A DNA stretch of 64,000 bases from the NCBI RefSeq assembly GCF_032854445.1, contig NC_088300.1:58502984-58566983 (forward strand), read 5' to 3'. Of this stretch, positions 1-64,000 are shown in pieces. This DNA comes from Liolophura sinensis (Eukaryota > Mollusca > Polyplacophora > Chitonida > Chitonidae). The notes under the pieces were generated by a model that ran no database searches, was not told the DNA's origin, and saw nothing but the letters and a program-made list of their open reading frames with translations. Each line of letters begins with the position of its first letter. Within the stretch, counting starts at the first letter, position 1. Both the position numbers and the translations under genes were made by a program.

Positions 1-64
1 AACGTCGAACACAGCAAATGTGCGTTTAGTGACAAAAGTGCCAAATTGGATATTGTACAGATCT

Positions 65-655
65 CACACTTAAAGGAGAAGAAAACTTTAAAAAATGACA
101 CTATAGGCTGAAAAGAGCACATTTTTTTCTGTCTGGTGGTGCCTGCCGCATAATTTTGACATTTTTCCTCGCCATACACGTAAAGCCTGAAAACGGCAAA
201 ACTGGCGTAAATCGCTGAGTCCTTCGTGTCCTCAATCTTTAACACCCTGTAATTTATGCTGGGGGTGTGTTGCCTCTCAGCTAATGAGAGTCGTTAAAAC
301 TGCCGGCTTGTTCGTGTAAATTCGGAACCTATGTCCAACATTCCGGTTTCCCGATGGTCAAGCGGAAAGCGAACTGTACTGTTCGTTACCTTTTGGGAAG
401 AAGAGTTCTACCGGAAATGTACGAACTGCACTTCGGCGGTTTCCGACGGCAATTCTCCTCCTAACACAGAAGACTTCAGGACTAGTTCTTGGGCAAAATG
501 AAGTCGCCCACAGCGGAGTTTCGCGCTGACTTTATTTATAATTTATTAACTTGAGGTACGTATTAGAATTTTTTATGGCATGCACCTGCGAGGAAATGCA
601 TACTCTCTTCAAAGGTATTTGTTTGATACTTAAGTTTTCTTCTTAAATTTTACAT
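65..655 (+). repeat. Dispersed repeat, copy 1 (inverted partner at 47335-47890)
   Basis: This block of about 560-590 bases matches the reverse complement of 47335-47890 through most of its length. Shared stretches include ACATTCCGGTTTCCCGAT, AACACCCTGTAATTTATGCT and GAGTTCTACCGGAAATGTAC. The copies differ by scattered substitutions and short indels. One edge is marked by AAAGGAGAAGAAAAC in both copies. Neither copy has an intact long reading frame shared with the other. It is probably an old mobile-element fragment; the family is not recognised. Confidence 0.8.
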
Positions 656-845
656 TTTACAAAATGTTGCGTGATACGGTTGCCAGTTAGTGCCATTCGA
701 ATCTTTTTAACATTTTCTACTGCATTATAGAATGAATCAAAGGATTGTCTAGAGTAAAAACTAATTTCCTAAAAAAATATGTGTAAAAACAAATTATCAC
801 AAAATTGATAAATTATACTATAATCTTCGAAAACGGAGAAAAAGG

Positions 846-1055
846 AAAACGTTTACAAAGCAAAGTATGTTTACGCCGCGGAGAAAAGATTTACACCGCG
901 GGGAATACAAATACATCGCGGGGAATACAAATACACCGCGGAAAAAACGCTTACACAAGGTAGAAAAGATTTACACCGCGCAGAAAACTTTCCAACGCGG
1001 TAAAAACCTTTCCACCGCTGAGAAAAAGTTTATACCGCGGAGAAAACGTTTACAC
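846..1055. repeat. Tandem array, unit about 20 bp
   Basis: About ten degenerate copies of a unit close to CCGCGGAGAAAACGTTTACA. The SacII-like CCGCGG core stands out in an AT-rich flank. The 86-residue open frame across it is a by-product of the repeat. Confidence 0.8.
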
Positions 1056-2236
1056 TATTTATCTATTTTGTTTCAGTGCCTGCGTTTGTTCATTGTATAT
1101 ACTGTACTTTTAACTCTCTGTTCTTAATGACAAATTTCAATACTAGAACATGTAGACATCATTGCAAATCAGCAGAAAAGTCACAAAATTCGCAATAGGT
1201 TTGCCATACCGCTTCACTGAAGGTGATTCAAGTTTCGGGCTTGTAGCCTTCATTAAATTGTTAAGATTATTCTTATTCCTCGACAAAACTGTTTCACGTT
1301 TTCATCAAAAACTGTCAGTCAGAAAGGCGTGAAACTTAAATAGTTTTTGAATAGGACTTAAAGCTGTGCCGTAACTTTTAGGCAGATTCGGCCACATGTC
1401 TGGACGGCCATATTGGATTTTAATGAAAACTCTTTAAAAGATATTTCTCCAAGACAAATGTATCCACTTATACCAATATAGTGCAGCTGTTTTTTCCATG
1501 GCCTTATCCTAAATTTGTAGTTTTCTAGTATATTTTGGACGTCATGACTGTGAATCAGCAATTATTTTTTTCGTTGTGATGTGTAGTTTCCATGGAATTG
1601 GTAGCAAACGTTTTCAAAACTGTTCGAAAAATCGTAATATCTATATGCTGGTCTCGGTACTGGACTAATATTGTACGTTACACCTTGAAGTCTCGGGTTC
1701 AAATCCATGGCAGTATCTGCTTTTTTCTATTTTGTCGCGTGTTTTCTGATTTCTTTCATATTTATTATTACTATTACCAGTACAATTTATACAGCATTTA
1801 CAGAGCCAAACCCCAAGCTGTACCCCAATATTAATTTCATTAATGTGTGCAAGTTTCAATCCATCGGTCGCTATTTTTTTTTCCATCGGAGCTGAACAAA
1901 GGTATAAAAAGGGACCATATGATAAATGGCTAGAACGAGAAAAATACGATAGTAAATAAAAACAAAAAAAAAATACCTCAAAATGTTTGTTACCATCGGG
2001 GTTTAGCAAATAAGACTCTTAAAACTAATGGATGGTTGATTTGCATAGCGATTTTAAATCGATTGAAACTGAGGGAATTTCGGCTATAAGTGAACAAATT
2101 GGTGAAGTGGACCAAAAAGTAATTCCACAAAAAAAAATTGCAGACTTGCGGTATAAAGTATACGCATAAAAACTGATGGATTGCCATTTTAACTGGCCGG
2201 GTGTGACATCATCAAAACAGGTAGTGATCGTATCTC
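1056..2236. other. No supported feature
   Basis: AT-rich DNA with short open frames on both strands but no recognisable protein, splice-flanked exon or RNA. A pyrimidine/TA-rich stretch near 1740-1800 is low complexity. Confidence 0.5.
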
Positions 2237-2575
2237 TTTTACAAAATGAGTGAGTGCTTGGGGTTTAACGTCGTACTAAACAATTTTTCAGTCATATGAC
2301 GACGAAGGAATCCTGAGAGTGCATGTAATGTGCCTCTTTGTTGCAGGACGGATTTCCACCGCTCTTCTACCTAGTGCTGCTTCACTGAGACGACTTACCG
2401 AAAGCAAGTAAACCACCCCACCCGTGCCGTTATACTGATACGGGTCAACCAGTCGTTGCACTGTCCTTTTTTTCCTCTTTCCTCTTTTAAGGTCTTAGGT
2501 GTGACTCGAATGACCCTGGATCTACCGCTCCCGAAGCGTGCGCTCCACCCTATTGGGGCCGGTTTTACAAAATGA
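2237..2575 (-). mobile_element. SINE family A, full-length, reverse orientation, with 13-bp target-site duplication
   Basis: The element lies at 2250-2562, bounded by TTTTACAAAATGA at 2237-2249 and 2563-2575. Read on the minus strand it runs from a tRNA-like head, through a body shared with 32540-32899 and 53334-53700 (GGTTGACCCGTATCAGTATA, then GCAGGACGGATTTCC on the plus strand), to a tail that reads GAGTGCTTGGGGTTTAACG on the plus strand. The target-site duplication indicates LINE-driven retroposition. Molluscan tRNA-derived SINEs such as RUDI are known, but membership was not tested. Confidence 0.85.
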
Positions 2576-3900
2576 CCCCAGGGACGAGGGAGCAAACAGC
2601 ATTAGAATCCCCAGGGAAAGGATTCATCAATTTTTCGAAAAGAAAATGGCTTCATTAGGACAGAGCGATAGTATATCGTTTCTAAATGATCCTAGAGACT
2701 TGGGAGGAACAGCATTCAGTATGCCAGTGTATGGGTGTTTGATCTGCTTTTCTTTCCATATTGCTATCGACAAAGAGCCTTTTTTTAAGAAAAAAAGTTT
2801 TTTTTCCAAAACGGTTAATGCAATGGAGCTGATATTTAAGGTGCAGATATATAAACCATGTTCCGCCGGATTAAGTTTGCACATTTATATCCTAAAATCT
2901 GTGAAAATATACTGAGTACCGAATTTGTCACGTGACAACATATTTTTGATTTTTTAGTCTGGTGTGCTGTTCACGTATCCAGTCATTTTTGTTTCCTTGG
3001 CTTTACGGTTTTGCCACAAAGTGCTGTGTTACCCGTATTCAGAGGTTATGTTATAGTTGAGACTTGCTTCGTTCAAAGGGAAATGTGTTTTTGTCTGTGA
3101 TTTAAGTCGTTGAACTGTGTGAATAAGCACAAGGCTTGAATGTTTTCGAAGTTTAAAAGACCAGTTTACAATGTCTGGCATATTTCCAAATACATACTAT
3201 ACTGCAGGCCTATGATATATCTATACATGTACACTGATCGCAAGGAAGAATGTACTCTTTCTAATTAAGTTGTGTATCTCCCAATACACAAAGGCACCAT
3301 TCAGTACAAGATATTGGCCAAAGTTAATATTTATATTTACGCAGTCCTAGCGATTTTAAGACACCCGCCATCATCACTATCACCATTACCAGACCTAAAG
3401 TAGGCCTATGAAACTAACTTAATTAGACACCTTTCAACTTATTACTACCTAGACCTGCCACAGCCTTGTCATGACAATAAAGATTCAATTGCCACGTGGT
3501 ATACACAAATATGGACCAACGTCTGTTTGCTGGGATACTGGTACTAACAGTTGCTATAAGTATAATGTCTTAGGGTAGGCCTAATCCTGTATTGACTGGT
3601 ACTGAGAATGGAATCGGCACCATATTCTGCGGAAGGTAGGCCATCATGTTTGACTCAGTAAATTTGGCTGCCAGCTCGATGAGGACTCCAGCATGTTTCC
3701 AACAGGCACACAGTTGTCTCCCCTGAACGCACATACACATACTAACAATATCTTCCCTACCCCCACCCGCCACAATAAACACAGCTGAATTCTTAAACCC
3801 TTTGTCATTTCAGCTATTCCCCATCAGAAAATCGTTTACAAATTTTCTCAATGGTATCTTATTGGCAGTAGAAGAACACCAAATACACATCACGCAACGT
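2576..3900. other. No supported feature
   Basis: Open frames of 125 residues (+, 2538-2915) and 85 residues (-, 2627-2884) overlap each other, begin in or beside the SINE, and look like chance. Nothing else is recognisable. Confidence 0.45.
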
Positions 3901-3925
3901 ACTACGTTTCTATGCGAATGAACAT

Positions 3926-3958
3926 CACGTCATTCGAGCTGTGGTTAGAACTTCCGGC
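3926..3958 (+). promoter_or_regulatory. Candidate CRE/ETS promoter of PAIP2
   Basis: A CRE-like CACGTCAT (3926-3933) lies 17 bases before ACTTCCGGC (3950-3958), whose reverse complement contains the ETS/GABP core CCGGAAGT. This pairing is typical of TATA-less housekeeping promoters. A candidate non-coding exon ends at 4034 (ATTTG followed by GTAAGA). The link to PAIP2, about 4.9 kb downstream, is inference. Confidence 0.35.
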
Positions 3959-4951
3959 GAATGAATATTACAGACTAAGGATAAACAACGTAACACGAAA
4001 TCTTGGTAGAAGTTTACATTTGAAAACTGATTTGGTAAGAAATTCTTAGGGATAGCTCCTTCTAAATGGTAAAAGCGTAATCATTTATTTCTTGAAATAG
4101 CGTGCAGTAGCGTTTGAGGGTGCATATTTTCAACCATTTCTGCACTGTTTTATCGACCAGTTGGGAATTAAGAGCACAACAACAACAAATTTTAGTTATG
4201 CTTACGTTGAGAAAAACGTTTTTCGTCCAAATCTGCTATAAGCTTAATCAAAGTTTTTAGACATTGATCTATATCTACAATGTGAGACTGTGTGGAACTG
4301 TCAGACTTGGGGTTACTCTGGTGGGAGCCACGTAGCTGCAACAATTATGGACTGTTGTGAAGACTAGGGTTATATTTACATGCAAACTTTCAACATCGCT
4401 GCTCATGTCAGTTCATTCAGCGAAGCATGAATGAGGCTGACCAAACATGGAGGAGACCTTTTTCAGATGTAGTTCACATAACAAAGGCATGTGACACGCC
4501 CATGCGCATTCTGCCCTTTCCATGTTCATCTGTCTTAAAGGGGACTAAAGACCACGTTCTAGCACATCAACTTGAGTGTAGTGTGTAGTGGTGTAAGCAG
4601 TCGGCATCAGACCAGACATGCTGCTTGATGAATCCAGAGCATTTCACAACAAATTCAGTATATCTTTTCAAAAAAGATATAAATCAAGAAGCAATGTCGT
4701 GTAAATAACACAGACACATGAGAGAAACTAGAGTGTTAAAGGTCTTATTTGCACTGTTTTTCTTTGTGTGCAAATTGAACATATCCCTATTCAGTTTTAC
4801 CCAATGAAAAAACAATACAAACATGTGACTGTGGAAAAAAAATCACTCGTGAATATAACCCTAGTTGTTACAACTCCCCAATTATGCAGACAAACCTCCT
4901 CGAATTTGTCAGAGTAATTTGCAAAGGGTAGGCTAAATCATGAGTGGGTCT

Positions 4952-5072
4952 GACAGCAACCTGTGGATGGTCGTGGACTTCCTCCGGGCTCTGCCGGGTT
5001 TCCTCCTACCACAATGCTGGCCGTGAAGTATTCTTGAGCATGGCATAAAACATCAATCAAATAAATAAAAAA
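4952..5072 (+). mobile_element. SINE family B, 5'-truncated
   Basis: It shares the family B 3' half: CCTGTGGATGGTCGTGG, then a CTCTGCCGGG-type segment, then ATTCTTGAGCATGGCATAAAAC, ending in TCAAATAAATAAAA. The tRNA-like head is missing. Confidence 0.8.
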
Positions 5073-6854
5073 ATCATGAGTGTAGACTGGCTCAGTGTAA
5101 GCATTGGTAGCCTTTGGACAGTGAGGTTGCATGTTTAAATCCAACAATTGCTAGTTTGGCTGTAGCCCCGAAGTTTCTTCAGGAAGTTGTCTAAAATTGA
5201 AGAGGTTAGTAATAGGCCATCTACAATAAGAAGAATCAGCATTTCTTAATTCGAACCAGTTAATGCAGGTTTGGAGGAGACAAGGATGGGGCTCTTCCAA
5301 TATAGCGTGTCTGAATGGCATGAGTTACGGTAGTTGTTAGAATGAATTCTTGACAGCGGACGTCCGTGCATTTGCAGTTTTACGTGCGACATGATTTTCT
5401 CGTGCAAACAAAGGCTGTGAAAATACTGCCTTAATGACTTGGGAGTTAATACAACATTCTGTTTCACGGCATCATTAGTCCAAAACCAAGTTTTTCTTGC
5501 CTTAACAGTTTACATTTGCTGTGCAGACTGTTCTGTTGTCTGGCATACTGCAATTTCAGGAATATAATCATTTCCCTATACTTTTCCATGTTATCTTTGA
5601 CCTCGTCTGCTTGTTGCTGCCTGATGTGAGTTAAGTGCCCTTGTGTGTACCATACCAAATATACATCTTGCAGACCTGCAGACCAGCAGCTACTGTGAAA
5701 TCACATGTTTTAGCCGCTTTAATTTGTCAGAACCCCACTGTATCTAGCATAGACCTGCATGAACTCACAAGATTCCTGAAAAGCTGATTCAACTTGTAAC
5801 ATGGATACAGTGAGTAGTATAGGCCTACTATTCTAAAATTTGAGGATGTGTTGAATGTGTGACTCAAACTGGTTTGACCATTGCAGTCACATATTCAAAT
5901 CATACTCTTACTTGCTGGTCTGTCAGGCTGTGGCTTACATCAGGAGGTCTCTCATGGTCTTTGATAATCATGGTCATTGATAATCATGGTAAACGCTTCG
6001 TGTGATCTCAGTAAACTATTACCATATATGCCTGATGTGCCTGTCATCATAAAAAGTCTAAAACAAAACAATTCATACGTAAAAATGGTATGTAGTGTAC
6101 ATTTTTTGGCTGAAAACACGTTGGATTTGGCCCATTCCCCTGTATGCCCAGGGTTTGAACTGAAGTGCTATTCTCCAAACTTGGAGTATACGCACACATT
6201 CCCCCAAGAGGAGCTCCCTTGAATGAGAAACCTGCTTAAGCCTTAGTCATCGCTTGCTCCTACTGCTCCCTTAAGGAGAATACACTTTCCCCTTTCCGAA
6301 ATTAGTTGTCTTTACAAATGTCTTTGATGTAACACAATATGTTACAGATTAGTTGGTCCTGAACAATACATAGGGTACTAGAGCACCAAACTGTTAAAGT
6401 CGCTAGCTAGTAGGGTTGATCATCACAAAGGTGAAATTCATCCATATTTCATCATGTTCAACCTCATGATCTCGCTGATGAGGTTTACAAAATGGCCGTC
6501 TTCTTGGTGTGCATGCTGTTGCTGGATACGCAGTTCTCCTGGTTCCTGGCCCATTGTGACTGTAGACATTAAGAATGTGTGGCCCTGAATGCAGTATGGT
6601 GGGTGCCATTGTCATGATTGGTGTAATTTGAATTGAGGAGAGAAGTTGAATTTGATGAAATATGGATGGATATTTACCTTTACAGTGATAAACAGCTAGG
6701 GATTTTAATACTTGTGCTTCAGGGCACTGAGACTTACTGGACGGGTTAAGGAGGTTAGTAATTAACAGTTTTATGACACCTCACATACTTTCCTTTGTAA
6801 TTGCATAGGAGAGAGTTAAAAAGGAAAACGAACAGTCATCACCTTGTGAAGGGC

Positions 6855-6952
6855 TGTGGTTTACTTCAGGTGGTCTGATATTCCTTATGACTAATCCTGA
6901 CGTCTGTCATGGAACTGAAAAGTGTGGCACTAAACACCAATCAAATAAATAA
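6855..6952 (+). mobile_element. Decayed SINE family B fragment
   Basis: Only the tail is clear: GGCACTAAACACCAATCAAATAAATAAA at its end resembles the family B terminus. The rest is strongly diverged. Confidence 0.45.
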
Positions 6953-8901
6953 AATATCATGACTCTCATTTCTGCCATCATCGGCTTAATGCAAGGGCTT
7001 TATTAAATGTCATCAGAGTTGCCAGAAGAGTGTTGAGCATGTGTTATTAAAAACAAACCAAGAACACCAAACCAAAAATGCATCACAAAAAACCCACATA
7101 AAGTTTTTAAAAAATTAATGTTGCGTAACCGGGATATCACTGACAGACAGTTCAAAGTGAGCAAAAACATTCACACTGAGAATTAATTTCTATAACCTGA
7201 GAGTACTGCTGTTTTCATTGACATCACATGAACCCTGTTTTGCCTTTAGCTATATGTGCATAGTGTGTGAGAGAGACGGTCAGAGATGTGATATCAACTT
7301 TCTGGTTTCTCAAAATTTGGTAGATGCCATCCCCTCTTAAGAGTTCTAGATTAAAGTTTATTTATACAGTTACCAAGCACATCAGAAAAAAATGACTGTG
7401 GTTGGGCATTACAGTGTGTTTCTACCTTTTTCCAAACAGCCACGGTTACATTGTTTGCTGTCTTCTTTCAATGCGTATCATCTTGATTTTACTTTATATG
7501 ACTTAAAATTTCAGACATAACTATGTTACACATTTTGCATGATTCATTTAACTGATTTTACACATTTGTAGAAAGATATTTGACTGGAAAAATGTAATTT
7601 CATCGCTAAAAGTAAGGTTTAATGACTGTCCTTCAATGTCACTCTTTGTTTTGTTTCATGAGAATGTCAAAAATTTCACAGTATCAAATCCTTGAATGTC
7701 TAACTTGTGATTTTGAATAGGTGATATGCTTTGGAAGATACTTTCACTTGTTTGTCCCGTTTGAAAATGTTAATCACCAACCATAAATGTATTTGATGTA
7801 TAATATTTACTAGTTTTTTTATAAACAAATCTATGCTGTGACATAAATGAAGTTATGCTGAGGATAAATTTCACCAGGTGATATATGAAAACTATATCTA
7901 GGCCACTGAACGATAATATCACTCATAATCAAGACTTTAATCAGCTGTGTGTTGTAATTTTCCATGTGCCTAGAAATACATAAAGTGTGTGATGTACAGA
8001 GAAATTTTGTCATCACATGCATGCACACGTTCTGACATACATGGTATTATACTATACCATGGTAGCAGATATGTAATACGCCAATTATGCGTGATGTATA
8101 CACACCTATAAATGACTCATCCAGCAAGATCCAGTTGTAAAACACCAAGTAAATACACTTATAACATGCACAACCATCTTCATTCATAATGTTTAGTCAG
8201 ATGTTGAAAAGGTCCTTGGTTGTGTGTTTATTATGTGAACCATTATCCTATCATGTCATTTGTTGATGCACTGTGTGTACGTTTATGTACTTCATGGATG
8301 CATCAGGCTCATCCATCCACTCGAAAGTGCCACCCTTTAAACACTGTCCTATTTCATCACAAGAAGGTAGATTGATCTTTTAACTGAGGACAGATTTAGC
8401 TTTGACGCCTGATCTCATTTCTTGTGCATACTAGTTCGCAAAATGAAAGTGAAAGAGAATGCAAAAGTATGTCAATGAACAAAACAGGTATTCAGGGCCA
8501 GAAAAAGAATATGAATCATTCAAGGTATGAGTCGGCTCGAATTGCTCAGCTGCCCACATAGTGGCCAAAGCCGTAACCAGCATTTGCACATAGCTACCAC
8601 ATAGCACCAACAAAGCTACTGCCAGTCCTGAAAACCTGTAGATACCTGTGGGTACTACTGTACTGTAGCCGGTTTTATAGCACATATATAATATTGAAAG
8701 GCCTGTCGTCAAGAAGGCTGTACTATGAATCCCTACTTTTTTTCTCTTCCATTTCTGTTAAATAACTAACCTTCTTTATGAGGGAACATTCATGTAATAA
8801 CTTCACATTTACTTCGAAATGATTAAAAGATTTTGTGTGAGAATTAGTCTTTTAATTGAAGCACATCTGTTAGTTTGGGAATTGTGATTTCAGTGTTGAA
8901 A

Positions 8902-10968
8902 ATGAAGTGCCCGGTGATACATGAAGAAGAGCCTGAGCCTTCCCAGGTGAGAGGCCGTCTTCCCGTGAACAACGACAGAGTGGACTTCTCAGATTATGAA
9001 TGGATGGGTGAGGAACTAGAGGAGTTTGACAGAAAGGTAATAGATCTACCATTTTGGAATCTATTTTTTCTCTTACTATTGAAAGGTCACATCACTTTTT
9101 TTTTTAATGCATATATATACTGCATTAATTTATCTGTGAAACATTTTTTTAGATTTGCAAGTATGTACAGTTACAGTCATTTCCACCTGGAAATTTAATT
9201 ATTTTGGATCTTTTTACAGAACTGTTTCACATGCCAAATTGAAATAAATTTTGGATCTGAAATTGACCAGACCAGAAAGATTTAGAGTTCACATTGACGT
9301 TATCAAAGAGCAGAAGTTACATGGAGATGAGTGTCACATGCTAGTATGTGTTGTTGCTGTTGTTAGGTTGAGGAGGAGTTCTGGGAGGAAGAATTCATTG
9401 AGGCCTGTTTTGAGGAGATGCTGGAGGAAGAGGAAGCCCAGCGTCTTCTCATGGAGGAGGAAATCCATGCATATGAAGAGCTTTTGAAGAACATAGAGAA
9501 CAGAAACATCTCCAACTTCCTAGACAATGTGGTAAGTTGTTTGAACTCAAGGATTACAGTTTTACAAATTCACATTTTTAACAGAATAGAACACTGATGG
9601 ATGTCTTGATCAAAGCTCATTATTTGTCAGATTTTATCAGAATCTAAGCAGATTGTTGTAATTTCTTCTGACTGGAATTCCAAATTTAGATTCCTGTTTA
9701 TTAAGGCTGTTCCTCATTCTCTTTTCTCATGGCAGGTAAGTGATGAACTGTAAGCTGCATCAGAGATAAACACTTAATTCTTCAGACAGGGAAGCTACGT
9801 TGATCTATCTGGATTTAAAGGATACATGAAGTAGAACTACAAAACAAAGAGTATGGTTTTAAGGGAAATGAAAATACCTGGATTACCTTGAAAATATGGG
9901 CCCTGGTGATCCTTTAGGTATCTTCATAAAGAAAAATGAAACATAGTTTGTATTAAATGTACTTGTAAGATAAGCTTTGCTTTTGAAATAAATACCCAGG
10001 CAAGTGTGATTTACCTCATGGATATTTTAATTCGTGGGGACTGACATTTTGTTTGTGAGTTAACTGTTATCAATTATGAACCAAAAATCACTCACACATA
10101 AGAATGATCAAATTATGAAACGGAAGATGTTGATTGAAAGCTTAGAAATTGGTACCAATTGATGGGCCAAAAGTTGGCCAAGTGTAAAGAATAAGTAATT
10201 TTTAGTCTTGGTTAAAAAAAAAAGGCAAGCATGATAAGTTTGTTTCCCAATCTCCAGTAACTTGTAATCGGATGTATGAAGAAAGCTTTACATTGCAGGG
10301 AAGTCTGTTCAGGGTAGACCACTCTCATTCGTGGCTTGTTTCATCGACCTGTGTAGAATTACCTCCCTTGTATTAAAATGGGTGGCTTGTTGTCCAAGCA
10401 ATGAAGAATCTTCTCTTCCATTAAAATCCACTCTTTTGATTTTGTCTGATTGTTACTGTCTACTGATTATCTCACTTTTTCTGGTAGGGCTGTGAATTAT
10501 TTTTTTAATCATGGCCCAAATTGTCAACAACACTCATTAGAATGTTTAGGTGACCTCTGTATATGATTGAAATATTGTTTAGTAGGGTTAAGTTTTAACA
10601 TTTTTAAATCAGTCAGGTTTGGCAAAATGAGGCATACCCAAATTTTTGATAGTGTCTTGTTCATTAGATTAAAAAAAATGTAGTTCTGTGCAAAACAAAG
10701 ATATTAATATCATATTTGTAGGAAATCGGATGGAATCATTTTTCATACTTTCAAGACTATTGTTTTTAATTGTCAAGTAGATGCATTTGATTAACAAGAT
10801 ACGATCCAGTGAAGTCTGGGCTAGTTACTGTTGTTTACATTGTATCCATGTGTGCCAGTTGTATTTCATACTAGCTTTGGTTTCTGTATGCAGGTGAACT
10901 CCAGCAAGTTGAACCCAAATGCTCCAGAATTCATTCCACGGAACCAGGGGAACACCAATTCAAGTTAG
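8902..10968 (+). CDS. PAIP2: Polyadenylate-binding protein-interacting protein 2 (PAIP2), three coding exons
   Basis: PAIP2 is a cytoplasmic repressor of translation that displaces poly(A)-binding protein from poly(A) and from eIF4G. Coding exons are 8902-9036, 9367-9531 and 10894-10968, all joined in phase 0 with GT-AG borders (AAG|GTAATA, GTG|GTAAGT; acceptors TTGTTAG, ATGCAG). The product is 124 residues; human PAIP2 has 127. Residues 37-85 are very acidic and include WEEEFIEACFEEMLEEEE, nearly identical to the PABP RRM-binding PAM1 core of vertebrate PAIP2. Residues 104-115 (SKLNPNAPEFIP) are a textbook PAM2 motif for the PABP MLLE domain, with L106, N107, A110, F113 and P115 in place. 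The ATG at 8902 lies nine bases into an exon with acceptor GTGATTTCAG, so the 5' UTR probably continues in an upstream exon. The gene appears intact. PAIP2 and PAIP2B diverged in vertebrates; an invertebrate copy is simply PAIP2-like. Confidence 0.93.
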
Positions 10969-11432
10969 ACAAGCAAGATAATGTGTAATCCTTAGTGCTA
11001 CTAGAGAATGACCATTGGTCCATGGCTGTCCCACACTAAGTCTCCTCATTCACAATGTGTTGTTTTGTTGTCGTTGTTGGGTAATCATGTGATGAGATGC
11101 CACAGTTTTAGCTCGGGCTCATTTTATTGGAGATAGCTGAGCTTTTTCGTTTTGGAGGAGACAGTGTTATTTCCCCTCATAGCATTCAACTGACCATATT
11201 AAGGTGTAGCTTGATATTCATTCATAAAATGTTGGAAAACTCAGAGAAAAAAATGACTAAAATGCCATTAAAGTTATTTTATACCAAATTTCACAATATA
11301 TATTACCAGTGTATAATCGTCTTAATTTGTCTGCCAGAATGGCTTTTTAGGTTTAAGATTGTATAAATCTGTCCATTATTGTGGATTCTTTCATCGTTTT
11401 TATTTTCATTTCTTTATTATGGTGGTGCAGTA

Positions 11433-11438
11433 AATAAA
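11433..11438 (+). terminator. Proximal PAIP2 polyadenylation signal candidate
   Basis: AATAAA, 465 bases after the stop codon, in TAAATAAATGTGG context with a T/G-rich stretch just downstream. Confidence 0.4.
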
Positions 11439-11529
11439 TGTGGTACCTTTCTCAGTGGCAAAAGTTGATACACGTGCTAAAAATGGAAAACTGAAGCATT
11501 CAAGGTCTATACTCATATTTATTCCTGTT

Positions 11530-11531
<2 letters not shown>

Positions 11532-11562
<31 letters not shown>
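11532..11562. repeat. Poly(T) tract
   Basis: About 30 consecutive T within the presumed 3' UTR. Confidence 0.9.
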
Positions 11563-11565
<3 letters not shown>

Positions 11566-13715
11566 CAACATCACAGGTCTCTCCAATATTTGTAAGATTT
11601 TTATCGGCGCATCTTTTTCCATTCTGTAGGCAAATCAATCATATGCCAAAACCAGCTCTTTCCATTACTAGTATTTAGTTTTTGTTTTGTTACGTATTTT
11701 CCTGTTTTCTGAACAGTGATTGATTCTTCTTTAACAGCAAGAATATTTTAATGCCATTTGTAACGTTCTCTCCCTGGTTTATTTTTACTATTTTTTATGT
11801 TCTCCTTTGTTTTCTTTTTATTTTAATTTATTTTTAGTTTTATGTCTTCATTTTGATTTATTTCCATAGTTAAAAACTCTCTTTCTCTCTCTTTCTCATT
11901 CTTTCTCTCTTTTGGTTGGCATTGGCAAAATTTTGATCAAGTACATGTATTTTTATTTTGTTGCAACACTGCTGTGTCGAAGTTTTAGGTAGGGAGAAAA
12001 TTAAATAGTGCAATCTTCATTACCTGAGTAGTTACTTTATTTGGAGATAGAGACAAATGTATAATTAAAGTTAGTATAGCAAAACTACTGTGCCTGGCCT
12101 CAGTTTTAACATCTTTCAGCAACACAGTTTCAGAAGTATTTTCAGGTGAAGCAATGTTATCAACATTTTGGCAATTTTTAGGGGTCAAAGGAGGTTTTGT
12201 GTGAGATTAATGTGTATGTTGAAGCCAGTGTGCAATTACCAATGTAAAACATTGATATCCGTGATCTTAAGCCACAAGCTTCGTTTCTTTTGGTTATGCT
12301 GCTGATTCGTTATGTTTTCATTCTTGACACAGTCCTCAGATTTTCAGGTGTTAGTATTATATATATATATATGTGTGTATTTTTTTTTTTAATTCACTTC
12401 AGGTATGCCGATTGAACATCCCAATGATTGAAGCTTGAATTTCGTGCTAATGGTGTGTTAAAGTGGGATTGTTATCTATGTGAACTAGGATTTTCCTGTA
12501 TTTTCCTTTTAAACCTACTATTACCAGTGCTTAAAATGTAATTTATTTTGAAGTTTTGATTCTCAAAGAAATTGCTCACTGATTTCAAAGCTAGGCAACG
12601 CTAGAAAGCTATAGATTCCTCGACGTTTATAGAGGACACAGGTTAACCTTCTTGTAAGGATTCAAGAATTATTCTTATGTTGTTAGTGTTTGTAATGCGA
12701 TGAATACATGAATGTGGCTATATGTGTGGCTGTATGCTTCAATCTGGTGTGTTGTTTGCTGTCAGTGGTCATCCCACATTTCTGACAAGCTTTGCTTTGG
12801 GTTACCCTGGCGTCAATACAGCACTCGTCTTGTGTTCCGATAGAGGGAAGACTTTCTTCATGTTTTGCCGGCATGGGTAGGAATTAAATTTCCTTTTGGC
12901 AAATAGGGTTTGAATTTACACGTGGCACTGTACGATAACAGGAGTAAGAAAAAAAATAGAGTTAACAGATATGACTGAAATTTTGTAAAATTTCACCGGT
13001 TTCTAACCACACAATGTTTTGGCTGGTGTAACATCCGATGACAACTTAAAGTTTCAGTGGAACAGAAATGTCTTGTATACTCCTTTATCGAGGCTTGCAG
13101 ATCATACTGACTTCACCATTTTACGGACGCAATCCATGGATCATTTAACTCTCAACCTGTATTAACACAGACCATGTTTCCTGAGGCCGGTGTTAATATT
13201 GTGCATCAGCCATCTGCATAATTAGTCTTTTCGTGTATTATCGTCTGAAAATCAGTTACGTTTATTTTTGCATTTCTCTCAAATGGTTGAAGTGTTGGCG
13301 TGGGTCCAAGCAGTGTCGTAAGACAATTGGTCCACACTGAATAGACCAGACAACCATTTGCTTCGATCCAACTTCATTCGTAATCGATGTTTTTTCGATG
13401 GAAAAGAAGATTTTGTTCTGTAAACGGCCATTACTACCACCGGCTTGTTGTTTGCTTGCTTACCGAAAGTTCCTTCTTTGGTTATAACACGGCTGTCCAT
13501 ATAGTCTTTATTTTCCTTACGGGCCTTGCCCGGCTTTGCAGCACAGGTACATATTGTAAAAGAGTTACCATTATACAGTTTTGTAGGTAATTAGCAACGA
13601 AATCGCGGGAAAGGCGACTGGGAGAGATTTGCTTTAAATGTTACCAACCTCGTATATGTACATTTTATGCTGAAGTTTGTATGTATTGAAAGAATTCTTT
13701 TTTGACTGAGAATGC

Positions 13716-13721
13716 AATAAA
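13716..13721 (+). terminator. Distal polyadenylation signal candidate
   Basis: AATAAA in GAATGCAATAAAAATTAC, followed by a GT-rich stretch (GAGTTTTGTGATT). It would give PAIP2 a ~2.8-kb 3' UTR. Confidence 0.35.
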
Positions 13722-13916
13722 AATTACAAAATATTTTAAATGTATTCCTTGAGTTTTGTGATTACTAGCATCCATGTTGAGCATACCTGCTAAATCTACA
13801 CGTGGATTGTGTGGGAGGAGCTGTAGCAGGATAATTCGTGTATGTAGTCGGCCCTATACCTCTGTTCACACGTTATATTCGTCTTACAAACTTTGACACA
13901 ATTCCCAAATCGTAAC

Positions 13917-13980
13917 GTGTTGACATATGTTGTCATATGACTGAAAAACAGTTAAGTACGACCTAAAACCCTAAATATAC
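13917..13980 (+). mobile_element. SINE family A, 3' end fragment
   Basis: GTCATATGACTGAAAAAC followed by GTACGACCTAAAACCC matches the family A tail with several substitutions. Confidence 0.65.
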
Positions 13981-14065
13981 ATCTGTGTTTATAGAGCGTA
14001 CAACAAACTGTCGTACAATAAGGGCGGAGCTATTAATGTAAAAGTTTCAAGACTGAAAAACACTG

Positions 14066-14335
14066 GGTAGGGTCACACCTAAGACCTTAAAAAGCAAGGT
14101 GTAACTTCCTCGCTTGGCGATCAGTATCAAGGGAATAGTGCAACGACTGATAATTGGCCCGTTTCAGTATAGTGGTTCGGGCGGCGCAGCTTATTTGCTT
14201 TTTGTAAGTTGTCTCAGTAAAGCAGCACAAGATACAAGAGCGGCGGAAATCCGTCCTGCAACAAGGAGGCAGATTACATGCACCCCAAGGACACCTTTGT
14301 CGTCATATGACCTAGGCATACACTTACTCTATTGC
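14066..14335 (+). mobile_element. SINE family A, diverged and 5'-truncated
   Basis: It shares CTTCCTCGCTTGGCG, ATAGTGCAACGACTG, GAAATCCGTCCTGCAACAAG and TCGTCATATGACC with the full copies at 32.5 and 53.3 kb. The 95-residue open frame here is repeat-derived. Confidence 0.85.
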
Positions 14336-14971
14336 TGTCTTATTAGAACGCTTCACCAGACAGGACGCCTCTTCCAGTCACAGTATAGTTACAATAGGTA
14401 GACCTTAAATTTATTGATTAATTATTTGATGGGGTATTTTTAGGCCATACTTAATATTTCACTTGTACCACGGTGGCAAGCAGTATGATGTGAGGAAACC
14501 GTTTGCAGGATAGACCGGAAATAATATGCTGAGCGAGGAATGACGAAATTGCCATCAGTTTAATAATTCCCAGCTTATATTATAGCTATCAGAAATACAT
14601 ATCGGTAGGATGCCTTTTCATTCACCAACCTGAAACCTGGCTTTATAGAGTGTGATGTCTTCAACATGTCAATGATGTGCGAAAAAATACAGGATTCTTT
14701 TAATCCCACAGTAATTCTGGATTCATATCACCTGACCTGGATACTGGTGAATAGTAAAAAACTATATCGTTACGATTATGACTCCCATTTACCTGACGCG
14801 TCGAAAACAAGCCAAAGTTTGCTAACCGCCGTTTTCAATTCAAGTAGGCCGCAAGCAGATGGAATCGTTGGATTGAAATCCAAAACATGTACATGTACAC
14901 CATTAAAAGGTGACTGACAATTGTTTAGGAGCTTAACAATTAAAAGAAGGAGGTAAATACAAATACAAAAA

Positions 14972-16293
14972 CACAAAAAACAACGCTTTTTTCTGCTCCT
15001 ACTTCAAACCGTTAATGTCGTCAGTGGTTTATCCCCCCCCCACCCCACCCCCTATTTTTTGGTTCAAGAATGCCACATTTGCATGCACATGTACACCATT
15101 AAAAGGTGACTTTAATGGTGTAAAAATAGAGAAAGAAAATGATTTCAATTTTCTGAAGCGTAGCTGACTACCCTAGCAACAGAGTTACGTGATTTAAAAA
15201 TAGTCGTTCACGAAGTTTAAGTCCAGTTTCACAAAGCGACGCACGACATTTTTTATCGCACTTGACCAGCTCAGTGTCGGGCAAGTCTAACTCTTATAGT
15301 TCATGATAGATCTTTTGTCAGTGGACAAAAATTAGGACTACCTAACCGTCAACAACAACTACATACTTCCAGGATATCTCCCTAACCATCATAATTTTGC
15401 CGTAGATAGAATAGAGTCAAATGGCTAAGCCACCGATACCCGTCTCCCTTTTATTTCGTCATGACAAAGTGCTACTGTTGCTATCTTGAAACAGTGAAAT
15501 CTTCGACTAGTTCCTCGTCGCAAACAACGTGGAAATTTCCATTTCCCACAATTTTTCCGCGATCCTCAGTGTACGTATGTCAGTATTAAGTTTTCGTTTT
15601 CTTTGATATTAAAAGATTATCTTCGGAGGTAAGCTGGGGTGCTTTTCGGATATAATAGGTCTTGAAACAATGTGTTAAATCGTCGTGATACCTTGACGTG
15701 CCAGTTTCTGGACTGATTCAACAAATTAATGCTCCCTGTAATTTTGTAGATGACAGAAGCAGTGTGCGAGATGAACTATGGGGAGATCTGACTGATTTTT
15801 ACATTGCACCAAACTGACGATGATTTTCTGTGATATCCTGGGCGCACAGACATGACTGTGGTCAAGACAGAAATGTAAAACACGGATCCCTGTTGTATAG
15901 GACCATTAAGCAGCAGGCTACATTGAAAAGTCTGGTGTCAGCTTCATTCGTTGATCTAGGCCATTGGGTGTGAGAGTAGAAGACTGGAACCCACACATGC
16001 TAAGTTCACATGCTCATTTATACACGTGCATGTAACTTTCAGACAGATGCATGTAAGTTTCATTTGACAGGTTTATGAATGTGTTGTACATGTCTGTGCA
16101 TTATGGGTGAGGTACCGGCACATTATGACAGCAGAGTGACGTCCCCACGAGGTATGACATTATTCCGACAAGTGTCAATGTTGGGGCATGCAAATGTGGC
16201 ACTTGAACCAAAAAATAGGGTGGGGGGGGGGGATAAACCACTGACGACCTTAACGGTTTGAAGTAGGAGCAGAAAAAAGCGTTGTTTTTTGTT
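14972..16293. mobile_element. Candidate non-autonomous element with ~110-bp inverted ends
   Basis: 14972-15086 is the near-perfect reverse complement of 16186-16293. Both arms contain CAACGCTTTTTTCTGCTCC, CGTCAGTGGTTTATCC, a C run and TTTTTTGGTTCAAG. The C/G runs differ in length (14972 arm has an interrupted run). The 1.1-kb interior has no transposase-like frame. A short direct repeat (ACATGTACACCATTAAAAGG) occurs at about 14887 and 15087. No target-site duplication was identified, so an inverted pair of unrelated repeats remains possible. Confidence 0.6.
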
Positions 16294-17220
16294 TTCGAGG
16301 TTATATTTTTTCTTCTGTATTTTATTACTTTTTTAGTATGATTCAACGGATTTTCAGCATTTTTTTTTTTAAATATTTTTGGAGATGTTCTTTTTTATCT
16401 AAGTTCACTTTTTATATACGCCTGCACAACATTTTCTTTGTTCCGTATCTGTTTTTTTGTGAAAGAAAGACGAGGCAATGGAGCAAATGTTCAGATATTA
16501 CGAATGGCACTAATAGGCCAAGTGTTGTACCCCGAAGTGAAGACATGGAGATGAGCCATCACACTGCCCTGTAACAGGAGATAATGGGAAATATGTTAAT
16601 GTGAGGAGCCTGTTTCTTAGGAAGCGGACGTCAATCAACGGGGCCATGAAGACATCTACCGCCATGAGCAAAGGCCTGGCTTTTATCCGGATTACAGTGA
16701 TACGTGTAATCATAAAAGATGATCAAAGCGAAATTAAGACTACTTATGTGTCGTGTCTAAGGCGACAGACAGATTGGAACCGTTAAGTCCCGGTCCATCC
16801 TGTGAGCATCTTTTTTCATTATTAAGATGAAATAAACCAATGACATATAGGCTTGCATATATTCGTGCAATCCATCTTAGACAGTGGTTGACATTAAAGC
16901 AATAAACGCCGACACAGTTCAAATATATGGCGTTTATGATCCTGTTGGAACAACGGTCTCGACAGCTAATTAATGTGACAAATCACATGGCGGCCATGTT
17001 CCTTCAAAGGCTGGGTGGTCAGTTGGTGACACCAGCCTTTCTGAAGAATGATAACACCCCACAGTTTGAATACGATCTTCCCAGCATGTACCACAGGTCT
17101 GAAATTGTCCACCATACACAGATTCATCACATTTCAACAAACAATGGTTTTCACCTTATATACATGCATGGTACTGAAACGTGTCTGAGTTATTTCATCA
17201 GATAATGACGTATCACGTGA
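16294..17220. other. No supported feature
   Basis: T-rich DNA up to 16400, then mixed sequence with short frames (60-92 residues) on both strands. No recognisable protein or exon. Confidence 0.45.
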
Positions 17221-17444
17221 TTTCAAAGGATATATAGCTGGCCTAATGATGTTCTAGAGAGTAGACTCTTAAAATGACATGTTTCATGATGTCTTCTTAA
17301 TTTCAATCTCTGTATGTGGCTGGTGAAATTATGTTTTAGAAGGGTGTCTCTGAAAATGACCTTTATCTTATGATGTGTTCTTAATTTCAGGGGTTCAGGG
17401 CAGGGGGACTCTTTTTCATGAAGTGTTGGCCATGTTGGTAATTA

Positions 17445-18400
17445 TATGTTCTCGAGAGGAGACTATTAGAATGGCGTATCATATGACATGTTGTTAATTT
17501 CAACGTCTATACATTTGGCGTATTTATGTTCTAGAGAGATGACACCAACATGACGTATCTTATGACGTGTGGACAATTTCAGCGTCTGTGTACATTTGGC
17601 GTATTTATGTTCTAGAGAGGTGACACCAAAATGACGTATCTTTTGACGTGTGGGCAATTTCAGCGTCTGTGTACATTTGGCGTATTTAAGTTCTAGAGAG
17701 GTAACACCAAAATGACGTATCTTATGACGTGTTGGCAAATTCAGCGTCTGTATACATTTGGCGTAATTATGTTCTAGAGAGGGGACACCAAAATGACGTA
17801 CCTTATGGCGTGTTGGCAATTTCAACTGTATACATTTGGCATCTTTATGTTCTAGAGAGGGGACACCAAAATGACGTATCTTATGACGAGTGGACAATTT
17901 CAGCGTATGTATATATTTGGCGTATCCATGTTCCAGAGAGGGGACACCAAAATGACGAATCCTATGACGTGTTGGCAATTTCAGTATCTGTATACATTTG
18001 GCGTGTATATGTTCTAGAGAGGGGACACCAAAATGACGAATCCTATGACGTGTTGGCAATTTCAGTATCTGTATACATTTGGCGTGTATATGTTCTAGAG
18101 AGGCGACACTGAAATGACGTATCTCATAATGTGTATTTAAGTTTGGGGGCTACTAATTTCTACATAGCTGAAGAAATTTGTTCTAGAGAGGCGACATTAA
18201 AATGACGTATCTGATGATGTGATGTTATTTTTAGGGCTGTATATAGTTGGCGTATTTATGTTCTAGAGAGCGGAGTCTAAAAATCTCATGACGTGTTAGT
18301 AATTTCAGGGGCTGTACATACGTATTTATGTGCTGGAGAGGCGACACCAAAATGGCGAATCGCATGATGTGTTCTTAATTTCAGTGGCTGCATAGCTGGC
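17445..18400. repeat. Minisatellite, 81-bp unit
   Basis: About eleven copies start at 17525, 17606, 17687, 17768, 17846, 17927, 18008, 18089 and then less regularly near 18177, 18257 and 18327. Most spacings are exactly 81 bases. Each unit has TATGTTCTAGAGAGG, ACACCAAAATGACGTATC, TATGACGTGT and CATTTGGCGTA. Because 81 is a multiple of three, both strands stay open, giving frames of 197 (-) and 127 (+) residues with a 27-residue period. These are not annotated as genes. Weaker related copies may extend left to about 17230. Confidence 0.92.
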
Positions 18401-18504
18401 GTGCCGTAATTACATTGCGGTAATCTATTATATTGAATAGAGGGACTGCGATAGCGAGCCGTTATCCTTCAAGTGTATGCATTACTTAATAACTGTTTTG
18501 CATG

Positions 18505-18506
<2 letters not shown>

Positions 18507-18555
<49 letters not shown>
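18507..18555. repeat. (TA)n microsatellite
   Basis: About 20 TA units, slightly interrupted at the right end. Confidence 0.9.
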
Positions 18556-18861
18556 TTTTTTTTCTGCGTGGAGAAAACTAAAGCGACCGAAACAGACAAA
18601 GCAAGTTTTACTTACCCAGCATGTACAAGGAGGCATCGCAATCTGTAGCAAAAATGGAAACAACTTGGTAAATTTAAGTACAATATTGTGCAATACCGAC
18701 CAAACGACAGAAAGAAATGAAAAGGGCCAAAAATTGAGTTTAACACACCTAGGCGATTTATCTATCTGCAATTTTTAATGCCATTAAGTGATTGCGCATA
18801 AGCGCTAAACGTGACATGTTTAACAGAGCACTATAGAAACAAAACAATAAACCCTTAGCAA

Positions 18862-19020
18862 ATTTATCTATTTATTTATCTGATTGGTGTTGAGTACACC
18901 ATACTCAAGTATATTTCACTTATACAACTACGGCCAGCGTTTTGGTGGGAGGAACCGGGCAGAGTTCGGTGGAAATTGCCAACCATCCGCATGTTGCCGG
19001 AAGACCTTTCCACGACCGAC
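18862..19020 (-). mobile_element. SINE family B, reverse orientation
   Basis: It starts with a TTTATTTATCTGATTGGTGT-type tail, then TACTCAAGTATATTTCACTTA, GGTGGGAGGAACCGGGCAGAG and AACCATCCGCATGTTGCC, the reverse complement of the family B body. Confidence 0.8.
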
Positions 19021-19344
19021 ACTAAAATAAATAACGGGCCAGTGGAAAGAACCACTGCAAACCGATAATAATTCCATGAGTCAATAATTTCTTTTCAGCT
19101 TATTCAGGGCTTAGCATTATACTATAGCATTACGTTAATTGTTGCTTCAGCCAGATAATAGATTTAAAGTGTACAAAATGGCTAGGCGATCATATATGTA
19201 TAAACGCAAATATAGAAGAAAAAACCCTGATATGACACGATGAATTTCAACAGTTTTGTTTTTCTTTTTACCTTTTTTTTCTTTCCTTTATGGTTGGTTA
19301 ATGCCAGTAGGCTTTTTCATTGAGTTTTCATTTAAACGGAGAAA

Positions 19345-19615
19345 AGTTCTGTGGGAGGAAATAACCTGAGTAATGGGTGGAAATAACCTGAGTGGTGGGT
19401 TTAAATAACCTGAGTGGTGGGTGGAAATAACCTAAGCGGTGGGTGGAAATAACTTGAGCGGTGAGTGGTGGGTAGAAATAACGTGAGTGGTGGGTGGAAA
19501 TAACCTGTGTGGTGGTTGGAAATAACCTGTGGTAGGTGGAAATAACTTGAGTGGTAGGTGGAAATAACCTGAGTGGTGGGTGGAAATAACCTGTGGTAGG
19601 TGGAAATAACTTTCA
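19345..19615. repeat. Tandem array, 22-bp unit
   Basis: About twelve copies of GGGTGGAAATAACCTGAGTGGT with variants, some shortened to 20 bases. The overlapping minus-strand frames (82 and 121 residues, rich in FHPPL/YFHLP) are array artefacts. Confidence 0.9.
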
Positions 19616-20624
19616 ATCTGTTGAAACATTGTGCCGTAGTATGAAGCAAAAAAAAAAAAAAGACTACTAGGTAAATTTAAGTATAAAGTAAATACAGGAA
19701 TGCCGCAGGAATTTGCTGCTGCTTCGCTTGGCCTCCTGCAGTGAGAGGTTAGAACAAGGAAGCAGGACTGGGGTGCCATGTCCGGTGTCTTCGGCATGAT
19801 ACTTCAGCGGCGGCATGCATTCGTCCTGTCATAAGTAGACACACACTGTTTTGCCTGTCATGTCGGAGCAAGATAGCAGACAGTTTACCTAACACAGCTG
19901 AATATTCAGTCACTCAAACCTAACACTCGGCAGTTTAGACTGTGAACCATTTATTCTGGGTGGGAAGCGGTAAAGGCTGGAAGGAATAAAAATAAACAAT
20001 GAGGACAAAGTTCGCATCCGAAATATAAACAAAGTGTCAAACAATGTACATCACTTTACAATGTCACACACAGGCAAGGGACAATACTTAGAACGTAACA
20101 ATTCGTACTTATCAAGAGTTATCTCCCTTATTGATTTATTGGGTGTGACCTCTGGACTATACGTATACTGGTACTGTTCAAATTATTATAAGCCCGAGTC
20201 TGAATATCTAAATTACAACTACAAAAAAAAATCAGTAATTTTACCTTAGAAATAAAACGTAAAGTGTGGCCGAATATAGCCGAAATCATAATCAACTTTG
20301 TAAGTGTCCTCCACTAAAGTCTCTTGGCTAAAAGTCAGGGATTTGCCGTATATGTTGTTGTTGTAAAGTTCAAATGTTTATCTCCTCAGGATTATGAAAT
20401 GTCAAACGCACAGTTCACAAACGCAATACGTAAACAAGAAATTGCCGTGCAAGTTTCTATATACAATTGTCACACATTGTGGTGGGCTCCACGCTCACAG
20501 AATCTGTCACACAACATCGCAGCGTGCGACAAAGCCTCGTAGAGTTCTCGCGGGCTTAACTGACCTACGTGGGCGAATTATGAATATTTAACAGGTACGT
20601 CAATGATTGACAGTACACACACCT

Positions 20625-20690
20625 GATGACGTCGTTATATGACTAAAAGATTGCTAAGTACCACCTTAAATCCAAGCATTCATTTATTTA
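20625..20690 (+). mobile_element. SINE family A, 3' end fragment
   Basis: GACGTCGTTATATGACTAAAAG followed by AGTACCACCTTAAATCCAAGC is a diverged family A tail, ending in a CATTCATTTATTTA run. Confidence 0.6.
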
Positions 20691-20699
20691 TGCAGGCTA

Positions 20700-20866
20700 T
20701 CTCCCCAGAGGTACATGGGATGGTCTTCCAATAACCTGTGGATGGTCGTGGGTTTCCAGCGAGCACTGTCCGATTTCCTCCCACCCATAATGCTGGCTGC
20801 CATCGTATAAGCGAAATATTCTTAAGTAGGCTACGTCGTCAAGCTCTGATCAAATAAAGCAAATAG
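20700..20866 (+). mobile_element. SINE family B, 5'-truncated
   Basis: It contains CCTGTGGATGGTCGTGGG, TTCCTCCCACCCATAATGCTGG, CGTATAAGCGAAATATTCTTAA and a TCAAATAAAGCAAATA tail. Confidence 0.8.
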
Positions 20867-21194
20867 ATACATTCGCGTCATCTCCTCAGATGATGAAGGA
20901 TTGTATGTTACGCATAGCCTACACTACTGCACGCATTGCCCATGGGAACAAGGCCTTAATAGGTAGGCCCCTATACACACGTATACATATGGCGAAATGT
21001 GTGATTTCTGCAGAAGTGTGTTTCAGTAAAAGGAATTACTGGTCGTTGCCCTTAACAACTGGGCCAGGGTAACGAAAAGAGACCATTGTCAATGATATAT
21101 GTTATATCTTAAATCATTATAATTCATTATACACGCTTCACACTTGTTTTTTTTTTTTTTTTTTTTTAATTGTTGTGCAAGGATCATATCATAT

Positions 21195-21428
21195 TCACGG
21201 TTGTGGGTCTTCCAGCACTCTGGGGGTTCCCCCCTTCCCCCAGGCTCTGCTCGGCTTCCTTCCACTATTATACTAGCCGCCGTGGGTCTTCCAACAATCT
21301 GTTGATGGCCCTCCCCTTCCCTCTCCCACCCAGGCGTTGTTATTATACTATTATACTAGCTGCCGTCGTATAAGTGAAGGATTTTGTGAATACGGTGTAA
21401 AACACCATTCGAGTCAAATAAATGAAGT
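21195..21428 (+). mobile_element. SINE family B, with an internal partial duplication
   Basis: The GTGGGTCTTCCAGCA to ACTATTATACTAGC segment occurs twice (about 21201-21280 and 21280-21362) before the usual CGTCGTATAAGTGAAG...TGTAAAACACCATT tail. Confidence 0.7.
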
Positions 21429-21990
21429 AATTAATGTTTGTGTTTATTAGGCTCTTGTGGCACTTAACTTTTGTTCCAAGATCTCACGTAGCCCCCTAGA
21501 AATGTACATATATATCTATTAGAGACATTGCTGTTATTATATACTTAGCTGTTTAATAAAAAACGAGAAACATTTTGGGTTTAGTATTTGTTTATTTACT
21601 GGCGTGAGCCAATTGTCGTTGGTGTAAATGAATTTATCTGACCGGTGAAATGAACATCTGCAATCACTACCTGTGTATACTTTGAAATGGTATCGCCTAA
21701 GGTCGAATGTTGTAACGCTTTTCGTGGATGCATGACGCGCCTTATATCCGATGGATGTGCCTGTTACTTTAGACTCGTCGATGTTCAACACTGTGTGCAG
21801 AGGTTTAACAGAATTATTATTTGTTAAAAACTTTATCAAGTAAAGCTACTTCCCTGTTTACATGCGCGTAACACTGTTTGTGCTCGTCAGTTATAAAGCA
21901 TCACGTTGCAGCTCTAATTATTAACAACCGCACTACACAGCCGAATTGGTCGGTCATACATACCAGGATTTTGTCATAAATTTCCCTTTC

Positions 21991-22050
21991 GAGTGAGTGC
22001 TTGAGGTTTAACGTCGAATTTCGAAGGCTCGCCATAATCATTCATTCATT
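21991..22050 (-). mobile_element. SINE family A, tail fragment
   Basis: GAGTGAGTGCTTGAGGTTTAACGTCG is the reverse of the family A terminus, followed by an ATTC microsatellite. Confidence 0.6.
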
Positions 22051-22255
22051 CTTTCGAAGGCTGGATGCAAAAGCAGCTTCAGGACAGTTTGCTTGTGTTG
22101 TTTTAAGGCAAACGCGAGCATAGTATGTCTGGCTTTTCTGTGCCCCGTCTTGGTGAAGATATGGCTGACATCAATGGTAAGCAAATGAGTTGTATTTATA
22201 TTTGTTACTATCGCTAACTTCTCAAATAATTCCAATGATACATATTTAAAAGTTA

Positions 22256-22745
22256 CATCGATGCGATACACAGTTACACATTGCGCGGATATGATCCATA
22301 TTTACAGGGTGCGAGTGATACATTGGAAATCGAATGGGTGTAATACACACAGCTGTATTTACAAATCGTCTATATGTCATACACCCTTACATATCAAGAG
22401 AATGAAATACACCTTTACCAATCGTGGGGGTGTGATATTCAGTTACAGATCATGTGGATGTGGCACACTCTTTCAAATAGTGTGGGTGTGATGCCTCCAT
22501 ACCAATCCTGTCGAAGTGATACACCCTTTCAAATAGTGTGGATGTGGTACACACTTACACTTAGTTGCGTGGAAGTTTTACACACTTGCAAGTATTGTGC
22601 GTGTTGTACACACTTGCAAGTATCGTGTCTGTGGTACAGACTTACAGATTGTGTGAATGTGGTACAAATGGTGTGCATGGGCTACAGACTTACATGTGAT
22701 ATACCAATCGTGCTGGATGTCGAACACATTTATGAACTGTGTGGA
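22256..22745. repeat. Degenerate tandem array, ~28-bp unit
   Basis: Repeated units near TACACACTTGCAAGTATTGTG plus an eight-base GTGTGG-type linker. Best spacing (28 bases) is seen between 22400 and 22680. The 76- and 133-residue plus-strand frames follow this repeat. Confidence 0.8.
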
Positions 22746-23582
22746 CTAATTTCCAGTGTTGCACACCATGTCTAGCCTTTAGTGTACTAAGAATTTCTCT
22801 CAAACGGCGCTGTTCATGACAAGCCAGGATATTTTTTCAGATAGGCAACTATCTAACGATTTTCAAGAATAATGTTTATCTACAAATTAATGTGTACATT
22901 TGATAGACATGTTATGTCCTTTTCGTGCATATCTAGTGTACTTTTTGTACACAAGTGCTTTTAGAAAGTATGGAGACAAAACTAGACACTCTATGAATTT
23001 ATTTGCGTAAACAAAGCAGTACAGGCTGTTTTGAAATATAGCCGAGCAGTGCAACATCGATCTGAAGAAAAAGTAAAAGAAGAAATATGCCCAGCCATGC
23101 TTCATAGAATGTGGTGAATGCATCAGCGTTTTTCATCAGCAACTTTTTCATAGTGTCTGCTCGGAAACCCGCGTAAAATGAAAGTAAAACCCGGATTTTT
23201 TTTTTATCATTATACGTATGTTCACGCTTGTTATAAAATAAATAAAGGGAATAACTGAGACGATGCTACTTTCATTAAGTTACACGTCACGTCATCACTA
23301 TGCATCAAATACAAATACATCAACCAGTCTTTTTGAAGGGCCGCTCTTTAAAAAAAAATGCGATCAATCATATTGCTGCAGTTAATAACGTCAGTTATTA
23401 AACAAAAACAAACAAAAAAATCCAAAAAAAACCCCCAAAAGACAACAATCACAACAACAACATTGACTTTAGCAAGTTAGTGGCGAATTTTCCCTCATGC
23501 GACGTGCAGATATGTACTTTACATTGCTGGAAGAGAAATGGTCTCAGACACCCATTAAAAGATACTATAAGTTCATTGGAGC

Positions 23583-23945
23583 CAACGTAGGTTAGTTGGT
23601 TAGCGCGCTAGCGCAGCGTAATGACTCACAAGCCTCTCACCAATGCGGTCTCTGGGAGTTCAAGTCCAACTCATGCTGGCTTCCTCTTCGGCCGTATGTG
23701 GGAAGGTACCCATCAAACAAATAAATAAATGTATTTATTTATTTGATTCTTGTTTTACGCTGTACTCAAGAACATTTCAATTATTTAACGACGGTCAGCA
23801 TTATCACCATCCGCAGGTTGCCGAGAGGCCTTGCCACTTACGGCCGGAGAGGAAGCCAGCATGAGCTGGACTTGAACTCACAGCGACCGCATTAGTGAGA
23901 GGATCCTGAGTCATTACGCTACGCTAGCGCGTGAACCAACTATGA
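23583..23945. mobile_element. Inverted pair of SINE family B copies
   Basis: A plus copy lacking its middle (23583-23728: tRNA-like head GTTAGCGCGCTAGCGCAGCG, GAGTTCAAGTCCAACTCATG, then straight to the AAATAAATAAAT tail) abuts a nearly complete minus copy (23729-23945). The heads are complementary over about 105 bases, so the locus can fold into a long hairpin. The box B-like GAGTTCAAGTCC marks the Pol III tRNA ancestry. Confidence 0.85.
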
Positions 23946-24228
23946 ATAAATATAAGTTCACTGTCTAAGGCCGGGTTTGAAACCTCACCTCGTGTGTCCA
24001 CTATTATCTACGCTTCACTCTCCCAAGGTGGTTGACATAAAATTTACGTACGATAGCACTGTAAGAAATAATGGCTCTAAAGGATAGCTGTGTGACCCTA
24101 TTTTAACCAGAGTAGTCAATGACAAACTTCCTGATTTACTGTATAATTTAGCGCACGAGCACATATATTTATATACGCTCTCAAGTACAGAAATGCCGCT
24201 AATGGTCACTGTTTTTTTTTTCCGCCAG

Positions 24229-24376
24229 TTATATGAATTACAGGCCTGTAGAAGGAAGTTTTGTGTAGATGATTCCCCGCACTGTCGGATAGGCTGTAAT
24301 GCTCTGACATATATACACGCATATAATAACTTACACGATAAATATGACAGACTGAACTCAGATTATTGGATTCACG
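24229..24376 (+). CDS. Possible upstream ectodomain exon of the YxxM-tail receptor
   Basis: A 148-base stretch follows a strong acceptor (ten T, then TCCGCCAG) and ends at CACG followed by GTATCT. Read in phase 0 it encodes 49 residues with four cysteines clustered at the start (ACRRKFC, HCRIGC) and ends NSDYWIH plus one base. That trailing base is exactly what the exon at 26342 needs to continue in frame (codon GAA). Cysteine spacing and the YWI stretch faintly recall lectin-like ectodomains, but no family is claimed. The donor is weak, so this exon may be spurious. Confidence 0.33.
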
Positions 24377-24696
24377 GTATCTCTATGGTCACATAAGTTA
24401 GACTTATTCATGTGTTTGACGGGTACATGTATACCCTACATAAATAACTGGTTTACAGCAGCACTATTACAGTATAGTACTACCTACTTTGTCGAGGTTA
24501 CTATCAGGTAGCACGTCCAGGTTAGTATTCATTCTGAAGAGAGATTACCTCTACCTATTTTATTTATTTTTTTTGTTCAGATAAATCCGAAAGAAAACAT
24601 GGGGAATTCAACTGACATGTTGCTGTTATCTTAACACCACATCTTAAAAGTGTTATATATAAGTGTCCTATGCGTGTGTATGCATGTGTATAAGGT

Positions 24697-24893
24697 TTCA
24701 AAATCGAATCCAACTAATGCGGTCGCTCTGAGTTCAAGTCCAGCTAATGTTGGCTTTCACTCTGGCCATACGTAAGAGGGGTCGTGGTTTTTCACCGAGC
24801 TCTGCCCGATTTCCTCCCAACATAATGCTGACCACCGTCGTAAAAATGAAATATACTCGAGTACGGCGTAAAATACCAGTCAAATAAATCAAA
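24697..24893 (+). mobile_element. SINE family B, head partly lost
   Basis: It runs from AATGCGGTCGCTCTGAGTTC through ATTTCCTCCCAACATAATGC to GAGTACGGCGTAAAATACC and TCAAATAAATC. Confidence 0.85.
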
Positions 24894-24907
24894 ATCGGAC
24901 ATATGAT

Positions 24908-25172
24908 GGAATTGAGTGGCTCAGTTGATTAGCGCGGTAGCTCAGTGTTATGAGCCAGAAGCCTCTCACGAATGCGGTCGTTGTGAGTTCAAGTCCAGCT
25001 CATGCTGGCTTCCTCTCTGGCCGTACATGGGAAGGTCTGCCATCTACCTGCGGATGGTCGTGGGTTTTCCCTGGGCTCTGTCCGGTTTTCTTCCACCATA
25101 ATGCTGCTCGCCGTCGTATAAGTGCAATATTCTTGAGTACAGCGTAAAACATCACTCAAATAAATGGATAAA
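24908..25172 (+). mobile_element. SINE family B, full-length reference copy
   Basis: This is the most complete copy here: box A-like TTAGCGCGGTAGCTCAGTG, box B-like GAGTTCAAGTCC, a central GGTCGTGGGTTTTCC and CACCATAATGCTG segment, then ATTCTTGAGTACAGCGTAAA and a TCAAATAAATGGATAAAT tail. The open frames across it are repeat-derived. Confidence 0.88.
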
Positions 25173-26081
25173 TTTAACAGAAATGGTGTAGCCAAAATCT
25201 GTTCATGAGTCCTGCTATCAACTGGCTGATGGAGTCCGGTGCTGGTTTACAAAACAAAGCAAAAGTTTCAAAGTGATAAACAATAAAGTGTGTTTTAGTA
25301 GTATACTGTACATTTTATCATTTCTTAACATAGACAATTGGTCAACATTTATACAGCTGATAGATAATACAAGTGATTCTTTTATATGTTTATGTTTATA
25401 TAGATGTTTTTGTTCTATTTGCTTCAATACACCGTGTCCTTAAACACGAGTTTGACATACGACACCTAGAAATGTGTAAATTCTAATCATTGACATCAAC
25501 TCTTAGAGAATTATTTTTTGGCGGAAGCATTCTTTTTTCATCGATACACGTGGATTGATCGCCACAAGTTTTTTTTTGTCTTACACTATTCTGCCCATGG
25601 TTCACGTTTAATTTTTCCTATTGTTTTCCCTTCTTTTTTTCTTTCCCTCTTTCCCGCCATTTTTTAATAGAAAAGTAATATGTTATGATTTCCCGACCCC
25701 TTATTTTTTGTACTTAATATTCCACAGATCTATATTTTGGGAATAAATAAGTTTTAATGAATTTATTCCCGGCATAACCGTCTGGTTCGTCTAGTTTATT
25801 CATAACACGATGACAACCGTTGTTGTTGTCGTATTTTTGATAAAGTTACAGAATACAAAAACAGGAAAATAGAAAGAAAAAAAGACAGCGTTAGTAAGTA
25901 AAACCGCATCTACATGTAACCTGCATTCTTTTATTTGTTGAGAATGTATAAAATGCCATGGATACGACTGATTCCTGACAATTAACAGCTGAATGCATGT
26001 ACAAATTTTGTCTTGCTGCTAGTACGTTACGCTTAATCAGGTGTGTGCATGCGCACTCTAGCGTAGATGTGTATGATAGCC

Positions 26082-26218
26082 TTCTGTTTTCATGAAATGT
26101 AACAAAACAAAGAAAGAGAAAAACAAAAATCTTTGTTTGTTTTAGTATATATATATTCTGTTTTCATGAAATGTAACAAAACAAAGAAAGAGAAAAACAA
26201 AAATCTTTGTTTGTTTTA

Positions 26219-26229
<11 letters not shown>
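26082..26229. repeat. Perfect tandem duplication, 74-bp unit
   Basis: The segment starting TTCTGTTTTCATGAAATG at 26082 recurs unchanged at 26156 and leads into the TA tract. No mismatch was seen, so it is recent or an assembly effect of the adjoining microsatellite. Confidence 0.9.

Positions 26230-26310
<81 letters not shown>
26218..26310. repeat. Long (TA)n microsatellite
   Basis: About 46 uninterrupted TA units ending only 31 bases before the acceptor of the receptor exon at 26342. Confidence 0.95.
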
Positions 26311-26315
<5 letters not shown>

Positions 26316-26341
26316 AATATTTCTTTATCTGACTTCTCCAG

Positions 26342-28768
26342 AAACTATTAATTTCAATTTAACGAGTGCTGTCCGTCCACATGTGATCGAGGAGCTGTTC
26401 TGGTCTGCGGTAGGTGAGTTGCCTCCCTTGAAATATCGGCCGCCTTGATTAGCACTAACATGCACCTGTGTGTAAAACAACGCTCAGTACTCGCACTTGC
26501 AGAAAATAACCGATCTTTTACAAGGCCATGTGATATGAATACCTCGTATATTTAAACCTACATACATCAATTAGTTAAAATGGCGACTTTATTCCATGAA
26601 CTAGTTTGCACCAAGGCAATAACGGGTATTTCTGGCTATTCTAATCCACAATGATATCACATTTTTAAACGTAAATTAATAAATATTTAAACTGAAACAT
26701 TTAAAGGGAAATGCTTTAGATTGTCTTCTAAAATGTAATTCTAAAGTGCGATGGCGTCTTCGGACCACATGTAAGTGTTGTGAGGTTAAAAAGACACAAT
26801 ATATGCACACAGCAAATGACTTCTGGTAGTCATTTGACTTGAAAAATGTTAAGAACGACATGTACACACAGGTCAAATAAAAACGATCGCTCAGCATAGT
26901 TAAAATTTGTAGCTGTCAAGTTGATATTTTTTGATCACATGCCGAACCCTCACGCATGCTTGTTAAAGTTTCAGTAATTCTTCAGACCGAATTTTGTCAA
27001 GTAATATATTTATAATGCACATAATAGTATTGCATTTGCCAATTTTAATAGCGGAATATTTACTTTCGCAGGCATATGCTCGACAGCAGTTTTGATGTCT
27101 ATTCTTGGATGTGCCGTTTACTTCTGTGTGTGAGTATTAAACTCCCCTTTGTGAACAAGGCGGTAATCCCCACGCTGGCTTAAGGGCAAAGAAAACACTA
27201 CCAATAATATGTCAAGTGGAAGAACATTAAACACTGTCTACAAAAACAACTGGATTTTTTTAGAATTGTTTTTAACACACTGAATTGCATTGGAAACTTT
27301 TGGATTCTACAGTGGCCTTTTCAGACAATAATGAGACCAAACATTTTACCGCCTAACTCACATACACGAAGCCTCCTAGATTTCAGCATACGAACTGTAT
27401 ATACATGTAAATCTATGAATGTTTTCGACGAATGGAGGTTAAAAAAGACTGTTTCTTGCTTGGAAAAAAATACTAAAAAAAAAAAAAATACATCAGGCTG
27501 TTTTTCCTGACATTCCCTACTGATCTGTCATCTGATATCTGGTGTATTCTTTAACTTTAAAACACAACCATACATCTCCATATTTCTCCATATTTTACCA
27601 TATTTCCGGTGCTCGTTTGTACAGTTGTGCGAAGGGCATGTTTGGTATCATGCAGAAGACATGTAGTTTGTTTAATATTTAGATCTTAGATCAACTAAAC
27701 TAACTAACATTCAAGATAAGTTTACTGTTAAAAAGAATGGATATTCTAATTCGTAGATAGAAAGTCGACCAATAAAACAATACAATTAAAATTCTCAATG
27801 ACCAGTTTCATAAACGAAATTAGCATCTTTACCATTTGAAAAAATACATAGTTCTTAAGTGAAAGACAGTTACCTATCAGTAGATGTAGTCAAAAGTCTC
27901 CGGCGATGGCGTAAAAGCGCTTGACACTTCCATAAACCTACAGAGCATGATGAATTAAACTTCACGTGCATATTGATTCCATCGTCAGATGCCTCCGTGG
28001 TATTGCTCAACTGTTCATCTAATTCAAGAAATTAAACATTAAAAGGTGCATGGATCCAATTTTATATACCACAACCTTTACGCTTTTTGAACAGCGCATT
28101 CATCATTATTTGCACTCATTGGTAGTATTTACATGGCAACAGAAGAAAGCTTTGATGTTTACGTTCCTTAATTATATGTTCAAAGGGGTCGAAAAAGAAA
28201 CAGAAGTTCGAGAAACTGGAAAGGTTCGGTAAGAAAAATGCCTCCAGATTCAGGAAGACAACTTCATCGTCCTTCCAAACGCTCCAGTAGATCTTCCAAA
28301 AAAGATACTTCGGAAGCACATAAAGGGAAGAATGTCACTTTCACCATTTTTCATGGACGAGAACGCAGTCCTAGTTCATCTAGGATCTGTAAGACACCAC
28401 AGGGAAATCAAAGCGTGAAAGAAAATGTGTGTGCTAAGCACGAATGTGATTGTAATCGCACATCTGCAGACGGCCCCAAGTTTGGAGCGACTGCGATACC
28501 TGATGGAGCTTATCTTGGAATGGAGATAAACTGCAATCCCACATGTACAGAATTGAGAGAAACTCACATGGATTTGGAGAAGAAAGCTTTGCACTTGTGG
28601 AAACAGACAAATAGCGCCCATGAAATAAACGTACCGATGTATATTAATAATGACAACAGGAGAGAAGTGAAAGTGTGTGACGTCGGTGAAGGTGACAACG
28701 TTAGAGTTCCGAAAGCTTATAATTATATGGTCATGGGGATTGTATGTGAAAACATGACTCACAAATGA
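26342..28768 (+). CDS. Unrecognised single-pass membrane receptor with YxxM/YxN tail (3' part of gene)
   Basis: Exons 26342-26413, 27072-27129 and 28186-28768 join in consistent phases (1, 1, 2) with GT-AG borders; two donors are consensus GTGAGT. They encode 236 residues: a juxtamembrane stretch with one N-glycosylation sequon (NLT), a transmembrane helix (LFWSAVGICSTAVLMSILGC and onward to AVYFCV), a basic stop-transfer GRKRNRSSR, then a hydrophilic, Ser/Arg-rich tail of about 193 residues. The tail holds YLGM, YNYM and YMVM, which fit the PI3K p85 SH2 site pYxxM, and YINN, which fits the GRB2 SH2 site pYxN. The last two YxxM motifs overlap, 14 residues from the stop. The exon order suggests a type I receptor whose ectodomain lies upstream; no signal peptide was found, so the 5' end is missing. 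Family not recognised. Tyrosine-kinase-linked signalling is inferred from motifs only. Confidence 0.68.
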
Positions 28769-28770
28769 AT

Positions 28771-28803
28771 GTTCACAGAGGTTTTTTAAAGACCTCTGTG
28801 GAC
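28771..28803 (+). other. 12-bp-stem hairpin just after the receptor stop codon
   Basis: GTTCACAGAGGT pairs with ACCTCTGTGGAC (11 of 12) around a T/A-rich loop, starting three bases after TGA. It is unlike the histone 3' stem-loop. Confidence 0.6.
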
Positions 28804-28904
28804 ATTCCTATTCATATTCCCTGAAAATGACATGAAGTTTGAAACTGCAGGTGGAATATAGCAGAATGTAGACAGTTGAGAAGGCGTTTTATTATTTTTC
28901 TCAT

Positions 28905-29090
28905 GCAGAGTGCATGTAATGTGCTTATTTAGTGCTGCTCCACTGAGACGCCTTACCGAAGGCAAGTAAGCTTCCCCGCCCGAGCCATTATACTGATACG
29001 GGTCAACCAGTCGTTGCACTATCCCCTTCATATGGAACGCCAAGCGAGGAAGTTTCGACTTCTTCTTTTACAGTTTTAAATGTGACTCGA
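28905..29090 (-). mobile_element. SINE family A, reverse orientation, truncated
   Basis: It contains GAGTGCATGTAATGTGC, CGCCTTACCGAAGGCAAGTAAG and TACTGATACGGGTCAACCAG, the reverse complement of the family A body, and so probably lies in the receptor 3' UTR. Confidence 0.85.
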
Positions 29091-29332
29091 CCGCGAATAT
29101 TTGACGGTTAACGTAGAATAAAGTTAAAAATAACAGGTTTGAACTTGCAAGAACCAAAAATGATAAAATAGCCATTTCGCCAGAAATTCCCAATCCAAAC
29201 ATTGAGGAATGAGGTTAAGTCTGTCATAGGAGATGAAAAGATATGGAATTGCTCTGTAAGCTTTCTTTATAGATATCTGTAATTTATACCACGAGTCGTT
29301 TTTACTTTAAATCATACCGAATCTTTTTTGGT

Positions 29333-29338
29333 AATAAA
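29333..29338 (+). terminator. Candidate polyadenylation signal of the receptor gene
   Basis: AATAAA 565 bases after the stop codon, in GGTAATAAATAATTGG context. Confidence 0.35.
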
Positions 29339-29344
29339 TAATTG

Positions 29345-30705
29345 GAGAAACACTGGCTCTGTAATGGTATGTAATCACCGCATAATTGTTATTGATAACC
29401 CACAGTACAGCAATTGACATGTTTCCATTATTTATCGTAACGATTTTTTCCACCATAAGGTTTCTCAATTGCATTCGTTTTAAACGTCTCTATTTGTCTT
29501 GTCACACACAGTAAAAATAAAATCGACGCTCATAAACGATGCAACACTGGATATTCTATGTTCCCGTTTGAAAAACTATTATCGGCAAAACTATGAAAAA
29601 ATATGTCGTACATGAAGAACCAATTAAAGGCCTTTCTGTTCAAGTGTTATAGCTCAATAATACAATACACATGGCCGTGGTTTTGATAGAATGGATGTGA
29701 GCACCACTCATTCTAACATTTTTAAAATTAATGTTTTGTCAATATTCATTTCGGACGAAATTTGGCTGAAAGCTTTCACGAACAATGTCCAGATTTCAGA
29801 ACTGCTATATAGACCCTTCTGAATTTCAAGATTTTCTCATAACCCCTGTCTTGCATAAGGTAATCGTATAGCCAACTTTTACACTTTAAGCACGATAAAC
29901 ACACAACGCTTCTTTCAAAGTTGGTCAAGTTTAAAAGCATGACACGATTTCCAAAAACTGATCATTCTTACTCATTCTTAACCATTCTTACATTGCTTCT
30001 TTCAAGATTGATCGTATTAGAAGTTCGAAAGCATTGTGACGATTCCAAGAATCGATCAAGTGCTACACATAATCAATTAACCACACCAGTGTTCTCTTTG
30101 ATTCGTTTATAAGCGCTGTAAATGGTCAATGTAGGCTGTTAAGCAGAACATCTTAGATCTTTCAATGTATAATGTGGGAGCTGGTGAGACAGCCGGTAGC
30201 GCTAATGAGTCGTCGGCCGCCTGTGAGAGTGTGTTAAATATATAAGCCAGGAATCCATCTTAACAAAATTACGGAGCATGCGAGTCGACGTTTAACTGAT
30301 GACAGTGTTAAAAGTGTCATCTATCATAACTGATGTATCGCCCAAGTCAGCACCGCCCCATAAAACAGACAAATATCTTAGAACCAAAAAATAATTCGGT
30401 TTGGAAATGACGTTTATGCAGAGGATCTTTTGCCAATTACAACACGTGACCGATGAGGAAAAGCTATTTTGAGAAAAACCTCAACTCGATGTTATCGCGC
30501 AGCTAGGTTTCGTTATACCCCAACGCCCTTTTCATAAATCAAAGCGTTTTTCGCACAGAGAGGAAAATCTATCTTAATTATAAAATCATCAAATGGTTAG
30601 AAAAATTTAGCGGTCGCACTTTTATGAAATACAAAGACAGCCCAAAGCATTCAAGCGAGAGAAGCGATAAAATATTTATGAGTGTTCCCGCGTTAATTTG
30701 AAGAC
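29345..30705. other. No supported feature
   Basis: Unique AT-rich DNA with one 63-residue chance frame. A segment near 30180-30235 (AGCCGGTAGCGCTAATGAG) may be a decayed family B head. Confidence 0.4.
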
Positions 30706-30709
30706 CCGA

Positions 30710-30723
30710 GCGCCCTCTGGTGG
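30710..30723 (-). promoter_or_regulatory. CTCF-like insulator motif
   Basis: On the minus strand this reads CCACCAGAGGGCGC, a full match to the bilaterian CTCF core CCASYAGRKGGCRS. CTCF is conserved across many bilaterians; occupancy is unknown. Confidence 0.5.
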
Positions 30724-31625
30724 TCTTTATAAACATGAGAGGCGAAGGAGCAATGTGCCGTGATCAAGAACTTCATTATCTAAATTGCCTAGCGTGTCTA
30801 ATAGCACCGTCAATCATAATGTGCTATCATGATAATATAGCTTTATTAATACGATGTTCCACTGAGGTAAATATTCGCTGAGATCAGTATTGATGATTTA
30901 ATAAAGATTTTATGAAAGACCTAGCAAAAGATGCAGCTTCTGCTGACCCGTCATACTCCATTTTACTGATTAAAGTAACTGACCGTCCGATTATTACGAG
31001 TTCGAAACCGATCGGATCCTTTTTCTATTTCAAATAGAAATTGCTGGATGGAAAGTGTCGAATTCGTACCCATATTACATACCTACTTTAATTGTCCATG
31101 GTTGACCTCAAAGATCCATATTTAAAATGTATTCATATAGGCCTAGTTTTAAATCAATTTCTGAACAAAGTACAAATTGCTTGGAAACACCATGATGGTA
31201 CTTCCAATATTGATACAGATTTATAGATTTTTGTAGCATCATGGGAGCTATGTTCTCGAATCCCTCGACCCGTGTAGTCGAAATTTTTTTCTGTTGATGA
31301 ATTAAACATGTATAAACGCATTTGGCGTATATTACACAAGTGTGAGAAGGAACAGGTCTGAAGTAAGTACCTCATTGTAAACCTTAGTTTGACTTATTGC
31401 TACTAAAACACAAGGTATACTGAAATATTGAAATGCCCTGTTCGGTTCTACAATCAATATCGGAGAAACTTGACATGCCAAAAAAAGAGAGGAAAAAAGA
31501 GAACCCTAGGCTAAAGTGGACCATAGGGGGACACTTCATTTTGTGGAAGACTGTGTGGTGTGTATGGGCCAGATTGTTAACACCGTGTATATTCTTAATA
31601 CCGCATGTATGTTTTATTACGATAT

Positions 31626-31652
<27 letters not shown>

Positions 31653-31660
<8 letters not shown>

Positions 31661-31738
31661 TTTGATTGGTGTTTTACGCCGTACTCAATAAGTGAAGTAT
31701 TCTTGAGTACGGCGTAAAACACCCATCAAATAAATAAA
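31653..31738. mobile_element. Fold-back of two SINE family B tails
   Basis: The arms 31653-31688 and 31703-31738 are reverse complements with one mismatch across a 14-base spacer. Each arm is the family B terminus (GTTTTACGCCGTACTCAA and its complement) with its TTTA tail. Confidence 0.85.
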
Positions 31739-31956
31739 ATAAATACTGTAAGTTGTTACCATCAAGTATATTGTTAATATCGTACTCCTACATGTTTTTA
31801 AAACAAAACCAGTTCTTAGTTATTTGGGGAAATGGGTGGAAACATAAATAAAATAAATACTGTAAGTTGTTACCATCAAGTATATTGTTAATATCGTACT
31901 CCTACATGTTTTTAAAACAAAACCAGTTCTTAGTTATTTGGGGAAATGGGCGGAAA
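31729..31956. repeat. Tandem duplication, 114-bp unit
   Basis: AAATACTGTAAGTTGTTACC at 31741 recurs at 31855. The copies are almost identical through AGTTATTTGGGGAAATGGG; a single T/C difference was noticed near the end. Confidence 0.9.
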
Positions 31957-32526
31957 CAGACCGAAACAGCGTTAACCACTTTATTCTGCTTTGTAACTGT
32001 AAATCAGCATTTAATCTGGAATTCTTACGTGTCCATACATGAAATGCACCATATTATATAAACTGCGAAAACGAAGTCGTGTCTCTCGTTCCCCGCTCTC
32101 ATATGGCTACAACGCAGAACAGCCGCGTTCTCGATTTACAGAAACAACTCGCAACTAATTGGGTAAAATTTGCGGCGTTTTCGATTTTCTCAAACATGCG
32201 CCATTTTACTTACATTAAACTGTGATTTCTCGGTTATGCAACATCACAAAGCTAAACAGATATGCTTTTTAAACGGGGTGTGGGATACTATATCAATGCA
32301 TATATGCATTTGGTCTAGCTAGTGTTGTCTTTAAATACATTTGGTGTTGCTTATGCTGCATGTGTATCACGTGTTTAAACGTGAACGTACTAGTGTATGT
32401 TCATGATGTTTCCTTACAACAGTTTACTTTTTTGCGGAAGGTCTCGGGTATCGCCAATTATGCAAAAGTACAAACAATATAGATATTTGAGCAATGCTTT
32501 GGTTCCAAACAAGTTAAAAACTCATT

Positions 32527-32912
32527 CTTTAAATTTTCACCGCCCCGGATAGCACAGTTGGTAGAGCGTCCGCTTCTGGACCTGTAGATCCAGGATCAAT
32601 CCTTGATCGAGTCACACCTAAGACTTTAAAAGAGGAAGATGTAACTTCCTCGCTTGGCGTTCAGCATGAAGGGGATAGTGCAACGACTGGTTGACCCGTA
32701 TCAGTATAATGGCTCGGGCGGGGCGGCTTACTTGCCTTCGGTAAGTCGTCTCAGTGCAGCACTAAATAAATAAAAGAGCGGTGGAAATCCGTCCTGCAAC
32801 AAGGAGGCACATTATACGTACATGCACCCTAATGATTCCTTCGTCGTCATATGACTGAAAAATTGTTGAGTACGACGTTAAACCCCAAGCACTCACTCAC
32901 TTTAAATTTTCA
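32527..32912 (+). mobile_element. SINE family A, full-length, with 13-bp target-site duplication
   Basis: The element at 32540-32899 is bounded by CTTTAAATTTTCA on both sides. The tRNA-like head has ATAGCACAGTTGGTAGAGCG (box A) and GGATCAATCC (box B-like). The body is very close to the 53.3-kb copy and the tail ends in a CACTCACTCA repeat. The low divergence between these two copies suggests recent activity. Confidence 0.9.
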
Positions 32913-33511
32913 TCTGAGGCAGACTTGCAAGTCACGATTCATAAATGCAAGGTTTAGGTGAAATTGAACAAAATATCCTTGGAATATGACAACTGAACAT
33001 GCTACATTGGAATTCAATTCCAAAAAGCTCATAAGAATGAAAACTATTCGTCACATTTACTATAAAAGTGTGTTAAAGATTGGTTCTTTCGTTACCCATA
33101 TGTGTAAATACATGCACGAACAAACCCCACAGCATAGGGTATACTCCCATGGTGATTTTGTGATATTAAAGGCTAGTTTTAAATATATAGATTTCACGGG
33201 AATATCCGATTATTAACAAACATCTGCTTAAGCCAAATTTGTGTTGACAACGGTCAGGCCTGAGCTGTATTATAGCAGTCCTCATAGATATAGATAGAGA
33301 CTTTGTTGCTGTGAACTTAATACCGGCTTTGTCGGTGAAAAAGTCCAACCTTTCAGTTCATTTGTTATTGGTTAAAAATATTTACCCGATGTTCAATTCT
33401 CAATTTGGCGGAGTACAAGGCCCGTGAACTCGCCTATTCTTGACAACCCACGCGCAATTGACTTATCACGTCATTACCAACGACCGCGCTTTTTACATCT
33501 CTGGCCTAGTT

Positions 33512-33525
33512 GTTGCCACGGAAAC
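33512..33525 (+). promoter_or_regulatory. RFX X-box-like site
   Basis: GTTGCCACGGAAAC fits RYYNYY-N2-RRNRAC, the X-box bound by RFX factors at promoters of ciliary genes. A CRE-like ATCACGTCAT lies about 45 bases upstream. Confidence 0.45.
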
Positions 33526-33539
33526 AAAATATCCGACAA

Positions 33540-33740
33540 ATGAGATCTTGGGATGATATAGTGGATGAGATATATCACGTAATGTGGTATGACTGGCGAG
33601 GTTCATCCTGTTACAGGACTTGGCGGCTCTCATTGGGACTAAGTGAGGACGGGAGCAGCCATAAATCTGCAACCTCGTCCAATTTATCCGCTTATCTTTT
33701 TCGCTCGACAAGCCATAGACAACACTATCAGATTGTGTGA
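33540..33740 (+). CDS. Hypothetical 66-residue ORF behind the X-box
   Basis: An ATG 15 bases after the X-box opens a 66-residue frame starting MRSWDDIVDEIYHVMWYDWR, with a tryptophan- and acid-rich start and a Ser/His-rich end. It is not recognised. It could be a first coding exon if a donor inside it is used, for instance before the more compositionally biased second half. A 72-residue minus-strand frame overlaps it. Support is positional only. Confidence 0.25.
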   Translation: MRSWDDIVDEIYHVMWYDWRGSSCYRTWRLSLGLSEDGSSHKSATSSNLSAYLFRSTSHRQHYQIV

Positions 33741-33999
33741 ACGATCATAAGCGAGAATATTCCGGAAGATGCTACATTAATGACTGGATATACAGGACCG
33801 TTTCTCGTTCTATATGCTTGAAAGTACGGCATTGGTCTGTACAGTTATGTGTTCCGCCTTCGACATTTATCTCCTAGCAAATCAGTTAATGGATTCATGA
33901 ATGTCGCACGCATGAAACAAATCATTTAGTGCTGGAGAAAATGTTCTGATATTTTGTTGTGAAAATGCCAGAACGAAGAAATATCTGTAGTGTGTTTTA

Positions 34000-36900
34000 T
34001 TACAAATAAACTTCGAAATAAAATAACTGGGCCGAAGTAAGATACAGTAACCCGTGTCTTTTGTCGTTAGTTATGAGGAGGGCATGTATAGATAAAGCGA
34101 TTAACGCGTTTTCCAAATGTGCAATCACCAATGACAATGTTCTACAGTATAGTCTGTATTAGGTGACTGACAAGTTTATCGCGAACAATATGGAAAAGTC
34201 AAAGAAAGTAGGTCACTGCACGCTTAACTCTTTTATCTGTTGTTTATGTTATATACGAAATGGATGCTTCAAATAACCCGCCTATATAACCACAGATTAT
34301 GGCTCTCGGATGTATGCTGCCAGAAACAAAACCTCACAAAGTATGCTTGTCTGGAAGCTTTATTCCAATCTGCCAGATGTATGGCATACTGTCTTTGACA
34401 TTCCTCGGTAAAATGATATATATGTATGTACAAGCGTAATCCATCCATTACCTGAAGATAAATGACAAGGTGATGGTGATCTGTTTGACTTTTCTGTGAC
34501 GTAAACTGCGTATCCTTGACACTGATTGAGTATGCCAACAACGAGTTGCTTTCCTCAGAGAGAGATTTGCCAAAACCATCTCTCTCTCTATATATATACA
34601 TATATACACCTAAGACTACAGTGATTGTTTTGCCGAACGTAAAATCGAACTCGCTTGAATAACATATATGCCAGTGGTCTTAAACCTTAGATTTATGAGG
34701 GTTTTTATATGAGATGACAAGATTCAAACGTATATTATGAACCTCGTTCCTTAATATCTGTCCTGTGTTAAATTGAGGATGTCAGCAAAGCTCTGCTCCA
34801 CGGTAAGAAGAAAACGTCAGTTAATCCGTTTCTCACGAGATCAAGACGTTGTAATCACGGTACGTTTCCTGACATGGAGATGATAAAGAAGAAAAAATGG
34901 AAATCACGAAATCAACAAAATAGTGGGCAGTGACTACCCCATACTGACGAAATCACAAAATCGAACAATACATCATCAGGGCAACCCCCTATCAGCCGAA
35001 AACTCGGATAGTGTTCTATGTGATTGATTCTGTTATGTCACGAGGAATTGTAACGGTAACCTCTAGTCCGGAGAAAAGCCTATGCCTACAGAAATCTGCA
35101 AATCTGTGTTTCCTGTGATTGATGGCGTCTTAACGTTATCTCAATGTTTATTTTAGCCACGTCTTGACAAAAACAGGCTATGTTTTTGTGAGTGCTGGGT
35201 TGTTTAAGTACAGTCCGCATACTAGTGTCTTAAAAGGGCTCTGTGCACCACTACATGTATTGTCCATTACAACCAGCATGCGTGCAGTACGGTTTGGCTT
35301 AGAGCTTACCGTTATCACAGATTGTCACCCACAGTTATTTAACCAGCAGTCGTTTCTCATTCTGCTCTTTGATTTATTCTAATTGTACATCGTCAAATTA
35401 TACATTCAGACGAATTTACGAATAAGATCGTATTCAGGAATAGAATTAGATCTTGAAAAGGAAAGTACACTTTTTTGGAAATTAGGTTCGCTGTTGTTTT
35501 TCTTTTTGTTTTTTACCTTTCTGTTGGAAATAAATCTGAATTAAACCATGTCGCCCGGAAAGTAATAAACTGGTGCTCAACATTGCCATGAGGTCTACTA
35601 TATATGGCGCTATCATCATGGCAATAAGACTTTTTGCATTTTTTTTTCATTAAAGAAGGTAAAGTATAGTCAAGTGCTAAACCCTTCTGTAAATTCTGAG
35701 TGGAGAAAGACATCAGGATGTTTAACTGATACGGTGATCTAGTCGTAAAATAACGGAACAATAGGCCTATAACACTTCTGCTCTCGGCCATCGCACCAGA
35801 AATATAGTGGACAGTAGGCATGATATTCGGGTGAATCAGTACACGCAGGAATAGACAATGATTTGTTCTTGCGATCAGGTTCTCTGATTACCATCGAGGA
35901 CTGTTTGCCAATTTTTTACGTATATACCTGTAAGAGGCTCATTTTTGATGAGCCTTATTCCCCCGTCCTTTCTAGTTCTCTCCCTTTCATTGCAGTGTTG
36001 TGTGTGGCTACGTTTTGTGCCATCGTAGACATGTAGTTGCTTTTCCTTACTGATTTGTCAAGGGCTGTGCTTTTTGGTGGATTTTTCTATGCAAGGCATC
36101 TTCAGAATAAAACATGTCAAATAAACGATAATGTGTTGAAGGTTCACAGAAATGTTAATATTGTGGACGTTATATACATATATATATGCTGATGTCGTCC
36201 CGCTAAGCAAAGCAGTGCCTATCTCGCTTACGAATCAGTTATTCTCTGTATCTATCCACTCGTCCATCCACGCACCTGTGTGCTTATCAGAAGAAGCTAT
36301 CGTACATACAGCCAGTTTTCTTCAGGTGATTTTGTACTATGCTCATAAACGAATGCACACAGATTAGATAAGGTAGTTTATGATTGAGATTTCGTTCAGA
36401 CGGCTGTAGCCTGGCATTGAAGATTGACTAACGGTCCCAGTGTTGTGGGATATCTGATCTACCTGGCGGAATAACACAGCTATCTATGACTGTATTCTGG
36501 TCTCCGTTCAGTGCAAAGTGCTACACCACCTGTGAGAGGCACTCAACAGGTGTGCAGATGCTTTGTCTGCATGGATAGAGTCAAATGAGTATGGCGGCGC
36601 AGTGTATCCTTGGGGCCTAGGGCTTAAGCACGCTCTAAACATGTATCACTCACCAATAGAGCACCTGGGCATAGCCAGCTGTTTGTAACACTGCGCTTGA
36701 TAGCGTAACAGTTGCGTGCGGTGTGCAGAGTGCAGTGCATTGCGGATTATATTCGCTGCGAAGACAAATTCGCAATGCCAATAACACGCGGTTTTATAGA
36801 GAGAACGTGATCGAGGGTTTGATATGAAATCTCAACCTGCTAATATGCTTCAGTGCATGACCATACTTGTTAGAGATTTACTAATACGTTCACAATAGCA

Positions 36901-37380
36901 AAAAAAAGATCTATCCACAAAACCTGGGGGATTCGCGAAGATAGAATCAGTATGACGTGCACACATGGCGTTTCCATCAAACACATGCCTGTTTCTCACT
37001 GATTTCACCGCAACATTTACATTTGGTTTACACTGAACCTTTCCACGAAAAACATAGGGGAAAGCGATAAACAGCAGAAATATCAACATCCTATTTTATT
37101 AATAAAACACATGTGACATATGTATGAGTAATATAATTGAAATCCTGAACCCGAAACTAACATGCGGCTGATTTTAGAGGAGGAAATCTGGTGAAGTCCA
37201 TCACTCTGACATTCTTGACAAACCTGCTTTCATAAAGCCGCACTTTAATCGGTGAGTGCAAAAGCCTGTTAGAATTTATGTCAGTTAGAATTAAACCCCA
37301 ACTGAGGAAAGTGACTAGTGGCGGGAATTTCATTGGTTGCGTATGAGCATTAGCCAGCTATCACATGTCTTGCTATGCTC
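34000..37380. other. No supported feature
   Basis: Unique sequence with isolated frames (110 residues - at 34269-34601; 102 residues - at 35513-35821) that show no motif, no splice context and no family resemblance. Short TA runs occur near 34590 and 36175. Confidence 0.45.
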
Positions 37381-37444
37381 TTCTGGGTTTCCTGCCCATA
37401 CCTTATTCTTGAGTGCGACGTAAAACATCAAAGAAATAAATAAA
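37380..37444 (+). mobile_element. SINE family B, 3' end fragment
   Basis: ATTCTTGAGTGCGACGTAAAAC followed by ATCAAAGAAATAAATAAAA is the family B terminus. Confidence 0.75.
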
Positions 37445-37799
37445 ATTCTGTTCATGCTGTAATCTTCTATATTTAATATTAATATTAAGATCTTGTGTAC
37501 GTGCACTGATATGTCCATTACAATGCCTGTGCACTGCTGATAGATGAAGCAACCAAATTTTACATGTATATGAACTAGTACTACAAGTCAGTTCTGCGGG
37601 GTAGATGTCTGACGACGACGATAGTATCCACCTGTATCTGTCGGGTTTCATCAGCCCGTAAACCTGGATGAAAACTTCGGAGTGCAGAATTAATCAAAAT
37701 AATTAAATCAAATCCAACTAATCGCTAAACGTCACAGAACTGTCAAATAAATGTGGCGCTACCTCGCACAGTGAAAACGTTGGCTCTCTTCCGTTCTTC

Positions 37800-37933
37800 C
37801 AATGAGATCTTAGGTTCGAATCCAGCTTTCGCTGGCTCGACTGCACATTTAAGTCAAGAAGTTTATCAGGTGGTTTACGTAAGTGTGAATAATTGCTGAA
37901 TACTGCGTTAAACACTTTTGAAATAAATAAAAT
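37800..37933 (+). mobile_element. Decayed SINE family B copy
   Basis: GGTTCGAATCCAGCTTTCGCTGG matches the box B region and AATACTGCGTTAAACAC with an AAATAAATAAAA tail the terminus. The middle is poorly preserved. Confidence 0.6.
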
Positions 37934-37939
37934 GACCAT

Positions 37940-39900
37940 TTGCTGTCAACGTTTATTTTAACCCATTGTGTAATTTGAGAGATACATTCCCGAAAAAATC
38001 GCCTAATTGTCTGGCACCAATTACCAAATCCCAGCAGGTATTACAGTATAATACGGTGTTATTTAATGAAGCTTTTCCTGTTTCAACCATATGCAATAAA
38101 TTATATATCTAGTGTGAAGCGTCTGTAATCTCCGGCAGAACGCTGTGAAGACCGCAGCACAAGAGAAGGCTATACAGCATAAAGGAAGAACACGCCCAAC
38201 AACGGTCGACACACTTAGACACATTCTTTAGAGCAATAAGGTCCGATTGAGAGGGCCAATCGATAAGATGTATTCGACACAAACAATACACGCCTAAAGT
38301 GGCTGTTTCAAAACAAATCGAAATTCAGTTCAGCTGTATTGACATATTGGAGCGGGATATTAAAAACGACACATAATGGTGCTGTCATGGCAACGCTGTT
38401 TTATATGGAGCAACAGCCGGCACAATTTGACATGGGGAAAGCAGATGCATGTTTCGCAGCTTGAAGACAATTTTCTTAGAGGCTTTCTATGCGATGAATA
38501 TTTGTATCAAATGTGTGTGGAGAGCGTTAGTTTAGAATAAAGCCATCCCCACTCTTGCAATGAATCTTTATAAAATGTGAATGGAAATGCAGCTTGACTT
38601 GAGGATTAGTTCTTATTCATATCGATTATATGTTTAGAATATTTCACATGCTTAGTTGCTTCGTATTTCAATGTGTTAATTTATTTTTCCCATTATTCCA
38701 ATTCCACTGATTGATACGTAGCTGTACTCTGCATGACATCGTTCCGGGATTAACTCGAGCCAGTTCTTTGCCCAGTGATTTAATCTGTGAACCGCTGTAT
38801 TCGCTTCTGGTTTGTCAACAAATTATTATTAAGGGTTTCGGTTGTTTGAAGATAATTTCGAGATTGGCGCCAACCTGGTCCAATGTAGAGTGTTCATTCA
38901 TACTGTGTTCACGATTCCATCGTGGTTGGTAGAAGTATTCAATATTTATAACATGTCTTTCATGCTTGGTTTAATATTTATTGAAATCTCTGTGTCAAAG
39001 GAAAATAAGTAAGTAAATTAACAAAGGGGTGCAAAAGTTCATCTGAACAAGAAAACATGAACGATGTACGGTCACAAATTATGACGCAACCGCATTTCAA
39101 AAATGCACCTCACGATCAAGAAGAACACCACCACATACCTCTCCGCTATAGCTGCTCGTTGCACTTAAAAATGTAACGTATACCGGTACAGTAGTTGATT
39201 TTCAGCTATGTACATAATATAACCCAGGTTATATTACTGTTAATATAATTATAGTATAATTATGTATACAATGTTCGTTAGCTGCTAGTAATTTTCCCTT
39301 CAAATATATGGGTACCGGATGGATTAAGCCTTTTGGCAGAAGCAAATGTTGCATCAAAGGTTAAGAGTAATGTGTCATTTACACTGTATCTCTCAAATGG
39401 CGACACAGACAAATCAACTTTCAAAGATCTGGGTATGTTTGACCAGTTTAATGACAGTCTGCGCAGACTGAGAGTTTATTTGTTCTGAGTCTCAAAAGCC
39501 TGTCCACGGGATGAGGGTGTGTTTGCAGGCAAAGGTATCATTACCCCAATCGTTCTATGGTAGTGCGCATTAGCGCTGGAAGCTTGTTTAGTAACAAGAC
39601 TGCCACAGCGTAATTTGAAGACACTTCACACTGTGAATGTATTCTCCTGCAACTACACATGTAGTTACCGTGAGCATCAGAATCGGGTGTTTTTTTTAGG
39701 TATTAAACATTAATGTCTACATGCCAATTCAATATATTGAATGTATCTGTGACGCCGATGAACAAAACCTCCCGTTTTAAAGTGTGCCAGTGACGTTATT
39801 AGGACAAAAATAACCATAAGGTATAACGATTCAGACAAGAAAACACAAAATGGCTAAAGAACTCGCCTTCCTCAATATCCCATAAGTTCATCTATTACTA
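37940..39900. other. No supported feature
   Basis: Only chance frames of 60-73 residues. No repeat, RNA or exon is evident. Confidence 0.4.
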
Positions 39901-39942
39901 CGTTAAGTGGATGATAGAGATTCCCAGCCGGGAATACGCGGC

Positions 39943-39960
39943 TGACGTCAGAACATGTCT
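39943..39960. promoter_or_regulatory. CRE next to a p53-type half-site
   Basis: A palindromic TGACGTCA (39943-39950) adjoins GAACATGTCT, a perfect RRRCWWGYYY half-site. A short palindrome TTCCCAGCCGGGAA lies just upstream. No nearby gene start is visible, so function is uncertain. Confidence 0.25.
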
Positions 39961-40554
39961 GCAGTTCCCAGAAAAAAAGCAAATCCATTAATCCATGAAA
40001 AATATCGTGCACCCTCACAATGCCAATGGAAGTGAAGGAGACACGTGACTATGCTATAAATATATTCAGAAATGGCCATATTCCTGTTGGTGTTCATTCC
40101 ATGTGAATCTATCTATTTAAAAAAATGTATGTATATACGCATAGATGTCCTCAAAAGACCATTTCCTATAGACTATAACAATTCACTTATTTCTGAAATT
40201 CGATTATTCATCTTTGCCTGAGGCTTAACCGTAAACTTTGCTTCGCTGATCTCAAGACGGTATCTCATTCTAACAGGTATGTGCTGACATGTATATACTG
40301 TTGCCTTATTGGAAATTTACACCAAAGACACAACAGTCGGTGCCTCAGCCATTCTGATGTCACCATGCAGGAACTGGACATGGCGACTATGCGGCCTTGT
40401 AGAGGGGCCTTCATATAGGCCTTTAACCTGCCAAAAATTCGTCGATCAAAGTCGACATCGACTTTTGTAAACAATATCCCTAAGGAAAAAGGACATCGAG
40501 ATTTTGCGCGTTAAAGCTCCATTAAAAACTCGATGTTCCATTTGTAATCGAGTT

Positions 40555-40740
40555 GCGTCAAGTTGAATGTTGATACAAGGGCGTCCAGATTTGAGGTTAA
40601 CAGAAGTGCGTCGAGTTTTGAGGTTGATAAGTGCGTTGGGTTTGGAGGTTGATACAGAGCCTGGGAGTTTAGGGGGCAGTTATAAGGGCGTCGAGATTGA
40701 GGTTGATACAGAGAGTCGAGTCTTGAGGTTGATACAAATG
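40555..40740. repeat. Degenerate tandem array, ~28-33-bp unit
   Basis: About six units around GAGGTTGATACAGAGNGCGTCG. The opposing 85- and 100-residue frames are array artefacts. Confidence 0.75.
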
Positions 40741-40856
40741 ATTTTTCGCGGCTCAAACAAAACACCATATTTTCTAGATATCTCTACTATCAATATTCAT
40801 GCGGTCTTGGTTAGAATTCCAGTCGATGACCCTTGTGGTTCAGTTTGTGCAGTGTT

Positions 40857-40950
40857 TGTTTATTTATGAGATTCGTGTTTTACGCCGTACTTAAGAATAT
40901 TTCATTTACACGGAATTATGGTGGGAGAGAAGAGGACAAAGTTCGGTTGA
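40857..40950 (-). mobile_element. SINE family B, reverse, 5'-truncated
   Basis: GTGTTTTACGCCGTACTTAAG, ATTTCATTTACACGG and TATGGTGGGAGAGAAGAGGAC match the reverse of family B. Confidence 0.8.
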
Positions 40951-41778
40951 ACCGTTTGTGCAATAATACCCTAGTTCAATACACTCGCCTTCCACCAACA
41001 TGGCGTGCAAGTTTGTGTGTCACACGTTTGCAAGTTTTATATTCACCAACTGTTTTGGTTTTCCTCCTACACCCATGAACCTGAATGACATGGTATGAAT
41101 GAAAAGATATTGATTATGTCGTTAGAAAACAATCAAGTAAATCAATAAATATGGTAAACGTTCCTAGACTTTCATCTTTAGGTTTTACTTAGTATTAGAA
41201 AATTTGATAGGGATCGGATTACCGGATCCCATGTCTGACCGGACTAACTCAGCCCCACAGCTGAACTGTTTTCATTTTACATCCAAGAAGTTGTACGAAA
41301 AACACAAAAAAATTTTGTTCTTGATATCATTTCAACTGTACCAATTCTAGGATGTCATTTTGGAAAATAGTTTGTACCACGGTGTCATTCGGACGATAAG
41401 TAAGACATGTAGTTATCTATATTTTTACACAATTACTTTCAACTATACACTAATTAAACCCTGCCATGTAATTCAATCACACTGAGGTAGCGATATAAAT
41501 CCTTTCTGCTAGTAACTTCTGTGTCCGGTCTCTTTTCTTCAGACGATGAAGAAACAAGATCCACAATAACGCGTGTTGCTAGTCCACGATGGTATCAGTG
41601 ACAAATGTATCTCTATTTCCAACAGATACCAAAGGTGTTGACAATGTTTGGAAGGTTTGACGCAATTTTACCTGTAAATACATATGCAATTTCTGTATTG
41701 TAAGGAACTGCTTCTACCGTGAAAGTACTGAAAGACATTTTTGAAGTTGTTAAATGACAACATTGTACTTTAATTAAG

Positions 41779-41885
41779 TATTTATTTATTTATTCATTCA
41801 TTTGGTTCTTGTTAACACCATTCTCAAGAATTTCTCCCTAATGGCTGTCAGTTTTATGGGTGGAGCCAACCCCGTTTGGAGACCT
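41779..41885 (-). mobile_element. Decayed SINE family B, reverse
   Basis: TTTATTTATTTATTCATTCATT leads into TGTTAACACCATTCTCAAGAA and a GGGTGGAGCC stretch, a diverged reverse copy. Confidence 0.55.
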
Positions 41886-41899
41886 ACTCCCACGTGTAA

Positions 41900-43280
41900 A
41901 ATACGTCAGTTTGGTTGAATATAAATAAACTTCCTGCAACAATACACATGAGAGTTCAGTAGATCACGTATTTCTACTGTGTCATCGAAAATATAAAAGC
42001 AGGGAATCTGGAAAGTTCTATGTAGCGTGCTTCCAGCTGAGAATACCGATTATAAATTCTGTGATGATGTCGATCTACAAAAGCCGTTTGTAAAAATTAC
42101 CCTTTTGTGTAAAAAAAATTATGCAAGCTCTGTACAGCGATTTTTTCAAAAGGCCACTAAAAGCTAATTTAGCTCTCAGTTCTTACCGAAAAGATTATTT
42201 AATTTTGTCATTTCACGTCATGCACACGTGGGTTGCCATCTTTATCAAAACAAAGTTATTGACCCAAAAACATGCAGTTTGCTTCAGCAGCTCCTCTGTG
42301 CTTTTTAGACCAAATGCATACAATTAATTTCAATGTTACGAATTCAGACATGCATCACCCATTATAGCAAAAAACGACTGTTTATTCGTCAAAGCGTGTT
42401 GATCTCTGTGTTCAGGTTCTTCTATTTCTGCAGTCTGGATCACCCTACTGAATCCAGCCTATGACATAACAAACATCTCTGTTATCTCCACAAACAAGCC
42501 GTTTACACGTGTGGTGAAAACAGACATGCTTGATGAAAATAAACTTCCGGACGAAAGGAATGACATGTTCTTTGTTCATATTGTCGTTGCTCTTGCTGCC
42601 AGGTACTGATAGAGAATAACATGCAATGTACCACATGGCGGGCGCATTTGGCACGGGTGCTCTGCCTTGACAGTTAGATAAAGGGTCACACCCTGGTCGA
42701 ATGCAGGGTTTTGCAATTCTAAATCGATTGAAAAGACCCATACTCCTCAAGGTGATGTCATCACAGCCAAGGCTTAAATGTCTACGTTAACAATTGACAA
42801 GCTGCTGAAACTTGGAGGAAACTATGTCACCTGTCAGTCAAATAAACTGACAATGCAGATTATATGTGCATGTATTTGAGATGATCCATTAACCACGGTA
42901 CTATACGGGAATAGGCATCAAAGAACGACCAGACGAATCAGTATGCCATCTGTCTGCAGTGTTAAAATTAATGGCTTATCCTGTCCCAGTTGACCTATCC
43001 ATTCACAGTATAACAGTCTCAGAAAATAACATATTCTCTTGCTCGGAGCCTAAGCATATACAACATGAGCAGTCACGTTGGTGATCCCTCGGAAAGCTAC
43101 ACAACCAACACCTTGTTTCGAGCTTGTCTAAATACACTATATGTCGTGTATTGGAATGATACAACTTGATGCTCCATGCTTGCTATAGGAACTTTGTGTT
43201 TTGGACTTAATTTAATGAGCCGTAAGCAGTCCGTCGAACGAATACAACAACATATGTACTTCGAGATTGCCGTAAAACAT
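41900..43280. other. No supported feature
   Basis: Short frames only, including a 101-residue minus frame at 42445-42750 with no recognisable domain. Confidence 0.4.
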
Positions 43281-43289
43281 CACATGCAG

Positions 43290-43910
43290 TCTTTTGGAAT
43301 AAAAATGCGACTTAACGGTTCTAATTTGGCTAAACACCCAGTAGGCGATCTTTTCAAGGATACAGTAACTCCATGCTCCAAGATTGTTTTTAATACTGTT
43401 GCAACTGTTCATCACTACCTCTCTGAACTTATATCGTCCTTACTTTACCTCTGAACTTTCACATTACCCAGTTAGAGTAAAAGGACCTCGACCGTTTAAC
43501 AGCTTGGATGACGGCTGGTATACGAATGTTTCGACGCATAGATCTGTAGTTATAACAGACCATGAGATGTAACATATATCCACCAGCTATGTATTATTAA
43601 ACCATAGGTCTCTAAAATGTTACATTTCAACTTTTTAGAAAATATTCCTTTCATGAGATCAACAGCTTACTTAATTTATCTAACTGCAGTCAGATATTAC
43701 TTCATATGTTTTATTATTGTCTAGGGAATTTATGCTTCTTGCATGCCACTTTTATTTATAGTATTATTTGCTATATTCTGATCAAAAAATCAAATCAATG
43801 AAATCAAAACATTACATGCAGCCTTTTGGAATAAAACTGCGACTTAACGGTACCAATTTGGCTAAATACCCAACAGGCCGTCTGTGGGAATAATAGATCA
43901 CAGCAGCTGT
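43290..43910. repeat. Duplicated ~100-bp segment flanking a unique spacer
   Basis: About 43293-43390 and 43812-43910 share CTTTTGGAATAAAA, TGCGACTTAACGGT and AATTTGGCTAAA. The sequence that follows in both leads into the repeat unit of the array at 43975-44560. Confidence 0.75.
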
Positions 43911-43974
43911 ATACGCAGAGTCTAAATACGCAATAGGTTATCTATCCAACGATTCAGCAACTTCATGCCCCAAG

Positions 43975-44560
43975 ATTGCCAAAATACATTACAGGCGGTC
44001 TCCCGTATTGGATACAGCAACTACAGGATCCTATATATTGCCAAAATACATCATAGACGGCCTCCCTTATTGGATACAGCAACCACAGGATCCTATATAT
44101 TGCCAAAATACATCACAGACGGTCTCCCGTATTGGATACAGCAACTACAGGATCCTGTATATTGCCAAAATACATCATAGACGGTTTCCCGAGGCATACA
44201 ACAACTACATGGTCCTAGATTGCCAAAATACATCATAGGTGGACGTTCGAAGGATGCATCAACTATATGATCCTTGCATTTGATCGCCAAAATACATCAT
44301 AGGCAGTCTCTTGAAGAATCAGTAACTACGTGCTCCTTAATTGCCAAAATACATTATAGTCTGTTTCTCGAAGGATGCATCAACTGTGTGATCATAGATT
44401 GCCAAAATACATCACAAGCGGTCTCTCGAAGGATGCAGTAACTAAAAGATCCTAGAATGACCAAATACATTATAGGTGGTCTCTCAAGGGATGCAGCAAC
44501 TTCGCGGTTCAAGATCGCCTAGATACCTCACAGGTGGTCTCTCAGAACGATATCGTGAAC
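43975..44560. repeat. Tandem array, 57-64-bp unit
   Basis: Ten units begin with GCCAAAATACATCATAG at about 43979, 44041, 44103, 44165, 44223, 44287, 44344, 44402, 44461 and 44518. The first four are spaced exactly 62 bases and are nearly identical; later units are more diverged and shorter. The two 71-76-residue plus frames are array artefacts. Confidence 0.92.
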
Positions 44561-44599
44561 ATCTTGCTCCGACCTTCTCTGCATACATTCTCTTTGCGT

Positions 44600-47150
44600 G
44601 ATCCCGTTCTAATTTCGTGTTTTATATACTTTCTTAGTTCTTTGGTAGTTTATGGGGGCTTCTTTAAATACACTATGTATGCGGACTCTCGTGACATGGA
44701 AAAATTATGCTCCGAGTCATCCGCCATCTTGATTGGAGCCTGTTTATATACATCGCGTGAAACTTCTTGGAACTAACAATATATCAGCGTAACTCACACA
44801 GAAGGACCGAATTTTACCAGTGATTAACTTGTTATTAAGCCATCTTTTCTTAAGAAATATACGTATGCCGATAAACTTTTCCAGTAAAGAAACACTTATC
44901 TGGACCAGTGGTAGAAACATGGGCAAGGTCATAGCATCAGCACAAAACTAGACTAAGATTAACTGGCTGCAAGGTAGGTTCGTTCTGTTTAGGAAGTAAC
45001 AAATGAATAATTGTTTTACGGTTGTGGGGTTATTCAAAGGCTCTGCGTGGGACAAAGTGTGACAGATCATCATAGTTTCTTACTGCATACTAAAAATACT
45101 GAGACATATTTGTGTATGTTGGGCTAGGTAAAATAGGTGCAGGCCCCACAGATCGTAACCGTTACTGCTGGAAAGTTCATGAGGTCAATGGTTTCCAGAC
45201 AAACACGATGTCTAATGGGTTATCGAATTTGACCAGCTGCATGTAACCAGGCGTTACCTGGAGCGTACACAGTCTCTGACGGCGTGGTACGGCTATTGCT
45301 CTCCCGCGTTCGACATAAGGCAGTAACAACCTTCTAAGAGCAAGACTCCTTTGACTAATGGGAAATTTATCGCCTACCGGCCTGGCACCCATGAAGAGTT
45401 AAACATGTTTGCCATATTTCCTATCCTATTTCTGTAATGCCCCCATAATGTCCACTCACAGGTAGGATTTTATCAAGGCGGGTGGGCTCTTACCTCGAGC
45501 TTACCGCGAATTCTTTAGTCTGTCAATAATACCCTATATGCGCAAATAGGGATGCACAGGAATTCATGTACACCGAAATAAGAGAGCCGTCTTGGATATT
45601 TTCGCGCACAACAAATTTAAAATCTTGTGAACTCGCCGCATATCTGAACTTCCGGCAGCAAACTGAATAAAATAATAAAAATATCTATCGTTAGATACCA
45701 CAATGATGTTGAAAATGTTGACATTTAAGTTACATTGATCTGTGCAGATTTTCTCATGTCAAGGATGCTCTCTCCCCATCATGTATTTGTACGTTAATTG
45801 CATTATGGTGGAAGGAAACCGGACAGAGCCCGGATTAAACCCACGACCATCTCCAGTGGTGTTGAGTAAGCTGACTGCCCGTGTCCTCTACAACTGACCA
45901 CCAGACTTATATTTGTTTTTAAAACTGTCTTTATCTTCAGTCACTCCATTCGTTGGAAAATGATGACTTCCGTGCAAACGTCAAGGAAGCAGTAATATGG
46001 CTTCCATTGAGGATGCTTTATTGGTGCAAGATCTGTTTTAGGTAGGAGGCTTTAGTATCCTAGATATATACACTTAAAATTTATGTAAGACTTATTTGAA
46101 ATGGCAACCATAGTTAGAATTTAGCTAAAAAGTTTGTTGAGAGATGAACAGTAAAGACAAACTGTTTTATTGACAACGCCATTAAAGATATAACAGAGAT
46201 CTATCTCCGTTTTATTTGTTTTTCTTCGGACTGTGCATGGATACGGCAATAAACCATTTATGATAGCTGAAGTATAGTCTCCCTAATATTCTTGTCTTGG
46301 CAGAAAAGTTACGAGTGTTGACAGTAATAGTGACATACCTGTTCGCGTGGCAATACTTGATGCCTAACTTCCGTAAAAGTGCCAGGATTTGAATCCTCTG
46401 ATTCGTCTTGTCCTCGGATTACAGGCTTTTTCCCCTGAATCCGGGATACCAGTATCTACATGTATAGCCTCCTCATAAGCTTTAACTTGACATCATGAAA
46501 GTATAAATGCGTCTATTTTAGCCGATGTGATCTTCAGCTCAGATACGCCTATATATACCTGGTTCTCTGAGATGTAGACAGCAAAACAAAGTATTGTCGC
46601 CCACCTGTATACACATACATCATATCTGTCCACAAACTGTATTGAAATGTAATTAAGTGGCAATCCCATCGATCCGTGCCTTCGCTAACAGCGATATTGT
46701 CCTGTATTATTAAATAAAGACCATGTAGATATTTGTTGTTATCGTGTGTTTGGACAGAGAGCATGGTAACCGCTCCAGAGTAGTGTTATGCTTGATTAGC
46801 AGTAACACTTTTCCGCCAATGAAAATAGAGGAATGAATAATAGAACTATTGTTGTATATATTTATTGCTACCTGGCCGCGACGTCTTCCAGCAGACATCA
46901 AAAGGTGTCAATATATATCTTTCTTTCCCACTCTTAAAGATTAGGTATAAGTGTGAGGTATATGTTTTACTTAATAACATGGATCCAACTGTAGTGCTGA
47001 AATACTAACAATGTGGCATTGAACTCAGTATGCCAACAATCCATAAAGTTCCACTGTATGACGTATCGAACCTGGCGAATAGGAGTTGTCATTTAACCCA
47101 AAGTTGTGAAATTTCAATCGGTCTACAAATATTTATTACTTTTCTATTGA
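44600..47150. other. No supported gene; one SINE remnant inside
   Basis: Only chance frames of 60-80 residues. The single identifiable item is the family B remnant at 45800-45870. Confidence 0.4.
45800..45870 (-). mobile_element. SINE family B internal fragment, reverse
   Basis: CATTATGGTGGAAGGAAACC, GGACAGAGCCCGGATTAAACC and CACGACCATC are the reverse of the family B core; head and tail are absent. Confidence 0.7.
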
Positions 47151-47157
47151 CTGATTG

Positions 47158-47225
47158 GTTGATTTATTTATTTATTTAATTGGTGCGTAACGCCATGTAT
47201 AAGAATTGATCACTTAATTGATGGC
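47158..47225 (-). mobile_element. SINE family B tail fragment, reverse
   Basis: A TTTATTTATTTAATTGGTGCG stretch followed by TAACGCCATGTATAAGAA. Confidence 0.5.
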
Positions 47226-47334
47226 TGAGTGTTTTATTGGTGATAGAAACCGGAGTGCCCTTTGGAAAACTGTCGACGTTTGACAAGTTACTGGCGAACT
47301 GATCCACTTCTGACGTACACCATATTAGTTAAAA

Positions 47335-47890
47335 GAGAACAAAATTTAAATATCTATCAAATACCATTGAAAAGAGGATACTCTTCCTTGCAGGTGCATG
47401 CCATAAAAAAATCCAATATGTACCTCAAGTTAATAAATAATAAATAAAGCCAGCGCCAAAATCCACTGTGGGCGACTCCATTTTGCCTAAAAACTAGGCC
47501 TGAAATCTTCTGTGTTAGGAGGAGAATTTCTGTTGGAAACCGTCGAAGTGCAGTTCGTACATTTCCGGTAGAACTCTTCTTTCCAGACGGTACAGTTCGT
47601 TTTCCGCTTGACGATCGGGAAACCGGAATGTTGGACGTAGGTTCCGAGTTTACACGAACAAGCAGTTTTAACGATTCTCATTGGCTGAGAACCAAAACAC
47701 CCCCAGCATAAATTACAGGGTGTTAAAGATGGAGAATGCGATGGACTTATGCTAGCTTTGCCGTTTTCAGGCTTTACTTGTATGGCGAGGAAAAATGGCA
47801 AAATTATGCAAGAGCCACCACCAGATAGAAAAAATGTGCTCTTTTCAGCCTATAGTGTCATGTTTTTAGGTTTTCTTCTCCTTTAAAGGC
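47335..47890 (-). repeat. Dispersed repeat, copy 2 (inverted relative to 65-655)
   Basis: Homologous to the first 650 bases of the window in reverse orientation, about 47 kb away. Its minus strand has a 104-residue frame (47487-47801) that starts MPFFLAIQVKPENGKA and is rich in Cys, Lys and Asn. The copy at the window start has indels that break the same frame, so coding value is doubtful. The spacing and Cys content do not clearly fit THAP or another zinc finger. Confidence 0.8.
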
Positions 47891-48399
47891 CGATGGTCAT
47901 GGATGGTCATTTACATGCTTAAATATTACATTTAGAATAAAACTTTAACTGATGTAAACTGACAAACGACCATGTTTCATTGGTTACGTGTGACCATTTG
48001 CGAACAATCATACTGTCGTCGTTCTAGTTTTACTCTCTATGCCGTAATCTTTTATACTTTTTATATTATATTTTTTTCAAGTATAGGTCTTTTATACTTT
48101 TATATTATTCCCCTTGATTTTCTTATCTGACACCCAACAGTGAATTCCAGCTGCCTACTTCGATCTATCATCGTCTGTAGTCTATGTATCTTACACTCAC
48201 CAATCTTTAGCTTCACGGACCGATTCATTGTAAACGTGGCATAGCCTTATAGCAGAATAAGCAAGTATCTCATAGTAAAACATATGAAGCCTACACGACC
48301 GTTTTCATTTATTCTTCATTATCTTGATTTTATTTTGATGTTTAAAATTACGGCATAAGGCTGTGACAGAGTTATTTTCCTACAATTTTCCTGTAAAAT

Positions 48400-49860
48400 T
48401 GGTGACCTTGGCACTCATCATTTCACCAATATTTTTACTCCGCCAGTCGTTGTATTGATGTTGAATATAGTCAGATAATGCTCTATATCAACCCAAAGTC
48501 TGTGTTATCATACAATATCAACCGATATTTCAATACCGATATTTGTCCAGTTTCTCTCCTGATTGTACAGATCAAAGACTGTACAGGTGGTCATGGCGTT
48601 TGAATGGTGTACAATTTGCCTACGTTGGACACGGTACACTGGGCACCATGGGTGCCTGAGAAGCCCTTCTGTAACCTTCACAGTATCGTCACTGTCATTG
48701 CACATGCACAGCCATAGGATATTATTCTGTCCTATCACACTGGAAGGTTGTCTGTTTTAACTCTTCGCTGTTTTCACCAAGCACTTGACGCTGCGCAGTG
48801 AATAGCGTTTCTCTCTCGTGTATTGGTATATGTATTGCTCACTTGTATACCGCTTTCCACAGCACTCATTTCTTCTTCTAACTGTGAAGTATACCTCTTA
48901 CGTCCCAAACTATTTTACAAGCGTTCTTCCTCAATCTTATGCATTGCATTTTTCTTGCTTCGCATGTCCTTTCCGACCGTACGTGAAATGGTCTGTCGGC
49001 AACCTGCAAATTGTCGTGCGTTTCCCCCGGTTCCCCCCTCCCCCCACACCATAATTCTGTCCACCGTCGTAAAATATGCATGAGTACGCCGTAAAACACC
49101 AATCAAAAAAAAAAATAAGTTCCCGTCTTCGCTAAGTTTCATTTGCTAAGATGATTTTATTCGCTGTGTTGTGTTTTACATGCTATGGTGAGCAAAGCCC
49201 GCTATGGTGCGGTTTACATGCTGCACTGAGTTTTACCGACAGTGGCGATCTTTGAAACTGGTTGACTTTGGTACCCATCATCTCGGAGTTACATTTGTTC
49301 TAGTCTCTTGCTATTGATAGTCGTCGTATTGATATAGTTAGTGGATGTTCAGTGACCCAGAGTATGGGTTAACATACAATATCAACCGATATTTCCACTG
49401 CGATATCTGCCCGGGTTCCCTCCTGCTCCTACAAGGACAAACCGGTGATCTTGGCCTTTGAATGCATTACGATTTCACGGGTATGCTGTAGAAGATCTAC
49501 TGTAACCCTCACTCTGTGTTCACCGTCATCCTAGGAGCATAGACCAGACATTGATGTGACCAAAATAATGCTGAACGCGACATCAAACCAGCAGTGATCA
49601 ATTAGCCTAATGCACAGCCACTGGTTTCTGCCCGGTCCTATCAGTCTGGTGTGCTGTCTGTTTTTAGCTATTCAATCTTTTCAACAAGCTCTTGACGTTG
49701 CGCAACGAATCGTTCTCTATATAGTATACGTATTCGCTTGCACACTTGGACACCTGCTTTCTTCAGCACTCATTTCATGTTCTAATTGGGAAGTTATCCC
49801 ATACTAAACGCTTCTAACAAACGTTGTTCTTGTTTCTTATGCATTGTGTATTCACTTCCT
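48400..49860 (+). repeat. Segmental tandem duplication, ~870-bp offset
   Basis: About 48400-48960 and 49265-49860 are diverged copies. Both hold ACATACAATATCAACCGATATTTC-type sequence, GTAACC(C/T)TCAC, ATGCACAGCCA, CTTGACG(C/T)TGCGCA and CAGCACTCATTTC in the same order. In each case the copy is followed by the ~20-bp CTATGGTGAG minisatellite (short at 49165-49250, long at 49866-50180). The second copy has a ~60-base insertion near 49550. Confidence 0.8.
48985..49115 (+). mobile_element. SINE family B, 5'-truncated
   Basis: GTCTGTCGGCAACCTGCAAATTG, CACACCATAATTCTG, GAGTACGCCGTAAAACACC and a TCAAAAAAAAAA tail. It lies between the two segmental copies. Confidence 0.85.
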
Positions 49861-49865
49861 ATAGT

Positions 49866-50180
49866 GAGTTTATAGGCTATATTGGGTTTTACCTGTTATG
49901 ATGAGTTGTACCTGCTCTGGCGAACCTTACAAGCTATAGTGTACTTATCTGCTATGTTGAGCTTTAGCTACTATGATGAGCTTTTTCTTCTATGGTGAGC
50001 TTACCTGCTATGGCGAGCTTACCTGTTATGGTGACCTTACCTGCTATGGCGAGCTTTGCCTGCTATGATAAGTTTTACCTACCATGGTGAGTTTTACCAG
50101 TGGTGGTGAATTTTACCTGAAATGGGTTTACCTGCTATGACGAGTTTTACCCGCTATGTTGAGTTTTACCTGATATGGAG
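49866..50180. repeat. Tandem array, ~20-bp unit
   Basis: About fifteen degenerate units of GCTATGGTGAGTTTTACCT. A short related stretch sits at 49165-49250. Confidence 0.85.
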
Positions 50181-50282
50181 GATTTTAAAAGTGAATAAAC
50201 GACATTACTAACCGTTGCTTTCCATGAGATGTAAACTAAACTAGCCTGCACTTGTCACTTCCTGTACATATCTTTATTACAA

Positions 50283-50402
50283 CATGGTCGTGGGTTTCCC
50301 CCGGGCTCTGCCCTGTCTCCTCCCACCATAATGCTGGCCACCATCATATAAGTGAAATATTCTTGAGTACGGCGTAAAACATCAATCAAATAAATAAAAA
50401 AA
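50283..50402 (+). mobile_element. SINE family B, 5'-truncated
   Basis: A well-preserved 3' half: GGTCGTGGGTTTCCCCCGGG, CCACCATAATGCTGGCC, ATTCTTGAGTACGGCGTAAA and a TCAAATAAATAAAAAAAA tail. Confidence 0.88.
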
Positions 50403-51274
50403 AATTTATCACAACAGGAGGCACATATCATTAATGTTCTACATACATTTTCTGTTGTTTACGCCTCCTCATGCCACGCGGTACTCCCATTTTTGGCTTG
50501 TAATAAACGTTGCACCACGCATCCTGTTCTCTGTTCAATGTCTCATGAACAGCAGTATCACAGGAGTATTCTTGAGCCATGCTGTCGTCTCTGATCACGC
50601 ATCTCTTATCGCAAGGATCGCTATGTTGGTGCACTAAATATGTATGGACCCATCTCAGGTGCCTCGTTGTGTGCGGCGAGATACTTCACTCTGCTCTGGC
50701 TAACTTTAGAAGACAAGAGAAATATGCTGCCATGAAAGAAGAGGAAATGATCACAGAAAGGCGACTCGATTCTCTTCCATCTATTCCTGGATCCAGAAGT
50801 CTTATTTAATTTAGTTGTTCTGAGGGCAGATACCCCTTTTATATGCTGTCCACCTACCTACACATCCAACTGTCAGTAACCAATGTTCTTTATTAACTAT
50901 TAATAACGAAGCTCCTGGTCGTTATTAATTGGCTGGAGGATTTTTTATTACCCACACTATCGAGGGTTCTTCATAAAGCTATAGATCAACAACACAGAAG
51001 GTGTCTGCAAAATGCAGCTGTGTAAGTCGTTTTGTCTGTCCGTCTGTTTGTCGGTCTGACGGTCTAATCGGGTCAGTCTGTCAAAGAAATGTTTGACATC
51101 CGACCTTTTAACATGGGCCATTTACGTTTTTGATGTCCTTTCATGGGTCATTTACTTATCGAGAGACCGCACTCATACTTTCTGAGTGACGGTGACTTTA
51201 CTGGTGACGTAGGAGCATCGTGTGTTTTCTACAGGTTGTCCTGCAAAACTGCCAACTGATCTGCGAGGGCTGAG

Positions 51275-51622
51275 ATGGCAGTCAAAGAGGTGAAAATGAT
51301 TTTCTTTAACACACGTATAAAGAGTTCCAAGAGAAGAGTAAAAAGATTTGTCATAAAATGTATGACGTTAAGCGATTCTACACTGGATATGTATGATATC
51401 AATGTCCTTGACAGAGAAACACGTCGGAGCTGTTCTGAGCTGACAGCAAACCATTATGAATACCTGACGATTACATCCGGGCACATGACTCTGAAGAATG
51501 TAGTGATTAATGTTCACATCAAGGTGACTTGTCACAAACAGCTTCGAGGCAGACGTTTGGAGTGTTCACAAGAGAGTTGCCGCCAGCATGGGCGAGCTTT
51601 ATGTAAGGTTAGAATACGGTGA
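51275..51622 (+). CDS. Hypothetical 115-residue ORF
   Basis: The ATG has a good Kozak context (GAGATGG). The product begins MAVKEVKMIFFNTRIKSSKR and is basic, with several cysteines near its end. No domain is recognised and nothing supports transcription. Two internal donor-like sites (AAG|GTGACT, TTAT|GTAAGG) mean it could be a first coding exon. An 86-residue minus frame overlaps its end. Confidence 0.2.
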   Translation: MAVKEVKMIFFNTRIKSSKRRVKRFVIKCMTLSDSTLDMYDINVLDRETRRSCSELTANHYEYLTITSGHMTLKNVVINVHIKVTCHKQLRGRRLECSQESCRQHGRALCKVRIR

Positions 51623-52790
51623 AAATCTGTAACACGTCGGTAACCTCTCGACCTGTAATAAACTGATAGGCGCCAGGAAACGAATCTCGGCCGCTTGGGT
51701 GATAAAAAGTAGGCAATAAGAAGGTGTAATAGATACAAACGATGCCGAAGAAAGGATAAACGTGATTCAATAACATTGCAAAGGGTCGTCAAATGTTGGG
51801 CAAAGATGCAGGAGATATGAGAGAAAACCGTTAGCGCAATCTTCCCGCAATCCTCAAAGATAACTTAATTTATCCTTGTTGTTAAGGAGGTCTGTTAGTA
51901 CTAGTGTTTGGGCTCTCCATGCTCCAGCGGCTGTTCATCACAACCTCATAATGTTGTTTATTAAGTACGTTCAACTAAGTGACTGATAGAACTCCCACAG
52001 GTTTGGCTCTGGTTTGAACAAAATGAGCAACGACAACACATTAACCCTGTTCAGGCGGCCATTAAGCTCACCGATCTGACTGCAGGCAGTGAACTCTTCT
52101 CGCTGACACAGAGCGCGTCTTAATTTGGCTGGGCTTGAGATTGTCACTTAGTATAAATGAAAGTGCGGCTTTCATGACCATATAGAGATTACCTTCATGA
52201 AGAATCACTCCTTGATGCCAAACACGTAGCCCAAAGTTTGGCATCTCGTTCTATCTCTGTAGCAAGCACCTTTCGTTGATAACCCAGCATTGCACGATCA
52301 GCATTGCACGAGATATCAACGTAAAACGCAAAATAAATAAAAATTTATTTTGGATCGATCGAGGAGTTTTGAGGGCATGGAAGCCATTCAGGTTTTTGGC
52401 TGTTGTCTAAACCCAACTCAAGAGTCAGAGTGGCGGAAACACCAAGGTAGAGCCGCCGACACGCGACAAAATACTGACGGTTAACATACGGATTTGAACC
52501 TCATATAGGTGAAAATCAAGTGGTCTTCAAGGAATGTTCAAAAGAGACTCAACATAATAAGTTATTGGCAACGGTCTTAAAGTGACAAGGACGTCGTTAA
52601 TGGCTTACTGTCACAAAGTCCCCTACGAAAAATGAAGGCAGGGGAATATAAAAATTATGTGTGTTTGCCCGGGATTGAACTCTCACGAAGAACTATGGGA
52701 AACTTTACCAGCCAATGGAACTCGACCAGTCACCAAAATTACAATCCGTATCTGTTAAGCAAACTGTTTCTTATTTTCTCAAACGCTGAG

Positions 52791-53312
52791 TCAAAACAGT
52801 TTCGCTGTTCTTACCCAACTTGCATGTACTTTTGTTGAAGTCGATCCCCAAATAAACGTGAACAGAATCCTGAGAGATTTATCTAATAATTGAAGATTTT
52901 CATACTTCAGATCTTCGTCATACTGAATATATCCAAAGAATATTATCATGAGGGCAATGTTTATGTATATCGTTCCCAACATCCAAGAATTAATGGTAAA
53001 CAATGAAACCGAATTTTTGCTTCCAAATATCAATTTTTTGTAATGCCCATCCGTATTCTCCTTGGGGCCAATAACTTTCGGGAAGAGATGTACTCGTCTT
53101 GGAACCAAGGTAACAAGCAATGTGAAAAGCCATACCATCCCTACACGGCTCAAACGGAGTATCAAGGTAAACTGATTGGCTCCTTGTGATGATTTACAAG
53201 GTAAAGCGATGACCTTGAAGGGGTGGATGATGACAATGCCGCTTGCATCTGTAGTAAACTTACATGTCTTATTCACTGACCACGTAAATACTTTAGAAAC
53301 AGGCATTTTCAT
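52791..53312 (-). CDS. Hypothetical 173-residue protein with two hydrophobic segments
   Basis: This is the second longest non-repeat frame of the window. It starts at an ATG preceded in frame by TAA nine bases upstream. Hydrophobic stretches at about residues 48-70 and 103-129 could span a membrane; a KTC and an LPC supply two cysteines before the first. No family is recognised. A family A SINE is inserted nine bases beyond the start (target duplication at 53321-53333), so the locus tolerates insertion at its 5' edge. It may be a single exon of a larger gene, a decayed gene, or chance. Confidence 0.3.
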   Translation of the reverse strand: MKMPVSKVFTWSVNKTCKFTTDASGIVIIHPFKVIALPCKSSQGANQFTLILRLSRVGMVWLFTLLVTLVPRRVHLFPKVIGPKENTDGHYKKLIFGSKNSVSLFTINSWMLGTIYINIALMIIFFGYIQYDEDLKYENLQLLDKSLRILFTFIWGSTSTKVHASWVRTAKLF

Positions 53313-53320
53313 GAAAGCTT

Positions 53321-53713
53321 ACATTTGTCCAGGACCGGCCCGGATAGCATAGTTGGTAGAGCGTCCGCTTCGGGACCTGTAGATCCAGGATCAATCCTTG
53401 ATCGAGTCACATCTAAGACTTTAAAAGAGGAAGTTGTAACTTCCTCGCTTGGCGTTCAGCATGAAGGGGATAGTGCAACGACTGGTTGACCTGTATCAGT
53501 ATAATGGCTCGGGCGGGGCGGCTTACTTGCCTTCGGTAAGTCGTCTCAGTGAAGCAGCACTAAATAAAAGAGCGGTGGAAATCCGTCCTGCAACAAGGAG
53601 GCACACTATACATACATGCACCCTAATGATTCCTTCGTCGTCATATGACTGAAAAATTGTTGAGTACGACGTTAAACCCCAAGCACTCACTCACTCACTC
53701 ACATTTGTCCAGG
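53321..53713 (+). mobile_element. SINE family A, full-length, with 13-bp target-site duplication
   Basis: The element at 53334-53700 is bounded by ACATTTGTCCAGG on both sides. The tRNA-like head (ATAGCATAGTTGGTAGAGCG, GGATCAATCC), body and CACTCACTCACTCACTC tail are nearly identical to 32540-32899. The 67-residue plus frame is repeat-derived. Confidence 0.92.
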
Positions 53714-54525
53714 TTTAGTTTATGGCGATTATATTTTTAGCGCTACAGAATTCAACTTTGGGGAATATTTTTGTTCTGTGGACAAACGACAAAAATGCCG
53801 CTATTCCGGTCGTCTACCAGAGGCTAGATTGGAGTGCAGTGCGTTTCGCAATGTCTGTTGATGGGGTAGTTTTCTGATATCGTAAATTAGAAGTTCGTTA
53901 CATCGATATGAAAGTCCTGTGATAGTCTAAACACCTGAAATGTTACAACATGTAAGTAGTGAAAACTCACTGAACACAGAATTTCATCAAGGATAAATAA
54001 ATATTTGGTAAGCTATTTGCTTTGGAAAGCCCAAAGAAAACACCAAAGAAGCCATTAAACTCGTAAACATTGTATGTTTTAAATTTATTAAATCAACGTC
54101 ATCCTCACTCTCGTACAAAAGCGGTCTATAAAATAAAAAAATCTGACTTTTCTCGCAAAGAGAAATAAAAAGCAATACTTATTATTGTAAAATAATTATT
54201 TATTAATTGGGGTCGTAAGGACTTTTAGTTGAGGATTAAATATGAACAGTCAACGTACTATCAGCGGAACATGGTGTATATGGACAGTACAACAGGGGTA
54301 ACATATGACACAAAGACATCCAACCATTACAACCTGTGGCGGATTCACGTGACTGACTCAGCCAATCAGAGTATTTCACTCCGCGTTTAAGTTAAAGAAA
54401 ATAGATAAACAATGACCTGAACACATAGCCCAGACAACGTCTTCCACACCAGCCATCTCTACAATGCCTAAGAAAATAGCAACTAGTAGATGAATTGTTT
54501 CAGTCGGACTCTTATTGTATTTTCG

Positions 54526-54548
54526 CGTGTGTGTGTGTGCGTGTGTCT

Positions 54549-54590
<42 letters not shown>
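54526..54590. repeat. (GT)n microsatellite
   Basis: GT repeats with a few C and T interruptions, then a pure run of about 15 units. The opposing frames with poly-Thr/His or Val/Cys are artefacts. Confidence 0.95.
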
Positions 54591-54593
<3 letters not shown>

Positions 54594-54794
54594 TTTTTCG
54601 GAATACGAAAACTACCGCAGAACGCTGACAAGCTTGTTCTAGTTGCCCAGACAAGAGGCAGTCATGTATCAGAAGTTACTCTAAACATGAGTTCTAAAGC
54701 TCGCGTTCAAAACAGGCCCTGTGGTTTTATAACGGTATTTTACTGCCTAGGAGATCGTTGGCATATTCTTAAAATCAGTAAAATATTTGACAAG

Positions 54795-57100
54795 AATTAG
54801 TATTAATTGGTATTTCACTACACAAACACTACATCACTCCTCGAGGTGTGCGGCGAACCGCTGGCCAGTTTCTCCGTGATAACGATGACATTCCCTAACA
54901 TGCGAGTCACCGCTATCAGAGTGTTTGAAGTGGTTCATGACTTCAAACCAGCGCCTGTTTACCCCTAAACGGAATGGAAGATCACAAGACGGGAGATGTT
55001 AAAACCAGGTTGTTTCTAGCAGCCGCGGAGTAGCTGCTTGGAACAGTGCCCGAGATCGTCAAGCTACCTGGGGGAGCTTCTGACACCCAGTTGTCAGCCA
55101 AGAAATATTTCCTGTCTTGAAAACATCTTTAAAAACGATTGTCAGCAACGTGTGATCTGCCAAAAAATACACATCCAGAAAACCTAAGCTTTGTAATGCC
55201 AGGTTTTTCGCGAAAAATTACGGTCCAAGGTGCTTATGAAAGTCGTTCTACAAATGGGAAATAGGATCCCGGTCAGTGTACGGCTACACACGGTCTCGTG
55301 GAGCTGTACTAAGAGTCTGGTTAACCATCATGGAGGTCAATAAAACAAGGATGGATTCAATTGTAGAGAACGAAATTAGCATGTGTTTTTTACGTGTAGA
55401 ATGAAGCAGTTTCAAATGCCGTAAATTGGAATTTATTTATATTGAAAAAACATCGTTTGTATTGAAAATCATAATTTGCCAAGAAATCGACGAAAAAGAA
55501 ATTCTAGCGAGCATGGGCAATCATCGAAATGTTCTTCCCTTCGTGTGTAACTGAAATACATGAAATGCTACAAATCGCACATTAGTCATTATTTGTAGAT
55601 CTAGTTAATATAGATCGGTCACCAAACTGGATAACTGTGAAAGTATTAGCTAATATGCACAGGCCGCCTGTCATTTGCAAGGTACCATACTTGGCTGTAA
55701 TGGACAGATATATTTGTCTACAGAATGATCTTTTCGAACATGCCAGTGGTTTCAAGAGAATGATATATCCACATGGCGAAATAGACTGAGTGAATTTAAA
55801 TAACAGTTTATACATAGAAACTCTTGCCAGTGATCTGATGGCTGTGTGCTGATGACGTCATCCGAGCTCTAAGCAGCTGTAAACCGATAACTTAAGTAGC
55901 GATTCTTTTGTTAACAACTAACAGCGATATTATGTAAATTGTTTTGATCACAGTCTAGTGGTATATCAATCTACATATAAAGTGTAGCAACGCCAAACAC
56001 AGAAACAGAAACACAAAAAAAGAAGAACAGGGTAAGACGATGTAAAAAGATATTGGTACATGGCCAAAGAAAAATACTATTTTTACACAATGACATTTGT
56101 ACTTCATTTATGTACAAAATACTCTAGCACTATCAATCAAGGGTGTGAAATTTTAAAATATATAAGTGAATAATTAGATGTGTTGACGAGGTAAGTCCGA
56201 TACGGGTACCCTGTCTATGTAAGTCTACAAAGGGAAGCTCATAACAAACTGCTGCAGGACTGAAGTAAACAGCGTTCACTAATGAAGTTGACTGATGAAC
56301 AACAACAACAACGACTGAGCGGGACTTCCGTTTTCCGAAAGAAAACCGGATGTAACTTCTGGCACATATGTAAATAAATAAATCTGTTCTGTAAGTCACA
56401 ACTATCTAACATTAATGTTACCCGTGACTTTATAACATACTGGTACGGATTACATTAAATTAGAATAACGCTGCCTAAGACAACAAACGTTAACTTGAGC
56501 GCGGCAAAACAGTAGTTTGTACACTATATACAGCATATCCGTGAGAGACATTTTGGTAGCAGATTCAGGGATATTTGTTAGATCCATTCTATATAAAAGA
56601 ACTACTCGTTTGGCATTAATATGTCACTGACAAAACAGAAACTCTAATAATCTCCAATTATCACGCTATTGAGTGGTAAAAACGGTCATTTTAGTCGACA
56701 TGTACAAATAGGACCAGCCCACGTCCTTTTATTAATTAAATATATAATATATATATATTATGTTATTCATTCACATTTATATATTCACACATATCACAAA
56801 GGGAGACAATTCGTGACTGCACGGCTAGGCGGTCACGTGTGAGATCGTGATAGACGAGAAAGTTAGCTAGGGAGAGTTAGGTAGGGCATAGGGTTAGGGT
56901 TATCCGGGGACCAGGCCGAGGAAGCCGTATCCACCATGTTAGTTCCCCAAAAATGAAGAGACACTTCCCCAGGTGCTCTAATCTCAGCAGTATTTTATTG
57001 ACACCGGCCCTCCCAGCACATGACAGGCGTTTCGTGAAGATATTTCTGAGGCCCGAAGATTCGACGTCCTATCACGATCCCATTCAGTGCTTGGGAACAC
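54795..57100. other. No supported gene
   Basis: Chance frames of 77-88 residues only. A perfect CRE (TGACGTCA, 55853-55860) and a TA-rich stretch near 56738-56765 are present. Part of 56990-57186 is probably the 3' UTR of the serotonin receptor. Confidence 0.4.
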
Positions 57101-57108
57101 TTGAGAAT

Positions 57109-57114
57109 TTTATT
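57109..57114 (-). terminator. Candidate polyadenylation signal of the 5-HT7 receptor
   Basis: AATAAA on the minus strand, 73 bases after the stop codon. A second one is at 56994-56999. Confidence 0.4.
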
Positions 57115-57186
57115 CGCTGCACATCCCATAACACTGTGAGTCTGGTTTTTGATTTCGGCACAACGCATTCACTGAAAACGAGTATT

Positions 57187-58620
57187 TTATATTTTCGTTT
57201 CACCTTCTGAGTTCGCCGAGCCGTTCCCCAACTGTACGATCGTCTGCCCTTGGCTATCGTATCTCACAATGGTGCTCTTTGGTGGCTTGAGGCTGTCTCT
57301 CATCGTGTGTTCAGCCCCTTTGCCGTACATGTCATTATAACACTCGGTGTTTAAGCGCACGTTTATCCGGGTACACCGACAACACAGAATTTCCCGGAAT
57401 GGAGTTCTGAACTCCCGATTAAAACGTGCGTAGATTACCGGATTCAGAAATGAATTGGCATAGCCAAGCCACAAAAAAATACTGGAGAGCCAAGGAGGAA
57501 TAGCATCGGGTTTACAGAACGGTCGCAACACTGCTAAGATAAAGAATGGAAGCCAGCAGAGAGTAAACCCTCCCATGATCACGCCAAGGGTTTTCGTTGC
57601 TTTTCTGTCCTTCGACGATACGGCAGACTTGTTCTGTTGACTGCCTTTAAACAGCAGCTGCTTGATGGTGAAGCGTCTCCCAGTGCTTGATTTCTTTGGC
57701 AATATTTCTAATGTATGGTTATCGTCGTCCTTGTCGCTGCCGCCATTGCGCAGCGTTCCATTTGGAAGAAATGAACTGTCAACGCTTCCCTTGGATGATT
57801 TGGAAGGTCGTGGAATTAGCAAATTTTCTGTAGGGCGTTGCTTGTCTAGATTACCAATGTTAGAGGATTTCCTCTCCTGCTTAGCAATTCTTGAGGAAAC
57901 CCTCCAAATGCGGTAGTATACAACTATCATAATAGTGAGAGGGAGGTAAAAGGCACCTAATGTTGCATAAATTTGGTATCCTAGTTCTTGGCTGAGCACG
58001 CACTGGTTTAGCATCTGGTCGGATTTCCAGCCGAACAGGGGCGGGATGCTGATGAGAGCCGAAGCCACCCATACCATCGTGATCATGATGGCCATTCTTT
58101 TCGGGGTACGCTTCATCGCGTACTGAAACGGCCGGGTTATCACAAAGTAGCGGTCCACACTTATCATGCACAGGTTAAGAATAGATGCGGTACATAGTAG
58201 CACATCCAGGGAAGTCCACATGTCACACACAGTGGGTCCGAGAAGCCAAGCTCCAAGAACCTCGTATGGTAACGCAAAAGGCATGACCATCAAGCCGACT
58301 AGTAGATCTGACACGGCCAAGGACACTATGAGCAAGTTAGAAGGAGTCCGTAACCTCCGGACTATACCCACGGCTATACACACCAGAGAGTTGCCTACTA
58401 TGGTCCCCGCGATAAGAACGATCAGTATTAAGGATATGATGATCTGCAGCCATAGTTGGTAATGCTGTGGGGAGTCCGGGCTTTCCGTCGTCGGTATTTC
58501 CGACGAGTTTGTAACGTTCGACGAATTCCCCAGATCACTGCCATTCGCTGACATGTTTTGCCAGGCAATAAATGTCGTGGTACCACTTTCATATCGTAAC
58601 GCCGTGCTGTTATTCGCCAT
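57187..58620 (-). CDS. HTR7: 5-HT7-type serotonin receptor (class A GPCR), intronless, complete
   Basis: A 477-residue plasma-membrane receptor; 5-HT7 receptors bind serotonin and raise cAMP through Gs. The N-terminus has about seven NxS/T sequons. Seven hydrophobic segments carry all class A marks: D105 (2.50), disulfide cysteines C132 and C207, amine-binding D139 (3.32), DRY 156-158, CWLPFF 355-360, W384 and Y387 of helix 7, NPVIY 393-397. PFQYAMKRTPKRM, GYQIYATLGAFYLP, SSIFLWLGYANS and the NREF..PF.EIL...C...N segment closely follow Drosophila and vertebrate 5-HT7, arguing against 5-HT1, dopamine or octopamine types. The third loop (about 240-338) is long and Ser/Lys-rich; CC/C at 413-416 may be palmitoylated. 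An in-frame TAG 18 bases upstream fixes the ATG. A 5' UTR acceptor (CTGTAGGCAG) just upstream is possible. Confidence 0.92.
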   Translation of the reverse strand: MANNSTALRYESGTTTFIAWQNMSANGSDLGNSSNVTNSSEIPTTESPDSPQHYQLWLQIIISLILIVLIAGTIVGNSLVCIAVGIVRRLRTPSNLLIVSLAVSDLLVGLMVMPFALPYEVLGAWLLGPTVCDMWTSLDVLLCTASILNLCMISVDRYFVITRPFQYAMKRTPKRMAIMITMVWVASALISIPPLFGWKSDQMLNQCVLSQELGYQIYATLGAFYLPLTIMIVVYYRIWRVSSRIAKQERKSSNIGNLDKQRPTENLLIPRPSKSSKGSVDSSFLPNGTLRNGGSDKDDDNHTLEILPKKSSTGRRFTIKQLLFKGSQQNKSAVSSKDRKATKTLGVIMGGFTLCWLPFFILAVLRPFCKPDAIPPWLSSIFLWLGYANSFLNPVIYARFNREFRTPFREILCCRCTRINVRLNTECYNDMYGKGAEHTMRDSLKPPKSTIVRYDSQGQTIVQLGNGSANSEGETKI

Positions 58621-58639
58621 ATGCCTTAGTCTAATCTAG

Positions 58640-61600
58640 CCACTGCCTACAGAAGGCTGTTGTCAAGCACAAAAACTCTTGAATCAACAAGAGGCACAGA
58701 AAGTAAATGACAGTTCATCATACAGCGGTTCCACAGATCAGATTTACGGAAATTTCCTACCAGTTTCACGACGGGTCAGAAGCCAATAAGCGAGACACTG
58801 GTTTAAGGCGAAAAGTCAATAACTGTTGTTGTTGTATCACATGTGGTATATTTCTTTTACCATAATGCAAAACTCTTGCGTCAAGAGATCGAATTCGTCT
58901 GGCTTGATGAATGGTGGAGAATTTCAAACCTGTTGAAGTCGGTTTATCTTATTGGTGAACAGTCACACTACTAGGGAGGTAGATCCTGTGGCGATTTCAG
59001 TAGCAGACACTTTGCACGACGCGTACAGAAGCGACCCGATCTGTCTCAAATGGGGAATAGGTCTATTCTCACTGGGGTCGCCTTAATTTTCTTCCCGGTC
59101 AGTTCCAAACTAATATATATTATAATACATGTCGTTTCTGTTCAGCGCTAGAGGTTATTAGCAAGGCGTCCAGTTCTTATGCAACGGACCTGGTAGCGCA
59201 GAATTAAGTAAGCCTTAATCTACCTCAGCCTAGTACATTAGTCCAGTGTACCTCAGATCGCTCTTGAAACGTGTCCGTTGTTTGTTTGGTCTCGTTCCGA
59301 TATCACGGCACCGCGGGTTTCAGGCTCAAGTTAAGCTTAATGAATTCTCAGCCAGCTCAGACAAAAATAATTTCCCTGGTGCAGTACAGTTCTCCTGTTC
59401 ATTTAAACTACCGCAGAACTGCGGCCGGGAAAATTTGGCACAAGATGTGGCGACGAACGACAGGCACTACATCGTCAAGTTTCGTCTTCGCCTTCTGCAC
59501 CCGGCCAAAATTCACAACCTTGGTAGCAACAGCCAGTCTCGGAAGTGGTTAACGTTATCATTTTGGTATAGTCTCATTTCCTGAAGACGTGTTTGAAACA
59601 AATAAAAATTGTCACTCCTGGGAGCATATCATGGACTATAGCTCTCCAGGATCATTCTCAGATAACATACTTTATTGCGAGACCAGAATACAGTCTTATC
59701 TTGCCTGTTGTTAGGAAGCCTTAAAATCCCAGTTGTTCGAGGGAGGTGTGAAAAACGATGACTCTGGCGACCAGAAAGTCTACAATGAGACGAGAAACAC
59801 AGAATTAGTTCACAAATGTGTTAACAACATTTATACACATGCTAAAACAGTTACAGGCACATTCAGGCGAAAGAACTGGTGTAGGTTTAAGAAAATATAG
59901 TACATGTATACGTTAACCAGGTATATATTTATAACGCATTTGGCATTAGTGTTCAACCTCGCCTCTAATGAAGTCAGATTTCCTGTTAAGAGATTTGTGC
60001 AGGCTTTCACATCGCTAGGCCGATTTAGAGTGATTGTGCCTTGTCGCGCAGTCCCAACAAAGGACACAAAAAAGGATATAAAATATAAGTAGTCATTGGG
60101 GTGGACTGAGCTAGACTGAGCTGGAGAATAGAGTTCATGTTGTGTGCAGTACCTAGGTTGGGAAGGCTAACCGCTGTTCCATACAATGCAGTGTTACTGT
60201 AGCTTATATACTGACACATACCCGCTCTAATTGATCGTTCTATCATGCCAATCAGTTCTGACAAGATATAGCTCGGTCTGAGAACTCCAAGTCCCATATT
60301 CAGCACATTCCAATGACAGCTTTAACTATGGCTTTCGCTCCAGAAGAAACGCTTTTGTTCGAGCAGTTTCTGCCCTGCCGGTTTTTGCCTTTCTTGTAAA
60401 TCAAGTATATAAATATGCTATACGTCACGACATGATTACCAGGACACCACGATTCAATAACTTCGTGTTTACATTCATGGTTGAATAAGACAGTCGGACT
60501 TTTGCCTGGTTGATTCAGTACAGACAGTACATGTGCTTATAAAAGACAATAAAAGACACTGCGTGGTTGTCTTCGACGTTATAGTAACTGACTGGATTAG
60601 CATCCCGAAGTGAACATACCTAGAGCAAATCACGTTGTTAGGCAATCATTACACTATCTATTGACGTAAACAGTTTTATGAGGAGCTGACTGATAATTAG
60701 TCTGAGGCATGCTAGGACTTAAATAATAATCACACTAACGCGTTTATTTCTGCTTATTGTCAGTGCTAAAATTTACCGTAAACAAATATGTGTTATTTCC
60801 CCGGTAACCAAGAGACAGCCTCTCAGTAATATTCGCGTGAATGTATAAACCTCGAATAAACAGGCCTACTACCAAATGATTAGATTTCTAGGCGTCAAGT
60901 TTTAATAATAAGACTGATTTTGCATCCACGTGTGTGGTTCCTTTCTGTGAAAAAAGAAAAACCTATAATAAAGTCTGCACTATTACACTGACTGACAAAA
61001 GACATGAAACACATTTCTACACTAATATCGCCATTGGATTGATCGTATTGGTTGCTCGTGTTATTACATGAAAACCTGATGTTCACAAGGGAGGAAAAAT
61101 TATTTTACACTTTATTTACTGGTTAGTGTTCTCAGTGAAAGAATTGATTTTCAATGCCATGATATGTGTGAGTATACGGTGTAGAGACTGATCGATAGAA
61201 TGGCGTCTAAGTCATGTTAAACAGCGAAGCACACACGGCGTGACCATCATACGGCTTCACATGGAATTTGTGCTGTGTGTACAGACAAGGTTTTACTTGC
61301 CCAAAACAAGTAATTAGTACCTTAATTATACAATGTCATTATGTGATTACACTACAGCTCTGTCAATGATTTCCTGATCACCCTGTAGTAACACAGCGAG
61401 AAGCTGTGACACAGAACTACAAGCTGCACTAGCGGTCTTCTAGCGCCGCCCTGCACGACCAGGTAAAATAATGTCTGTGCAATGTCGGTGCAGTTAACAT
61501 ACAGTCGGTACCTTTGGTACGTACCGAAACATCTGTTACCAAACACTCTGGTTTGCTTTGAAAGAAAACACAGCCCTTTAAAACGGATGATATGGAGCTA

Positions 61601-61830
61601 CTAAGAACAAATACTGATAAACGATATGAATTGTTTATCTATGTTGAACGTTATATAAAAGCTTTTTGGGGTTTCACTAACAGGTAACATGAAAGGAAAC
61701 TGGAGTAAGTTTGGAACTAAGTTGCGGCTGGGAACACAGGGGTATAGTGGGATTCATTGGAGAAAGATTGAACTTCGCTCAAATCGCTTTATCAAAGCGA
61801 TGTCGCTGCAGTACTGCCAATGTGGTGTTA
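58640..61830. other. 5' flank of the serotonin receptor; no other gene supported
   Basis: It should hold the promoter and any 5' UTR exons of the receptor. Two overlapping plus frames (59246-59584, 59271-59552) are in different phases and show no domain. No repeat of the SINE families was recognised here. Confidence 0.4.
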
Positions 61831-61839
61831 AGCCATCGA

Positions 61840-61866
61840 CATTCATTCATTCATTCATTCATTCAA
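61840..61866. repeat. (ATTC)n microsatellite
   Basis: About six ATTC units directly after GTGTTAAGCCATCGAC, a junction that resembles the tail of a family A-like SINE (AACGTC then ATTC units at 22010-22050). Confidence 0.85.
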
Positions 61867-62721
61867 ATCGCGATTCAGCCAGGTATGTTCAGGGACAGTG
61901 TATGGGGCACTTTCGTCGTCGCAATGCTAAAAGTTGCTTGTTTGTGTTAAAGGGGAGTTTAAAAGATCTAAACACGAAGAACTGTAATTGGGCTGTTTGT
62001 GAACAAAGATATTCTATTATACCTTATTCCATGCAGTTTAGTACAAAAATACGTTTGGGTTGACTGAGTTGAAAGTGTATAAAACACGAAATATATGCAT
62101 ATAAATAAGTATTTATTGTAAATAAAAAATAAGCGTTGCTTTTTTATGCTTTGAAAAATAATATTAATACATCTGCAAGGATATCAAAATGATATTTTAG
62201 ATGTTAAGTCCTGGAGTATAGTGAAGCTAGTGTGAACCGGAAGTCGGTTGTAAGACCCTCAATCTAAGGTGTTGTCATTCCAATGAAAAACCCCGTTGTG
62301 GAGGTACAGTTTAGATAAGAAGGCAAAGAGGAACATGGGGACATCCTTAATTACGCTGTATCGACCTGATCGCGGAATTTAATTTCAACTGCTCTTTAAA
62401 CTTTATTATTAATAAATTAGGGCTTAGGGTACTCATTATTAACTCACTGGATGCCTTATTTTTCGTACCGAATTTTGTTTTTGAGCGATTCCATTGATAC
62501 CTGTCCAAAGAACCATCCATCAATATACTTAATTCCTAGCTATAGACGAACAATCAGTCAGCGAAAAGGCGACCATGGGCTAATTCATGCACGAATTATA
62601 GACGGCGGTACAGAAAGCAGTCATCAATAAATTAGCGACAAATCAATCTACCTGGTCGAGTTTGATACCAGATCATCCATCAAACAGAGGCAGGGCAAGA
62701 GTCTTTGAGAGTGAAGTGAGA

Positions 62722-62748
62722 GGGGTGGGGGTGGGTGGGGGTGGGGGG
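62722..62748 (+). other. G-quadruplex-prone tract
   Basis: Five runs of three to six G separated by single T (GGGGTGGGGGTGGGTGGGGG and onward). Such a loop-poor tract is a strong G4 candidate. Confidence 0.7.
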
Positions 62749-63389
62749 AGTGATTGCAGTAATAAGTAGGTGATAAAAAGTCCCAGCACGGCTCCCAAGT
62801 CAAGAAGACGAACCGATTAACCCATCACATTAGCACATTCTGCCTCAAACTTCCAATTAATGAACATTATTACCAGAATAATAAAAGCTCAATAATTAAT
62901 AAATGTATGTACCACCTATAGGCGCCTACAATATTGTTCCGTCTTCGCCCAGTAACGGCTCTTACATGAGACCAATGTCCATTTTACAACATGTATATAT
63001 AGTACAAAGCGCCAGCAGAGGTTGTACAAATTGCTTGTACCAGTTCTGATATCGTTTCTCACCACACACCTGTCACACATGGTTTGATTTAACTACGTAT
63101 ACAATCAGGGGAAAATAATAATTCATGCTACATGACCTACAAGTATATGCAGTTCGCTTTCCTAGTTGCTTACAACAATTGCAGTCCACTTCGACACGTA
63201 TGTCTATAAGGTATGTGATTATTCTTGCGATTTGTGTCTGATTTAAATGATTTGTTTTTGAAACGATATACGCTTTAATTTTACTTTTAGTTGATATTCA
63301 CTGGAGCGTAAAAACCAAACATTGCAGACACAAGGCATGGGCTAATTTAAACTTACCATACTATTACGGTTACTATATGAACCTATACC

Positions 63390-63532
63390 AGTAACCTGCT
63401 AATGGTCCTGGTTTTCCCACGTGCCCTACCCAGTTTTCTCCCACGAGAATGCTGGCCGACGTCGTATAAGTGAAATATTTTTTGTGTACGGCGCAAAACA
63501 CCAACCAAACCAAAAAATAAATATAAACCGAT
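63390..63532 (+). mobile_element. SINE family B, 5'-truncated
   Basis: GTAACCTGCTAATGGTCC, CCCACGAGAATGCTGGCC, CGTCGTATAAGTGAAATATT and GTACGGCGCAAAACACC, with an AAAAAATAAATA tail. Confidence 0.85.
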
Positions 63533-64000
63533 ACCAGAAGTCCATGAACAAAAAGTAAGCAACGCTCGATTTACGCCAGACAAGCCGCATTGAGAATATA
63601 GGGATCTTCATATAAGCTGACATGATGTCCATGAAGTAACTCAGGACATGTTCACAAAGAGTACACAGACTAACTTATCAATTATGGAATGGTCTGGTCC
63701 GATGTTTTGGAACCTTTACAACATTGTTCAACGTCAAATATACACAGCACTAATTTATCTGCCATCTACGAAGGCGTAATCCAGGATTATGTATGTATAA
63801 TTTATTACATGTGTCTATTATTACTTTTCCACGTCAATAACCAGGATTCCACAAATGCAATGCTGGAAAGGGCCCGGTAGCATTGGTTTCTGTCACCACC
63901 AATGAAGAGGACTGAGCACTTTAAGCTTACGTGGTCCTGCCTTAGTGGCTATAAATTCACCATAGTACCAGTTTATTATCTGTGAAGAAGTCTTTCAATT

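Follow-up and report, generated by a model that had tools for sequence, protein, structure and literature searches.

Three exons on the plus strand, at 26342-26413, 27072-27129 and 28186-28768 of the window (the whole 64,000-nucleotide stretch analysed), join in frame and encode a hydrophobic membrane span followed by a long tail in which each of the four tyrosines lies in a motif fitting either the SH2 domains of PI3K p85 or GRB2. The three-exon frame probably belongs to a real gene. The protein may work like a transmembrane adaptor, serving as a putative signalling platform, and this mechanism is proposed tentatively.

Exon structure and coding evidence

The exons were proposed in the initial annotation with matching phases, and they are present as proposed: once joined, they read without interruption from the codon that is split ahead of 26342 through the stop codon at 28766-28768. 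The joined frame encodes TINFNLTSAVRPHVIEELFWSAVG, the span ICSTAVLMSILGCAVYFCV and then a tail of 192 residues counted from the first arginine of RKRNRSSR. The exon at 26342-26413 ends in phase 1 and encodes juxtamembrane residues on the predicted outer side, (E)TINFNLTSAVRPHVIEELFWSAV(G), including the sequon N-L-T. The transmembrane exon at 27072-27129 ends in phase 2 and encodes ICSTAVLMSILGCAVYFC(V), which has no charged residues and places cysteines 55 and 60 near the predicted inner face. The last exon, 28186-28768, begins with the basic stop-transfer RKRNRSSR and contains the predicted cytoplasmic tail and the TGA stop. The first polyadenylation-signal-like site 3' of the stop is the AATAAA at 29117-29122 on the plus strand, possibly a chance occurrence in AT-rich DNA. 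The exons are bordered by an exact 74-base tandem duplication (26082-26229) that runs into a long AT repeat, the whole region (26082-26310) ending about 30 bases before the exon at 26342, and by a short inverted repeat, CACAGAGGT / ACCTCTGTG, at 28774-28800, shortly 3' of the stop codon.

Splice sites were ranked with a simple self-written matrix among the 3516 AGs and 4086 GTs on the plus strand of the window. The acceptors at 26342 and 27072 rank 57th and 36th, and the donors after 26413 and 27129 rank 5th and 313th. The acceptor at 28186 is weak (rank 1080). Among the AGs of 28120-28340 it is the top-scoring phase-compatible one within the open frame up to 28287, and one with a slightly higher score opens at 28288. 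Since all four tyrosine motifs lie at or beyond 28511, they are independent of the choice of the last acceptor.

The window has a GC content of 39%; it contains introns and dispersed repeats, the latter of molluscan appearance, and appears to be animal DNA. It includes on the minus strand a 5-HT1-like receptor gene in a single open frame at 57190-58635 (Pfam 7tm_1, E 1.2e-75; best solved structure 5-HT1A, E 2e-83) and on the plus strand a gene at approximately 8902-10968 that we take to be Paip2-like from recall together with its PAM2 match. Three coding exons of the latter were delineated by eye (approximately 8902-9036, 9367-9531 and 10894-10968), the middle one acidic, and the PAM2 motif, SSKLNPNAPEFIPR, is at 10900-10941 (Pfam E 7.4e-5). 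An array at 17427-18209, mostly of 81-base spacing, is open on the minus strand as a 227-aa ORF of repeated RHFGVPSLEH-type units, with a 135-aa ORF on the plus strand. Two minus-strand ORFs gave Pfam matches below the curated cut-offs, a hydrophobic one of 108 aa at 8434-8757 (Yip1, E 0.0018, 18.6 bits against 28.6) and one of 174 aa at 52797-53318 (MARCHF6_C, E 0.012). A dispersed repeat family occurs in both orientations at 2243-2466, 14089-14311, 28925-29090, 32539-32903 and 53334-53695; two of its pieces are up to 99% identical, suggesting possibly recent activity, and the family is possibly a recently active mobile element.

The evidence that the three-exon frame is coding is moderate. 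The stop-to-stop ORF of the tail, 198 aa, is the third longest in the window, and since simulated windows contained ORFs of at least 198 aa in 5 of 60 cases at first order and in 4 of 40 at third order, length alone is weak evidence. These simulations agree with the reading that there is no gene and that an ORF, a transmembrane-like stretch and splice sites align by chance, as do the weak acceptor at 28186 and a codon-position model trained on the GPCR of the window, a protein of very different composition from the tail, which gave the tail frame no preference (rank 33 of 62 ORFs, with two of the five other tail frames scoring higher). Exons encoding hydrophobic segments point the same way. 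At a threshold of 1.9, picked after 2.1 was seen to leave out the target exon, strict splice sites yielded 2 such exons among 14 distinct exons on the plus strand, one of them 27072-27129, and none among 10 on the minus strand; looser sites yielded 4 of 52 and 0 of 57, respectively. Since comparable exons occur elsewhere on the plus strand, the span exon by itself is not significant. Against a chance alignment, the hydrophobic fraction of the tail (0.254) is lower than in any of 310 simulated ORFs of at least 120 aa, and its 3-base periodicity was matched by only 2 to 4 of 1000 dinucleotide shuffles. Under a stricter control, stop-free DNA with the tail's own dinucleotides, the codon-position bias was reached in 57 of 2000 sequences and the low hydrophobicity in 133 of 2000; with the dinucleotides of the flanks the counts were 49 and 0 of 2000. 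The periodicity test is weak for short exons, since a 201-base stretch around an exon of the neighbouring Paip2-like gene fails it (200 of 1000, not significant). Further against chance are the matching phases, the basic stop-transfer immediately 3' of the span and the tyrosine motifs, and a chance alignment is considered unlikely.

An antisense gene was considered as a better reading and set aside: a three-frame Pfam scan (E up to 1) of the minus strand of 16001-31000 found no family, and a 143-aa antisense ORF at 28379-28807 gave a match at chance level (E 0.19). The same scan of the plus strand at 28770-43702 likewise found no Pfam family; beyond 43702 on the plus strand and outside 16001-31000 on the minus strand, Pfam was applied to the GPCR ORF and to single ORFs. 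An origin of the tail in a repeat or mobile element was also rejected, there being none over 28186-28768 among repeats of at least 60 bases; the nearest family starts at 28925, after the stop.

Membrane span and outer part

The transmembrane helix of the initial annotation was confirmed as a hydrophobic span, the best 19-residue hydropathy window scoring 2.16. Judged by hydropathy only, the 254-residue model described below contains a single such segment: every 19-residue window that scores at least 1.6 begins within residues 35-44, and no window that begins ahead of residue 24 or beyond residue 62 scores above 0.43. Residues 1-41 carry a net charge of -4, and the 20 residues that follow the span one of +8. 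This difference in charge across the span predicts an outside-in topology with the N-terminus expected outside. By the charge-hydropathy criterion (0.383 vs 0.439) the tail is placed on the disordered side. Cysteines 55 and 60 are spaced C-x4-C, and the CxxC juxtamembrane palmitoylation motif is absent.

The candidate first coding exon, MSGFSVPRLGEDMADIN, is located at 22125-22176 on the plus strand and ends with a phase-1 donor that scores 8.9, ranking 22nd of the 4086 GTs and strongest of the 31 phase-1 ATG-exon donors scoring at least 4 in 11000-26300. An in-frame stop ends 18 bases upstream of its ATG, and a TATAAA lies 233 bases upstream of that ATG, at 21892; the stretch 21501-22130 contains three TATA-like sites, this one included. 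The CpG content was not decisive as evidence of a promoter, the observed-to-expected ratio of 1.19 at 21501-22000 being the eighth highest, with similar values elsewhere. Splicing to 26342 creates a new sequon, N-E-T, beside N-L-T. Of seven further 15.3-kb stretches taken from the two strands, three contain comparable ATG exons, and the odds that 22125-22176 is the first exon of the gene are about even. In the resulting 254-residue model the outer part comprises approximately 42 residues and carries two N-glycosylation sequons, and no signal peptide is apparent by eye.

An acceptor-like AG just before 22108, together with an ORF at 19240-19306, makes another start or further upstream exons possible. 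The latter, MNFNSFVFLFTFFFFPLWLVNA, is a signal-peptide-like first exon on the plus strand, in phase 1; it was not preferred, having a weak donor (score 4.7) and lying in T-rich DNA, and was kept as a rival. Models that start there would have a mature ectodomain of only approximately 25 residues when spliced directly to 26342 or approximately 48 via 22108-22176. The plus strand from 1 to 28202 was also scanned in three frames, with stops masked, against Pfam at E up to 1, and no Ig, EGF, lectin or other extracellular domain was detected. The only match above a curated cut-off was the PAM2 motif of the neighbouring Paip2-like gene, and one match was sub-threshold (DnaB_2, E 0.12). Detection of the 14-residue PAM2 indicates that the scan is able to see very short motifs; a domain split over several exons could escape it.

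Tyrosine motifs of the tail

Phosphorylated YxxM binds the p85 SH2 domains of PI3K and phosphorylated YxN binds GRB2. The tail was described in the initial annotation as holding YLGM, YINN, YNYM and YMVM, with two of the p85-type sites overlapping, and both statements are borne out. In the numbering of the 254-residue model, and all on the plus strand, the p85-type sites are YLGM at Y170 (28511-28522), YNYM at Y239 (28718-28729) and YMVM at Y241 (28724-28735), the last two overlapping, and the GRB2-type site is YINN at Y213 (28640-28651). These account for all four tyrosines of the tail, as three YxxM and one YxN.

Among 200,000 shuffles of the tail residues the fraction with at least three YxxM was 0.0001, and that with at least three YxxM and all four tyrosines fitting was 0.00001, post hoc probabilities that flatter the motif since it was chosen after being noticed. 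Elsewhere in the window, 253 ORFs of at least 60 aa contain 962 tyrosines, of which 21 are in YxxM, and none of these ORFs holds three. Stop-free simulated DNA gave at least three YxxM in 0 of 2000 sequences when trained on the tail and in 2 of 2000 when trained on the flanks. These statistics support the docking tail of the initial annotation as a set of predicted sites. It is highly improbable that the gene is real and the motifs incidental, the tail then having a part in trafficking or adhesion by way of, say, endocytic tyrosine signals or phosphorylation of Ser and Thr. Such a role would suit a tail in which Ser, Arg and Lys are abundant (17, 17 and 18 of 193 residues), but every one of the four tyrosines fits a p85 or a GRB2 site.

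The absence of Pfam and PDB matches agrees with the earlier view that the protein is not obviously named: no Pfam family matched the 237-aa or 254-aa version of the joined protein at E up to 10, and the joined 237 aa had no match in the PDB. The tail had no pattern match in viral contigs, and 15 pattern-matching stretches in bacterial and archaeal genomes were all left unconfirmed by tblastn; these nulls say little about relatives because the collections searched were viral, bacterial and archaeal. Among the matches listed from the open-licence PMC literature, judged by titles and the starts of abstracts, there was no invertebrate transmembrane adaptor with a YxxM tail; those listed for YxxM and molluscs include a study of the pearl oyster's insulin-related receptor. 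The passages obtained from PMC10199209, concerning an amphioxus receptor found with Grb2, mention neither YxN nor PI3K.

Receptor or adaptor

Of the PI3K docking receptor first proposed, the docking tail is upheld by the motif statistics and the term receptor is not, there being no extracellular Pfam domain on the plus strand of 1-28202 and, with the best-scoring candidate 5' exon, approximately 42 outer residues. Since a stub of that length leaves little room for a ligand-binding fold, the protein is read as a membrane platform. The adaptor reading draws on the fit of all four tyrosines, a tail on the disordered side, one hydrophobic segment, charges that predict outside-in insertion, a short stub with two sequons, if 22125-22176 is the first exon, and the lack of both a Pfam family in the joined protein and an extracellular Pfam domain on the upstream plus strand. 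Counting against it are a first exon at about even odds, possible upstream exons before 22108, the weak acceptor at 28186, the modest ORF length and codon bias, a span exon that is not significant alone, the absence of the CxxC of LAT and the post hoc nature of the probabilities. The alternative that the protein is a true ligand-binding receptor, in which further exons upstream, or exons with a domain that Pfam cannot see, supply a signal peptide plus an ectodomain, and clustering by ligand leads to PI3K and GRB2 docking, as for CD28 or PEAR1, is considered doubtful. It is favoured by the acceptor-like site before 22108 and the signal-peptide-like ORF at 19240-19306, whose phases match, and platelet receptors with YxxL and YxxM, including PEAR1, are reported to recruit Syk and PI3K via tandem SH2 domains when clustered (PMC9731471). 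Opposed to it are the absence of any extracellular Pfam domain from the plus strand of 1-28202, the T-rich DNA and weak donor of that ORF, and a mature ectodomain that even with 19240-19306 would be only approximately 25 or 48 residues long.

According to the adaptor model, a four-exon gene would encode a 254-residue single-pass protein inserted outer end first. Its frame, splice-site matches, hydrophobic span and motifs are present in the DNA; the candidate first exon and predicted topology would add a short glycosylated outer stub that, with the span, would tether the disordered tail to the plasma membrane. Phosphorylation of the tail would come from a tyrosine kinase coupled to another receptor, probably a kinase of the Src or Syk type. 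Once phosphorylated, Y170, Y239 and Y241 would jointly offer docking sites to the two SH2 domains of PI3K p85, phosphorylated Y213 (YINN) would dock GRB2, and PIP3 and Ras signalling would begin at the membrane patch of the tail.

The initial annotation had drawn an analogy to CD28 and IRS, which extends to the motif only; transmembrane adaptor proteins fit the architecture better. The protein is like LAT, LAX, TRIM, SIT, LIME, NTAL and PAG in its single span and long tail with several tyrosines fitting p85 or GRB2, and LAT is close in size to the 254-residue protein. A short outer part is common to both only if exon 1 is 22125-22176. The protein differs from LAT in having C-x4-C in place of the dicysteine CxxC; it also matches no Pfam family, and the type of repeat suggests that its genome is that of an invertebrate. 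Reviews describe transmembrane adaptors as single-span proteins whose extracellular domain is short and whose long tail bears several tyrosines, and the members reviewed come from vertebrate leukocytes (PMC2803307; PMC4861716); the juxtamembrane CxxC is attributed to LAT, LIME, NTAL and PAG only, with LAX, SIT and TRIM lacking it (PMC2803307). Adaptor-like working is thus plausible for the protein described here, and the Pfam search at E up to 10 gave no sign of kinship to a described member of the family.

Docking of PI3K through YxxM is shared with CD28 and ICOS, and the YMVM found here recalls the YMFM of ICOS. The CD28 family has an extracellular Ig V-type domain and one site, in contrast to the several here, and no Ig domain was found on the plus strand of 1-28202. 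DAP10 (HCST) is similar to the 254-residue model in its short ectodomain and has a YINM site (YINN here), but it has a much shorter tail and an acidic residue in the span, which is lacking here. IRS, Gab and BCAP also present multiple YxxM and YxN sites within a disordered stretch, and they are cytosolic, with folded domains such as PH or PTB (PH and PTB, with no span, in IRS), whereas the joined protein has a span and no Pfam domain. PEAR1 carries EGF repeats, and none were found upstream here on the plus strand of 1-28202; the likeness to PEAR1 and its relatives is in tail tyrosines that recruit PI3K upon clustering (PMC9731471). The pathogen-recognition candidates of Biomphalaria sudanica include the snail protein BSUD.3983, to which a domain named 'SHP2-interacting transmembrane adaptor protein, SIT' is assigned, the table row giving 817 (PMC10875847). 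Its likeness to the protein here is one of annotation, and the annotation suggests that snails may be a worthwhile place to look.

It is conceivable, if rather unlikely, that an invertebrate lineage independently built an adaptor resembling LAT or LAX, with a ligandless glycosylated stub, three p85 sites and one GRB2 site, as a PI3K platform for immune or growth receptors. Should the protein instead be a receptor with an unseen ectodomain, it would be a useful and more ordinary find. If the adaptor reading is true, coupling of receptors to PI3K via a separate membrane platform would be older, or would have arisen more than once, and the protein would provide a handle on the receptors and kinases that feed PI3K in an invertebrate lineage.
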